The notes under the pieces were generated by a model, which was given only the letters and a program-made list of their open reading frames with translations, was not told where the DNA came from and did no database searches. Positions 1 through 64,000 of a stretch of DNA of 64,000 nt are shown here, in pieces. The position numbers were made by a program, and so were the translations under genes. Source of the stretch: Lepidurus packardi (Eukaryota > Arthropoda > Branchiopoda > Notostraca > Triopsidae); NCBI GenBank assembly GCA_023053545.1, contig JAKZAN010000004.1, positions 2,108,001 to 2,172,000 of the forward strand, written 5' to 3'. Position 1 is the stretch's first letter, and every line of letters begins with the position of its first letter.

Positions 1-49
1 CATCAACTCATCAGCAATTGCTATTGCGCTTCTGTGCAGTTTGTTGCAA

Positions 50-305
50 ATTTCAAAATGCAAATGAAATCGAGAGAATCCCAAGCCTGGTTACACCAAC
101 CCGGTCGCCCATAGCAACTAGCCAGCAAGTTAAGGAAAGATCGGGAATCAACTTTCGGCTAAAAAAATGCGTACAGATGAATCTGAAAATTTAAAACCCC
201 CAGCGAAAATGATGGTCAGTCAAATAGATGGAAGGGAAGGAAATGAAGAAATACAGAAAGAGCCAATTTTATCAGTTTCGTCAAAAAAGAATAAAGTTTA
301 CATGA
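50..305 (+). mobile_element. LINE ORF1 3' fragment, second copy
   Basis: This stretch is a diverged copy of the end of the ORF1 that lies intact at 3337-3570. Shared blocks include a lysine-rich segment (around LKKMRTDE), a downstream GNEEIQKEPI-like segment, and the same order of residues between them. It shows several small length changes and substitutions, so it is a dead fragment of the same L1/Tx1-type LINE family. Only the ORF1 tail is in view, and the start of this copy lies off the left edge or has been lost. No ORF2 follows it. Seen directly by comparing the two segments. Confidence 0.8.
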
Positions 306-693
306 GAAATTAAAGAAAAACTAAATCTGTGACATTTTTTTGTGAGAAACGGGTCCTGTTAATCTCGTTGTAATTATCAACGAAAACCTCACGCTGTTCC
401 CGAAAGATTTGATAATCCACATTTTTTAATTTTGTTGTATGTGGTTCAAGTTGGAGCGTGCGTATTGAACGTAGTAAACTGCTTCGTCAGACGCTGCCCT
501 TGTTCTTCTAATTCTACGATGCGTCAATCTTCAATCACAAAAAAAACTTGCCCCCTCGTCCCCGAATTCCAGGTGCCTGTAGAGCGTTTGCCAAATTCAC
601 CAGTGGCATCTAGTGAAGCGCATGTAAACTATGGATCCGGCATCTTGCGCACTAGCACTCCCTAGTCCTTTAAGGTTCAGTGTAGTAGTTCCT
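306..693. other. Intergenic, no gene recognised
   Basis: No coding similarity, RNA gene or terminal repeat is recognised here. A 77-codon open frame at 432-665 is proline and serine rich near its end but matches no family I know. It is followed by a run of 24 T (694-717) that ends in TTTAG, which resembles a splice acceptor for the SWIM-finger segment just downstream. Confidence 0.5.
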
Positions 694-732
694 ATTTTTT
701 TTTTTTTTTTTTTTTTTAGTTTTAGCACAACT

Positions 733-1240
733 ATGAGTCATGTGAATAGTCAAGTGTGGTCTAAATGTATAGAAAAGCTTCCAGGGATCTCAGAGCAGTT
801 GATCCAAGAGTATTTTCAGTCACAAACTACATCGGATAGGCATTTTAACCGTAGCGAGCTTTTCCTAAAAGACCACTATGTTACGGAAGTTGAGATTCTA
901 CTTCTTCCTTGTGGAAAAAAAAACTATGCGTTCGGGCAAAATGCTTTAGAAGTTTCAGAAAAAAACGATGCACCACATCAAGTAGAGTTGCGTTTAAACC
1001 ATCATTAGTCTGCAACTCGTGGCGAGATGCAATTGAATCAGCCACTTGTTCATGCACTGTGGGACAGCCCGGATACTGCAACCATGTATTGCTGTCTTAA
1101 AACTGCTGCATAATTGTCAGAAAGATGGATTCAATGAAGTACCCCCAGAGCTTTCTTGTACAAGCAAACCACAGCAATGGGGCCGCTACCGAAGTCGGAA
1201 TGATTTTACGTTCCGTGTTACTGACGGAAGCCATACCGGT
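733..1240 (+). pseudogene. SWIM zinc-finger protein remnant
   Basis: The first frame, from the ATG at 733, reads MSHVNSQVWSKC and contains a YVTEVEILLL segment. Neighbouring frames then give CVRAKCFRSFRK and the SWIM zinc motif CSCTVGQPGYCNH (C-x-C...C-x-H), followed by ELSCTSKPQQWGRY. This order is typical of the SWIM proteins that occur in many copies in invertebrate genomes, often beside YqaJ-type nucleases. Here the pieces fall in different reading frames, so the copy is broken. A poly-T and AG lies just upstream of the ATG. No YqaJ domain is visible downstream. The family assignment rests on the motif string; the biological role is unknown. Confidence 0.6.
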
Positions 1241-1305
1241 GGCTCTTCGTACCAGCCGTGCAGGAAGCCTCGGGTTGGTTTGGAACACAAGGATGGCTTA
1301 ACACA

Positions 1306-1380
1306 TTCGCAGCTCAACACATTCGCAGGCTCAACACATTCAGAGGCTCAACACATTCAGAGGCTCAACACATTCGGAGG
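1306..1380 (+). repeat. Short tandem repeat, 17-18 bp unit
   Basis: Four head-to-tail copies of a unit containing GCTCAACACATTC, each followed by GCAG, AGAG or GGAG. The units are in frame with the open frame 1046-1786 for part of their length, so they add repeated QLNTF-like residues. Probably replication slippage inside a dead gene. Confidence 0.8.
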
Positions 1381-2068
1381 ATCCACCAGAGGCGTTACTT
1401 GGCAAACACTGTGTATGCCTGAGTTTTCATCACGTCTGCTAGCCAGAAAAGCTATGCAGCGGCATTACCCGAAAGCGTCAGACCAGGGTTCGTTGCGTTC
1501 CTCCGGGCTGCTCAGGCACGACCTCAGCAACAAGCAGTCCAATTTAGCGCATGTGAGAAAGAAGAGAGCCGCGACTCGTAGCATTCCTTCGGCCTGCTCG
1601 GGGATAACCGCAACAACAAACGCCATTTTTAGTAGCTTTCACGAATGTTACCTGCCAACGGCCATACCACGCAGAATGTACCCAGACTCGTCAGCTCCTG
1701 GAAGTCAATTCCGATCGCTCCCGAGCAAAAGTCATTTTCTAGTTCCTAGTTCATCACGAGAGTTAGAATCCCGTGATAGCGTGTAGTTTTTTTTTGGACT
1801 TGATTATTAAAAAAGGAAAACGCATTCAAGCACATTTTCCTTACGACCGCGACCGCATCCATTGCATTAGTTAAAGGGTAAGCGACGTATTAGTGTATAA
1901 TTATTATTTTTTTTTCTATATATAGATATTATTTGCCTTGTTGTGTGAGTGTGCGTATTTCCCATTTTCCCCTTTCTTCCCAGCAAGCTGTCATTAAGCA
2001 GATCCCAGACACATAATCCAGATAGTCTGGTTAAATTCCTCCCCCCTTTGTTTCCCCTTTTTCTCTCA
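1381..2068. other. Spacer and LINE 5' leader, no gene
   Basis: The open frame that runs to 1786 here is S/R rich and matches nothing I recognise. From about 1850 the sequence turns pyrimidine rich and runs into the 5' leader of the LINE. The exact left end of the LINE is not visible, because no target-site duplication can be paired with its missing 3' end. Confidence 0.4.
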
Positions 2069-2215
2069 GTTTCGAACTCACACTGGAGGTATTGAACACG
2101 TGGCTATACCCTGTTTGTCCTTTTCTTCCCGTTTGAACTCACGGGTGGTAGCGAGCACGTGGCCATACCCTGTTTGTTCTTTTCTTCCTGTTTGAACTCA
2201 CACAGGTGAAGTCGG
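2069..2215 (+). repeat. LINE 5'UTR tandem monomers
   Basis: Two full units (2069-2130 and 2131-2189) and a partial third (2190-2215) begin with TTTGAACTCAC and carry ACGTGG and CATACCCTGTTTGT in the same positions. They sit 130-270 bp before the ORF1 start of the LINE. Tandem monomers in this place are known from several LINE families, where they carry the internal promoter. That role is inferred here from position only. Confidence 0.7.
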
Positions 2216-2341
2216 GTATTCTCATATTCGTGCCTTTTTCCTTGTTTGTTTTCAAAACAGATACCCCGCCTTGTTTTTCTGTTCAACCTATATTTCAAAT
2301 TTAATTTTGATACTTTTCCTTCTACTTTCTATATAAAAAAA

Positions 2342-3649
2342 ATGGATAACACGGGAATTGGTCCAAAATTATCTCGATTGAACACGGCGTTCATTAATCT
2401 AGCACAGTTACCGTGGAACGACCTACCATCCCATTCTTTTTTTCATCAAAAATTAATGAAGGAGTACGGAGTGAAAGAAGAAGAGCTAGCGTGCATAGAT
2501 ATTGACAAGTACAACAAGACATGGAACTTAAAATTCAAAACCGAAAAGGCACTGGGAAAGTTTGTTGAAACATGCGGAGGCGAGATCCAACTAACGCACA
2601 ACAACGGAACGCTGTACTACTTGCCAGTAGGCACAACCGAGAGTAAGCACAGAATACTTTTACTATCCAAACTTCCATTCGAAATAGAAGAGAAGCATAT
2701 CGTAGAAACACTGAAAGAATATGGAAAAGTCCTAAAATTTCGCAGAGAATTCTTCACTGGAAGCAATATCTTCAAAGTAGCTAGGGAGAGAGCCACCGTA
2801 CAGTTTTTAATGACTAAAGACGTGCCTCCTTTCATAAACATCTTAGGCACATCTGTACAAGTTCAGTACCCTGGACAGAAAGAGCAGTGTAATTACTGCA
2901 AAACTCTGGGCCATAACCGTAATGGATGCCCTAAGCTAGCAACCAAGCAAAAACGATTCGAGGAGGATTTTCCGCCTTTAGTCGTTAACAGTGCTAACGC
3001 AGATTGTCAAACAGAGGGAGAAGGGTATAGTACATTGGCAACTCTTGAACCCCTTGGCAAAGTAGTAGAAGAGAATGAAGGGTCGAAGGACCAGCCAACA
3101 GGGGTAGACACAGATTTGAATACTCTGGAGTTAGAACCTCCGGTAACACAAGACATGGAGGTGCAGGAGAGCACAACCAAAGTACCGGATTCAGAAGCGG
3201 TTTTGATAACAGAAGAGGAGGAGGCCGAGGAGCCAGCGCTAGAAGTGCAGAATCGTTTCCAGTTACTAGGAACGCTAGGAGAAGAAGAAGACGTGAGACT
3301 CGGGGAAAGCGAAGGGTTTTTGATAGCAGAGCAGCAAAATGCAAACGAAAGCGAGGAAATCACAAGCCTGACGACACTAAGCCGGACACCCAAAGCAACT
3401 GACCAACAAGTTAGGGAAAAATCAGGACTCAACCTTCGTTTAAAAAAAATGCGTACAGATGAATATGAAAATTTAAAAACCCCAGTGAAATCGATGGCCA
3501 GTCAAGAAGTTGAAAAGGAAGGAAATGAAGAAATACAGAAAGAACCAATTTTACCAGTAAAACCATCAACAAGTGCAAAAAAGAAGAACGTACCAGCTAC
3601 CAAAGCACAGAGAACTGCTGCGACGAGGGCAGGCAGAACCCCACGCTAA
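2342..3649 (+). CDS. LINE ORF1, RRM-like with zinc knuckle
   Basis: An intact 435-codon frame starting MDNTGIGPKL, preceded by an A-run and the pyrimidine-rich leader. The middle carries an RRM-like segment (RILLLSKLPF, followed by FKVARERATVQF). This is followed by one CCHC zinc knuckle, CNYCKTLGHNRNGCPK (spacing C-x2-C-x4-H-x4-C), and a long acidic then basic C-terminal tail. This is the usual ORF1 of L1/Tx1-like LINEs: an RNA-binding protein that packages the element RNA. An upstream in-frame extension to 2246 exists, but MDNTG fits the ORF1 layout better. The stop (3647-3649) is followed after one base by the ORF2 ATG (TAATATG), an arrangement that suggests reinitiation. Confidence 0.85.
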   Translation: MDNTGIGPKLSRLNTAFINLAQLPWNDLPSHSFFHQKLMKEYGVKEEELACIDIDKYNKTWNLKFKTEKALGKFVETCGGEIQLTHNNGTLYYLPVGTTESKHRILLLSKLPFEIEEKHIVETLKEYGKVLKFRREFFTGSNIFKVARERATVQFLMTKDVPPFINILGTSVQVQYPGQKEQCNYCKTLGHNRNGCPKLATKQKRFEEDFPPLVVNSANADCQTEGEGYSTLATLEPLGKVVEENEGSKDQPTGVDTDLNTLELEPPVTQDMEVQESTTKVPDSEAVLITEEEEAEEPALEVQNRFQLLGTLGEEEDVRLGESEGFLIAEQQNANESEEITSLTTLSRTPKATDQQVREKSGLNLRLKKMRTDEYENLKTPVKSMASQEVEKEGNEEIQKEPILPVKPSTSAKKKNVPATKAQRTAATRAGRTPR

Positions 3650-3650
3650 T

Positions 3651-4718
3651 ATGGAAGCTTTGAACGAAGAAATTAAAATATGTAGTTTAAATGTCAGAGG
3701 ACTGAAACAATCGATGAAACAAAAACTGATGACAAGCTTTATAGAACAGTATGAGCTAGATGTAGTGTGCCTTCAGGAACTCAATACGGATTTCAACCCA
3801 AATCCTGATAGGTTCAATCTTATTTGTGATGTGGGACCTGGAAAACCAGGTATAGGTATTCTCTATAGAAGGGAATTCGAATTAAAAAACTTTAAAACCT
3901 CGACGACAGGTAGAATCTTACAAGCAGTCTTTCAAAACTTTATCGTATTAAATGTCTATGGCCACCCAGGGAATCACCCAGCAAACGAGAGAAATGAGCT
4001 TTTTAACATATTTTTACCAATTTACCTTAAAAATGAAAACATACACACAGTCTTAGTGGGCGATTTTAACGTAGTAATAGACGGAAAAGACGCTACTACC
4101 CCGCGCATGAATGATTTCCTAAAACGTGCAATAAACGGTTTTGAGCTAGTAGACGCATATCGCCTTCAATACGCGCTAACGACAGACTTTACATTCATCC
4201 ATTCCAAAGGAGGAGCCAGACTTGATAGGATTTATTTGGGCAAAGGTTTAAAAAATAACTTTCATAAAATAGAACACACAACTTTCGTAGGATCGGACCA
4301 TAAAGCGGTTATAGTAACACTCAAAGGCACTCTTGAAGACATAACAAGAGAAGAAATAAGACGAAGACCCAATAGATGGCACCTAAACCAAGATATATTA
4401 AACGACCCGCGCTTCGTCATACACGTTAAGGAACTAGCTCAAGAGTTTACTACCCGATTGGATCCAAAGAAACCATACATAAGGTACTGGAATAATTTTA
4501 AGAAAAACATTCAGTTATTTGCCAGGAGCCTCCAGCAAGAAATTAAATTGAGCAGAATGCACTAAGAGCCTTTTACAAGAGCTGTTTCGATGAGGCAAGC
4601 GAGAACGTCAGTGCCAATGCAGGGAGTTGGGAGGATTTTGTATACTATAGACAGAAATTGAGAGAAATGGAAATACGCCAAATACAGGATGCATTATACA
4701 AGAGCCTCGGCTCTGCAG
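3651..4718 (+). pseudogene. LINE ORF2 5' part, APE endonuclease
   Basis: The frame opens with MEALNEEIKICSLNVRG and shows the apurinic-endonuclease signatures of LINE ORF2: SLNVRG, VVCLQEL, VLVGDFNVV and a GSDHKAV motif near codon 215. It is open to 4565. The same protein then continues in another frame (AFYKSCFDEASENV to DALYKSLGSAES) up to about 4718, so there is one frameshift near 4560. Reverse transcriptase and everything after it are absent: the sequence passes directly into a Helitron on the other strand. The endonuclease would nick target DNA to prime reverse transcription. This copy cannot do so on its own. Confidence 0.85.
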
Positions 4719-7700
4719 AATCCAATGGCTTTAAAATCATTGTATATGGCAGTGGAGGTTTCGGAAATTCAAAGCGACATTTGTTATTTTTACCTTTTCC
4801 TTTACATGTAAAGGAATGCTTGTGTTTCTGTACTTCTTTTGCTATAGATGCTGAAGCGCCAGATAATTCGCACGTGACGTAGCAATCAACAAAACGGATT
4901 AAGCTTTCCTCGTACGACAATTCGTCTTGAAAATCAGTGGGGCACGGCTGATTATGACACCACACGAACATATGTATGTGAGGAGACCCGCGCTGTTGAA
5001 ATTCCACGCGAATTGCATAATCTTTAAGTTTACCGACTGGTTCCGTAGAGTTTCGTAAAAATTGTAATAGTATATCTACACGGTAGTTAAAATACCTAGC
5101 ACAGGTAACACTGTCTTTCAATAAACGACACTTATCCAACCAAGTTAACGAGAGAAGCTCTTCCTTCGTATAAGAACGACCATCAACTGTTCTTCCTAAT
5201 ATGCGTAAGAGTTCTAACCATCTAGTTTCAGCGGCTGAAAAGCTGAGAAAAAAAGCCGGTGGGCCAACTTGACGTATCATGGCAAATAAATCATGACACA
5301 TACGCTGGTAATAGGGAGGTGATCCACGGACGCATCTTAAGAAATTAAAACCTCCATCGAATTGTAGTGAGTGCAAAATTTCTGGATTTTTAAACATTTT
5401 AGCATTAAATGTGGTACCCGGTTTTCTATCCTTTCCTTTGACAATACGTGTTGCGAAACGCATAGTGTCCGCTATCTTTTTAATCTGTATCTTCTTGAGT
5501 TTGAAGAAAATATTAACCTCGTCTTGAGCAACACGACGGTCAACATTCTGTAACTCGGCCTTGCAAAGAGAACTATAGGAGACCGGTCGACAACGATAAC
5601 GGCGCCCTTGTAATGCAATATTGCAATCAATATTATCCAACGATGCTAGTCTAGAGTCTTTCTTAACATACACGGGCCTGGCATATCCGCAGAAAATATG
5701 CGGAAACCCCAGCTCTTCACAGTATTTATCAGTAAGCACACCGAATGGTCTTTTGTTTTCTCCGGGTGCTATGGAATGAATTACATCGTCACCCTCACCG
5801 TGAAGAAAGTTTTCATTTAGTAATACAGTATCCATGTTTACTCTAGCAATGTCTTCAGAATCCTCTTGGTCACTACTACCGTCACACAATTCGTTTTGTG
5901 ATAACGTAGTGTTCTTATCATCTTCATGTTGCACTGATCTACCGTCAATTACGCATTCTTCCGCACTTATGTGCGGCAATTCTTCTTCCGCTACAAACTG
6001 CCAGTTTTCTGCCAAAGAAATACCATGTTCAATAAATAATGGGCGTCTTACCAACAACTCTGCTGCGTAACGAACTAGATTTGGACGTACAGTTTCCACA
6101 AATTCAGGGCGAGTATATTCTAGTTTTCTTTTTAGAGCAACTTTTATTGTCTCGAAGTCACGAAACGTGCGAGGTAATTCGGTTATAGTTTCGTCTATGT
6201 CATGAGGTATATTAATTACATTTCCCTTCAGTTTCGATTGCCCACCCTGGCGTTGTGGCTGCAATTTTAAGAACATGAGACGGGGAGACACTAGCCTTCT
6301 TTCCATATCATTTAAAACTGTAAGCTCGTCCGGTCTTTCCGGGAAAGAAACTTGGTTTAATACAGATACTGGAGGTACTTCGCCTTTTTTTATATACTTA
6401 TAACAAGTTCTGCAAACATATTGTTTATATACCGAAGTGAAACATTTTTCAAATAAATTTCTTGCACGATGACCTTCCTTGCCAGTTAACGGTTCTACGT
6501 TTTTCCGCAACATTTCTACTGTACATAAAGTGCGTCTAAAAAATAGCTGACAGCAACAACCACAAACAAAATCGGCTCCCTCAGCAAGTAAATTTTTCAG
6601 TTTTCGCATGACTTTATCTACGGATTCAGTTTTAGTCTCTGTTGTCGTGCAAGTTTCTGTCGCGCGACTGTCTATTGAAACCGTATCGAAACATTTTAGT
6701 GTATTGTGGTAGTCAAGATCCTTCCGAGTACGGTCAATGGTTCTTTGATTTCTATGACAAAAGACCTCAGGGTGCCCTTCATGCGAACAACTACATATGA
6801 TTTCATTAGAAAAGCAACTGAGGCATCCCCTTTTAGCGTCAACAATACAATCCAGTGCTAGGAAACAACAGTTTTCGATTCTGCAGGGAGTCACAGCTAA
6901 AACTAGTGAATATATCGTAAATTCATTCGAATCGTTCCATCCTATGAAACATTCATGTATTATACTCGGAAATTCAGCTACTGTACTGTTCCTAATTACG
7001 GCACACCTATCGTACGACGTGCAATAAGATCCACAACTACGCGTGCTATTGTGACTACAAAATATGCTTAAAACGTTATCTTCTGTTCTGCAGACGGCAA
7101 TGCAATAACTCCTATATTGTATAACGAAATAAGTACCCTCGCGCAACGAAAGACTGAAATAGGTACTAAATTGTGAAGGCGAAACAGTTGTGCACAATAC
7201 CTTTGAGAAATACGTGTAAGACAATCCGATGTTAGGAATGCAAAATTTACTAGGAAAGTTGTCAACAGATATCCGAACATTGTTATTAGCAAATAAGTTG
7301 TATACAATTATGCCTACTTTTCGGATATTTCCAATCATGTCTATATCCGCAAGTTCATTGTTATGTAAGCCTCTAGCTGTTGCGTAACGCAAGAGCAGGA
7401 AAACAATGCTGAGGGGCACAGACTGGTCACATTTTCTAGGAGAATAGAAGTTCTCCGCGTAATCAACACCTTTGCATAAAACCAAATGTCTGGTAAAATT
7501 GTCTCCGCTTTCAAACTGTACGTTACAATCGTTGCACTTTAAATGTGTGACACCGAAAGATAAAAACCGACAATTACGTACATGTTTTCGAAATACTCGT
7601 TCTCGAACAAAGACTACACCGCAACCTTGGCACAAGAAATTTTTAGTCTGGCTACCAGAGGAAGAATTACAAGTACTTTCAATATTGTTTACCATTAAAT

Positions 7701-9216
7701 TCGTAGTTCTCGGGAGCTTAGATTGACCAAGACTAAATTCTAGATAACCCTCCTGTCTTGTCTGCTCGCCTTTAGTATTATTCTTGGTAGTTCGGTTATT
7801 CGAACTTTTGATCACCTCTTGTACAGACGGACTAGAGAAAAGAACGGGACACACACACAAATGTCTGCGTAAATTAAATGAAGAAAATAACGCCTGGCTG
7901 CAGTGTTCACATGTAAACTCTTGCACATTACTGATCACAGGCATTTTGCTGTCAACTATTCCTTTATTGCAATTACGTCTTTGCAAATGTCTGTTAAAGT
8001 TGTAAACAGAAGAAAAATGCTGATGACATGAAACACAGTCAGTCCTTTTACTAGAATTACCAGCTTTACATAATGCTAAATGTCTGCTCAAACCACGGCG
8101 CGAAAGAAAAGTTCGTTGGCACGTTTCGCAAACAAACTGGTCATGTTCACCTTTTTTCTCAATGACAGGTTTGTGGCGTCCAAATTCTACATGTCCTTTT
8201 TCTCCTGAAAATGAATGATCAAATGCAGATATGTTTGAATCACCTTTTGAATCGTCAACGATCAGAGCAAACGGCTGTGGTAACGTTTCTGTGAGATCCT
8301 TGGCCAAATTAATGCAGGGAGAAACACCGTTTCTATCTTTCGAACAATCTTCCATTACTTCAACATACTTTAATGAAACTTCAGAGTTATTTTTTTTAGC
8401 ATGTTTTATTGTTAAACTCTCATCAACTTCGTATTTCCGTTTTCTCAGAATATTCAAATTATTCTTGGTATCAAATTTCGATGTCGAAACATCTACTAAT
8501 TGTGGGTTAATATTAATAGCATTCAGATCAGTCCAATTACCCGATGAGACACGTACATGATTACATGCAACCCGACTGCACTTATCTACAGTTGTCAACG
8601 TATCATCCGGTCGTGCACCCCGAATTTCATGACAACAAATAGGAACAATATCATACTGTGGATTACCACTGAAACCATACATCCTCCGTAAATACTCAAG
8701 CAGTTCATCAAAAGTAAACTCTAACAGGACGGCAGTACCGCTTGTGCAACGCTGACCAAACTCATCACGCGCATGCGAGTCAAAAACAAAATATCTTCCA
8801 CTACGCTCCATGATACTAGTACAAAATGAGCAACTAATAAAAAGCACTCCTACACAGTGTTCCGCAAGCTTCACTGCATCTTCCAAAGACCAATGCCAAT
8901 AACGTGTTGTACATGGCCATATAAACCCAAAAGCATCTTCACCATGCACAAAGGTCTTTAATACACCTAAATCTCCACAACCAACAAATCGAGGCAATTC
9001 TGAAAAGCTAAAGAATGCATGAGCGTGCTTATACGTACGATAAATCTCGTCTCCAATTGACATTATCTGGTGCATGTCATGCTCAATCCAATTGGCAGGG
9101 AAAACAAAATAACTCCATGCAATAGAAACAAAAGCCATGGGTGTGCATTGTACACCACGACTTTCACTCGTACCAACCGAATCTTGTGAATATCGAGCCT
9201 TGCAGACGAGCCTCAT
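4645..9216 (-). CDS. Helitron Rep 5' half with peptidase-like and zinc-finger regions
   Basis: One frame of 1,523 codons, MRLVCKARYSQ onward. In order: a papain-like segment (residues about 20-200) with GVQCTPMAF as candidate Cys site and YFVFDSHARDEFG as candidate His site, as in the deubiquitinase-like domains of some Helitron proteins; five Cys-rich fingers of C-x2-C...H-x(3-4)-C type (such as CETCQRTFLSRRGLSRHLAL); a segment around RLVSPRLMFLKLQP typical of Helitron proteins; then the Rep N-terminal domain with FFLSFSAAETRW and the HUH motif RGSPHIHMF near residue 1414. Rolling-circle Rep tyrosines and the helicase should follow, but the frame leaves Helitron similarity at about 4725 and its last residues are antisense LINE. 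The long frame without stops suggests recent loss of the 3' half. Confidence 0.85.
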   Translation of the reverse strand: MRLVCKARYSQDSVGTSESRGVQCTPMAFVSIAWSYFVFPANWIEHDMHQIMSIGDEIYRTYKHAHAFFSFSELPRFVGCGDLGVLKTFVHGEDAFGFIWPCTTRYWHWSLEDAVKLAEHCVGVLFISCSFCTSIMERSGRYFVFDSHARDEFGQRCTSGTAVLLEFTFDELLEYLRRMYGFSGNPQYDIVPICCHEIRGARPDDTLTTVDKCSRVACNHVRVSSGNWTDLNAININPQLVDVSTSKFDTKNNLNILRKRKYEVDESLTIKHAKKNNSEVSLKYVEVMEDCSKDRNGVSPCINLAKDLTETLPQPFALIVDDSKGDSNISAFDHSFSGEKGHVEFGRHKPVIEKKGEHDQFVCETCQRTFLSRRGLSRHLALCKAGNSSKRTDCVSCHQHFSSVYNFNRHLQRRNCNKGIVDSKMPVISNVQEFTCEHCSQALFSSFNLRRHLCVCPVLFSSPSVQEVIKSSNNRTTKNNTKGEQTRQEGYLEFSLGQSKLPRTTNLMVNNIESTCNSSSGSQTKNFLCQGCGVVFVRERVFRKHVRNCRFLSFGVTHLKCNDCNVQFESGDNFTRHLVLCKGVDYAENFYSPRKCDQSVPLSIVFLLLRYATARGLHNNELADIDMIGNIRKVGIIVYNLFANNNVRISVDNFPSKFCIPNIGLSYTYFSKVLCTTVSPSQFSTYFSLSLREGTYFVIQYRSYCIAVCRTEDNVLSIFCSHNSTRSCGSYCTSYDRCAVIRNSTVAEFPSIIHECFIGWNDSNEFTIYSLVLAVTPCRIENCCFLALDCIVDAKRGCLSCFSNEIICSCSHEGHPEVFCHRNQRTIDRTRKDLDYHNTLKCFDTVSIDSRATETCTTTETKTESVDKVMRKLKNLLAEGADFVCGCCCQLFFRRTLCTVEMLRKNVEPLTGKEGHRARNLFEKCFTSVYKQYVCRTCYKYIKKGEVPPVSVLNQVSFPERPDELTVLNDMERRLVSPRLMFLKLQPQRQGGQSKLKGNVINIPHDIDETITELPRTFRDFETIKVALKRKLEYTRPEFVETVRPNLVRYAAELLVRRPLFIEHGISLAENWQFVAEEELPHISAEECVIDGRSVQHEDDKNTTLSQNELCDGSSDQEDSEDIARVNMDTVLLNENFLHGEGDDVIHSIAPGENKRPFGVLTDKYCEELGFPHIFCGYARPVYVKKDSRLASLDNIDCNIALQGRRYRCRPVSYSSLCKAELQNVDRRVAQDEVNIFFKLKKIQIKKIADTMRFATRIVKGKDRKPGTTFNAKMFKNPEILHSLQFDGGFNFLRCVRGSPPYYQRMCHDLFAMIRQVGPPAFFLSFSAAETRWLELLRILGRTVDGRSYTKEELLSLTWLDKCRLLKDSVTCARYFNYRVDILLQFLRNSTEPVGKLKDYAIRVEFQQRGSPHIHMFVWCHNQPCPTDFQDELSYEESLIRFVDCYVTCELSGASASIAKEVQKHKHSFTCKGKGKNNKCRFEFPKPPLPYTMILKPLDSAEPRLLYNASCIWRISISLNFCL

Positions 9217-9810
9217 ATTTAAATGTTAGAGTTACCAATGAAACGTGCAACTAATAGCAAAATGTAACCAGAAATACAAATAACTATACCTTCCAAACGT
9301 GCAACTAGACGTAGGCTCTGAAAAGAAAACGACGAAACTGAAAATACAAACAGCAACAGCTAGAAAAACCTAAGTAAACTACGTTATGAATGCTCTACAC
9401 AAAATATCAAAAAACACGTACTTGCAATCCAACGATGTATGTATGCAATATTATAATAATAGTCGCTTCCTTCCTACAATTCCAAGTATTGCAATTCGGA
9501 CATGAAATAGTACCGTAAACGTAACAATGAAATTATATCGTTTCGTGCAACTAATAGCAAAATTTAACAAGAAATACAAATAACTATACCTTCAAAACGT
9601 GCAACTAGACGTAGGCTCTGAAAAGAAAACGACGAAACTGAAAATACAAACAGCAACATTAAGTAAACTACGTTATGAATGCTCTACACAAAATATCAAG
9701 AAACACGTACTTACAATCCAACGATGTATGTATGCAATATTATAATAGTCGCTTCCTTCCTACAATTCCAATTATTGCAATTCGCACATGAAATACCGTA
9801 AATGTAACAA
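4719..9810 (-). mobile_element. Helitron (Helentron-like), 5' portion
   Basis: The element spans the Rep frame and, on its upstream side, the duplicated leader to about 9810. It is joined at 4715-4727 to the sense strand of a LINE ORF2. Since LINEs lose their 5' end and not their 3' end on insertion, the LINE was probably cut by this element or by a later deletion that removed both the LINE 3' half and the Helitron 3' half. No CTRR hairpin end is visible. The right end is uncertain: candidates are the end of the 300-bp duplication or the CAGTCATAGACTG copies at 9821 or 10089. Confidence 0.6.
9244..9810. repeat. Tandem duplication, 300-bp period
   Basis: CGTGCAACTAATAGC starts at 9244 and again at 9544, and the following sequence matches with only a few substitutions and small gaps to about 9808. 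Each unit also contains a second short CGTGCAACTAGACG copy. The block lies just upstream of the Helitron Rep frame, so it is probably duplicated leader or promoter sequence of that element. Confidence 0.9.
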
Positions 9811-9819
9811 TTTAAAAAA

Positions 9820-10112
9820 CCAGTCATAGACTGCCACAGCTAACAACGTATACCCAACGAATCTTGATCACCACGTAGACGAGATAAACTAGCGAGTGTT
9901 GTGGGCCAGTTTTCTTCTGACAGATTTCGCCGAGCTACTTCTCTTGCCCGGCGGTAAAATTCGCTTATCTCCCTCCCCCAGGTACCACCCCAAAATTCTA
10001 TAGCCCCTTATGGCGAGAACAGAGCTAGGCTCACCATCCCACCCTCCCAAGCACGGACTAAAGTCGGTACGATACTATAAGCTGTCCCAGTCATAGACTG
10101 GCACAGCTAAAA
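9820..10112. repeat. Direct repeat pair around CAGTCATAGACTG
   Basis: CAGTCATAGACTG followed by CACAGCTAA (one mismatch before it) occurs at 9821 and at 10089, about 268 bp apart in direct orientation. The core CAGTC-ATA-GACTG is itself a short inverted repeat. The enclosed 250 bp carries no gene. It may mark the boundary of the Helitron or of the dispersed repeat that follows. Confidence 0.6.
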
Positions 10113-10895
10113 ACAAGAATTGAAAACTTACTCCACCGCTTCAACACCGCACACGACCCATACCGTCCCTTGCTTGCTGGTGCTTCACGGGCCCCATAAT
10201 GCCCTCGAACCACGCCCACCAGAGAAGCTCCTTTGTTAACCATGTAAGACCTAACACGCGGAAAATGAGCGGGCCTGCTCGCAGTATTTCGCAATACAGA
10301 ATATTAGCACAATGGAGCTCTATCTCAAGCCTATTAGCCAAGGAAAAGGCGAACATTAAAAAAGTCGTTGAGTCGTGAGTCGTTGGCCAAGTCAACTTAT
10401 CTTAAGTCACATCTTCCTTTTCGCTTCGAGACTTTGGACGAGTTTCGCAGCCCCAAAAGGATTCCTTTCCACCCTCTTTCTGCGGTCTGCATTAAGGAGG
10501 TCCTACAAAACAAACATAGAAGGGGGAAAAAGTTAGTCGGAACTTGTACAAACGAGTCAAAGGCTAAATCCTAAAAATGACATTTTTTTTCTATAAACAT
10601 GTACAAATTTTGTACTTTGCACTAACTAAATTGAGGATAAATTGGACTATAATATTCAGTATTTTGAATTTTAGCGCTTATTTAAAAAAATGACTCAAGA
10701 GACTCAAATGAGAAAGATATGTCCCTCAAACGTTTGAGAATTGAAACGTTATTTGGGGGAAACAAAAACGTTACCTCGACTTCCAAATTTTGACATCGTC
10801 TTCGGTAGATGCCCAAAAAGACGAACATAGACGAAAGCAGAGACTAATACACGAAATGTACTCAAATTTCTGAAAAGACTCCAATGTGTCCCGTC
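10113..10895. repeat. Dispersed repeat A, copy 1
   Basis: Three blocks here match the second copy at 21.88-23.0 kb in the same order and orientation: 10116-10345 with 21885-22090, 10395-10600 with 22405-22605, and 10790-10895 with 22860-23000. The blocks share strings such as GGAGCTCTATCTCAAGCC, CTTCCTTTTCGCTTCGA and ACAAACGAGTCAAAGGCTAA. No protein or terminal repeats are recognised, so the class is unknown. Confidence 0.75.
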
Positions 10896-12928
10896 CCCAC
10901 GCCTCTAGACGTAGCAGGGGTAGAAAAGACTTTTCCTCAAGTCGACCAGGTGCAGGTTATGCTCCCCTTTTTCGTAGCTGTTGCAACACAGGACCTTCGA
11001 GAGTTCTTCCTCCTTTTCTCTCGTGGTCTCATGAGCGTCCTAGAAACGACAAATAAGGAACAAGAATAAAACACAAGAACAAAAGAAGGAACAAGAATAA
11101 AAACTGTAAAATAGGAATAAAAACGCTAAAACTCAGCTATTTAAACGCTTGAAAATCAATCTACCTTCTATAAACATATTACCAATATGTTCAAACATAA
11201 AGTGAACGCCTCGGCTAGGGAAAGAAACCAAAAAACCACACTGGAAAAAATAAAAATAAGCTCTTATCTCTTCTGAAAAGTTCTTATCCGGCATCCAAAC
11301 AGTCTTGGAAACACGGCAAAATCGCAGACGGAGCGCTAAGGGACCCAAATGGAGTGAAAGCCTGTTTTTCGCTGTTTTTGCCATTTAAGACCTTTTGCCA
11401 TTTAAGACTTATTGTATTGTAACAGTTGCGTTTTTCTTTTTCTTCTCCAAAAGGATGGCAAAACGCACGGGGATAAAGTTGGCTGAGCGGAACTGGATGA
11501 GTGAAAGGACCACACCACACATTGAACACTTGTAAACTGTTCGTGATATTTGTCACCACCTAATAAACAGAGAAGAGACAACATTGAGTAATACTGTTCA
11601 TGTTTAAACACAACTTAGTAAGGTCTTCAGCTTTAACACGTTTGATTTGAGTCACGGAAAAATACGTCATCCCACCCACTTGACAAACCGAAAACTGGCG
11701 GACCAGCCGTGTATGCGAATGCTCTCGCGTTGAGCGGCATGGAACAAGGAGATGAACGCGAATGAATGGCACTGTGTAGTCAGTGGGAGCGAACAAACTT
11801 GAAAACGTTCGAAACCTAGTGACGCAGGAATAATTTCGAAAATAAGCAATAGTGCCGCTTTTACTTAACAAAATGTGAGCATATGCACGCTGCTTGCTTA
11901 CAGTTAAGCTTTGATTGCTTTCAGTTTGACCAAAGTCCGATGGAGTCGATAAATTTAAACTAAAACGGGAGCAAATTACCTGAGGCGTTTTAACAATACG
12001 TTTTACACATTTTGACTGTGGGAGAATGCATGCCCGTTGGTTTGAATAAAGACAAACTTTTGAGAAAAAAAGCCTTCTACTTTTTCTGGAGCAGTAGGCT
12101 CCTGTTTTCGAGGCGTTCTGGGAATGAACTGATTCGCAATCTTTTTTCATCTTGGCTGTTGAATCTTTTTCACATTTTTGAATCCTTTGGAATCTTTTTC
12201 TCATTTGCTGTTTCATTATGCCAGCTGCAGACAATAAAGCCAATAAGTTGGGAGGGAGGGAGAGGCGTTCAATTCCCGGTTGACTCGTAAACCATATTTT
12301 CTCGGGCATACCCTTCGCGAAAATTCTGGCGCTTGGCTTTTAGAATCGACAACGTTTTTTTTCCCCATTAGGCTTCTTCCAACGGTTTTGAGAAACGCTG
12401 GCTGGCTTGGGGTTTTCGAGACCAAGTTTTTTTTTCTCCTCCCCCACCTACCTTGCCGTTCTTTGACGAGCCTGTTCTGTCAAAACTGTTGCACGATATA
12501 CGGATGGGTACCAGTGCTTCCACTTCTAGAGGGTTTCCTCCAAATTAGAGGTTTTGGACATTTTATTTCTAAATCTAGAGGTTTTAATGAAAAAATAAAT
12601 AAATCTTTACTGTTTAGGTATAATACTTCAATTTACCAATGTCAGAAATCCACCGAACATAAGCCTAGTTGCGTTTCCTATCCGGAACACTGAATGCATG
12701 TTCTGAGTGGAGCACCAGGTTCGCCCTCTTAATGCCCGTGACGTCATACCTGTGGGATACCCTAGTATGACTAGAAACGACCGACTGCACAGTCAGAAAT
12801 TTGAAATTTGCAGGTAGAAATTTTCATGAATTTCTTGTAAAACTGTCTAATTACATAATTAAACATTATTTTAGTTCTTGTTACTAGCGTTCATTTATTT
12901 AGTTTTTAAAGCAAATTGTACTTACCAG
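10896..12928. other. Long stretch without a recognised gene
   Basis: Both strands have moderate open frames, the longest 249 codons at 11560-12309 on the minus strand. None shows a domain, splice pattern or repetitive coding signature that I recognise, and composition drifts AT-rich to the right. It could hold decayed transposon or intron sequence of the gene at 13.2 kb. Nothing more can be supported. Confidence 0.4.
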
Positions 12929-12957
12929 TTACCAACAAAGTCGAACAACGACTGTTG

Positions 12958-13186
12958 AGTTTTTTGGTAAATTTTTTTCCTTTTTCGATTTTTTTGGTTT
13001 TGTATTTTTAAATTTTTTATGATTTTTTGCGATTTCTTTGTGCAGTTTTTGGTATACATTTTTATTTAAATTGCGATTTTTAATTATCTTTTTGGTTTTG
13101 TTTTTTGTAGTTTTAGTTTTTTCTGTTTTTTCCGGATTTCTTTGTAACTTCTGTGATTTTTTGGGATTTGTGAGGAAAAGTTGCAT
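12958..13186. repeat. T-rich low-complexity tract
   Basis: The plus strand is dominated by T-runs broken by single purines (TTTTTGG, TTTTTCG, GATTTTTT). It ends just before the TTTAG acceptor at 13227, so it may serve as the upstream intron of the next gene. The lysine-rich minus-strand open frame over it is an artefact of composition. Confidence 0.7.
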
Positions 13187-13227
13187 ATGTTTTTTAATGA
13201 ATTGCTAATTCTGCATATCTTGTTTAG

Positions 13228-14408
13228 GGCGAAAGCAACGTGCACGATCTGCTAGCTCAACGATTCCTGCAAGAAATCCAGAAACGTCCTGATGTTCCCG
13301 ATTCGCGTAATCTGGCTCGTTTCTTGCTCCAAATGCAGCCCGCCTTGGTTGAGCCCTCGGAAGTCAAAATCCTTTTATCTTTATGCCAACGAGTCCAGCG
13401 TAACGTGTACGACAAACTCACTTTACGCGCTCTGCAGAAACTCCAAGCGAATTTGGAGCAAAACTTGACTTCGCGACCTTCGAGATCAGGAGAAGAGATG
13501 GAAAGTGAAGACACGGCACCTGAAATCACCTCCGTCAGCTCTCAAGACGCCAACAATAGCAACCTCGCTCGGCGCATGCGCCAATTGCCCAGCACCAAAG
13601 AACTTTCCAAAAGTCTTCATCCTCCCGAAGACGTCGAAGAAGAAGTGTTCGATACAAGTTAACGTTCACGTTCCATCGAATCGGACTCCTCGAGCCAACC
13701 CAAACTTTCCCAACTTCGGTCCAAGGGACGATTCACGCTCTCTATAAGCCCCGCCCCTTCACGCCGAAGGACTCGTGCATCACTTCAGCGATTAGGAGAA
13801 GCGATGTATATTGAAGACGTGGCACTTGAAGTCACTTCTATCAGCTCTCAAGATGCTAATAGTACAAACCTAATTCCGCGCATGCGCCAATTGGGCGGCA
13901 GACAAGAAATTTCCAAAAGTTCTCATCCTCCCGAAGTCGAAAAAGTCGATGTTTTCGTCGAATCGGTCTCGTCCAGCCAACCGAAATCTTCCCAAATTCA
14001 GTCCAACAAATGATTCACGCTCTCTCGAAGCCCCGACCCTGCGCGCCGAAGCACTCGCGCATCGGTTCTGCGCTCGAATGAAGCGTCACCGGTCTTGGTC
14101 TCAATCGAAAGATTCGTGAAACCAAGACGATCACCGAGAGTCCTACAACTTCGGAATCGAGTGGCAGAATCACGAGGTTTGGAAATCTAATTTATTTTGA
14201 TTTTTTTTTGTAAATTAAAAGGATGATTTAGTAGTTTGAGAGTTAATTTGTATGAAACTGTTATGTCATTTTTGTTACAATAGGTCACGTGCTGCTTCGT
14301 GCTTCTACCAGTGTGCCTTCATCACCCGCTCCCAGCTCAGAAGAAATCATTCACGAAAGTCCTGTGAGGAAATCTACGCGAAATGTGTCGAGAAGAGGAA
14401 GAAAATGA
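13228..14408 (+). pseudogene. Unknown host gene with internal duplication, 3' exons
   Basis: An acceptor (TTGTTTAG before 13228) opens a frame GESNVHDLLAQRFLQEIQ followed by a leucine-rich helical stretch and then an S/R-rich tail. A 306-bp unit is duplicated in frame: SVSSQDANNSNLARRMRQL (13,5xx) and SISSQDANSTNLIPRMRQL (13,8xx). The same frame continues through RSRSIESDSSSQPKLSQL and RFTLSISPAPSRRRTRAS. It is broken by TAA at 13660-13662 and TGA at 14011-14013. A phase-consistent donor after 14176 joins 14284-14408, which ends ESPVRKSTRNVSRRGRK and a stop. The family is not recognised; the basic repeats suggest a nucleic-acid or chromatin protein. It is either a pseudogene or an allele with two stops. 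Confidence 0.6.
13482..14093 (+). repeat. 306-bp in-frame coding duplication
   Basis: The segment from about 13482 to 13787 is repeated at 13788-14093, with TCAGCTCTCAAGA at 13535 and 13841 as an anchor. The period of 306 is a multiple of three, so the reading frame is kept across both copies. Each copy carries an R-M-R-Q-L motif, an SSQPK motif and an RRxTRAS motif. Confidence 0.85.
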
Positions 14409-14560
14409 ATTTTTCAGATTTTTTTTTTATCATTTTTTATACGGAATTTTCAGTTTAAATTGAAGTTTTCCAAGGTTTTAGTTTCTTGCGGGTCGTAGCT
14501 TGTTAGACTTGTAGGAAGGTGCCAGATACATATTGTTCCCACGTCATTACCAATGGCTCG
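14409..14560 (+). terminator. 3' flank of the gene ending at 14408
   Basis: AT-rich sequence follows the stop codon. No canonical AATAAA is seen in the first 150 bases, so the poly(A) site is not placed. No other feature. Confidence 0.25.
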
Positions 14561-14570
14561 AGGACTAAAT

Positions 14571-14665
14571 CGATGATAATAATCGATGATAATAATAATC
14601 GATGATAATAATAATCGATGATAATAATCGATGATAATAATCGATGATTCATAATCGAGGACTAA
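14571..14665 (+). repeat. AATCGATGATAAT microsatellite
   Basis: Six to seven units of ATCGATGATAATA(ATA) lie in tandem, with unit length varying by insertion of extra AAT triplets. The run ends in AATCGAGGACTAAATC, which also precedes it in the form CGAGGACTAAATCGATG. Simple slippage repeat. Confidence 0.9.
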
Positions 14666-15444
14666 ATCAATGAAACAGAAACAATTAATAAAATAAATAT
14701 AGAAAATTATTTTTTTAAAAACTCTAAAAAGGATGTAGTGTCAACAGGTTCTCCAGTTTCAAAACACAGAGATAGAAATGACACAAATTGTGTCCTTTTG
14801 TTGCAAAACGTTATCGAAAAAAGAATGAGAAATGCGTGTCACTCGAGTTTGAAATTGGATTGGAAATGCATTAAGTTAGGTCAGATTAGCTTAAAGTTAG
14901 GTTAGCTTAACTTAGGTTAACGGTTCTCATCAACTTTCGTAAAGAATCGTTAAAACTTGTACTTTCACTTCATTGGCTGACAAAACGAAAATTCGTTGTT
15001 CGAAATTGACACAGTAGTGTCAATTCTGATAGCGTGATACGCTACAACTTTTTGTCACTAGATCCGGAGAACGTGTTGGTAAGTGTAGGTTTTGGTGATT
15101 AAATAAGAATGCCCTAGTTTACCTGTTGGGACACGCCCCCATTGCTGTGGTATTACTGCCGTCCTCTTCTCCTTTTTGGGACTTATTTTCCATTTTGATT
15201 TGCAGTTTGCTGTTCGTATCTCTTTGGGAAGGTAAAGTGAAACATGTTACACCATCTGGAGCTCCTACGGCTACCAAAAGTGGGCGTATCAGATTCCATA
15301 TGGTTCAGATTCCATACAAAGACAGCGCCTACACGAACGGGTAGCAAAACATTTATATTATGAATTTATGATTAATATATAGGTAAGTTTTGTGAATCAT
15401 TTTGAATTTCTTTGCAAATTTTAACTTTTCATTGCAACTTTTAC
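14666..15444. other. Intergenic or 3' part of the DYNC2I2-like gene, not resolved
   Basis: The remaining WD40 exons of the minus-strand gene at 15.4-16.2 kb should lie here or further left, but none can be recognised. A run rich in GTTAGGT and TTAGGTTA occurs at 14876-14925; such TTAGG-like patches are common in arthropod genomes. The plus-strand frame 15126-15344 matches nothing known. Confidence 0.4.
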
Positions 15445-16223
15445 CGTAATAAGTAGCTCCTGCTAATGTGGTGGGTTCTAGGGGATGGAATGCTATAGCA
15501 GTCACACTCGTGGCGATTAGGTGATGTGGTTTAGACACGTCAAGGCGAGATCTAGGGCAAGAAAAGGAGAAGTTAAAGGGATTTTTTATGGGAATTGTTT
15601 ACTTGTTGGGGTACCAAATGCAGATTCCGGTTTCATGCGAACACCAGCTAGAGTGGAAAGAATGACCTTAGGCTGCTGCTATGGCAGTTCCATTGTAAGG
15701 CCATTATGGCCATTTGGGGGAAATTGGAGGCTTGGAGTTGGTGAAGAACTTTGGATTCTTCGTCGGACTCGCTGTAAGTCAGTAATTCGTAGGCATCGAA
15801 GGCTCGACTGACTTGGTTTTCGATTAAGGCTTCTTCAATAAGAGGACAGGCTTTTTGAAGGAAAGCTAGGACACGGAACATGTTCGTTCCCTGGTCAGTT
15901 AACTCTGTAATTGTGTCGACCAGCTCGGACGTTTGAATCTGTAAAAAAATTATTAATGTACACCAATTCTTCCCAAATGAACAGAAAACGGATAGTACCT
16001 CTACATTATGGGTTGGGAATGGTTCAGTGGACTTGTCGGCTGTCGTTGATTGACTGCATTGCGTTTCAATTGCTTTAAACGTCCTAAAACAATGAAATTA
16101 AGGAATTGATTTGAAATTTCCCGCCCGATTTTGCTTCAGTTTTTCAGCCTTATTTTGAATTTACTTGTTCTGGTAGCGATTCGATAAGATGGAAATTACA
16201 CTTGTTTTAGAATCCGTGAACAT
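15445..16223 (-). pseudogene. DYNC2I2: Dynein-2 intermediate chain 2-like, 5' exons
   Basis: Four exons join in phase: 16223-16165 (MFTDSKTSVISIL), 16083-15999 (IETQCSQSTTADKSTEPF), 15938-15603 (starts IQTSELVDTIT, then VLAFLQKACPLIEEALIENQ, VSRAFDAYELL, MALQWN and GICIWYPN) and 15551-15445 (SRLDVSKPHH, then VTAIAFHPLEPTTLAGATYY). Introns are 81, 60 and 51 bp. The order matches the N-terminus and first WD40 blade of WDR34: AFLxRVE, SHAFDGFE, a WN-x-TGS blade, AWNLD, AFHPxxPxxxAGG. The protein is a cargo chain of the intraflagellar retrograde motor in cilia. Exon 3 has a defect just after MALQWN: about 11 bases look missing and a TAA stands where a YG codon is expected. Later WD40 blades are not seen. 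It is either a pseudogene or a damaged allele. Confidence 0.7.
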
Positions 16224-16615
16224 TCTGCGATTTTGCTACGAATTTAGAGATAGGATAGGTTAATTTATTCGTTTGTTTGTTGTAGCATAGGTTGCCATGG
16301 TGGGATAGGGAATACGGGGGAAGACATTAGGCTCCACCTATTGACCAATCAGGAGGCCGAGACTGAATCGGCTGCCCAGACTACGCCACCGCCTGCTCCG
16401 TCAAGTATCAGGGCGAGTAACACGAAGATTTGGATCTGCTGTACTGCTGGCACTCGTAATCCTGAAGAGGAAAGAGCGCTTTGCTTCTGATCGAGCCCAG
16501 TTGCGGATTTGATCTTTTTTAGAATTTTACGATTTACTCCAAAACTGGATGAAATAACACACAAATAGTCATTTATCTAGTGAAATTGCTCAAGTGACGA
16601 GCGTGAGATTTTAAT
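16224..16615. promoter_or_regulatory. Shared head-to-head 5' region
   Basis: This 392-bp interval separates the start codons of the DYNC2I2-like gene (minus) and the PRC1-like gene (plus), so it probably holds both promoters. It contains TTGCCATGGTGGGATAGGG and a short GC-richer block at 16370-16480. A plus-strand open stretch there (NQEAETESAAQTTPPPAPSS) is not assigned to any gene. No TATA box is obvious. Confidence 0.4.
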
Positions 16616-16680
16616 ATGTCGTCCACACCGTCAAATATAGACCTGTAAGTACATTATTTCCTTTAAAAAAATTCGATGTC

Positions 16681-17325
16681 ATCGGTTACAAGTATTTTTT
16701 GGGGGCAAAAACCCTTGCAGCCACGTCGTGTTTTTCCAACTTCTAGTTTTACGCCTGGTTTTTTTTTCTATTATTAAAAGCTCAGGCGTGAGCTAATGCT
16801 CGTTGCCGTTTCTGTACAAGTTTTCACTAGATTTCATATAATTGTTTCAATTATCATTCGTACAATTACAAGTACATGATTCAGTTGGCAATATTATCCT
16901 ATGAGAAGAACATTAGTTATAGTTTGGGGGAAGGGGAGGGTAAATATTATTATGTTTTCTGCAACGTTCTTAAGGCGGACATTGTAAAAGCCACGACTAC
17001 ACTATTGGGAAAAGCCTTTGATCAATCAAAAAAATCTGAGGGTTAAAATGGAGTTTGAGTTTTGCCAGTTCACGTAATAAATAGGCTCTATGTCTGTTTA
17101 AAAGTCTACACCGGAAGAAAATGTGCGTCAAGTCTTGTGTCGCCTGGGTTTTGTACAAGGCTGAAGATTGAAATACGTTTGTTTTGTTTCCTTTTTCGGT
17201 TACAAGTATTTTTTGGGGGCAAAAACCCTTGCTGCCACGTCGTGTTTTTCCAACTTCTAGTATTACCCCCGGGTTTTGTACAAGGCTGAAGATTGAAATA
17301 CGTTTGTTTTCTTTCCTTTTTTTAG
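16681..17325 (+). repeat. Duplicated intron sequence in PRC1-like intron 1
   Basis: Two intron segments recur. CGGTTACAAGTATTTTTTGG followed by about 57 matching bases is at 16681 and 17195. A 50-bp block containing GTACAAGGCTGAAGATTG is at about 17143 and 17272. The order implies a tandem duplication of about 129 bp near the acceptor plus one older copy that is now split by the retroposon at 16759-17134. Confidence 0.8.
16759..17134 (-). mobile_element. Retroposon B (SINE or LINE 3' end), copy 1
   Basis: The insert starts at its left with a T-run (a poly(A) tail on the minus strand) and is flanked by CGCCTGG on both sides, a likely 7-bp target-site duplication. Its first 185 bp match, inverted, the plus-strand sequence at 24379-24553 and, in part, 39990-40080. 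The shared tail reads GAGCATTAGCTCA-G-CCTGAGC before the A-run. No tRNA-like head is recognised, so it may be a LINE 3' UTR and not a true SINE. Confidence 0.7.
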
Positions 17326-17772
17326 GAATTGGACGATTCAGAACATTTTACGAAAAAAAATTTACGAAATTGGGCTCGTCATGGATGCGAGTGGGGTTTG
17401 ATGGTGAAGGCTTGATGCTTAGGGAGAGCGCTGTAAACCGCACAATCCGGGTAAAACTTTGCAGATTCATTAGTATCACTCATCACTTATTTAATTTTCG
17501 CTTATTTATTTGTAGCAAAGCATTGAAGCTATTGTGGACCAAGAAGACGAATATGAACAACGGAAGATTGCTTCGGTGGAGAAATATCGTCAAGAATACC
17601 ACATCTTAGCTAAAGTAACTACTCAATTACGGCTCTGCGCGGACGTAAAGTCACACCGAAATACCCGTTTTCGCCTAAATTCTTAGTAGAAGAAGCAGTT
17701 TCTTCAGCCAATCCCTTGCGCGCGGAACGAATAGGCAGCTGATTCTGAGCGGTAGATTCATTAACAGGAACC

Positions 17773-18343
17773 CTGCTGGTTTGATTTAAGACTTATCTGG
17801 GATTGTAAAAAAGCATCAATATCCATAAAACGTTGAGCAAAATCTTTTAAAACAGGAACGCACTCAGAAAACATGTTTTCGACTGGTTTGATAGGAGCGG
17901 TAGATTCATTAACAGGAACTAAGTAAAAACATATGATCAATACCATCATTACACATTATACTAAATTACCTCGCTGGTTTGATGTAAGACTTCTCTGGGA
18001 TTGTAGAAAACCATCAATATGCTCAAAACGTTGAGCAAAATCTTTTAATACAGGAACGCAGTCTTAAAACATGTTCGCCAGTGACTCTAAAGGCACCTAA
18101 AGTTAGAAACGTCTAATTAGGAACAATCCGACCAAGCAAAATAATTTTTTTTTACGTTTACCGAGGGTAAATTTGTATTGCAATTGTATTTCTTCAACTT
18201 AAGCTGGCAGTCGAATGACCGACGTCTGAGTATGGCATTCTCTTCTTCCAAAACTTCTTTTCCGTGAACCGTATGTGCGAGGGATCTAGCAATCTGGCGG
18301 TTGTTTCCCAAGCATTTGTTGATCACATATTGTGATACAGACA
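17773..18343 (-). CDS. Unknown coiled-coil gene with a duplicated exon
   Basis: Three exons are supported by splice signals. 18343-18162 encodes SVSQYVINKCLGNN, then VHGKEVLEEENAILRRRS. 18096-17970 encodes VPLESLANMF, then DCVPVLKDFAQRFEHIDGFL. 17918-17773 encodes VPVNESTAPIKPVENMF, then ECVPVLKDFAQRFMDIDAFL. The last two are clear duplicates with matching acceptors and ends (SNQRG, SNQQG). The second exon has an in-frame stop after NMF. The first exon has heptad-like leucines and charged residues. No family is recognised. It converges on the PRC1-like gene, whose last visible exon ends at 17644. Confidence 0.45.
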
Positions 18344-18384
18344 CTGTAACAACAAAATGTTATATTAAAAAAAATTCTTTAATT

Positions 18385-18558
18385 ATGGGTTATCGGTCTC
18401 TGACCGGGTCATCGGAAACTCAGATCGGGTCATCAGATCAGATCGGGTTATCGGTCTCTGACCGGGTTATCGGGGTCTCTGACCGGGTCATCAGATCAGA
18501 TCGGGTTTTTGGTCTCTGACCGGGTTATCGAGGTATCAGATCGGGTTATCAGATCACA
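18385..18558 (+). repeat. GGGTYATCRG minisatellite
   Basis: An irregular array of the words GGGTTATCGG, GGGTCATCAGATCAG and TCTCTGACC covers about 170 bp. Longer units such as ATCAGATCAGATCGGGTT recur twice. It follows the acceptor side of the coiled-coil gene. No coding role. Confidence 0.85.
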
Positions 18559-19059
18559 CAAACTGTGCTACCTACGAAACCCCGCTTGCCGCAAACTGCG
18601 CTAATTTGTCAATAATATTCCGCAACTCTTGATCTAGATAAACAACATAAGATTTACTTTGTTTCATTACAATAACGTACGTAGCGTAGGACTTGCCACG
18701 CTTGACATGACATAAACAGGCATGGTTTACTTCAAGGGAAAACTCCTAAACTATTGCGGGAGAATCAAGACAACCGTGGCGTATTAACTTTTTATGAATA
18801 ATGATTATTATTTATATTCATAATAGACATATATATATATGATATGAATGCTCTTTTCTTACCCGAAATTTTCACGTGACTGAATAAACCTCAAGACAAG
18901 ACTAGAGCACGTCGAAATCACGTTGTACTTGTAACATTGGATACTAGCAGCGGCCACTAGATGGCCTCAATTTATCGGTAAATTTCCCTTTAAAAAAAGA
19001 TACGATCCACGCTCTTTACGACATACCGACGATCTGATCAAACTATCGGATCGGGATCT
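18559..19059. other. Intergenic, no gene recognised
   Basis: AT-rich sequence with a TATATATATATG run near 18830 and a GCGGCCACTAGATGGC motif near 18950. Nothing else is recognised. Confidence 0.4.
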
Positions 19060-19079
19060 TTTTGGGAAGATCCAAAGCA

Positions 19080-20125
19080 CTGCCTGCTGTATATGCATGA
19101 AGAGGGTGTCCTCTCTGCGTTGTACTTTTGTTGAGTTTGTCTGGATACTTCAAAGGTTGTTTTAGCTGAGAGTGTTCGTGTCTTGAGATGAGGTGTCTCA
19201 GCTGCTGCTAAAACATTCGAGTTATTCTTTTCGTCGAAGCATTTAACGTCGAAGTCGGCTATTACTAGGTGTTGTAGTAAGAATGAATCAGGGTTTTACA
19301 GGTTATTGGTGGTTTCTGACTTGTGTGTTTTTTTCGGACAAATTCGGACCTTTTCGCAATCGCGGAGACGCAGTATGTTGGCGTGCCAGAATATGGTTGT
19401 GTCCAAATCAGGACGCGAACGCACGACATGATTCACTGCCTCCGTTATTGAGGTGAGCAAGAACGCACTTTCTCGTCATCTTTGACATAGTCCGCCTGCT
19501 GTATATACATGAAGAGGGTGTTCTTCTCTGCGTTGTACTTTTGTTGAGTTTGTCTGGATTCTTCAAAGGTTGTTTTAGCTAAGAGTGTTCGTGTCTTGAC
19601 ACGAGGTGTCTCAGCTGCTCCTAAAACATTCGCGGTCGCGGAGACCGCGATATGGTGGCGTGCCAGAATATGGTTTGTGTCCAGATCTGGACGCGAACGC
19701 ACGACATGCTTCACTGCCTCCGTTATAGAGGTGAGCAAGAACGCACTTTCTCGTCATCTTTGACATAGTCCGCGTGCTGTATTTACATGAAGAGGGTGTT
19801 CTTCTCTGCGTTGTATTTTTGTTGAGTTTGTCTGGATTCTTCAAAGGTTGTTTTAGCTGAAAGTGTTCGTGTCTTGACACGAGGTGTCTCAGCTGTTGCT
19901 AAAACATTCACGGTAGCGGAGACCGCGATATTGTGGCGTGCCAGAATATGGTTGTGTCCAGATCTAGACGGGAACGCACGGCGTGCTTCATTGCCTCCGT
20001 TATAGACGTGAGCAAGAACGCACTTTCTCGTCATCTTTGACATAGTCCTCGTGCTTTATATACATGAAGAGGGTGTTCTTCTCTGCGTTGTACTTTTGTT
20101 GAGTTTGTCTGGATTCGTCCAAGAG
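19080..20125 (-). repeat. Repeat D tandem array (minus orientation)
   Basis: Four units carry the anchor CATGAAGAGGGTGT at 19095, 19508, 19788 and 20063, giving one long unit of about 413 bp and two of about 278 bp. In minus orientation each unit reads a peptide with KTTFEESRQTQQKYNAEKNT and a following VKDDEKVRSCSPQ or ITEAVKHVVRSRPDLD. The long unit also holds a 130-bp block (THKSETTNNIKNPDS-like) absent from the short ones. The same sequence recurs in plus orientation at 62187-62745. The class is unknown. Confidence 0.8.
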
Positions 20126-20273
20126 GGTGTTGTTGTTGTTAAGTTGTTAAAGACGACAGGCGTAATGTCGTCGCATCGTCGTCTGCAGCATTACCAATAG
20201 GTGTCTCTATTTAATGCTCTTCTGTTGCTAGTTTCCTAGGACCAATCACGAATGTACATTATCATCTAGACCT
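20126..20273. other. Junction between repeat D and LINE tail
   Basis: It contains TGTTGTTGTTAAGTTGTTAA and a GACGACAGGCG stretch. It may include the 3' untranslated part of the LINE fragment that follows on the minus strand, but no poly(A) is visible. Confidence 0.3.
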
Positions 20274-21120
20274 TCACCGTTCAATTTTTGAGTTTTTTAA
20301 CCTCTGAAGTATATTTTGCTCTAATTTCTGTTTGAATATGGCCGAGATTTCGCGTCTAGTGAGTGCTCTTAATTCTTTTTGGTTGGAGTTTTTGCCTATC
20401 TTCGCCGCCGTATCCGCTGCCTCATTCCCTGCGATCCCAACATGGGATGGCACCCATTGCAAAGTGATGTCAAATTTGTTACTTTGTAAGTTTCGTATTC
20501 TCTTCTGATTTCCTTGCACGATCTCAATATATGCCCTCCTCCCATACACGGCTATAGCACCGAGAGCCGCATTGGAGTCTGACAGGATGAGATATTTACC
20601 TGTGGGTGAACTATCAATGATTTCTAATGTTTCCCTGACGGCATACCATTCCCCTGCCATTACCGACAACCAGCGAGGAAGGGCAAAAGCAACGGATTTG
20701 TTTCCAGATTCTATATGTATCCCTGATCCCGCATGACCATTTTCATCTCTAGATCCATCGGTATAAACTTTGGTGTGGTTAGGGAACTTAGTATTTATGT
20801 ACTCGTACACAAGTTGGTTGCATTCATGTAACTGTTCTTTTTTCATTTTTATTTTGGGAATCTCTTTAATTATATTCCTGGGATCAAAGTCCCATGGTGG
20901 TAAGAGGTTCTCAAAAAAATCTCCTTCTTTTGCTTTCGCAGTTCCAAATGCCTCGTACTATGCCTTCCAAAAAAACGAGTATAGGGAAACTAAAGTTGTC
21001 TAATCCCCTACTCGTGGGATTAATTAAAGACTGCTTAACGAACCGATTTGTAGGTCTCCTGTCTAAAAACCAAACCGAAACGTACAGAAAGCGGAATCCG
21101 TTTTACCCTGCGCTGTAGAA
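20274..21120 (-). pseudogene. LINE ORF2 RNase H fragment (I/R1-like group)
   Basis: A frame of 190 codons carries a complete RNase HI signature: KVYTDGSRDENG (first Asp), MAGEWYAV (Glu), LILSDSNAAL (second Asp) and a WVPSHVGIAGNEAADTAAK ending (final Asp). Upstream, the broken frame continues through LLPPWDFDPRNIIKEI towards 21120. RNase H after reverse transcriptase is typical of I, R1, Jockey-related and similar non-LTR clades and is absent from the L1/Tx1-like LINE at 2-4.7 kb, so this is a different family. The reverse transcriptase itself is missing. Confidence 0.85.
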
Positions 21121-21204
21121 CAGAGAAAATACTCTTAACAGAAATGCTCTTGCCAACCCCTCTACCCCCCAAAAAAATTGAAAGTGGACTGCTGGCTTTT
21201 CCTC

Positions 21205-21750
21205 TTAATATTTTGTAATGCCTCCATTGTTATCACGGCACATCTCCAATCTTCTTGGCATTGATTCTGCTAATGTGATCCAAAAATCAGGGTCTTCCAA
21301 TATTTCATCCCATACACGAAGGACTTGAACACAGAGTTCTTCTTTTCCGCGCAAGGTCGAAGTGCTAATAAAAAAACTGTGATTTTTTTTAATTGATAGA
21401 AATTTTACTTTATCCTTCGCTTCAGCATGGCCCAGGCATGCTCTATCGGGTTGAGATCGGGTGATCGTGGAGGATGTGGTAGAAGCGTAATGCCTTGTTC
21501 AGTAAGATACGTTCTAACTGATCTGGCTGTATGCACAGGTGAATTGTCTTGCTGAAAAACCAAGGCATCGCCGAGTGCTTTGCGCATTTATGGGAAGTTC
21601 TTGAGAAAGAATCTCGACATAATTTTCCGCATTCAGTTTTCTTGTGATTCTCGTAAGAGAACTAAATCCAGTAGTAGCAGAAAACCAATGCGGCAAGTTT
21701 TACTGAAATAAAAACACTTCTGGCCAAGAACTGTTTCGTTCTTCCAAACC
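21205..21750 (-). pseudogene. Tc1/mariner transposase fragment
   Basis: The C-terminal half of a Tc1-type DDE transposase. FQQDNSPVHTA carries the second Asp, and LNPIEHAWAMLKRRIK carries the Glu exactly 34 residues later (DD34E). Further upstream LTRITRKLNAENYVEIL is in another frame, which shows a frameshift near 21590. Downstream the tail LAESMPRRLEMCRDNNGGIT is also in another frame after a short A/T-rich interruption. No terminal inverted repeats are visible. Plain dead DNA transposon. Confidence 0.85.
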
Positions 21751-23010
21751 CTGACCAGAAGTAATAACGCAGAAGTAATAACGCAGGAGATCAAAACCAG
21801 AAGATCTAAACCAGAAGTAATAACGCAGGAGATCCCGTAGATAGCCTATTTGAACAAAAACAATGTTAGTATACAATTTTCAAAAAAGAATTCAAACTTA
21901 CTCCGCCCTCTTCAACACCACACATGCAATACCGTCACTGGCCTGCTGGTCCTCCACCGGCCTCACAACCACGCCCACCAAACCACAGACGACCATGAAG
22001 ACCGAACGGGCCTGCTCGCGGTATTTCCCAATACGGAATAGTAGCCAAACGGAGCTCTATCTCAAGCCATATATTAGACGGCAGATATTAATAAAAAAAG
22101 ATCAAGTTCATTCAAATAAAAAAATGGACCTTGCGTAATGAACATCAAAGACGAATCTGGTAACTGCGGCCCACAAGTATCCTTGGCTTCTTTGATAGTG
22201 GGCAGTCTAGAGTCACAAAGGCTTCCCATGAAGCTAATTTGGGTAGTAACGCAGTGAATCCAGTTAAAAGCCTTTCACTTCGTTTTCGCTGAGAATTCTA
22301 GAACAAAAGAGACAAGCATCAATATTATGACAAAAGTATTAGGAGAAAAACACCCACAAAAGAAAATGTCTGAAAGAAAGGGCTCAAGTTCCAGACGAGT
22401 GCGACGTTGACCAAGGCGACTTATTCGCTCTTCCTTTTCGCTTCGATACATTGGACGAGTTCCACAACCCACCTTCCACCCTCTTTCCGCGGTCTACAAG
22501 GCGAAGAGCCTGGAAAACAAACGTAGAAGGGGTGAAACGAGTTAGTCGGAATTCATACAAACGAGTCAAAGGCTAAATCCTAAAACGGACGTTTTCTATT
22601 GAACCCAAATGGCTTTCTGAACCTTTCCTGTTGGCATAAATTGAAAAGTTCTTCAATTGTTACGTTCTCTTCCGGTCGCTTTCTCAGAAATGGGCAAGAA
22701 ATAAACCCTCACTGGGATTAAAATAACTCAAAAATGACTCAATACGGTAGTTTGACCGAAATAATACACTTCTGGCCAAGAACTGTTTCATTCTTCCAAA
22801 CCCAAAAGCTTCGCGTGGCTAGCATTAGCGAAGCTTTCTCTGCCATAACTACCCCATTTTTTTAAAGTGTGAATTCCCCAACAAAGACGAACGCGGATGA
22901 AAGCAGGAATACACGAAAGAGATAATACATGAAGCAGAAATACATGAAAGAGTAATACACGAAATGGACTTATCTTTTGGAAAAGACTCAAATGGAGACA
23001 TAGTGTGCGA
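21699..23010. repeat. Dispersed repeat A, copy 2, with flanking direct repeat
   Basis: The three blocks shared with copy 1 (10.1-10.9 kb) lie at 21885-22090, 22405-22605 and 22860-23000. In addition a 50-bp string with CACTTCTGGCCAAGAACTG occurs at 21699-21750 and again at 22751-22803 in direct orientation. A run of AAGTAATAACGCAGGAGATC-like words fills 21760-21836. No protein is recognised. The direct repeats could be the ends of an element or the trace of a tandem duplication. Confidence 0.7.
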
Positions 23011-23060
23011 ATACGTTTAAATTTAGCCATTTCACTGTATTTAAATCTTCCACGACTACA

Positions 23061-23095
23061 CGTTCTCTCTCTCTCTCCCTCTCGCTCTCTATCCT
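23061..23095 (+). repeat. CT-rich microsatellite
   Basis: A short run of CTCTCTCTCTC, then CCTCTCGCTCTCTATCCTC. Simple repeat. Confidence 0.9.
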
Positions 23096-23118
23096 CTACA
23101 TGGCCAATCGGTACTTTT

Positions 23119-24378
23119 TATACTCGGTACCGCGATTGTAATTTGCCAAGCGTTTTGTCTACACCAAAGTGTCCCCCGATTGGTCCGTCATGGCATTCCT
23201 GTAGCACTTGTTGACGTAGGGAACGGGGTACCGCTAGAAGTAATCGTCGACCTGGGCTACTATTTCGGCGATATAGGAGGTTATTGTGTAGTTCGAAAAG
23301 GATACACAGGCGTGGGTCGGCGTTTGGATTCTCTAGGCCAGCCATGATACGAGAAAATCGGGGGTCAGCACGCTGCTCAATGGCCAAAGTGGAGTTCGGG
23401 ATTTTTGGAAGAATAGCACAAATCGTCATCTCGTCAGGGGGGTGGGTGGCTACTGCCGGACCAGTGGGGGCCCTAGACAGTGCGTCAGTGACTACGTTGG
23501 CCTGGCCCTTCTTGTGTTTAAAGACAATATCGTGCTCCTGGAGGGCCATCACTCATCGGTTGAACTTGGCGTTGGTCTGTTGCTTGTGGAATAGGTACGT
23601 AACTGCTGTGTTATCCGTGAAGACGGTGAACCGACAACCAAAAACGAAGGGGCGAAACTTTTCCACTGCCCAGAGCACACAGAGACATTCGAGTTCATTG
23701 CTGTGTTAATTTTCTTCGGGGGGCGTTAGTCGACGACTTATGAAGGCCAGCGTAATCTCTTCGTCTCCCTTCCTCTGGATGAGAACGGCCCCTAGTCCCT
23801 GGTAGCTGGCATCCGTGTGAATCTCCGTCTCCCAATCGTCCCGAAAATGTCCCAGGATAGGTGATTGTTTTAAGAGCTTTCTTCAATTTAGTAAACGAAT
23901 GTTGCGAATTAGCATTCCAGAACCATTCTTGATTTTTCTTGAAGAGAATGTAGAGTGGGCGGGCGACTGCGGCGAAGTTGCGAATGAATCGTCGGTAGTA
24001 TCCGAGCATTCCCAGGAATCTACGCAGATCTTTCAGGTTTTTCGGTTTCGGGCATTTCTCGATAGCATCCAGTTTTTGCGGGTCTGGTCCGATTCCGTTC
24101 CGATCGATCCGTTGACCAAGGAAAGAAACGTGGGGGCAGACGAACGAGCACTTAGCCAGGTTTAAGGTGAGTCCCGCTCTTTCAAAGGCTCGGAGGACAG
24201 CCTCTAGTCGCTCTTTATGCTCATTAAACGAGGTTCCGTATACCAGGATGTCATCTAGGTAGACAAGGCAGTGAGACCATTTCAGTCCCGCTAATACACG
24301 GTCCATAAGTCGTTGGAACGTTGCGGGGGCATTGCAGAGACCGAACGGCATCCGGCGGAATTCGTAAAGGCCATCAGG
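23119..24378 (-). mobile_element. Ty3/gypsy pol fossil without LTRs
   Basis: A fragment of an old LTR retrotransposon. Recognisable parts are the reverse transcriptase region with the FRRMPFGLCNAPATF and LVYLDDILVY motifs, part of the RNase H region ending near VVTDALSR, and the zinc-binding start of integrase around GPIGGHFGVDKT. Neither LTRs nor gag are present. The element is broken, with roughly three or more breaks. Its right edge abuts retroposon B. Family: Ty3/gypsy by motif order. Age cannot be estimated without LTRs, but it is older than the retroposon that abuts it if that inserted into it. Confidence 0.85.
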
Positions 24379-24553
24379 GCCCCTCCCCTTCCCCCAAACT
24401 ATAACTAATGTTCTTCTCATTGAATATTCTTGCCAACTGAATCATGTACTTGTAATTGTACAACTGATAATCTAAACAATTATATGAAATCTAGCGAAAA
24501 CTTGTACAGAAACGGCAACGAGCATTAGCTCAGGCCTGAGCTTTCAATAAAAA
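24379..24553 (+). mobile_element. Retroposon B, copy 2
   Basis: It matches the inverted sequence at 16775-16943 over its whole length, starting CCCCTTCCCCCAAACTATAA and ending GAGCTTTCAATAAAAAAAAA. An AATAAA motif runs directly into the A-tail. It starts exactly where the gypsy fossil stops, as expected of a 5'-truncated retroposon inserted there. Confidence 0.75.
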
Positions 24554-24595
24554 AAAACATTGGTCGTAGCAAAAAGTGAATGATGAACGGCAAAA

Positions 24596-24652
24596 AGCGG
24601 AGCACTAGTCAGGCCTAAGCCTAGCACTTTCTCAACCAAACAAGAAACGCCC
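24596..24652 (+). repeat. Repeat C, copy 1
   Basis: GGAGCACTAGTCAGGCCTAA followed by G-GTAGCACTTCTCAACC-like sequence and AACAAGAAA occurs here and again at 32127-32180. The 50-bp match contains the palindrome-like AGGCCT core. It resembles the AGCTCAGGCCTGAGC tail of retroposon B, so the two may be related. Confidence 0.65.
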
Positions 24653-26186
24653 CGTCGTGAAAACATTGAACGTTTAGGGCAACGGTCAATGTGTTGCAGA
24701 CCCATGTTCTTTTTGTTTTGCATAACCTGCAGCTGGTTGTTTTGTTGAGTAACTTGTTTTGTTGAGTAACTTTCGGCAGTTAAACCTATGAAAAATGTAT
24801 TCTACTTGAGAATTTCATCCAGTTTGAATAGCGCGCGTTACTGGAAGGGCCGCAAGGGGTGCTTTGCCCAACTTGCAGCCTTTGCAACTTGCCCAACTTT
24901 GTACAATTGGCAGTCGCGCTCGCAAAGCCGAACAAGTTACATGTTCAGAACGAACTTGTTGTTATGCATAACATACAGAATTGTTCAGATGGAGGACCAG
25001 ATTTAAGCACGAGTTCCCTAGATTACCCTTCTGTAATATAGAGAGAATTCTAACTCGGCTTAAATCGCTGAACTTGGAGCTTTGCTCCGTTTCAAGCCTT
25101 TTTACTGAGCAGTAAAGATGCACACGGCTCCAACGTCAAGCAAGAACTCTTTGTATTCTTCATACAAAATTACATTTATACTAAGCTGAAGTCTTTGTCG
25201 CTCATCGTCGTCATTGGTCAGTTAAAGATTTTAAACGTCTAGAAACATGTGCGAAGTCCGTTTTTTGTCAGTTATAAATCGTCCTACGGGGGGCCCATGC
25301 AAAAGGTACCCCTTTTTTGGCCTGTCAATCGTAGGAGTCAGTTTTCAGCCTAGTTACATGTTAGTTACGCCTTTCTCGAGCTCCGTACATCTGGAGTTTA
25401 GGGAGGAAGGGTAAAGTTGTCAAAGTTGCATGCAAAGGTTGTAAAATTTAACATTTCGTCCGAACAGAATAGTTGTTTTTTAGCTGAATTTGCGTAATTT
25501 ACTCTGTCTGTAGTTACGAACAACATTCGTGTTAATGTATAAGCATTAATTTAGCTTCATTTGTGAATTTTGTGCGAAGTGTCTTCAGTGTTTTGTGTTT
25601 TCAGTGCCAAGTCTCACTGAAACGTTTGGGCGTGTAGGCGTTTTGTAACGTCTGAAACGAACGATTTTGTCAAGTTTGGCTGGACAAGCTCAAACTAGGT
25701 GCCGCTGGGTTATTCTTTTTTACATTTTGCCTGCTCCAGTTGGTAATTATTATTTGAATTTTCTAGGAGAGACATCCTTATTTTTTTCGCCTGTTATGCC
25801 AATGAAGCTGAGTGAAAACATGGCGTGCCACGTGGGAGAGATGGTTAGGCTACGTTAGGTTAGGTTTAAAACTTGAAAAACTACCGTGACAGTAATGTTC
25901 TTCGAACAATTTAAGAAAGTTTTTCTCTCTGAGTTTTCTCCCTGTGACTTCAAACAAATCTGCTAGAAGCAAAATAAACATCGTTAGGTGCGGTTAGGTT
26001 AGGTTAGGCTACGGAAATTATATGAACAATTCATGTCAAAATCATATCAATTCAAAATCCATACATTCTCATCAGTTTGCCACGTTGTAACCAACTTTCC
26101 AAAACTACTTCTTTAAAAATTTAAAATTCTGTAAGAATTATGATTTGCTACTTCGGAGAAGACGAGCTAAAAATCCTATATATATA
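24653..26186. other. Intergenic, TTAGGT patches only
   Basis: No gene recognised. ACGTTAGGTTAGGTTTA at 25850-25866 and GGTTAGGTTAGGTTAGGC at 25992-26010 are short TTAGGT runs, which are common in arthropods and too short to be telomeric. The open frames are below 75 codons and match nothing. Confidence 0.5.
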
Positions 26187-26361
26187 CAGTAATATCTCGC
26201 TATAACGACCACCGGTTATAACGAAAAACTGGCTATTGTTTACAAGTCCGTGTCCCGGGGAAGTCAAAAGTATGTATTCCAATACTGGCTATTACGTACA
26301 ATCGGCTATAACAGACACATTTTCCGTCTCCTTGCGTGTATGTTATAGCGAGATTTTACGG
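26187..26361. mobile_element. Pogo/Tigger-like MITE
   Basis: 175 bp bounded by TA on both sides (26185-26186 and 26362-26363). The left end CAGTAATATCTCGCTATAAC pairs with the inverted right end CCGTAAAATCTCGCTATAAC, so the terminal inverted repeats of about 20 bp differ at a few positions. The interior repeats GGCTATTG, GGTTATAACG and GGCTATAACA. CAGTAAAACCTCGCTATAA-type ends and TA duplication are typical of pogo/Tigger-derived miniature elements. No coding capacity. Confidence 0.85.
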
Positions 26362-26363
26362 TA

Positions 26364-27090
26364 GTAAGGTCACTCTAAATAAGGCACTGAATTATCTCCT
26401 TTTTTTGGCGCCATGCTTGTTTTACTCTGGGCGCAGTATAGTTTTGTTACGACACTGATTATTACAGGTGTGCCCAAGTCTATCTTCAGTTCGCCAACGT
26501 TGGCGAATGTAAAGTAAAAGTTGGCTGAATTTTCATAATTAAATTTGAAGAAGCACTTTTGGAAAAATTTTTCACGCTATCTCAAAGATGTGGACGAAGC
26601 AAATAAAAGAACCACGTGATTTAAATCCAAACGTCAGCCATAATTAATTGAGGTTCCCGTTGTGCTTCGTGGATCTAAACCACGTTGTTTTTTATACCTT
26701 CTTGGAACGCTGGGAAATATTTCTATTTTCAAATGTATTTTATACTATCCCATATTCTCGATTTTTTGCACTCACGGAATCCGTGCGAAATCCCTCCTCG
26801 AATAAAGAGCATGACTGTGTCACTAAATTACTGATTCGCGGTTGGAGTATTTTTTGGGTTGTCATTTTGGCATTAATCGGGTTACCAAAACTTTTTTAAA
26901 CTCGTCAATTAATCTCCAGTTTTGTGAGTTTTATTAATAAAATGTAAGCATCAATGAAAAAAGTAATGTAAGCTTGAAGTACATTACATAGAATACTGTA
27001 GAGGCCTTTGGCCTTATTAGTTAAGCAATAAATAATAATAATAAAAATAACTGCATAGTCAATTTTTTCGAGATATGGAAAGACCGTTCG
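26364..27090. other. Intergenic with an 18-bp palindrome
   Basis: Contains the perfect palindrome TTCGCCAACGTTGGCGAA at 26490-26507, just after CAGGTGTGCCCAAG, which resembles the end of some hAT elements. An 83-codon frame at 26648-26899 and an AATAATAATAATAAAAATA run at 27028 are otherwise all that is seen. Confidence 0.45.
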
Positions 27091-27913
27091 TTGAAGAACA
27101 GGCCACTATGCAGTGGCTTCGCAGTTCCAGCGTTAAAGAGAGACGGAAAGCCTAATCATCCAAAAAGGGTAATAAAAAGTAGCTTCGAAGGCAGAAAGAT
27201 GATGAAAATGAGGAATTTAGCATGTATTCGTGTTCATACGGAGGTTTTTCTGCACCTCGAAGATGGGGTTGTAAAGGGGATTTTTGCGCTATCATTAGAT
27301 ACCTGCCTACAAATTCCTTTTAACTTTCGGCGGCAAAAAATCAGCCGAAATGCAATTGCTGGGGGAACTGCAACCCCTTTCCTCGAAGAAGCCTTATTCA
27401 ATTTTCCTATGGCCAGTTTCCCCTCCCAAAGAGACTGAAATCGTTGTACAAACCACGTATTTTGAAAAAAATCAATACCTTTTCTGCAGTGCTGTCAGGT
27501 CAGTTAGCAATATCAGTGTCTTTTTTTACTGTTCCTAAGTTTAAAGAAGATTCCCTGGCCACAGAAACCCCTACTTCATATATCCTGTCGGTACGTTAAC
27601 CTTTTGGTTTCAAAGTAAGAATTCATAATTTTTATTGCAATTCACCGAGGAGTGTATAAAGGAAGGATTTATGGAACTTAAAGCAAGAAAATCAGGAAAA
27701 CATATGTATTTAAAGTTTCTTTTAAATAGTCAACCCGTACGTATAGGACCGGTGCACATTGTTTTTGCACCCAATGTTCCAAACGCAGTAGGCCTATACA
27801 TTTTTGAGCGAGAAGGTGCAACGATGCTGCTAAGGGAAAACGCCGTTAGCCTAAACAGTAGAATATCCAGCTTATTAATTTTTAGCCTTTATGTAATAAT
27901 CGTTTTGCGTTAG
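27091..27913 (+). pseudogene. Unrecognised gene remnant
   Basis: Overlapping plus-strand frames give peptides that look protein-like and not random: LQPLSSKKPYSIFLWPVSPP, IVVQTTYFEKNQYLF, and after a gap EGFMELKARKSGKHMYLKFL then PVRIGPVHIVFAPNVPNAVG. They lie in different frames and no clear splice pairs join them. I recognise no family. It could be a decayed host gene or an unannotated transposon protein. Confidence 0.3.
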
Positions 27914-28630
27914 CTCGATCTCAGTTTATATTAAAAGACTTGATTTTTCTTTTTTAAGAAAGCTTTCAACCTGTACGATGAATAACGTGTCAATGAGCGA
28001 GGCGCATGCCCCTAAAAAAAAATTATCTTACAGAGTAGTAGTGAAACTTTCCTTGTTACGCACAAAACACAACATAAATAAGTACGGAAAGAGCACTTAA
28101 GGGGTGTATTGGTGTCGTGGTTTTACATCTAATTTCTGTGTTAAGGAAATGCCGCAGTGGGGACGAAGAAACTAAAGGCAGCGCCAGCCTTCGTCTGGTC
28201 TAGTGCTTGAGAGGATTATATCCATTGCAACACGCGTAGAAGCCGGGTAAGTACAGTAAGAACCCCTAAGAATGGCCCACATCAAGCTCCTTCAACCCCA
28301 GAAAGAGTCAGATAAATGTAACGAATCAAGCTTAATCCCAAAAATTTTTATGGTTTTTTTCAAACTGAAAGTATGCCCGCCTTCTTTTGTCTGAACTATT
28401 TTGTTAGTGCGAAATAGCTTCTATGTTCAATATAATGCATATTTTGTATGTGCAAAATAACTATGAAGTTTCATAAAAGATGTCTGCATGCTCCTATCAG
28501 ATCTGGGGTTGGGACAAATTATTGGGCTCCCGTGTCGAATCTATGGTTCTTACTTACATTTTTAAGTATATTATTTTTATCAATCGCATGAAAAGTTCAA
28601 ATCAAGTCTTACTATTTTCAAATTACACGA
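27914..28630. other. Intergenic, possible small exon
   Basis: A short plus-strand stretch near 28200-28250 (SLVLERIISIATRVEAG) ends in a good donor GGGTAAGT. It may belong to the gene remnant that follows. Nothing else is recognised. Confidence 0.3.
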
Positions 28631-28639
28631 CTATAGGGT

Positions 28640-29394
28640 ACGGAACGGAACAGTCTCCAGGGATGAAGCACTCAGGGCGCTCCGACCGGCACGGGTGAAT
28701 TTTGAACGAGCTTTCAGTCCGGAAGATACTGGCTACGAGGAAGTCTTACAAAGCTTAGGTTACTCAAATGAAATTATTCGTGCAATTCCTTACGTTTTAT
28801 ATTACAGACGCTGCAATAGAATTCGTTAGTTCTCTGAATTACAACAACGAACAACGATTACTCCTGCCCCTGTAGTTCGAAATGGGGAGAGAAACAAACC
28901 GCGAATCGACACAAACATGGACTTACTTATGTTTCTTGTTCATGCTGGAATCCGTCTAAGAACAATCGCAGACCGACAGATGCTTGGTTTTCCAGTTTCT
29001 GTACGCACTTTGCGGCGTAGGCTACGAGAGATTGGTGTTCAAGTAAGCAGAAATTTAAGGTGTCAAAACACTGTTGTTTGGGCGAACACCGTTCCAACGA
29101 TTTGTCAGCGGAGCACTTGCTCGCGAAAACTCCGGATATTCGGCAGTTCAGCGGTTTTTGGATCACAACCTCGATGATTTTTCAAGGGAGATTGTGGAAT
29201 TGCAACGACAAGTTAACGGGGAAGCACATCAGGATGGAGAACACCAGCCGCACGTAATGGTTGAAACTCCTGATTGCCACTTGTCGGAGGACCAGGAAGC
29301 AGAAATCAGGAGAATTCAAAACACCGTTGAAATGAACGCTACAACACGATTTCAAGTCATTTTGAGGATTTTGAATGATGCATCTGTCATGTAA
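28640..29394 (+). pseudogene. HTH-bearing transposase or integrase-like remnant
   Basis: Peptides in order: VSRDEALRALRPARVNFERA, SPEDTGYEEVLQSLGYSNEI, then a helix-turn-helix-like block (VHAGIRLRTIADRQMLGF, PVSVRTLRRRLREIGV), then FREIVELQRQV-like and EDQEAEIRRIQNTVEMNA. The pattern 'R-IA...VS..TLRRRLRE.G' is common in N-terminal DNA-binding domains of transposases and integrase-core proteins. Frames change several times. No catalytic domain is visible. The family stays open. Confidence 0.35.
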
Positions 29395-30466
29395 ATCATG
29401 AATGTAGCTGAGGATGTGTATATGTCCGTAAAGACATGAGCGAAAATTTTGCTTTGCTGAAGTATTTTACCAGATTGTATTTCATGATGACTCCCGTATT
29501 GTTTAATGCATTCTAACCTAGATGTTGCAATTCTCACACAGCTGTTCATGCATTGGACTGTGGAATAAAGTAAGATAACAGCAAAAGCTTGCTTCATTTG
29601 AATCAGGCGTTCTCAACTTTACAGTTCGCAGCGCACTTAGCGCATAAAAAATTTCCAAGGCTCCCAAAGCCAGTAAAAAAAAAATAGAAAAGACAAAAAA
29701 ATAGATAGAAAAGTCAAAAACAAATAGAAAAGTTAAAAAGCAAACGAGATTGAAAACGAATATACTAAATAAAAAATACTTGAATTAAAACATTTCGTTT
29801 TAAGGATTTCATTTCGCTTATTAAGGAGGGAAACGAAATGACTAATGACTTACGAGCATTATCTCTGCAAACCAATTTGCTGGAAGAAAATCATTATTGT
29901 TCATGCCGAGTCAGGCATGTCTCATTAGTTTTGTCTTGTTAAAAAAATAATTGGCGATTTTTTGTTGGATTTTTTTGCTAGTGGATAGTTTACGGCAGCA
30001 ACTTGAGGATATAGTCAACGTTTCGGAAGAAATCGTGCCACCCTTATTACCGCACTACAGGGCCAATTAAATGACAAGTTATCAGTCGCTTTTATCAATT
30101 TATTAGTAATTTAGAAGCTCTAAGGCTTCATTACCCGTACATAAAGAAATGGCTTGAGTTAAACCTTTTGCTAAAATACCATTTTTACATGGAGTTGGTA
30201 ATCAGTTTATTTCTTAAAGGGCAATAGCCTCGGGTATAGCGTATTGATATTTGGATGGATTCTTATTGTACACATTATTCTAAAAACGGGAAAATTTGTT
30301 TAAAATTTTTCTGACTAGCCGTTCCTGAGTTATGGGCTTGCGAAGTTTTTTGCATTTTCCCGCCACGGGCGCGTGACGTAGATAGTGGAGGCGCGGCCCA
30401 GGAGCGCTTTGTTATTCACTGGCACTGTATAGACTTCTTCTGTGCTTCCTAAGTTTTAGTGAAAAA
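29395..30466. other. Intergenic and THAP 5' flank
   Basis: An A-rich tract (AAAAATAGAAAAGACAAAAA repeated with changes) covers 29665-29740. CAGGCGTTCTCAACTTTACA at 29606 resembles a hAT element end but has no partner in view. From 30355 GC content rises (GGGCGCGTGACGTAG), a plausible promoter for the THAP gene. Confidence 0.4.
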
Positions 30467-31427
30467 ATGGCAAGTAAGCTGCCATCAGAGTCGATTACTA
30501 AAAGTTCTGGTAACCAGTGTGCTGCTTACGGTTGTAAAAACTATGTTACTGCTGGTGTAGGGATGTATAAATTCCCAAAAGATGCACAAAGAAGACGGCA
30601 ATGGGTTTTGCAAGTACAAAGGACTAGGGCTGATTTTGTGGAAGCCCAAATGAGCAAGTGGGTGTCTCTCTGTGGTGATCATTTCATCGAAGATCAATTC
30701 GACAGTAGTGTTGATCGACAGTTAGCAATGGGACTTAGGGCAAAACGTCGTGGTAGGAGTTTGTTGCCAACCGCTATCCCTACTAAGTTTGATAGGCCGG
30801 CTACTGTGTCTGGGGTGCGAAGTCCACCCAAACCTCGGAAAACCTCAGCTATTGAGAAAAGACAACGCCATAACGTAAATATACTCCAACGTTTGAAGAC
30901 CAAATAGGGTAATGACATATGCACGTTTTAGATTATCCAAGAATTGCTGCTTCAAAGCGAAAGTACAAGTTCTGTCCCAACAGTTGCCACAAGCACTTGT
31001 ACGTCAGACTCGGTGCCTGACTTAGTTTTTTCGGAGTCCACACCCGCAATTGATCTGGAAAACAATGAAGAAGAAGTGACTTTGGCCGAAGCTAACATGA
31101 AAGATTTCTCTTGTCAATTTTCCGGAGTTGAAATGGCAGACTTTTCTTGTCAGTTCTCCGGTATGACGACCCAAGACTTCTCTTGTCAGTTTCCTGAGGA
31201 CGGGCTACTTTTGCCGGTAAATAGGATACCAATGCATATCAAACGTTCTAAATTGGAGAAACTATATGTAGGAAAAGAACCCGCTTCCAAGAAGCAGTAC
31301 CTTTACCTCAGAAAACCTGAATAGTACCCTAACTGAACAGGGCTATCCCTTTGACGACGATGTAGATTTTGAACCGGACGACGAATACGAGGACACGGTA
31401 TCGGACATTTCACCCGTGAAAGAGTAA
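30467..31427 (+). CDS. THAP-domain protein, three exons
   Basis: Exons 30467-30874, 30932-31267 and 31341-31427 join in phase with introns of 57 and 73 bp and encode 276 residues. Residues 10-95 form a THAP zinc finger: CAAYGCKN, MYKFPKD, RRRQWVLQVQR, LCGDHFIEDQF, and the closing LLPTAIPTKF (AVPTIF position). The middle is S/T rich and contains three near-identical DFSCQF motifs (MKDFSCQFSG, MADFSCQFSG, TQDFSCQFPE). The C-terminus is strongly acidic (FEPDDEYEDTVSDISPVKE). No catalytic domain follows. It is probably a DNA-binding host protein or the binding half of a P-like transposon. The splice model removes the apparent early stops at 30905 and 31322. Confidence 0.75.
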
Positions 31428-31439
31428 ATTATATTGATC

Positions 31440-31510
31440 CAAGAATGTATTCTATATAAAGGCGTTCTATATAAATTCTATATATTCTATTCTGCGTTCT
31501 ATATATTCTA
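31440..31510 (+). repeat. TTCTATATA-rich microsatellite
   Basis: TTCTATATAAA, GCGTTCTATATA and TTCTATATATTC words alternate over about 70 bp directly after the THAP gene. Simple repeat, also the likely 3' flank of that gene. Confidence 0.8.
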
Positions 31511-31514
31511 TATA

Positions 31515-31560
31515 AATATCGATTTGTATGCCCTGCCATAGTGCACCAGAGAGAAAGTTT
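31515..31560 (+). pseudogene. FLYWCH fragment fused to BTB exon
   Basis: In one frame the sequence just before the BTB codons reads YRFVCPAIVHQRES, close to NRFVCPVLVHQDG of the FLYWCH exon at 37190-37230; the DNA also matches (CGATTTGT-TGCCCTG). This suggests a lost upstream BTB-FLYWCH copy or an unequal exchange between tandem copies. Short match, so moderate confidence. Confidence 0.4.
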
Positions 31561-34500
31561 CTGTCGGCCCACAGAGTGATACTCTCGGCGTCTTCTTCTT
31601 ATTTTGAAGTAAGCATATTTAATGAAGTAGCTAAAGAACAATAGAGCATATGCATGAGTCATTATTCGTCAGAATTAGTAACCATTGTCAACATTCCGAT
31701 TATCTGCTTGGTAAAGAAAAACGGTAACGTTTTATTTCTACTGGGGCGCAAAACAGGACCAAGTAATGAATAGCGTAAATGGAACACAATATAGTAAATA
31801 TCAACCTCAGTTGCTTAGGAACCAGAAAATATTGCAGGCCAAGCGGTGTCGTTCTTCACAACGGTTACAACAGTAAACATTATAAGCAGCGTCATCTAGT
31901 CCCCATTGCGCGAGTCATTTTCAAAATACTGCAGGCCAAGTGGTGTCACTCTTTATTAGGTTACAGGATTACTTTGAGCATGTTCTATAATTTGTATAAA
32001 TAAAATATATGAACAAGGCTGGTGTACAATGTTTTTACCATTGGCCTTTTCGTGGATTAATACAAATGCGAGGCTTCGCCTAATACCTTGTAGTCTGTAG
32101 AAGCGCGCATTATTTGATATTTTAGAACGTGGAGCACTAGTCAGGCCTAAGCGTAGCACTTCTCAACCAAACAAGAAATGCCAACCGCGCATTCTCTACT
32201 GGATCATACTAGCACACGTATTCAAGCTACTGTATTGCTACACTACACGTATTGCTGGACGCCAAAGAAAAGTCGTCGGATTTGGATTTATCACAGTAAC
32301 TTGAAGAAAGCTCTTAGTTGCATGTGTAGCGAATGACCGAAATAAATCAACTTGTAACACACTTCGTATAAACTGCGCAATAGCCTCGATGTATTCTCTC
32401 TGACTCTCCAACGACAACTCCCCGATTCCTCGTTCTTGCGCGTTCTCCCTGGATCCAAAACATGAACCACCAGAACCAAAACATAACGAAAACCCAACGA
32501 AACAATAGAAATAGTGCACAACAGTGACGACCGAAACGGGGTGGGCCGAAAGATGGAGAAGAAGGAATTCCTCACGTCACACTCGGCCACCTACCCTCCA
32601 ACGCGCCGTCCCCGGCGCGGCGTCAGGTGAAGGAAACTCCCACAGATAGTGAATTGCGGGGGTCCTTGACATCATCTTCGGTTTGATCTCCATAAGTACC
32701 AGTATTCTCACTTTCGGTTTCCGAATCGCTTCCGCTGAGAAATCCTGGCTTGAAAATCTTCGATTGGCTAACGTGGACAGGAAATATACGCCACACTTTC
32801 CTAGTGTGTCGACCAGGTAAGTCTCTCACCTTGTATGTCACAGGGGTCAGTTGCCTGACCACCTGGAAGGGTCCCTGGAATCGGTGTTGGAACTTCCGAT
32901 GGGTCACGCCACTCCCATCCTTCTTGCGGACCAATACGACCGGAAAGGCCCACGGACTGTTGGAGGGATCAACGACGTCCATCGCTACCATCTCGCCCAC
33001 CTGCTCTCTAATGATCTCTCGTTCCCGGAAGGGCACCCGTCTGGGGTGGACCGAAATCGGTAGAGAATTCCCGGTGTCGATCGTGTGAGGCAACAAGTCG
33101 CAGAACCCCAAAGCCGACCTAGTCTTCGCAAAACATGCAGTATACTCTCCGAGTACCGTCGTCAGTCCGCCCACTTCTTCGGGAGTTAAGTCATTCCCCA
33201 GACGCACTCCGGGTGGGACGTCAACGTCTACCCCTTTCGGAGTGGAGGCCACACACATGGCGTTACGGGTAGAACGTGGAAGCCAAGAAGGTGATGAATC
33301 GTCTACAGCATACCCCTGAGCAAGTGCCTCCCCTTTCACCAACCGAATAGGTTCGTCTCCGAAATTGAGGACAGGGACATGAACCACACCGTTCTCAGGC
33401 GTCACTAAGCAGTTGGGAGTAGCCCACTCACAGCTCGGGTTAGCATTCAGCTTAGTCTCCAACCGCAGGGTGGAGAGCCCAATTCCCACGCAATTCGCGG
33501 CGACGAACCGTAGCGTCCCTGCTGGGACATTGGTGCTTTGCTGAGAAAGCAACTCTGGAGGTTTCTGGTGACTGCAGACTTCAATTCCTTGGAAGTCGTC
33601 CCCATCCGCTATAGTCTCCACAGCGGCTGCGACGTCAGGACCAGGGGGCTTATTTCGTTCTGGCAATTCGACCTCGTAACATCCGTTACGTACTCGTACG
33701 GTCGCTTCAGTAGCCCGGAACCAATCTCCACCAAGGATGAGGGCGAAAGGCGCTCCCTCCACCACGGAAACTCGGGGTAATTCCACAACCCGACCGAGTA
33801 CTTCCACCATCAGAGATACAGAACCCAGTGTAGACGAGAGGTGCCCATCTGCACACTGAAAAAAGGAACAGTCATCTGTATCTACTGAACGCTGTAGGGA
33901 ACCCAAATCACCCTTCCTAATTTGGCTGCCGAGGGCGCCACAATCCCCCAACGCCTCCACCCAGCCCACCCCCTCGACCCGGGTTTGCAGGGTAGGTAAT
34001 GGCACCTTTCCGTCAGGGACTTGGAAGACTACAGCCGCCCTTGCCCCTTCGGAGCGGCTTGCCCGTTTCCCGAGTTCCTGGGAGGGTTGCTAGGGCAATC
34101 GCGTCGGAAGTGGCCCAGAGCCTTACACCCGTAGCATTGAATCTGGTCAGGTGGTTTCCGAGGCTCCGCTGATCTCGCTTCTACCGGCGCACCGTTTATC
34201 CCCTGGCCAGCAACTCTTCTAGGAATGGTGTTACCACTGAGCTGGATAGTCAACTGCTTCATGGCAGACGTTAGTTCACTAACGGGATCAGAGACCGGCA
34301 CACCCAGTGCGCTCGATTCCGTAACCAACGTCCCTGGTGCTGATGAACCCATCATGCTCGTCAGTCTTTGGATGGTGTCAATAAATGTCCCGACGGTGGA
34401 AGGCGGGTTCACTAGTAGGGCCGGAATGTAATGGGTGCAAGCTAATCCCCGAATGAGGTAGGGAATAATGTCTCCCTCTGACATGACGTGGGGGCAGCGT

Positions 34501-37295
34501 TGACACAGTTCTGCCTTCTCTAAAACATATTGGATTACTGATTCGCCAGGCTGCTGGACCCTCTCCTGGACTTGGCGAAGCCATTCCTCCAGGGTCAGGG
34601 TTCTCCCAAACACAGCCACCAACCGTTGACACCACTTGGGCCAGTCCCGCAGGCTGTTGCCCTCGATATCCTGCCACGTGCGCACGATACCCCCAATTTC
34701 GCCATAGCGAACCGTAACTTCGTCGCAGCATCCCAACCTTGTAGGCCGGCTAGCCGCTCGAAGTCACGGAGCCAAACTGCGACATCGCCGTCTCCTTTGT
34801 ACTCGGGGATGGCAGCATGGGTAGGGGTACCCGTGGTCCCCGTCAGCCGTTGGAACATCTCCTGTTGTTGGAGCATGAATTGTTGCTGTTGTTGCTGCAA
34901 TTGCTGTTGTATTTGCATCATCGTAGCATCCAGGGCACGCGTCATTGTCACTCGGCTCTTCCGCCTTAGACATGGTTGCGCTCAAAAGACTTCCGTCCTG
35001 GGCCAGGCGTGGAACTAGCTTTCCACTTCGCAATAGAGTTCCTGACCTGGGGCGAGACTGGGCTGCCACGTCGTCACCAGAACGGATGCCTGACTCCCCT
35101 CCGTACATGCGGGGTTTACAATGTTTAGGACTGGAGGTTTTAGCTTTCGAGAAGGGGAATAATAAAAATTCGTCGCGGATGCAATAGGCAAGGAGAGATC
35201 AAACTGTGTCCTTGTCACCAAAGCAATTTAAGGCGCTCCACGACCCGCTTTGTACACTTTTTCAAAGGACCTCACAGCGACCACACCCAGGGCTCCTATT
35301 GTTCCTAAGAGATTACAGCTACTCTCCTACCAGTCCAAAATTACACGGTGTGAGATGCAGATTCTGTCCAATCGTCAGCTCAGAATCCCTCCGCTGCCAC
35401 CAAATGTAGCGAATGACCGAAATAAATCAACTTGTAACACACTTCGTATAAACTGCGCAATAGCCTCGATGTATTCTCTCTGACTCTCCAAAGACAACTC
35501 CCCGATTCCTCGTTCTCGCGCGTTCTCCCTGGATCCAAAACATGAACCACCAGAACCAAAACATAACGAAAACCTAACGAAACAATAGAAATAGTGCACA
35601 ACAGTGACGACCGAAACGGGGTGGGCCGAAAGATGGAGAAGAAGGAATTCCTCACGTCACACATGCATGATGTGCTTTTCGAGATGTAGCTTATTTGACG
35701 TATCTGTTGTTGGTTAAAATTGCACTCCGAAGCGAGGTAGTTGGTGTCATTTTGCCAATTTTATTTAGTATCGTATAGATTAGCCCAAGTATTTAACCGT
35801 TTCTTCGGCTAGCTCTCCGGCTAACTGTCCCCCCGTGTTATAAGGAAAGTAGCTTAACATAGAATGGCTATTCTATAAGTCAATCATGACAATGGTATAA
35901 TCTTTATGGCCTAATACGAGCTACTTTATATGATCAGTTAATTATCAAAAATTCATTCATTCATTCAATTAAATTATTGAAATAAATTTAATTAATTAAT
36001 TAAATTAGTTATGTTCAATGATCAATTTTCAGCCTTTTTGCAATTGACTTCATTGAGATCTTCGGCTATGATGATGACGTCATGCTAAATTCTTAGAATG
36101 TTGGTTTATAGAGATATATGCCAAGTGAATTAAAAAAATAACAACGTATTTTAACGCAGTAATTAGTCATTATTCTCTCATGCGCCTGACAGTCACATTT
36201 GGGTCTTGCAATTGTTGCCTGGGGTAGCTTTCCAGTCATGGAACTGAAATTGAACCATAGATTTGACTGAGCTCAAGGTTAGATTAGTTAGATAAAACTA
36301 GGTGACATGAGCACAATGGAGTTTCTTTGCCGTTTCAACCATAGGCTTATGCATGAATATAGCAGATTAATATACGCTTTTTCGTTTACATGTACAGGAA
36401 CTTCTATCCTTGCACCCGGATTGCCAACCGATCGTGTTCCTCAAAGACGTGGCGTTTGAAGAGTTGCAGTTGTTAGTGGATTTCATGTACGATGGGGAAA
36501 TCAAGATCGAAAATGCGAAAACCCTACCTTTCTTTGATACTGCTCAGTCCCTGCAGATTCATGGCATAACGAAAAGACAATTGCCCGAAGAGATTGCAGA
36601 ATCTCCTGCTGAAGCTTGTGGATATAATGCATCCCAAGGAAGCGGAAGCAGAGGAAGAAAGGGATAGGTAATCTCCATCACGTCCACAACAGGTATCCTT
36701 CCATTGACATTGCTGTCAGCATTACATTGACAATGCTGTGAAACAGTCTGTCACAAAGCCCTGCTGATGAGGAGATTCGGACCGAAGATTTTAAATTCGT
36801 AAGCGGGAATGTGGACGAACGCAATTCTGCTACCAACGCCGCAGGTCCTAGTGGACAGGCAAACCAACCCCTGGACAAGGTGAGCTGCTTAATGGGCATA
36901 TCTTGACTGAATGTTTGAAACTTTAATCTGGCACTTGGCATGCGATATTCGAACCAAAGATCTGTGTTCTTGGGCGGGAATGTTGAGAACGAAGGATCGT
37001 CCAGCGAAGACACTTTCTTTTGATAATGAAGAATGCCATGACGAAGTACCAGGTGTAGGGTGTAGTAAGATACACAATAATCCGGAATATTACGAAGAAT
37101 AGGGAAGCCTTAGTCGACTCCCAGAACGGCCGATACTCCAGAAAACACATTTTAAAATCGGGCATTGCTGTGTGGCGTTGCTCGACGAGGAGCAATCGAT
37201 TTGTCTGCCCTGTCCTAGTACACCAAGACGGCACAAATTTCACGGCAAAAAAGAAGCATACATGCCAAAACCGTATGTACCAGCAAGTTTATTGA
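31515..37295 (+). CDS. BTB-FLYWCH gene (lola/mod(mdg4)-like)
   Basis: The BTB domain is split over two exons in phase: the first ends FLSAHRVILSASSSYFE at 31608 with donor GTAAGC; the second, from 36398, reads ELLSLHPDCQPIVFLKDVAF and then DFMYDGEIKIENAKT and DTAQSLQIHGIT. This is the BTB/POZ dimerisation fold of the tramtrack/lola group. A linker exon (SPADEEIRTEDFKFVSGNVD) ends at about 36878 with donor GTGAGC. A last exon, 37104-37295, carries a FLYWCH finger: GRYSRKHILK, VWRCSTRSNRFVCPVLV, KKKHTCQ. BTB plus FLYWCH is the layout of mod(mdg4)-type chromatin regulators. The start codon exon is not found, and the frame end of exon 36398-36667 is ambiguous. The 4.8-kb intron holds an LTR element. 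Confidence 0.65.
31609..32324. other. BTB intron, left part
   Basis: Contains a duplicated word: TGCAGGCCAAG-GGTGTC and about 40 flanking bases at 31833-31872 and again at 31928-31970. Repeat C copy 2 is at 32127-32180. No gene recognised. Confidence 0.5.
32127..32180 (+). repeat. Repeat C, copy 2
   Basis: Matches 24599-24652: GGAGCACTAGTCAGGCCTAA and the following AGCACTTCTCAACCAAACAA. Same orientation in both places. Function and class unknown. Confidence 0.65.
32325..32581 (-). repeat. Left LTR (3' LTR)
   Basis: 257 bp, TG...CA bounded. It pairs with 35405-35661; three mismatches seen by eye. In the minus orientation of the element this is the 3' LTR. Confidence 0.9.
35405..35661 (-). 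repeat. Right LTR (5' LTR)
   Basis: 257 bp, TG...CA bounded, partner of 32325-32581. The following CATG repeats the four bases before the left LTR. Confidence 0.9.
35662..36397. other. BTB intron, right part
   Basis: AT-rich intron with ATTCATTCATTCATTC and AATTAATTAATTAA runs at 35953-36008. It ends in the acceptor CATGTACAG at 36397. No gene. Confidence 0.6.
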
Positions 37296-38450
37296 CTTCC
37301 CTGATTTGATTCATCTTTTAAACTAGGTGGACTTTTGCAATAATGGATGTTTTTGGTATATCGGAAGTTCTGTGAGTCGACTAAGGCTTCGTCAAAGTCG
37401 GGACTACCTTGTACGTTACTATTTCGGGTACTTCTAAACCTAAACCTAAAGACGTAAAACTCAGATCAAGTTCCTTTTGTCAGAATTAATCCCAGCCGAA
37501 AATCGTTCGGAAGAAAATCTGTTTCTGCATCCCGTTTTTCTACATCTCGCCTTAAATATCCTAGTCAGACACTTATCACTGGAGAAATCGCAGCAAGCGT
37601 TGGAACTGATTTCCTGCTCCCCCGTCTTTTCAAGCGTTCACAAGTAGGCATTTTCAAAGGTTTGTAGAAGATGTTCTAACGTTTTTACCCTTTTTTTCTA
37701 GACTTGTGCTATCTTTCCGAGGTGGGATACGCCCCCGGGCTGTTCGTCGTGGTGATCTTCGGCAATTCCATGTTCTCCGAGTTCTTCTCACCCGATTTTT
37801 TACTATATTACTTTAGTCACCCGATTTTTTACTCGATTAATATGCATAATTCACATAGGGGTTCAACATTTATTATTTTTTTTTATCTTTTTGCACCTTA
37901 CTCCCCCTTTAAAGAACTTGTAAGGAAATAAGATGTAGCTCAGTTATGGCAATTCTCGATTCTAGATCTACGTTTCGCATTTCGCATTTTAGTCATACTC
38001 AACTGTTTCAGGCTCCACCCCTAACCGCCCACAATAGATAAAATGGCATTTTGTTGAAAAACTGAAACAAAAACATAACTACGTGTTGAAAACATTATTT
38101 TTTGTGATTTGAAATATAAGCGTATAAGTTCAGGATGGATTTGCCCAAGCCCCCAGAAGGTTTGTGCTTTCTTTTCGTTAAAAATAATTGTAATTAGGGA
38201 GGCCGGTCGACCTTTCACTTTTTGTCCATTACGGCTCGCAATCGGGTGTTTTTTAGAATTTTAATTTTGGAAAATCCACGCGTTCACGTAACTAAACCGT
38301 TCTTTTTCTATTTTGTAGAACATTGGAGTAGGCACCCGTCACGAATGTCGGACAGTGAAATAACTGTTAATGTAAAAGATATTTTAGAGTTAAACGACAT
38401 GTTTTGTACAAAGTATAGTGTTTAAATAAAAATTAAATCAACCCTGCATA
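37296..38450 (+). other. Unrecognised exon-like segments
   Basis: Three plus-strand segments have splice-like edges: about 37483-37637 (ELIPAENRSEENLFLHPVFL or, in another frame, SRKSFGRKSVSASRFSTSRL), about 37703-37850 after TTTTTCTAG, and about 38320-38425 after TATTTTGTAG (SRHPSRMSDSEITVNVKDIL, ending ELNDMFCTKYSV and stop). An AATAAA at 38425-38430 lies just after that stop. A host gene is plausible here, but the frames cannot be tied together and I know no matching family. Confidence 0.35.
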
Positions 38451-38984
38451 TTGTGGTTAACTAGACACATGTTCCTTTCCCACAGTAATTTTTTTCAGAA
38501 TTTTATCTGTTACCTCCGATTTTCCAAAAATATAATTGTAGACCACACTTGATTTTGTCCTGAAGTCAATATCCCAGAAAGTGGGGCTTGTTCGGCCATC
38601 TTGTTCGCCCACTTTGCCTGCAGGTAGCTTATCCTTCCCTTTTCTACGTTGCCGAACAAGTGCCGCTTAATCAATGTTAATGGTAAGCAGCACAGCGGTG
38701 GGCATAAAAAAGCGACTTGTATTATATAATTTAGAATGGTCTGCCTTATTTTCATTTATATTGTAAGGCGTAAGTGTTTTAGTTAATTGTTTTTTCAGCA
38801 AAACAGATCTTACGAAAATACAGAATTGAGGGAGGTTTTCCCAGCAGCTGTACTGTGCGTTACACTGTAAATGTTAGAATGTTTTAAATATAATTCATTC
38901 GCGATTTCGAACTAGCACTTTATTACTGAAGAAAATAATCAGAGCTATATCTACAAAGGCCCTTAGTAGATAGCTCTATTTTAT

Positions 38985-39385
38985 AACTGCTATCTTTGAA
39001 TTACTAAACTGAAAAGTTGAAATGGAAAGCTGCCTTCGCGGCCATTGCAGTGGCCTCAACAGCCGTGCGCTGCTGGTCAGCTAGGGCGGATGTTTTTTTT
39101 GTTTTTTAAATACTGTAATCTTAGCATGACATGAGACTCCCGGGTCATTCAATAATCAAAGAAGAATGTGAGCTAGCTAAGGGTATTTTTCCTGTATTTA
39201 TAGCTGCTATCTTCGAATTTCCAAACGGAAAAGTTGAAAGCTGCCTTCGCGGCCATTGCAGTGGCCTCAACAGCCGTGCGCTGGTCAGCTAGGGCGGATT
39301 TTTTTTAAAAAAAATAATCTTAGCATGAGATACCGAATTGGTCATTCAATACCAAAAGAAGAATATCTCAGCTAGTTAATCTAAT
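38985..39385. repeat. Tandem duplication of about 210 bp
   Basis: TGCTATCTTTGAATT through CAGCTAGGGCGGATTTTTTT and on to a GTCATTCAATA and AGAAGAAT tail occurs at 38988-39175 and at 39206-39385. The best conserved core contains GCTGCCTTCGCGGCCATTGC, then AGTGGCCTCAACAGCCGTGC. The GC-rich core within AT-rich DNA could be a decayed coding or regulatory unit. Confidence 0.85.
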
Positions 39386-39524
39386 ATAATGGCTTGGTTT
39401 TTAGTTGAAACTAAAAAGAGATACGAAATTTAGAGGTACGTGAATGTACATTTTCTCTTAATTTTTAGGAATTTACACTTGTGGTGTATGTGATTTAATA
39501 TCCGGCATAGATGTAAATTTCGTC

Positions 39525-39571
39525 GAATTGACATCTACAAGGCTTAGCCTAAGCCTTGTAGATGGCAATTC
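39525..39571. repeat. Hairpin 1 (22-bp arms)
   Basis: Left arm 39525-39546 (ends CATCTACAAGGCTTA) and right arm 39550-39571 (starts TAAGCCTTGTAGATG) pair with a single mismatch around the 3-base loop GCC. The inner 15 bp are perfect. Confidence 0.95.
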
Positions 39572-39572
39572 A

Positions 39573-39666
39573 GAAGGAGAAATGCAAAACCAACCTCCCA
39601 ACAAACTTTTCCTAAGCTAAGCCTTAGGAAAAGTTTGTTGGGAGGTTGGTTTTGCATTTCTCCTTC
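39573..39666. repeat. Hairpin 2 (44-bp perfect arms)
   Basis: Left arm 39573-39616 starts GAAGGAGAAATGCAAAACC and ends CTTTTCCTAAG; right arm 39623-39666 is its exact reverse complement. The loop is the six bases CTAAGC. It begins one base after hairpin 1 ends. A perfect 44-bp snap-back is far beyond chance and must be recent or maintained. Confidence 0.97.
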
Positions 39667-39794
39667 ATCACCTCATGGTATACACAGTACAAGAAAACGA
39701 GATTGATCGTTTTGAAAATGGTTCGAAATCGTGGAAATAAGCCGTTTGCGCTTTGGGGATTGATAATCTGGATCTGGACCTCAAGGCTCGACTG

Positions 39795-39832
39795 AATAGA
39801 AAGCCAGATATTTTTATATCTGGTTTTCTATT
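39795..39832. repeat. Hairpin 3 (17-bp arms)
   Basis: AATAGAAAGCCAGATAT (39795-39811) pairs with ATATCTGGTTTTCTATT (39816-39832) with one mismatch and a TTTT loop. It lies 130 bp from hairpin 2. Confidence 0.9.
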
Positions 39833-39841
39833 GAAAGCTAG

Positions 39842-40047
39842 TTTAATTTCACCCTGCTAAAGCGAAGCTAAACCATTTTTGGTCCAATCCATTTGGTCAG
39901 TGTTTTTGCTTGAGTCGTTGAGACAACACCCTACGTGTGAACACCCTATACGTGTGAACTTCACAACGAAGACAAAAACAAAAAAAAAAATCTGTTGAAA
40001 ACTTGTACAGAAACGGCAGCGAGCATTAGCTCACGCCTGAGCTTTCA

Positions 40048-40081
<34 letters not shown>

Positions 40082-40195
40082 AATATTTCACCCTGCTAAA
40101 AGAAGCTAATCATTTTTTGTCCAATCCATGCGGTCAGTGTTTGTGCTTGAGCTTGAGACAACACCCTACGTGTCAACACCCTACTTACGTGTGAA
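39842..40195. repeat. Direct duplication interrupted by retroposon B tail
   Basis: TTTCACCCTGCTAAA through GAGACAACACCCTACGTGT and a GTGTGAAC end occurs at about 39850-39958 and 40086-40195, with about 90% identity. Between them lies GAAAACTTGTACAGAAACGG to GAGCTTTCAC and a run of more than 30 A, which is the 3' tail of retroposon B (copy 3, about 39993-40080, plus strand). Confidence 0.8.
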
Positions 40196-40427
40196 CGTCT
40201 TGGTGAACGTCAAGCTCAAGGAAGTCGAAGACAAGAAGAACCCAAAAAACAACCAAATTGTGAGTCAAACTCAACTCAATTTTATTTAATTTATAATTAA
40301 TATTATCGTATCAAAATTAAGCTTGACTGATTGAAATCGATTTAATCAATTATCATCAAAGTAAAACCTCAAAGTAAAACTTAATTAGTTAATTTGAATC
40401 CGTTATTAACGCATTTCGCATTACGGT
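40196..40427 (+). promoter_or_regulatory. 5' flank of the split transposase-like gene
   Basis: AT-rich 230 bp before the ATG at 40428, with TCAACTCAATTTTATTTAAT and TAATCAATTATCATC words. No TATA box can be assigned with confidence and no inverted terminal repeat is identified for the gene downstream. Confidence 0.3.
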
Positions 40428-42444
40428 ATGGCTTCAAGTTCAACTTCAAGTCCTGATGTTAATGATGATGACCGTATTGGTCCGTTCTGTGATGAAATAG
40501 GGATATTAAAGAGTCACTTGAAGACGTTGGATACTTGGACTTCCATTTCCATTGCCAGGCCGAAACCTTTTTTAAGTAATGGAGTCGTTCTTGAGCTTAA
40601 TAATCTTTTTCTGGAGCAGTCTAAAAGAAAGCATGCGAAGCGAAAAGATTTTTTAAGCTGGATCGTGTCTATTTTTTCACTGGAAGTGGAAGGTAGTTCT
40701 AGAACTAGATTGAACGTTAGTGAAGAAAACTTGCTCAGGTCATTAGTTGCACAAGCTAAAAAGCTGAAGATGGGTTTAATCCGCTTGATGAAGATTGACA
40801 CCAGTTGTCCGGGAAAATTAGATACAATCGAAAATTTCAAGAGACAGCCATTCGAATTTTTTAACTGCAGCAGTAATAATAGTACCAGTAGTTGTACACA
40901 ACCACAAGCATCTGCAGGTAATGGTGGTAGTAGTAAGCTTTCACAGCCGGCTGTGCTAACTGAGGATAATTTTGCTCTGTCTGACTCTGATGCTGAGTCT
41001 TCTTCACAGAGAAGAAACGCGGTTTCTCAGCCTCAGGTTGTTAACCCCTCTTCCCATAGACAGATTCCAAAGCAGGCAATAAGTATAAATCACAATTGCT
41101 CTTACAGGCAAAAGTTTCGCAACTTGTATAAAAAATATTTCGCTTTATGCAAGCGCTTGCAGAACAATGATCGTGAAAAGCAAAAGGCCTGTCAGTTACA
41201 CGCTGTTTTGAGAGGGAAGAATGCGGAACTCATAAAAGCTCACAAAAAAATCAGGGCTTTGGAGAGGAAATTACAGAATGAGAAAGATAATTTCAGACGG
41301 GAAAAGGATAACAATCGTCAAAAACTTAAACGCAACGAAGATACCGTTAGGGATTTAAACCAAAAGTTAAGCGCTTCTTTTTCTTCGCCAAGTGCGCAGT
41401 TAGTCAAGGATTTGCTTTCCTTTGGGCCTACGAATAATCCAGAGTTAAACGAAGAGCAATTAAACGTTGAGCTAGAAGAAAACCGGCAGGTGAAGTTTCT
41501 AAACGAAGACGGCAGGACGTACAATGCCATGACTCATCGAGTATTCATGGAACTACGTAGTTTAGGTATCGGGAGTGAGACGGCCGTAGAGTGCGTCGAA
41601 ACTGTTGCGCGATGTCTAGGGTTGGAACTAGATCAGCTGCCGGGGAAAACGTTTGTCAAAGAAACGATATACAAAGCTCGCGTTCTTTATATGCGTCAGC
41701 TGGCAGAAGTCATAATGAGTAAAGGCGATAATGCCACCTTGGCTTCGGACGGCACCACCAAGTATGGCAAGTCTTATCAGACCTTTATTTTGTACTTTAT
41801 GGATAAGCAGAAGTTGGTGTTGGGGCTAACCGAAATTGCTGACGGCAGCTCTGAAACTATTTTGAAAACATTAATCGACATTTTCACCGAAATAGCGAGT
41901 TATTCTTCGCACATTCCAAACTTTGTAGAGCAGGTAGGGACTAGAATAGTTAATACTATGAGTGATCGTGCTCAGAACGAGAAAAAATTTAGTCGGTTGC
42001 TTGCTAACTGGAAGCTGCAATGTCACGCCAAGTTGGACCAAGGGTTTCAGGAATTGCCTATTGACGAGCAGAATAAATGCGCTCGAGTTAATGAATTTCA
42101 TTGCGGTATACATACCCTTGTTGGTTTTTCGGATGCTGCCAACAAAGGTCTGGCTCAACTTGAAGCAAAGAAATTCCAGGGAACAACGCTAGGTTCGCAA
42201 TTAGTGCCAAATTTTTCAAACACCGAAGGCGAATCAGCCGCAGTTCGTTTTATCCGCACTTTCTCGCAAATGGTGCACTCCAGAGGAGACGAGAAGAGCG
42301 GCAAAGCTGCCAAGTTTAAGCAGTTCTTGGCTGAAAAGCCCTTCCAAATTCAGACCCTACCTTTAGCTAGATTTGTTGGTAACCGGTTCAACATTGTCTT
42401 CTACAATGCTGCTGGCCTATATTACTTGCTTAAGAAAGGTGCCG
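40428..42444 (+). CDS. Transposase-like gene, N-terminal half (unnamed DDE-type family)
   Basis: An uninterrupted frame from MASSSTSSPDVNDDDRIG. Residues 1-130 are helical, 130-230 are S/N/Q rich, and 230-320 form a long coiled coil (KKIRALERKLQNEKDNF). Residues from about 370 form a catalytic-like region: TLASDGTTKYGKSYQTF, GLTEIADGSSETILKT, NTMSDRAQNEKKF and NEFHCGIHTLVGFSDAAN, which reads like a D...D...CxxH RNase H-fold core. It ends LARFVGNRFNIVFYNAAGLY and LLKKGA where the CACTA element begins. The frame formally runs to 42470 inside the insert. Homologous frames are widespread in invertebrate genomes as repeats. The superfamily is not one I can name with confidence. The C half lies at 55326-56767. 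Confidence 0.65.
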
Positions 42445-42488
42445 CACTGTTAAAAAGGGGTACCGATTAAAGGCAAAAAGTGGCTACC
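42445..42488 (+). repeat. CACTA left terminal inverted repeat
   Basis: Begins CACTGTTAAAAAGGGGTACC and ends GTGGCTACC. It pairs with 55281-55323 in inverse orientation, perfectly for the outer 12 bases and at most later positions with small length changes. Confidence 0.8.
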
Positions 42489-43170
42489 TAAAATTGAAAA
42501 TTTTATTAAAAATTGGTACATGCCATCAAAAGATGGGCTAAGCCTACCAACTAAAGGGTAATGGCTACTGAAAAACGGTGGTTTCTGCGTAATTTTCGGC
42601 TAGTTTCTACCAAACATAGGTAATGCTTACCAAATAACGGTAGTTCTCCTCCCAAAAATAGTTTGTCAGATCGCATTAAATGACAAGATGTTTTCCTTTA
42701 TTCAGTATAGACTGGAAGCACCTTTAACTATTGCGGAATGTATTCTGCAAACATTTTCCGCGATCCGCATTCATACAAGACAAAAACTGGAAAAGACATA
42801 GCTTGTTTAACTAACTTTCGTAACTTAATCCGCGAGTCTTAGCGATCGGATTACGGTACTTTCTCTACGCACTGTGGGAAAAAATCTTTAGGAAATGTTT
42901 TTGTCCGACATAGCATTTTTTTAGTTTTAGTGGGTAATTTTAAGTATTACCCTTTGTTGTGTAATTTGTTGCACTAAATATTGATGCCAAATCATTGCTA
43001 CTTAGCAAACTTGCAAATCCATAATAGTCATATGAAAACTGAAATAAATTCAATACAAGAATGAAGAAAGAGAACAATAAAGTGGATGAGGTTATACGGA
43101 TACAATAAAAAATGCGCACAAATGAGAGCAAGTTCTTCAGCGAAAACTGAAAGAAAATCAAAAGAAAATA
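42489..43170. other. CACTA left subterminal region
   Basis: Short GGTA/TACC-type words occur about every 15-25 bp to 42660 (GGTACATG, CCTACCAAC, GGGTAATGG, CTACCAAACATAGGTAATG, TTACCAAATAACGGTAG) and again at 42935-42955. Such subterminal arrays bind the transposase in CACTA elements. AATAAA on the minus strand at 43171-43176 lies 49 bp after the transposase stop. No gene. Confidence 0.55.
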
Positions 43171-43224
43171 TTTATTGAAAAATGTAACTCCGCCACATCA
43201 CAACGATAAATAAGTATTAACACA

Positions 43225-46200
43225 TTAATTGAAAATCATATCTAGTTTGGTTTTGGAAACGACAAAATATGTAGATTTAATCTTGTTTGGGTAACAATCG
43301 TTTGGAGTGTCTAGACACTTGTGTGCGTGTCGTACTCTATAGTCTTGTAATCCTTCTGAAGAAATCAAAATTTCAAGTGAGTCTCGTCGGTTGCAAATTC
43401 TGTAAGCCGGCATATGATGGTCGTAATATTCAGTGTCAAATAACCGGCAACAGAATGCATATACGCCACGGAACAAGTAGATGTTAACGAGTAAACCAAA
43501 CTGCCAACTCCGTGTGCCCTGTAACGGACAAACCAGGACAGCTTCATTGCATTTATACAGCTGGCATCCCCGTTTGATCCAGCGGAAACTTTCTAATGTT
43601 CCGTTCATGTGGTTCATTTTGTAGAAAGCTGCGACTTGTCCTATGACGATATAATATTAAATGTTAGGTATACAATAGATCTTTATTTTGCTCCTGTTTA
43701 GTATATACCTCCGCTTTTAATCGTCGAAAGATGAACACGTGACGACTTCGGGCTGACAGATGTTTCCATTTTTAGTAAGTTTTCATTGGTGTTCAAATTC
43801 ATACACTGCCACTCTTGGTGCCGAACACTCAATGTATATGGCAGATTTTTGAACTGACCAATTTTATGTACCAGACGTTTAAAATATGAATGTTTAGCCT
43901 CGTACCTCATGCACCAAAAAGACCCTAGGGGTCCCAAGCGGCGTATGTACGAGGTGTAATGGATAAGAAAATGTTGCTTGGGGGTAATATTTCGCATGAA
44001 AATTTCTTTGAAACTCGACAAATACTCGTAAATTAAAAATTCGAGGGAAAACAACTCGTCTTTTGAAATTTCGTCCTTGAAAACAAACTGACAAATTTCT
44101 AACAGACCAGTAAAGCAAATCCACGCTTTGTCACACTTTGGAACAAATTTTCCTATCAGGAGAGGAAGAAATACGCCTAAAAGCCATAGCTGTGTCGCAC
44201 TTTGTCTTAATTTCCTCTTTTTGATATGAACCATTTCAACCGAAGAAGGCTTGTCTGCTTTTTCGCTACCACCCCAATGAAAGTTGGAAATGGAAGAGTT
44301 AAGTTGATCAATGTTAAAATATTGTTTCGTAGCTATACACCTAGAAAGAAGCTCGCAAATCGTAAGAGACAAGCATCCCTCTAATACAGGGGTCGGCAAC
44401 CTTTTACCCAACGCGGGCCAGAACAAATGCATGGAGGGTAGTGGCGGGCCGGATTAATCCTTTGAACTACTAATTCAAAATTCAGCCGTAATAAAATTTT
44501 GGAGGATCAGGAAAGATGTTTATTTAATCCGAAATGTGCTTTATTGGAAGAATTGTCTGTATTTTCAATTTAAAGAGACAATAAGTTCAGTGCATTGCAT
44601 TACTCTTATAATGGGTTCGATATTCGTTTTAACATTGATTTGACTTAGTTGAACTAGAATTAATGTGACGCTTGGTGCTGTTTGGCAGCTGAAAGTTTCT
44701 TCATATCACACGACATGCCAGACGATGCCAAGTGCAGTACGTCGCCCAAATGCTCGTCAGTAATTCGATTTCTCAAATGATTTTTTGTGTGTTTCATTTT
44801 TGAAAACAATTGCTCACACACGGAAGTGCTACCGAACATCGATGCCATCCTTTTGGCGTAATTAGTTAAGTTCGGGTGACTCCCGGACTCAAGAAGATAC
44901 TTCTTGTAGAAATCTGTTAGTGGTACACCACCTGCATTGAATTTTGATTTCAACACATCATTACATTGCAACTCAATGAGCTCCATCTGAATATTATCCG
45001 GAACGTTATTTACGTCGACATCAAAAGGTGTACTAAACATCCTGAAATCGACTACGTGTGATCGGAGATCAGCAAAACGTGAGGCAAACTCGCTTTTTAG
45101 AGTGCGGATCACTGCCACAAATTCGCAGCTTTCTTTTGGGTTTCTTTCCGCGAGTGTAGGAAAATGCGAATAATTAGACTTCTCAAGCTGGTTTTCCCAC
45201 AATCGAAGCTTTGTTTCGAATGCAGTAACGTGGCTCCACATTTCATGGATCAGTTGATTTTTTCCTTGAAGCTGCAAATTCAGGCTGTTCAAATGCCTCG
45301 TTAGGTCGACTAGAAACGCGAGGCTTGAAAGCCACGTTTGATCCCGAAATTCTTTGGCGTTCATGTTTTTGCTCTCAAGAAAGCCAGCTATTTCTTCACG
45401 GAGGGAATACACTCTTCCTAGCATAGCACCACGACTAAGCCAACGAACATCACAGTAATAAAGTAAGTCTCCATATTCATTCTCCGATTCGGACAAAAGT
45501 GTTCGAAATTGACGATGATTTAAACCCCGAGACAAGATTACGTTGACCGTTTTTACAGCCACGTCCATTACTTCATTCAGATTCGATGTTTTGGCACACA
45601 GTGCTTCCTGGTGTATGATGCAGTGTATCTTTGTGACATCGTGAACGATTCCGAGGCCTTCCATATGTTTCCTAAGTAAGGCCACGACGCCTTTATTCTG
45701 TCCGACCATAGCCGGAGCTCCATCGGTTGTTACGGACACAAGCTTTGTCAAGTCCAAATCGAGATTCGAAAAACACTGAAGCAATGCTGCCAGAATGTCC
45801 TCTCCTTTGGTAGTACCCTTCATAGGTACCAGTTGTAGGAATTCCTCGACAATTTCGAAGGTTTCAGTAACTCTGCGTATAAATACTGCAAGCTGTGTAG
45901 TATCAGTGGCATCAGTGCTCTCATCAAGGGCTATTGAGAAGAACTGAAATTCCTTGCAACTCTTTCTTAAATTGCTTTTCAGGTCAGCTGATATTTCTTC
46001 AATTCGCCTCGTAACGGTTCTCGCCGAAAGGCTTACATTTGAAAAAAGATCCTTTTTCTCCGGACATACTATGTTTACAACGGCCATCAAACACTTTTTT
46101 TACAAAATCACCATCTGTGAAGGGTTTCATTTCCTCTGCTATAAGTTTTGAGACAGCAAAACTCGCAAGTGTGTTTTTCTCAGATTCTGAGTTCTGATTC

Positions 46201-48377
46201 TTAAATACCAAGCTTTGCTTTTGCAGACTACGACTGAGTTTAGCAATTTCGTCTTTTCTTAGTTGACCGGTAAATTCAGCGTGGTTAGAATGATTAGCCT
46301 CGTAGTGTCGCTTGATGTTGAACTCTTTATGAACGGCAACACTTGCCTGGCAAATGAGACATATAGGTTTTCCGAAATGATGGACAAAGAAGTATTGATC
46401 AGTCCAGCACTCTTGGAAATTGCGACATTCGGTATCAACTTTTCGACGCTTTGCTGACATTTTCCCAGAAAGTGGAAGAATTTGCTACAGTATCACAGAA
46501 AGTTGGCTACTTTACTATCACGAAAGTGAAGCACAACGAGGCGAATCCACTATGAATAGCCGCAGAACGCGAACGTGGCAGCGTCAAGCTAAAAGTGGAA
46601 CTGGAACAGCGAAATCAGTTCAAAATGCTAATAGTAGGCTTCACGGGCTACACTGTGCTGAGCAGACTAGACTAGGGTTGGATTCAGATGTTTTGCGAAA
46701 ATCTTTTTAAAGGAACGACGTAGTCAAAACTTATATATTAGTTTATAAGGTACCGCGGGCCGGATGCATGTAATATTTCACCCGTGGGCCGCGGGCCGGA
46801 TAAAATGGGCTGGCGGGCCGGATTCAGCACGCGGGCCGTAGGTTGCCGACCGCTGCTCTAATATATCGTGCATTATGTCTGGGACAAGACCTCCGATTAC
46901 ACTAAAGTGCTGCAACTGGTTGAAAATGGAGTTGAAAGTGACTCCGTACAAATCAGAAAAATGTTTTGCAGCTTCTGTATCCAAGCCTTGACATTGGATA
47001 CCGTGATCTTCCTTGGTACGAGGTGGAAACTCAGAATGAGTGAACTTCGTCTGTATCTCCTCTCGGGTACCGAGACATGTACGGCAAGAGCGAAAACTGT
47101 TTCCAAAGCCTTTTTTAAATCCACCGACAATATGGCTGGCAAGATTGTCGGCAGAGATAGCTACAAGGGTACCGAAAACGTTTTCTGTACTGCCATTTAT
47201 TTTCATGTTCACGCCATTCTCGAGTTTCTTCAGATCCTCGACTATTGGTTCTAACATTTTGTTAATACTATAGGTACTGAGCAAATTGTTGTAAAAAATA
47301 GAAAGAAGGTGAATTTGCTTTAAACAAGACTTGAATTTCTTTTCGATGTTGCCTATGCTAAAATACACAAGGACAAGTTTATGTTTTTTGCTTCCTAATG
47401 GATTACAGAATTCTACTTCGTCCAGATAAATATGCAACTGGAGAGCATTAGGATGCTCAGCGAAAAAAGGATTGTCAGAATATTCTGTCCCGTCTTCGAA
47501 AACAGAATAAAGCCCAGGAACTTTATTTTTAGCCTTCATGACACTCGCGTATATCTCTTCCCTGCCCAAAAGCTTTGTCAGCATGCCTAGCAACGAGACG
47601 TACACGTAACTGCGACGAACAATTTGATTTTTGTTCGTGCGCTTGCCATTGAAGTGTTCGGGAAGTACAGGGAGATAAACTTTGTTTGGGCTGACCATGC
47701 CAAGCTCGTCTGCGAAGTAACGCAGGCGGGAATGCTGCGAGCTTATGTGTTGGAATAGATCATTGGTTGGAACCAGGGGTAATGAATCTGTATGACTACA
47801 GCCAGCTTCTATAAGAGTAGAAATTAAGCTCTTCAATGTTTCTTCAATCGCAATGGTAACAATTTCTTGTGTTCCTGTCATGATTGCTTCCAAATCTGCT
47901 TGGTTGAATTTCCTGTCATGAAAAAGCTTAAGGACAAATAATGAAGATGACTTTTCTAACGAAATCTGATCGTTGTCGCTTTTATTTGCATCGGCGTTAG
48001 CGTTAGGTTCCTCGTTTTCTTCAATCGAATCTCCAACGCCTATTCAGTCAAACAGTTTGTCATATTTTAAGAATAATTATAATTATCGAATTTCGGTTAC
48101 CGTCATCTAATTCCATATCAACGTGGGATGTTTCATTCCTGTGCAACACTTCTGTGGTTTCTTCAAAGCAGCTGTGGTGTATTTTCATATGTTTGTACAA
48201 ACCACTTCTACTAAGGAATTTTTTCTTTTGAGAACAGTTTTCGAATAGACAGGTGCTTTCAAATTTTGGGTCACGTCGGTGTGCAACACTATAATGCGTA
48301 AGTAGCATTTGTTTGTCTACGGCAATGAAATTGCATGTGCGAATTTGACACTTGTAACTGGAACACGCTGCTTCCAT
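43225..48377 (-). CDS. CACTA/EnSpm-like transposase with C2H2 fingers
   Basis: Exons 48377-48101, 48039-43709 (interrupted by the hAT) and 43640-43225 join in phase; without the hAT and one target copy they give 849 codons including stop. Exon 1 (MEAACSSYKCQ) has two C2H2 fingers (CNFIAVDKQMLLTHYSVAH; a second ending YKHMKIHH). Exon 2 starts in an acidic linker, then has IYLDDVEFCNP-like LHIYLDEVEFCNPLGSKKHK, VAISADNLASHIVGGFKKGF, SCRTCLG, and VPDIMHDILEGCLSLTICEL, the candidate D, D and E sites. It goes on to HFLIHYTSYIRRLGPLGSFW and MRYEAKHSYFKR. Exon 3 has a beta-rich C-terminus (GLLVNIYLFRGVYAF). Poly(A) signal at 43171-43176. Family named from remembered animal EnSpm-like proteins; no search was possible. 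Confidence 0.65.
44387..46855 (-). mobile_element. Complete hAT element (ZBED/GTF2IRD2-like)
   Basis: 2,469 bp flanked by a perfect 8-bp duplication CTCTAATA (44379-44386 and 46856-46863). Ends CAGGGGTCGGCAACCTTTT and, inverted, CAGCGGTCGGCAACCTACGG form the classical hAT inverted repeats with GCGGGCC-rich subterminal sequence. It interrupts the CACTA transposase codon stream between DIMHDILE and GCLSL. Excision leaving one target copy would keep that frame as shown by the flanking codons. One transposase gene inside on the minus strand. Confidence 0.93.
44660..46460 (-). CDS. hAT transposase
   Basis: The N-terminal frame starts MSAKRRKVDTECRNFQECW at 46460 with a BED-like finger (CLICQASVAVHKEFNIKRHY). 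The main frame (46090-44660) has the hAT core: FFSIALDESTDATDTTQLAV (first Asp), VSVTTDGAPAMVGQNKG (second Asp), IHCIIHQEALCAK (C-x2-H), and the C-terminal dimerisation block STSVCEQLFSKMKHTKNHLR. The two frames differ by one base at an A-run near 46090 (GTAAAAAAAGTG), so a single frameshift is the only visible defect. About 580 residues in total, normal for ZBED/GTF2IRD2-type hAT proteins. Confidence 0.88.
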
Positions 48378-48576
48378 TTTAAACAGACTTAAGTAACTAA
48401 TCTTTTTAGTAGGGATCTGCAGCTGCTTAATCAAATGAAAGTTAGAAGGTCTGATATAAATCACGGTGTGTTTTCAAACACGTTAGTAATATTTATTAAG
48501 GCCTAAGAAGAACACATAAGCATGTCCTTATACTGCGTTCAGCCAATTCTGGAATTCGCTACAGTGGCGCTTCTTG
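48378..48576. promoter_or_regulatory. CACTA bidirectional promoter region, left part
   Basis: The sequence between the transposase start (48377, minus) and the SAMD3-like start (52663, plus) is only about 500 bp once the LTR element at 48577-52353 and its target copy are set aside. It must hold both promoters. It carries an AAGGCCTAAGAAGAACACAT word and no clear TATA box. Confidence 0.45.
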
Positions 48577-49131
48577 TGTGGAGAACGATCATTTTAAACT
48601 TAATTCCGATGACTAAGCAAGACCACATTTCGCTGACCACATTTTGACAATATTTCGCCGACTTATAATTCTCAGCTCATATCCAGGCTGCCGAGCGTCA
48701 GATCACTAGCTAATTTCCTTCTCACGCATCCGGTCCATCTGTTTGTTTTGCCCGAACATTCCCTCAGTTTATAATTTAGCCCATTCAGCAGATTCCACGC
48801 CAAACATGTATATAAACGCTTGTAGCGAGATAGAACTGGCTCCCCCGCTAGGGAGAAAGAGGGCGAGGGGGCTCAGTCGCTCTCAGTCTCTCGCTATCTG
48901 TTACGCTCCCTTTTTCTCTCTGCCCAGTTAGTATAAGTTATAGTTTTCAATCTTGTTAAAACGTTTGTGACATATGGACGACCTAGTGAATTATTGACTT
49001 AGTGACACGGCTTGTACCGACGAAAATATTGAATAAAGTTGTACGGGATTTTACCGTTGAGCGAAAAAAGAACTCACAGCCTTCCGCCCAACCGCTCAAA
49101 ACAATTTAATCGCCCAAAACAGTTTCCTACA
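48577..49131 (+). repeat. 5' LTR
   Basis: 555 bp, pairs with 51799-52353 with about two mismatches. A TATATAAACG box at about 48810 and AATAAAG at about 49033 fit promoter and poly(A) positions inside an LTR. Confidence 0.92.
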
Positions 49132-51798
49132 ATTTGGTGTCAGAAGTGGGATTCGCGTTAAAATACCGGCAGTTCAAATAAGTTTCCAATTAGTGCAAGT
49201 GTCCCACCTAGTTCAAAATCGTTCAAATTATTCAAATAGCCCAACGTGCCACAGTTCCACCGAAGTTTAAAAAAGTTTAGTTTTGTACGAATCCATTGTG
49301 CCTAAGATGACGCCAACTCCTCCACCACCCGTAGGTGGAACAGGTACTGTAACACCCCCTATTAATCCTATTTTTCTCCAACCACCCACCACCTCGCTCC
49401 AGAACACCACGACCACTACGACCTCTACGACCACAACCATGAATACGACCACTCCTGCTACACGTCCACGCTCGATGACCTTCCTGGGACAACCGATAAG
49501 CGACCCAACTATTTCAACCCAACCCACGACTAGACCAACAACTCCCACCAATGAGTCCGTGCAAACCATTTTGAACCAACTTCCTATATATACCGGCGAT
49601 TCTAGAATAAAGAACTGGCTAAAAAAAATTGTCGCTCCTCCTCGTCGCCTACGCGGGGGACGAAGAAAGAATATTGCGGGCCATACCAACCCGACTCGAC
49701 GGAATAGCGCTAGAGTACTACGAACTCCTAACCCTGGAAGTACAAACTGAATATCCAAAGTTCAAAGAGGCTTTTTGAAGCGTTTCGGAAAGTTACATGA
49801 AGAAGCTTATAGACCACCACCCACCCAACAGCCCAATGAGACTATTGCCGACTTTGCTCAGAGACTTCTTGTAGAATCCGTCGAATTGTTCCCCCACCTG
49901 TATGCCCAGTCCACTGCAAATTATGACGGTGCACAAGCCGCATTAGACGGAATGAGGGCGCAAACGTTCCTAAAAGGAATTACCGCAGACCTCCGCAGGG
50001 CAGTGCTTAGGACCGTCGGAAACGAGGCGACATTTGATGAACTCGTTCAGGCGGCTCGAGTGGAAGAAGCTGCACTCGCCAGTACTAGCGCAGACTATCA
50101 TGGATTAGAAGCCGAACTAGCCCAACTTACTTTACAAATAGAACAACTAGTAAAAGCTCAACAGCAAACCCCAACCCACGCCGCTGCTGTAAATCTCCCC
50201 CACAACAGTTCGGATGTACGATATCGAGATCCAATCCCGCCGAACAACTACCCTTCCAACCCACAGCCCACCTACTCAAAACCGCCCGGAAATAATAGAG
50301 GAACACCCATACAACCCTTGATGCAGATGAACGTTCCCCGTCCCCCTTTTGCAGATCGACGTCAACCAATGCAGTTCGAGGGTGCTCGCTATAACGAGGG
50401 TGTTCGCAATAACGCACAACCCTATCCTTATAAACCTACGACCAACCGGAACTCTAACTCCTATAACCCTGATCATCAAAGCCGCCGAACGCAAGAAGAC
50501 CAACCGATCTGTCATTTTTGCAGAGAAGAAGGCCATATTGTCAAATACTGCCCAAAATTAGCCCAGCAGTTAGCCCACAAATGGGGTTTCCAGCCTCCAT
50601 ACCCCCTCCCCACAATTGATCAACAACGCGCTATGGAAGAGATCCTATTTGGAAACAGGCCAAAAAACTAGGACGAACCACCAGAGAGGGTCGGTGGGAA
50701 AGGAAAAAGTATCCTCAAACGTTAAATGGAAACACCCCGACCAGTACTACTGACCCAAACTTCAAACCCCAATCAGTTGACCAAACCCCAATCTACAATG
50801 ATATCATCGCAGAAATTTCCATGGCTACAAAACCCCAGTAGTACCAGTAGTCGTAGGTAATTTGTTGCTTACCGCTCTCGTCGACAGCGGAGCAGGACTT
50901 TCCCTATTGAACGAGAACGTCTTTTTAGCCCTTCAACAGTCCGGTCATTCCCTTCAGACCATTTCAGCCGATGTTAGATTATTCTCGATCAGCAATGCCG
51001 AACTCAAAACTGGCGGAGTTTACGAAACTGAAATCTCCATTTTAGGCCGCCAATATGCTCACCAATTCGTTGTTAGCTCACAAATCAACTATGACCTTGT
51101 GCTTGGCATAGACTTTATCTGCAAGCATGGCCTAGTTATAGACGGCAAAGATCAAATGGTCTATTTTCCTCCTGTGAGTAGCCCAGACGCTTCCAATCCT
51201 GGTCACCAAACCGATCCTTTACCGAAAACCATAGTGGAACCAAATACCTGCTCTCCCACCCCGATTTTACCAAGCCCTCGACCAACCAACAATCCTGTTA
51301 AAGAACTTGTCCAAACCGTAGAACCAGAAGATGAATTTGCTCCTTTTCTCGCCGAAAATAAACAAATATCCCAACTCCCAAGCCACCGAATCTTCCTTCA
51401 AAAGGATGTAGTCGTGTCACTACAATTTACGTGTCACATCAATTTAATGGCCGAATAGAGACGCTAATGATCATTGGGACTGCCATTTGTTTAAGCTTGA
51501 CCACAGGCATGATCATAGGCGGGTACCTTATTTGGAAAGCTACCAGAACGAGCAACCCCGTTGCTGCTGACTTAGAACACCACCCAATGACCACCCGAAT
51601 CACGGAATTGATTATGGAAATTGAAGTCCTAAAGATGAGACAAGACCAACTGAAACAATTTTTGGAAGACGAATTGAAGGCGGCCAAACGAAAAGTAGAT
51701 GACACAGAACGACAAATAGACCGAAAAACTTAATCCCACTCACCTAGCCCATAAGAAAACCTGTACTACGGGACGTAGTCTCTCAGAGAAGAATGCGA

Positions 51799-52353
51799 TG
51801 TGGAGAACGATCATTTTAAACTTAATTCCGATGACTAAGCAAGACCACATTTCGCTGACCACATTTTGACAATATTTCGCCGACTTATAATTCTCAGCTC
51901 ATATCCAGGATGCCGAGCGTCAGATCACTAGCTAATTTCCTTCTCACGCATCCGGTCCATCTGTTTGTTTTGCCCGAACATTCCCTCAGTTTATAATTTA
52001 GCCCATTCAGCAGATTCCACGCCAAACATGTATATAAACGCTTGTAGCGAGATAGAACTGGCTCCCCCGCTAGGGAGAAAGAGGGCGAGGGGGCTCAGTC
52101 GCTCTCAGTCTCTCGCTATCTGTTACGCTCCCTTTTTCTCTCTGCCCAGTTAGTATAAGTTATAGTTTTCAATCTTGTTAAAACGTTTGTGACATATGGA
52201 CGACCTAGTGAATTATTGACTTAGTGACACGACTTGTACCGACGAAAATATTGAATAAAGTTGTACGGGATTTTACCGTTGAGCGAAAAAAGAACTCACA
52301 GCCTTCCGCCCAACCGCTCAAAACAATTTAATCGCCCAAAACAGTTTCCTACA
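51799..52353 (+). repeat. 3' LTR
   Basis: 555 bp copy of 48577-49131, followed by CTTG, the same four bases that precede the 5' LTR. Confidence 0.92.
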
Positions 52354-52662
52354 CTTGTATCCCATGTATTAAACCTGCATCTCAGTGTTTCCTTCGTCTA
52401 ACTTAACCTAATCGTCGCTAGAGGCGGTACTGCAAGAAGTTTCAATATACGCTCATTGCATAGGACACTTCTTGTAAAAACGTACCTCAGACGCCTTCCA
52501 ATTCAAAGCCATTAGTTCGAAAAATGTCATAAACCTAATTTCCTTGCCTGAATTCTGAAGTACTGGACACTGGAGTGGGTATTTATTAAACGTTACCGTT
52601 TGTGCCATTAAAAGAAGTTGTCTTGCGTACTTCTCCCATTTTTAGAACCCCTGTCGCATTGT

Positions 52663-54753
52663 ATGGTGAAAAAAATGGATAAATTCGTTATACTCATTGT
52701 TGAGGGAATGGACTTCGATATTACTTTCCCATCAAAAAACGACGCTTCTGACGTGGATCGTCTGAAACAGGCAGTTTCGTCAAAAGCAAAAGCTAGTAAA
52801 GTGTTGAAAAATGTAATGGATGGAAAGGAAATTCGTTACTTCGAATGTGAAAGCAAGCTTATTGCCGGTCGGTGGACTGTTCTCGAAGATTCCTCTGTTG
52901 TGGACAACTATGCAATATTGCGTTGCATACTTGAATGCACCGCAGTAGTTCTCCCTTCAAAGACGGCATCTACGCCGCCTATTTCTTCAGTGATTGGTAA
53001 GCTTTTTACATTTCTAACAAGTTAAAAAATACTAACATAATAGAATCTCCTTCGTATACATTTCCGTAACTGAAAATTCTCGAAGATTCTGCGAGCAATT
53101 TTAATGAAGGAAATTCACAAACACTCGAGAATGAGGTTATCATTTCCGATCTTGGTACATTGGAGGGCGAAGAAGATGTAATTGAAATGGAAATAAATTC
53201 ACACGAGTTTTCGGCTTCGGTTAAAAGAGGAATCATTTTTACATACAATTTTTTACTATTTAATTAATAAAATAAGTACAGGTTTTGAAGATGGAGGTAA
53301 AGATAATGTTTACTTGCGCCGTCCAATACCAAGCACGAATAATCTGCCCAATTACTTTGGGATGAAGATAGACAGCAAATTGAAGAAAGGAACTGCTTTG
53401 ACCTTTCCGGAGATGTCGAGTGTAGTTCGGCAAGTTGTCGACTCATGTCGCCCTATCCACTATCCGACGTCTGTGAGCGTTTTGGAATTGGCTCAACGAC
53501 TTTTGAAAACTTACCCTTCGTTGGCGGTAGATCCGACTGATTTTTCTACGTCAACGGTAAATTGCGATTTTGAATACTGAACGCTTAGTATTTAGAATTT
53601 TTAGAAAACCCTGAAGTACCAGCTAACTAGGCGATTCCAACGTGTAAGGCAAAAGGCCTGTATTAGTAAAGCGAAAAAGAAACTTGCGGCTAAGACTAAC
53701 TCCACGCCCAATTCTGCTGTTGAAATAACAAAGAAGAGTATATTCACGATTATTTTCTTTAACATTTCGTAACAAGGAGCAAATCTTAAACTATTCGTTT
53801 TATCAATTATTACAGAAGATCCTGTTTCGTACAAGAGAAATGTCGCCAGTATGTTGGATCTGTATAAGATGAACGTAGTTGGGGAGGAAGTAAAGGTCCT
53901 TTTGAAATTGACACACAATGATCGTAGGGCAGACATTACAAGTGGCTCCGTAAAATCCATTGCTGAAGTGCAGGAAAGCTGTCCTTACCTCTGTCAAGAG
54001 GTCTTCGTAAGTACACATTTTACGCATATTACGCGCCGCAAAGGTTCTAAAAAATGTAAAACATTTCAGCTATTCTTGGAGCTGGATTTATTACTGGGTG
54101 ATGGAACGTCAGCAAGGTTTAAAGAAAATTGGAAAAAAATAGTTCCGAAAATCTTGCAAGTTGCGAAACAACAAATGACAAAATCTTGTGACTGTGTTCT
54201 TCGTCGATACATCAATGTGGAAGAAGACTTCGGTACGTAGGCTTGTTTAGATCTTTTAAAGAATCATCAAATACAAATTCCGGGTTATTATTGTGCATTG
54301 CAGATGTCGCCTCACGGGCTGCCCTTGAGTTACTGCCGATTTTGCTGAGTACGTCTAAAAAATTTGCTAAAATGGGAAGATTATTATATGATCACAGACA
54401 AGTATGTCTCTTTTAAAATAACTTTAATTTTCTACAATTCGTATTCATGTTTTTCAAAGGATAAAGCCCTGCCCTCCATCATCGCGGAGAAACCGGTCCG
54501 CACTACGCCTTACATTGTGTCGATCGGAGGCTCGCTAACTCTTGTGGCTGACCAAAAACCCGTTCTAGCCCCTAGTGACATGCAGAGCGCATTAGTGTGC
54601 CTCATGGCCACCTATTATGTCTATAATATTAAGTACGCAAGCGGAATTAAATCAGCTCTTCTGTCCCTTCAAGGCACTTGTCTCGAGATTGCGGATGACG
54701 AATTCCGAAAGCTGGATTCCATTAAAGTGTTGTTACGACAATTGGGCAACTGA
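52663..54753 (+). CDS. SAMD3-like protein carried by the CACTA element
   Basis: Eight exons join in phase: 52663-52996, 53086-53154, 53282-53556, 53605-53737, 53816-54006, 54070-54232, 54304-54401 and 54460-54753, giving 518 residues with introns of 48-127 bp. The N-terminus (MVKKMDKFVILIVEGMDFDI) looks like a small beta/alpha domain. The rest follows the conserved region of SAM-domain-containing protein 3-like genes: LPNYFGMKID, LTFPEMSSVVRQVVDSCRPI, KTLKYQLTRRFQRVRQK, SMLDLYKMNVVGE, LELLPILLSTSKKFAK, TTPYIVSIGGSLTLVAD. A SAM domain itself is not evident. Poly(A) signal at 55133-55138. Using the acceptor at 53085 avoids the TAA at 53067, so the gene looks intact. Its role in transposition is unknown. 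Confidence 0.7.
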
Positions 54754-55280
54754 ACACGACTACTGAATCGGATGTCTTGCCAGTGTCCGCCGTGATATTC
54801 TGCAGGAGCGTCGATATTTGGCCCTGAATTGTTACGCATTTTATAGGTTGTGTACCCCTTATCTGTTTATCTCGTTACTTTTTTCACTTTAATGTCCCTT
54901 GGGCATATATTTACCCAGTGCCATGCGTTTTTCTTTGTGTTGTTTAGCTTTGTAATTTATGTCGTTGACGTTTTGATTATCTAGTGCAATGCAATGCAAT
55001 ACAATTGAATGCCTACCTGAAATGAGGAGTAATTAATGATACTTCCTTCGTCTAATTAAAGGGATGTCTTGCCCATAATTTATAGTGTATCATCTACTAT
55101 TTATTAGATCCCTTACTCAATTTTTGATATATAATAAACACAATTTTTGGTACTGAAATCTTTCAAATTTAAGTTAAACCAAACTTCTATTATTGGGTTT
55201 TGTTATACCGATTATAGGGGAACGCTACCATTCTCCGTTAATGGTAGAAAAATAGCCCCATCCTGGGACCCGCGATTTTC
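54754..55280. other. 3' flank and CACTA right subterminal region
   Basis: AT-rich sequence with an AATAAA at 55133 that probably ends the SAMD3-like transcript. From 55220 GCTACCATT, TAATGGTAG and GCGATTTTCGGTAG words repeat in both orientations, as at the left end. No gene. Confidence 0.55.
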
Positions 55281-55323
55281 GGTAGCGTTTTCGACCATTA
55301 ACCGGTTAAAATTTTTAACAGTG
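55281..55323 (-). repeat. CACTA right terminal inverted repeat
   Basis: Ends ...TTTTTAACAGTG on the plus strand, the inverse of the left end. The following CG repeats the two bases before the left end. Confidence 0.8.
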
Positions 55324-55325
55324 CG

Positions 55326-56767
55326 TGACAGATTTTTTTTAAATGCTGAAGGACTCCAACGATACAAATGGCCTTACTGAAGCAGTTTGTGCCGATTCGC
55401 AAGCTCCACAGTTGCAGGCTGAGGTGAGAGCTTTAGGTCTTGTTTATTACGCGTTTACTCATCCCTTGGAGAAAGACATGAATCAGGCCAAGCATATAGC
55501 CTACATGTCCAAGACGTACTCGTCTTGGCGAAATCAGCTTGCCCAATGGGACGAAGACCCTCAGCTTTTGATTCAAGGTTTACAAAACGAGCAAGGTGAC
55601 CCAATTTTAAAAGCTCTCGTGGATGATGACGCACTACTCGATGCCTTGACGCTTGAAAGTCTCGAGGTAGTGATAGCTAGAATCCTTGCAAAGTTTGATA
55701 CTTTATTGAAGGATCATTTGGAAGGGGGTAAGCATGCGGATATTTCTGCCGATGTACAGCTCATGACCCAGACCTCGTCTGTCCCAATCACGAATGTCGG
55801 TGTTGAGAGGGTATTTGGTCAGTTGGACTACTGGCTCAAATCAAAGCCCAGTGCTCTAACTCAACTTCATGAAAACATAGTCTGTTATGCCGAAAACGGT
55901 ACTGCGAAATGGTATAATCAGCAGCCGAAGGGAAGGCAGGCCGATTCGTTGGAGTTAGCCGTACAGAGTCTGAGTGGTCAGAAGAGCGACCGTGATAAAA
56001 AAAATAAGGCTCTATTGCAGAAACGACAAGAGAAACTTCAAGAGCGAATTGCACAGCATGCGAGTAAATACCGACGTGGAGAAGCTAGCAAAGACGAGTT
56101 AGCTCAGGCTATTGGCAAAATTGGTGGACTGTGGACCACAGAAGCCATGGTCGAGGTCGAACTCGGCAAGTTGCTGCGGGAAGTTGAGAAGCTCGCAGCC
56201 TTGCATACCCAGATGATGTATCGCAAGAAATGTTTGGTGGAAAGTAGCAAGGGGGGTTTATTGAATGTAACCAATGGCAAGAAAAAAAAAACCTTGGATG
56301 TTCTTTCTGCCAACCTTAAAAAATTCCTGGCGGATAACGTCGGATTCAATCAAGGATCCCACGCTGATGCCAGTGGTAATCTTTCGTACGCTTTTATCGA
56401 CCGTGCTTCTCTTCAGGCCATTAAGATGAACAAAGCCGGGAAACCAGATCCAAGTAGTAGCGAAGAAGCATCCACTTCTAGTCGCGTACTGGCTGATCTC
56501 CAGCTTGTTGGCAAAAGAGTGAAACACCAGTTTATGGAGAAAACACGGGAATTGAAGTGGTACGACGGCATCGCGAGTTCGTATGATGGAGATAGTGCTA
56601 CGCACTATATGCTCTATAATGGCGACAATAGTCTTTACCCTTACAAAAACTTGGTCTGCAACGACATGGCGAAGGGTAATCTTATTATTGTGACACCCGC
56701 GCCTGCTTTCTTTTGCAATCGCAGAATCAGCCACCTACTTTTTGACGACGCAGATGTTCCAGTTTGA
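55326..56767 (+). CDS. Transposase-like gene, C-terminal half
   Basis: Frame 55343-56767, MLKDSNDTNGLTEAVCADSQ onward, continues the gene that stops at 42444. It carries VRALGLVYYAFTHPLEKDM, SSVPITNVGVERVFGQLDYW (the SVP-TN-ERxF-LD block of this family), a lysine-rich coiled coil (QKRQEKLQERIAQHASKYRR), GGLWTTEAMVEVELGKLL and a chromo-like tail (ELKWYDGIASSYDGDSATHY). Placing it after 42444 with one CG keeps the frame, except for a TAA formed at the T8 run (55340-55342) right at the join. A further segment at 56788-56962 (MDTVNGEHTRFYVKYI) and the repeats after it may be its last exons. Plain DNA-transposon type gene. Confidence 0.65.
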
Positions 56768-56976
56768 ACCCCTGCACTTGTCTTAGGTATGGACACCGTG
56801 AACGGTGAACATACCCGTTTCTATGTTAAGTATATTCAAGATGCTTTTCGCGATGAACAAGACATTGTCAATGATCCTAGGTTTTCTGATTACCTGGACC
56901 ATAAAATTCATACCCAGCCCCTCATTGAACTTTACAAAAATGACAAAATTAGACTGCATTAACTCTTCTTTCTTTA

Positions 56977-57361
56977 TAGCCTTCCTGTTATTGAACAGCG
57001 AATTGGTGGCCGTTTTTGCTCCGTACTTTTCAAGTGTACCCTTCCTGTTATTAAACAGCGAATTGATGGCCGTTTTTGCTCCGTACTTTTCAAGTGTACC
57101 CTTCCTGTTATTAAACAGCGAATTGATGGCCGTTTTTGCTCCGTACTTTTCAAGTGTACCCTTCCTGTTATTAAACAGCGAATTGATGGCCGTTTTTGCT
57201 CCGTACTTTCAAGTACTGTAGCCTTCCTGTTATTAAACAGCAAGAGCAGAGCTTTCTGAGAGCGCGCAACGCCTTTTGCAGTGATCTGGACCCGGCTATG
57301 GGTACCCTTAGTGACTTGACCAATAGCGACGTCGATGACGAAAACCCAACTCCATCGCCCC
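56977..57361 (+). repeat. 60-bp in-frame tandem repeats and gene 3' end
   Basis: Four 60-bp units (from about 56980, 57040, 57100 and 57160) and a partial fifth share CTTCCTGTTATTAAACAGCG. The acceptor TTCTTTCTTTATAG precedes the first. In the likely coding frame each unit gives LPVIKQRIDGRFCSVLFKCT. The frame can then run on, after another TAG acceptor-like site, through FLRARNAFCSDLDPAMGTLS and an acidic tail to a stop at 57361. The exact 60-bp period keeps any frame open. AATAATAATAAAAAAT at 57504 may end the transcript. Confidence 0.8.
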
Positions 57362-58370
57362 ATCTATTATAGTACGATCCCGCGCCCTACTTCGTATTTT
57401 TTTCCATTTCCTAAATTTGTAATGTTTTAATTTTGTCAATTTTGCCGTTTCTTTTGTAAATTCCTGTGACGTGCGCTTATGTAAATTACTTTAATATAAA
57501 AAAGTAATAATAATAAAAAATATCATATGAAAAAGATCTTTGACGATGATTTTTTTTTTATTTTGGTTATATAATTTTTGCTAGATGCTGTAACATGCCG
57601 TGTTCTGGATCGGATCTGTAAATTTTCCGAAAAAAATCAATCAAATCACTGCCAATTTAGACTCAACGCCGATCATATCAATAATGGCCTATTGATGTGA
57701 TGTGATATATTTTTTTAAAAAAGATCTAGAACACTGGTAACAAACATCTGTTCGCGACAACTGCACCAAACTGAAACCGAGTTCGCGGTTCGAGAATGCG
57801 GGTTCTAAACACACCATGTTTAAGACAGTTGAAGCTGTAAGTAAATAAAGCATAATAGTAATATTTATACGTACTAGTGAAGTGGTTTATTAGTTCACAG
57901 GCACATACAGGTACAGGTATAAAGTACATTAGAACACACCGCTTGTTCTTTAACCAATTTGCGACAAATTAAGTGGATTAGAGCGAACAGGGACGGGAAA
58001 GAGTAGCAGGGGGTGGTAAAACTGGGTGGAGTGGGGTTGCTCAGGGAATAGCTTGCTAGCACAGCCAACTCTAACCTCGACGACTTCTGCGTTTTCTTTT
58101 AACATAGGAAATGCGGACGTTTTTCCCCATCAAAAATGACCATATAAAGTGCTTTATCTCAAAAACTATCTGTCCGATTTTCTTAGATTTTCCACCATAA
58201 ATCTTACAAAAAAATCAAGGATTTTTTGAGACCATTTTCATGCCTGTCAGACAATTTTGAAAAATTCGAACGGCCTCCCTAAAACAATACTACATCCTAA
58301 TAGATTTGCATGACAATACCAAGTCTTACTTTAGTTTCAAATATTTATTCTTTTCTGTTTTCGTTCTCAG
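57362..58370. other. Intergenic or intron, no gene recognised
   Basis: AT-rich DNA with ATATTTTTTTAAAAAAG near 57710. A pyrimidine tract and TTCTCAG at 58370 give an acceptor for the BED-finger exon that starts at 58371. Otherwise nothing is recognised. Confidence 0.45.
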
Positions 58371-58903
58371 ATGTCCAGACAAGGGGGTAATACCTAGGCT
58401 AGACGGGACGCTAATTATCATTAACTTTTAATGTTGATCAAGTCGTCCCAGAACGGGGAATAGTTGTTGAGTGTCCAGACGACAAACTGAAAGGTCACTT
58501 TCATTGAGCGCAATCCTATGCTTAAGGCTACACCTTCACATATTTTACCTTCACATAAACACTTTTCTGTCAAAAAGTATTTTTCATGACGCTTTCCTAT
58601 CAGAAAGTATTTTGAACCGTAAACGATGGACGTGTTTCCGCTTACACCTTTAAGTGAAGTTGTTTTTCCAAGTTTTCTTGGAGAAACTTTAATTCTAGTC
58701 CAGCTGCTTATCTTGCGCAAAAGATTAGCGAGAAATAGGAGAGACAAGCAATTAAAAGCTATACTTTCATTAATAAGCAGTCTCCTGATTTGTAAAGGTA
58801 AAGAGATAAGTAGTACATTCAGAAAAATAGTTTGTTATAACCATCTTTCCTAGTACCTAGGCCACAATCGTTCGTTCCTTCTGGAGAGTGGTGGCTCAAG
58901 ATT

Positions 58904-59922
58904 GTGCCAACAATGTCAGAAGTTACATTCCGACAAAATTTCCGTACCTCAAGAGCCTTATTTACGTACCTTTGCGACCGGCTACGCCCTGTACTGAAAA
59001 AAAAATACAACGATTATGAGAAGACCTATTCCGGTTATAAAGAGAGTAGCTGTTGCTGTTTTTTCGCTTGCATCAGCAGCAGAACTACGCGTTGTCGGAC
59101 ATCTTTTCGGAATTGGAAGAAGTACTGTACCCTACATACTTTACGAATTTTGTCACGCTGTCGTCGACGTGTTCATGCCCGAATTTATCAAATTACCCGA
59201 GAGCGAAAGGGAATATGACATTTTAGCCAATGATTTCTCAGCGATGTGGAATTACCCACTTGCAATTGGTGCAATCGATGCCTGCCATATCCCGATTTGT
59301 CCTCCTAAGGAAGAAGCTGTTGATTACTACAATTATAAAGGCTTCTATAGCGTAATTCTATTCGCAATGTGTGACGCGAAATATAGGTTTTCCTATATAA
59401 ACGTTGGGTCTCCAGGGCGGAACAACGACAGCTACATTTTCAAAAATTCACGTTTCTACGAGAAGGTGTTGGCCCTTGAGCGTTTGAGTTCTTCCATGTA
59501 TGTTAGCGATGTACGAGTACCAACTCACATTTCAGGAGACAGAGCTTTCCAACTGTTGCCAACGCTAATGAAGCCATATCCTGATACAACCAGGTTATCC
59601 GAGGAGCAAAAACATTTTAATTTTTTTAATTAAGTCTCGCGCTCGACGGGTAATTGAAAATGCTTTTGGAAGACTAAAGATGCGCTGGCGAATTACTTAT
59701 AAACGAATGGAGTTTCCTATTAGTAAAATTAACCTCATTACCAAAGCTTGTTGTACCCTTCACAATATGTGCGAAAAATTTGGCGTGCCCGCAGAAGATT
59801 GCGATGCTGAGTTTAGCGAGCAAACAAGGCCCAATACCTTTCGTAACGAAGCAACAATAAGAGCAGAGCAAGTTCGTTTCGCAATGGTGGAATTTTTTAA
59901 TGACAACCCAATTCACCTATAA
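58904..59922 (+). pseudogene. Harbinger transposase
   Basis: Recognisable order: MSEVTFRQNFRTSRALFTYL; RRPIPVIKRVAVAVFSLASA; GIGRSTVPYILYEFCHAVV; the first catalytic block AIGAIDACHIPICPP; DYYNYKGFYSVILFAMCDAK; NVGSPGRNNDSYIFKNS; SGDRAFQLLPTLMKPYPDTT (second Asp); RRVIENAFGRLKMRWRITYK (Glu). The three parts lie in different frames: one shift near the A-run at about 59000 and one at the T-run near 59625. Otherwise all catalytic blocks are present, about 340 residues. Residues upstream of 58904 (SGEWWLKIV) may belong to the N-terminus. Confidence 0.88.
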
Positions 59923-59952
59923 AACCCAAGAAGAACCAAGAAACCCTTAAGA

Positions 59953-60935
59953 ACCTGGGGATGGTGGCGGTGGTACTACATTTGAATCGCTTTGCCGTAA
60001 ATTGTAAGGAAAGGGATATGGCATACTTTGCAATTGAGAACCAATAACAGAATAACTTGAAGGAAAAGGGAGAGAGGAATAAACGTGGTCAGGGCGAGTA
60101 TTGTCTATAGACGCTACAATTTTACGTTTCAAAGCCAAATCTTCTTCCATTTTTTTTTCAATATTCTGAACTAAGCTTAGAATTGCCTGGTCAACTTTAT
60201 CAGAAGCTGTTTTATCGCTGTTTTCAATTAGCTTCTCAACGGAAGAAAGGCACCTGGCAACAGAGGTCTGGGTCGAAGCACGTTGATTTCTTCTTTGGTT
60301 TGAGGTTCTAGAAGGTCCAGGCTCCACAGCTTTACCTCTGTCACGGCGTCGACACCCACCAATGGCAGACTCCAATAGTCGTTCGTGTTCCTCATCTCTG
60401 CGGACTTCGACGCTCTCTTCAACATCAATATCTATATCCGAATCTGAAACGGATACTTGCAAACTAGGCAGGGTAGACTGTGAGGACTGTGTGGTAGACT
60501 CTTCCGGACCATGAACAATCGAGCCCTCTACCCTTGAAACGTCGTTACATGGACTTCGGCCAATAATGCTGTTAACGGCATCGTACCACTTCCATGAGCT
60601 TGGAAAAGAACCTGTAGAGGTACATTTTACTTTGTTCTTTCTGGCGAATGACAAAAGAAAGTTCAAATTAGTTCACGGTTCGTTCACAATGGAAGAAAAT
60701 ATGATTACCTGTACGTTTGTGTCAGATTGTTCAACTTCACTGATATCTCATCAACCGTACGGACTACACCAACACCTTCCAAAGACCGTCTCATGGACTC
60801 AAAAATAGGCTTATTGCGTTTTGCACGGCGCAGATCCTCGTAACTCTCTTGCCAAATGTTTAACAAAGCTGACAACTCAGAATCAACCCAATTGGATGAG
60901 CGTTTTCTTTCTTTTAAAGAATCTTGAGAAGCCAT
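59953..60935 (-). CDS. Harbinger Myb/SANT-like partner protein
   Basis: Exon 1 starts MASQDSLKERKRSSNWVDSE at 60935 and holds the trihelix (NWVDSELSALLNIW, VGVVRTVDEISVKLNNLTQT); it ends at about 60710 with YR before GTAATC. Exon 2, from about 60650, reads NKVKCTSTGSFPSSWKWYDA (end of the Myb-like fold), then an acidic S-rich linker and a coiled-coil tail (VDQAILSLVQNIEKKMEEDL), ending PPPPSPGS. In Harbinger elements this protein binds the ends and brings the transposase into the nucleus. Its stop at about 59953 lies 30 bp from the end of the transposase gene, tail to tail. Confidence 0.85.
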
Positions 60936-62185
60936 GGTGCTCGACTACTGTGAGCCATAGGCTAAACACCATGCTATATGTAGTACTTTCTACTCTTTTA
61001 TATGCAGGCAATAAGTGTCGAGAGGGATCCCTTATATCCGAGTCCGAGTAGCACTTTTACTATATTTTAAGGAGAAAAAAATATGGAAGTGAAAGGGGAT
61101 CCTTTCTTTCAGATCCGTGTTGTTCGTTTCCGGAAAGTAGACTTTTTCCGAAGCGAAGAAATGTGTTTTACCAAGCTCAAATCTTTCCAATGCTTTATTA
61201 GTGTTAACCTTCACATAATTAAACACATTATCGACAGAAAGTCCATTCGAACGACAAAAAAATGACGTTTTCACGTATGGCCGATGATTTTTTTTCACAA
61301 CATTATTTGCGTGCATTCGCGAGCAGTTAAGACCTACACTAGAAAAGAGACTGATTCCGGTTTTTATTCGTATTGGTTCTTTTGTATATTTATATGAGAA
61401 AAACGTTTTATGAAGCTAAGAAATGCTATTTTGTCATCCTAGTCCTAACTTAATCAGGTAAGTTGTCTAGACGGGGCTTTAATTAGGCATTAGCTAATGT
61501 TGGGTCATAGTTAATGAACTTGTGCCAACTTCATTAAATCAGAACCTTCATTAACAGTTGATTATCATTAGCGTTAATGTTGTTGTTTCTAGACGACTCA
61601 CTTAAACATGTTAAACTCAGGTAGTCGGAGTTGATTATCATTAAATCGTCCCGTCTAGCCTAGGTATAAGAAGCCTACCAAACAGGCTAAGAGGAAAAAT
61701 CCTGAAGATGTGTCACCTCCAGTTATCCATCTCGATCGCGATGAAGAAGAAGACGCAGACGAAGAAGATCTGAGTGACGAACTACTTCCTGAAACCGTAC
61801 CAGTTGATGCTCTTGCGAGGAAACATTGGCGACGATGGAGAAACGTTTTCTCGAAGACTGGCGCACGAACGGAAAGAAGATTTTCGCTAAGTGCAAAATA
61901 TGCACGAACAAGCGTTATTTCTCCGCTGACCGTAGTTCGCAAACCAACATGAGTCGCCACGCGAAAAGGAAACACGCTGAAATGTTCGAAAAATGCGAGG
62001 CGGATGATAATGGTGGTTCGATTTTTTCGAATCAAATGCTTAAGCAGGTATAGGTAAATAACCTAGTTATATATTCTAATATGTCACTTGCTTTATAATA
62101 GTTTTGCCAAACCAAGAGGGATGCCAGCAGCTAAGCGTGCAGCAATTGACCGCCGTCTTGTCAAGCTGATCGTAGATGTCAAGCT

Positions 62186-62745
62186 GAAAGTACAACGCAG
62201 AGAAGAACACCCTCTTCATGTATATACAGCACGCGGACTATGTCAAAGATGACGAGAAAGTGCGTTCTTGCTCACCTCAATAACGGAGGCAGTGAAGCAT
62301 GTCGTGCGTTCGCGTCCTGATTTGGACACAACCATATTCTGGCACGCCAACATACGTCTCCGCGACTGCGAAAAGGTCCGAATTTGTCCGAAAAAAACAC
62401 ACAAGTCAGAAACCACCAATAACATTAAAAACCCTGATTCATTCTTACTACAACACCTAGTAATAGCCGACTTCGACGTTAAATGCTTCGACGAAAAGAA
62501 TAACTGGAATTTTTTAGCAGCAGCTGAGACACCTCGTGTCAAGACACGAACACACTCGAGTAAAACAACCTTTGAAGAATCCAGACAAACTCAACAAAAG
62601 TACAAAGCAGAGAAGAACACCCTCTTCATGTATACACAGCAGGCGGACTATGTCAAAGATGACGAGAAAGTGCGTTCTTGCTCACCTCAATGACGGAGGC
62701 AGTGAAGCATGTCGTGCGTTCACGTTCTGATTTGGACACGAACGC
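62186..62745 (+). repeat. Repeat D array (plus orientation)
   Basis: The sequence from GTACAACGCAGAGAAGAAC to GTTCTGATTTGGACACGAAC repeats, in inverse orientation, the long unit of the array at 19080-19520. Anchors CACCCTCTTCATGTAT at 62207 and 62617 give a period of about 410 bp. It reads HVVRSRPDLDT, THKSETTNNIKNPDS, KTTFEESRQTQQKYKAEKNT and VKDDEKVRSCSPQ. It separates the BED-gene remnant from the DUF6729-like gene. Confidence 0.85.
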
Positions 62746-63990
62746 GACTATTTGGACACCAGCGACTGTTACCAAACCCACTACGCCGGAGTCCCAGCCT
62801 CTGCGCGCAGAAACGCTTGTCGCCCAGGAACCACCTGCTGCTGCCCATCCTACGCAGGAGCAACTGATCGATGTTACCCCATTGTCCTCCGTTTTTGACG
62901 TTGGCACAACTTTGACGTACGTTGGCACTTGCGTATTCTTTTATTACTATTATTATTACCAAGAGTTTAAAAGATAAGCTTCACTAAAAGCCCTGGCATT
63001 CCAGTTTCTTTGTACCGATGGTGACCCCCAGCATTGCCAAGCCCGTTCAGACTCCAGCTTCAGAGCCAGTACTTCCTGGCGCTGACCTTGTGGAGCTGAA
63101 AGCTTCGATAGAGTGCACCGCGACTGCTGCAATATTCAGCCAAGTTCCTGAGGTAGATTATTTATTTTTCCGTTGCTATTTTAAGAAAGAGAGGGGAGGA
63201 TGAAATGTAAAACAAATTTCTCTCTAGAACAGAAGCGTTGATTCATTATTTTTATTAATATTTTTGTTTAGGCTGGGCAAGCAACGAAAGTGGCTGCGAG
63301 TGCTCGCCTTCACGAAGGGTGGCAAAAGACGATCTTGCCAGCAGACCAGGCTTAGCTCAGCGCTTTTTGACAGCAATAGTACCCTGAAGGCCTCCCTTAT
63401 TACGAATTGGTGGAATCCACCCCCGCCACTAGTTCCAGGGCCCAGTACAGCGCCGCCCAATCGTGACGCGTATTTTCTTCGTCGGCTTTTCCTGTGGATG
63501 CTAAGAAGAATGCGGGCTGTGGACTTTTCGCGTCCCAAATGCGGAGTCGGCAGGAAGCTCACGTCCATGGGGCTGTACCCCCGGGTACGTGCTGTCCTTG
63601 ATTTCAAGGACAGCTACTACCTAGCTTGCGAGTACATGGAATGCCCCAACTGCAAAGTTAGCTTCATTGCGTACATCAACGCATACTAGCGCAGCTACCT
63701 GACGGACTTGCAGCTCGCTTCCCCGCCATCCTGACCTACAGGTACGCATGCGACATTGGCATTATTGGGATGGCCAGGTCTCGCGGGTGGCACTGATGCA
63801 GGAAGCGTACGAGACAGGGATGACTCCCCGACGGGTGCTGTCTTCTTCTTACAAGATGGCTGGAGTCGCGCGGCGGCTAATTCGTATGGCCGCGACATAT
63901 GTATTTATTTGCATTGTTTTCCCCCTTTTTTTTCTTCTCTTCCCCCCGGTGACCGAGAACATCATGCCCCAGCTTCCAGCTTTCCGGATT
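62746..63990 (+). pseudogene. DUF6729-like transposon-associated gene, partial
   Basis: Exon-like segments: ATIWTPATVTKPTTPESQPL to about 62917 (donor GTACGT); MVTPSIAKPVQTPASEPVLP to about 63151 (donor GTAGAT); then, after TTTGTTTAG, AGQATKVAASARLHEGWQK. A further open frame gives FLRRLFLWMLRRMRAVDFSR, LTSMGLYPRVRAVLDFKDSY, YLACEYMECPNCKVSFIAYI, and in a shifted frame ARFPAILTYRYACDIGII. The block LFLWM-R-MR-VDF...LTS-GLY-RVR-VLD...YYLA-EY--C..C is the DUF6729 signature known from repeated genes of invertebrates and fish. Several frame changes occur. The window edge cuts the gene. Confidence 0.5.
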
Positions 63991-64000
63991 TCTAATGTTC

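Follow-up and report, generated by a model that had tools for sequence, protein, structure and literature searches.

The window, by which we mean the whole 64,000-nt stretch of Lepidurus packardi DNA that was analysed, contains a CACTA-type element at positions 42445–55323 carrying two genes, one encoding a transposase and one, gene 2, encoding a second protein. The element is 12,879 bp long counting two younger nested insertions; its siblings at loci L039 and L042, which are free of both, measure 6,620 and 6,513 bp, respectively. It begins with the terminal inverted repeat CACTGTTAAAAA (42445–42456, plus strand) and ends with the same 12 bases inverted (55312–55323, minus strand), and the inverted arms are 31 nt long and 77% complementary. 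A CG target duplication flanks it on the left (42443–42444, plus strand) and on the right (55324–55325). When the two flanks were joined at a single CG (361 nt), the full query (1–361) matched six other places in the genome at 99%, whereas the window itself was matched in two halves that share 2 bp. These and the other searches of the genome covered the 108.6-Mb assembly of 344 contigs, which holds at least 150 matches to the cuticle family PF00379; 14 control genomes have none, a contrast that fits an arthropod. Because the joined flank matches six empty sites, the ends of the element and its 2-bp duplication are fixed, in agreement with the inverted termini and CG duplication proposed in a preliminary description of this DNA. 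The element sits inside another multi-copy repeat with long frames (40410–42444 and 55326–56767), three other copies of which lie in a row on C5 with a spacing of 5,565 bp.

The transposase gene lies on the minus strand and, like all gene models in this study, is predicted from splice signals and relatives. Exon 1 (48101–48377) encodes a zinc-finger-like arrangement of Cys and His residues that matches C2H2 only below the cut-off. Exon 2 is found in an upstream part (46864–48039) and a downstream part (43709–44378), and exon 3 with the stop codon occupies 43225–43640. The interruption in exon 2 is a nested hAT element (44387–46855, minus strand; 2,469 bp), foreign to the CACTA element, which is inserted at the HDILEG motif, is flanked by the 8-bp duplication CTCTAATA and has a Pfam Dimer_Tnp_hAT match slightly above the cut-off. 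Its inverted ends are 16 nt long and 94% complementary, and its coding part consists of two overlapping reading frames (44660–46099 and 45999–46484). Since the hAT element interrupts exon 2, the transposase of the window copy is broken: the 848-aa frame is obtained in the window only when the hAT element is left out, and is unbroken in the sibling L042. Altered bases at the corresponding site in L039 were considered as a possible hAT excision footprint, an explanation that was rejected because the site retains no extra bases. The acidic motifs YLDE, SADN and HDILEG, which we take to be the D-D-E residues, are common to the window transposase and to a distant transposase clade described below.

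Gene 2 is encoded on the plus strand in eight predicted exons: exon 1 (52663–52996, with a second Met codon at 52675), exon 2 (53086–53154), exon 3 (53282–53556), exon 4 (53605–53737), exon 5 (53816–54006), exon 6 (54070–54232), exon 7 (54304–54401), and exon 8 with the stop codon (54460–54753), the last being the part of the gene with the most matches in the genome. Exon 4 encodes a basic linker (residues 222–268) with 15 K/R and 2 D/E residues. The predicted frame, 518 aa from the first Met and 514 aa from the second, is unbroken through all eight exons. Of the two complete genes reported in the preliminary description, gene 2 is thus open as described, whereas the transposase is split by a hAT element that the description did not mention. 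By eye, gene 2, putatively "SAMD3-like", recalls the SAMD3 and SAMD3-like proteins of animals in the order of motifs in its middle and C-terminal part; a Pfam search shows no SAM domain in it. No relevant match was found in a PDB profile search, and neither search recognised a DNA-binding domain. Pattern matches in viral (27) and bacterial (11) contigs included no relative of gene 2. Single-sequence structure models of stretches from the window were too poor for use (pLDDT 39.8 and 32.0).

The start codons of the two genes, at 48377 (minus strand) for the transposase and 52663 (plus strand) for gene 2, enclose the region 48378–52662. Most of this region is a nested LTR element (48577–52353, plus strand), also foreign to the CACTA element, with 555-bp LTRs that differ at 2 positions and a CTTG duplication. 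When this 3,777-bp element and the CTTG duplication are subtracted, the gap between the start codons is 504 bp, in line with the earlier estimate of a common region of about 500 bp. Gag-like and protease-like frames were recognised in the LTR element by eye. No long polymerase frame is present among its listed open reading frames, and it is therefore probably non-autonomous.

CACTGTT is found at both ends of six of the nine clade 1 loci examined, namely the window, L039, L040, L041, L042 and L043. L044 has a single such end, L045 has CACTGTT only between its genes, and L046 has none. The CACTGTTAA termini are common to families whose transposases are ~57% identical. A 2-bp duplication flanks five of the six two-ended copies (CG, CA, TA, TA and TA), with no match at L042. 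In clade 2, L053 and L054 have CACTG-type termini at both ends; L054 is flanked by AAT/AAT, and the flanks of L053 do not match. These two clade 2 derivatives (L053 at 493–4958, 4,466 bp; L054 at 4412–8879, 4,468 bp) keep the transposase C-terminus and parts of gene 2, most of the transposase being gone. For clade 3, the distant clade, element ends were looked for and not found; CACTACCC, present in L048 and L050, was rejected as a terminal repeat of this clade, as it lies inside the transposase frame.

The subterminal zones of the window element are rich in GGTA/TACC on the left (42457–42660) and contain GGTA/TACC words on the right (55110–55311). Counted over the terminal 200 bp on the two sides, there are 15 such words versus 5.0 in dinucleotide shuffles, a count reached in 0 of 500 shuffles, which bears out the subterminal words noted earlier. 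Enrichment is also found in L039 (14 versus 4.5, 0/500) and L041 (10 versus 4.3, 2/500), is weak in L040 (3 versus 1.2, 57/500) and is absent in L053 (1 versus 0.6, 230/500) and L054 (1 versus 0.7, 256/500). In L053 and L054 the word CTGCA is abundant, this word having been picked from the data with no shuffle comparison. Since the element combines CACTG ends, 2-bp duplications and subterminal repeats, filing it under CACTA/EnSpm (CMC superfamily) is reasonable on its sequence features. The earlier EnSpm label agrees with these three characters. In the Pfam search of the transposase, DUF4218 appears only below the cut-off (E 0.0041 and 0.018) and Transposase_21 is absent from the matches, so that the transposase domain itself is a putative assignment.

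Both end searches returned three copies of the window type: the window element itself, L039 and L042, the last two being 99.4–99.7% identical to the window outside gaps. None of the three has both genes whole. The window copy has an open gene 2 and a broken transposase, L039 has one stop in each of its two genes, and L042 has an open transposase frame in which one of three conserved acidic residues is altered, along with a deletion of ~106 bp in gene 2. In a cousin, L040, whose identity to the window is ~57% for the transposase and 43% for gene 2, neither frame contains a stop, and the element has CACTG ends and TA/TA flanks. In L043, nearly identical to L040, the transposase is interrupted by a stop and gene 2 by an insertion; L041 and L044 have stops in both genes, and L045 has a partial transposase and a gene 2 reduced to exon 1. 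The low number of window-type copies would be expected if gene 2 encoded a self-limiting repressor that holds copy number down, as would the retention of gene 2 parts in L053 and L054 after the loss of most of the transposase. Low copy number can have other causes, however, and the retention in these derivatives may trace to one deleted founder; we regard a repressor as unlikely.

The preliminary description suggested asking whether gene 2 recurs beside this transposase. Within this genome it does so at all 12 transposase loci of the CACTG clade, the clade of the window, always head to head (12/12, with L045 represented by exon 1 only). The 12 loci were obtained by a search with the C-terminal piece of the transposase (E 2.5e-30 or better, adjacent rows counted as one locus), to which L045, a short match at a locus that another transposase search had already returned, was added; a weak transposase match at C5:9665671 (E 3.9e-5) was left out of the count. 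The paired genes lie 1.2–12.9 kb apart between chosen points, the coordinates for the pairing test having been picked by hand from the search results. Other elements intervene between the genes in the window and in the pair at C1:3199421/3212284, where they were judged from the frames in L051.

A comparable association exists in clade 3, whose transposases are 25–35% identical to that of the window. Here a second gene is found downstream of the transposase, on the same strand and within 6 kb, at 16 of 21 transposase loci. It was modelled at five loci and comprises 466 aa in four exons, open in L047, L048 and L050; in L058 the frame is open for 458 aa up to the end of the locus, and in L057 the gene has begun before the locus ends. 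Copies lacking gene 2, which the preliminary description had named as contrary evidence, are therefore absent from the window clade (0/12). In the distant clade the second gene was not found by search at 5/21 loci: C6:216037, C1:11702188 and three on C11 (at 20443, 27458 and 34443, spaced by ~7 kb). The clade 3 second gene occurs without a listed transposase at four places, 4 of the 24 rows of this search having been merged into neighbours of the same locus.

Early exons of gene 2 with no adjacent transposase are found at three loci: L046, where the frame is open, L049, where exon 1 is out of frame, and C3:1073634, which is known from a search match alone. L046 (C3:6974500–6982500) encodes an open 510-aa relative of gene 2, with no transposase match and no CACTGTT or AACAGTG within 8 kb. 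It is the one locus examined that answers to the other kind of contrary evidence named earlier, a relative away from both transposase and CACTG ends. Compared in pieces, its gene 2 shares 60–82% identity with the gene 2 of L044, a paired element, and we tentatively read L046 as an orphan or recruited copy rather than as the ancestral state. It may thus be a gene that the host has recruited. At least 8 further places in the genome match late exons of gene 2 only (45–60% identity). At least 27 more match the last exon only (36–42% identity; L051, L053 and L054 excluded), and at 15 of these the open frame is listed as 107 aa.

The clade 3 second gene is homologous to gene 2. Comparison by hhalign gave a probability of 93.7 (E 1.8e-7) over 296 columns, covering residues 175–488, and a rerun scored 59.0 versus 15.2 when reversed and no more than 25.8 in 24 column shuffles. 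A SAM-like look of the clade 3 N-terminus, noticed by eye, has no support in Pfam or PDB profile searches. The presence of this homolog in another arrangement indicates that CACTA-like elements in this genome have carried the second gene for a long time, the arrangement of the genes having changed between tandem and divergent.

These data leave very little room for the view that the two genes are neighbours by accident or that a gene model is wrong. The models do depend on splice signals and relatives, but the same exon logic yields frames that are open in L040, in L046 and in the window, and the chance of pairing per locus is ~0.001 for the head-to-head arrangement and ~0.0006 for a downstream gene on the same strand. 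A captured host gene riding along with the element would account for the three gene 2 loci without an adjacent transposase, one of them open and without CACTGTT or AACAGTG. It is nevertheless improbable given the 12/12 pairing, the homologous partner in a distant clade with a different arrangement, and the fact that most other gene 2 places, among the matches listed, are matches to late exons only. Chance neighbourhood and capture were both rejected because of the pairing counts and the homology of the second genes.

To measure selection we used our own Nei–Gojobori script, with stop codons excluded. For gene 2, dN/dS was 0.302 between L044 and L046 (dS 0.60) and 0.239 between L040 and L046, the latter at a high dS of 1.69. 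For the transposase, it was 0.126 between L044 and L040 (dS 1.42). The clade 3 second gene gave 0.185 between L050 and L047, where dS is again high (1.57), and 0.487 between L050 and L048, a value based on only 11 nonsynonymous and 6 synonymous changes. In the other far pairs synonymous sites were saturated. No constraint was seen among close copies, where the numbers of changes are small: window–L039 (6 nonsynonymous, 1 synonymous) and window–L042 (4 and 1) for gene 2, and L039–L042 (10 and 3) for the transposase. By these estimates gene 2 is constrained between families, with dN/dS of 0.24–0.30. Because of the 12/12 and 16/21 pairings and this constraint, gene 2 is almost certainly an integral gene of a two-gene CACTA-type element. 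In all likelihood it serves the transposon and is no stray host gene, as the preliminary description had argued in setting it apart from captured debris.

Plant En/Spm elements have CACTR termini, a short target duplication and subterminal repeats. The Lepidurus element resembles them in all three, and also in having two proteins. In maize, two proteins, TnpA and TnpD, are required for transposition and derive from a single alternatively spliced transcription unit (PMC1636069). Here, by contrast, there are two separate genes; in one clade they diverge, and another clade has them in tandem.

We favor, with a probability of roughly 0.55, a two-gene animal CACTA transposon in which the second protein is a TnpA-like partner of the transposase. 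In such a system the basic middle part of the gene 2 protein would recognise the subterminal repeats particular to each family, and the protein would bring both ends of the element into contact; it might also act on the promoter region that the two genes share. Cutting and joining would fall to the transposase. The differences in subterminal words between families (GGTA in the window, L039 and L041; CTGCA in L053 and L054) fit a family-specific binding protein. The TnpA-like role as such, including binding to subterminal repeats, is drawn by analogy with maize, and we would give it even odds.

A regulator or a host antagonist would account for the pairing and the constraint just as well. Gene 2 could be an element-borne regulator or counter-silencing factor that shields the element from silencing by the host or controls its promoter, with no direct role in cut-and-paste, a reading that would also suit the position of both start codons at the borders of one 504-bp region. 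TnpA itself, moreover, is described as reactivating a methylated promoter (PMC1636069). However, Pfam finds no domain in gene 2 that points to chromatin, RNA or methylation, and the distant clade has no shared divergent region, since its second gene is in tandem. We consider a purely regulatory role possible, yet clearly less probable than that of a transposase partner.

Other elements share parts of this arrangement. SmTRC1 and the animal TRC elements have a CACTA-like transposase and share with the Lepidurus element a 2-bp duplication, reported for 7 of 14 copies, and the available portion of the same source reports no second protein shared among animal CACTA elements (PMC1636069). Harbinger-type Nuwa elements are likewise two-gene DNA transposons, encoding a transposase and a DNA-binding Myb/SANT protein (PMC12730594), but both the superfamily and the second protein differ from those described here. 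Among the papers listed by a literature search, judged by titles and abstract openings, none described a SAMD3-like gene, or any other second gene held in common, for CACTA elements of animals.

A separate, conserved partner gene in two transposase clades names the two proteins with which CACTA transposition of animals could be reconstituted. Beyond this, it is conceivable, and we suggest it tentatively, that the many "SAMD3-like" genes of animals represent an ancient CACTA second gene, old enough to have survived the switch between tandem and divergent order, of which vertebrate SAMD3 would be a putative recruited descendant. If true, this link would explain a multi-copy gene family.
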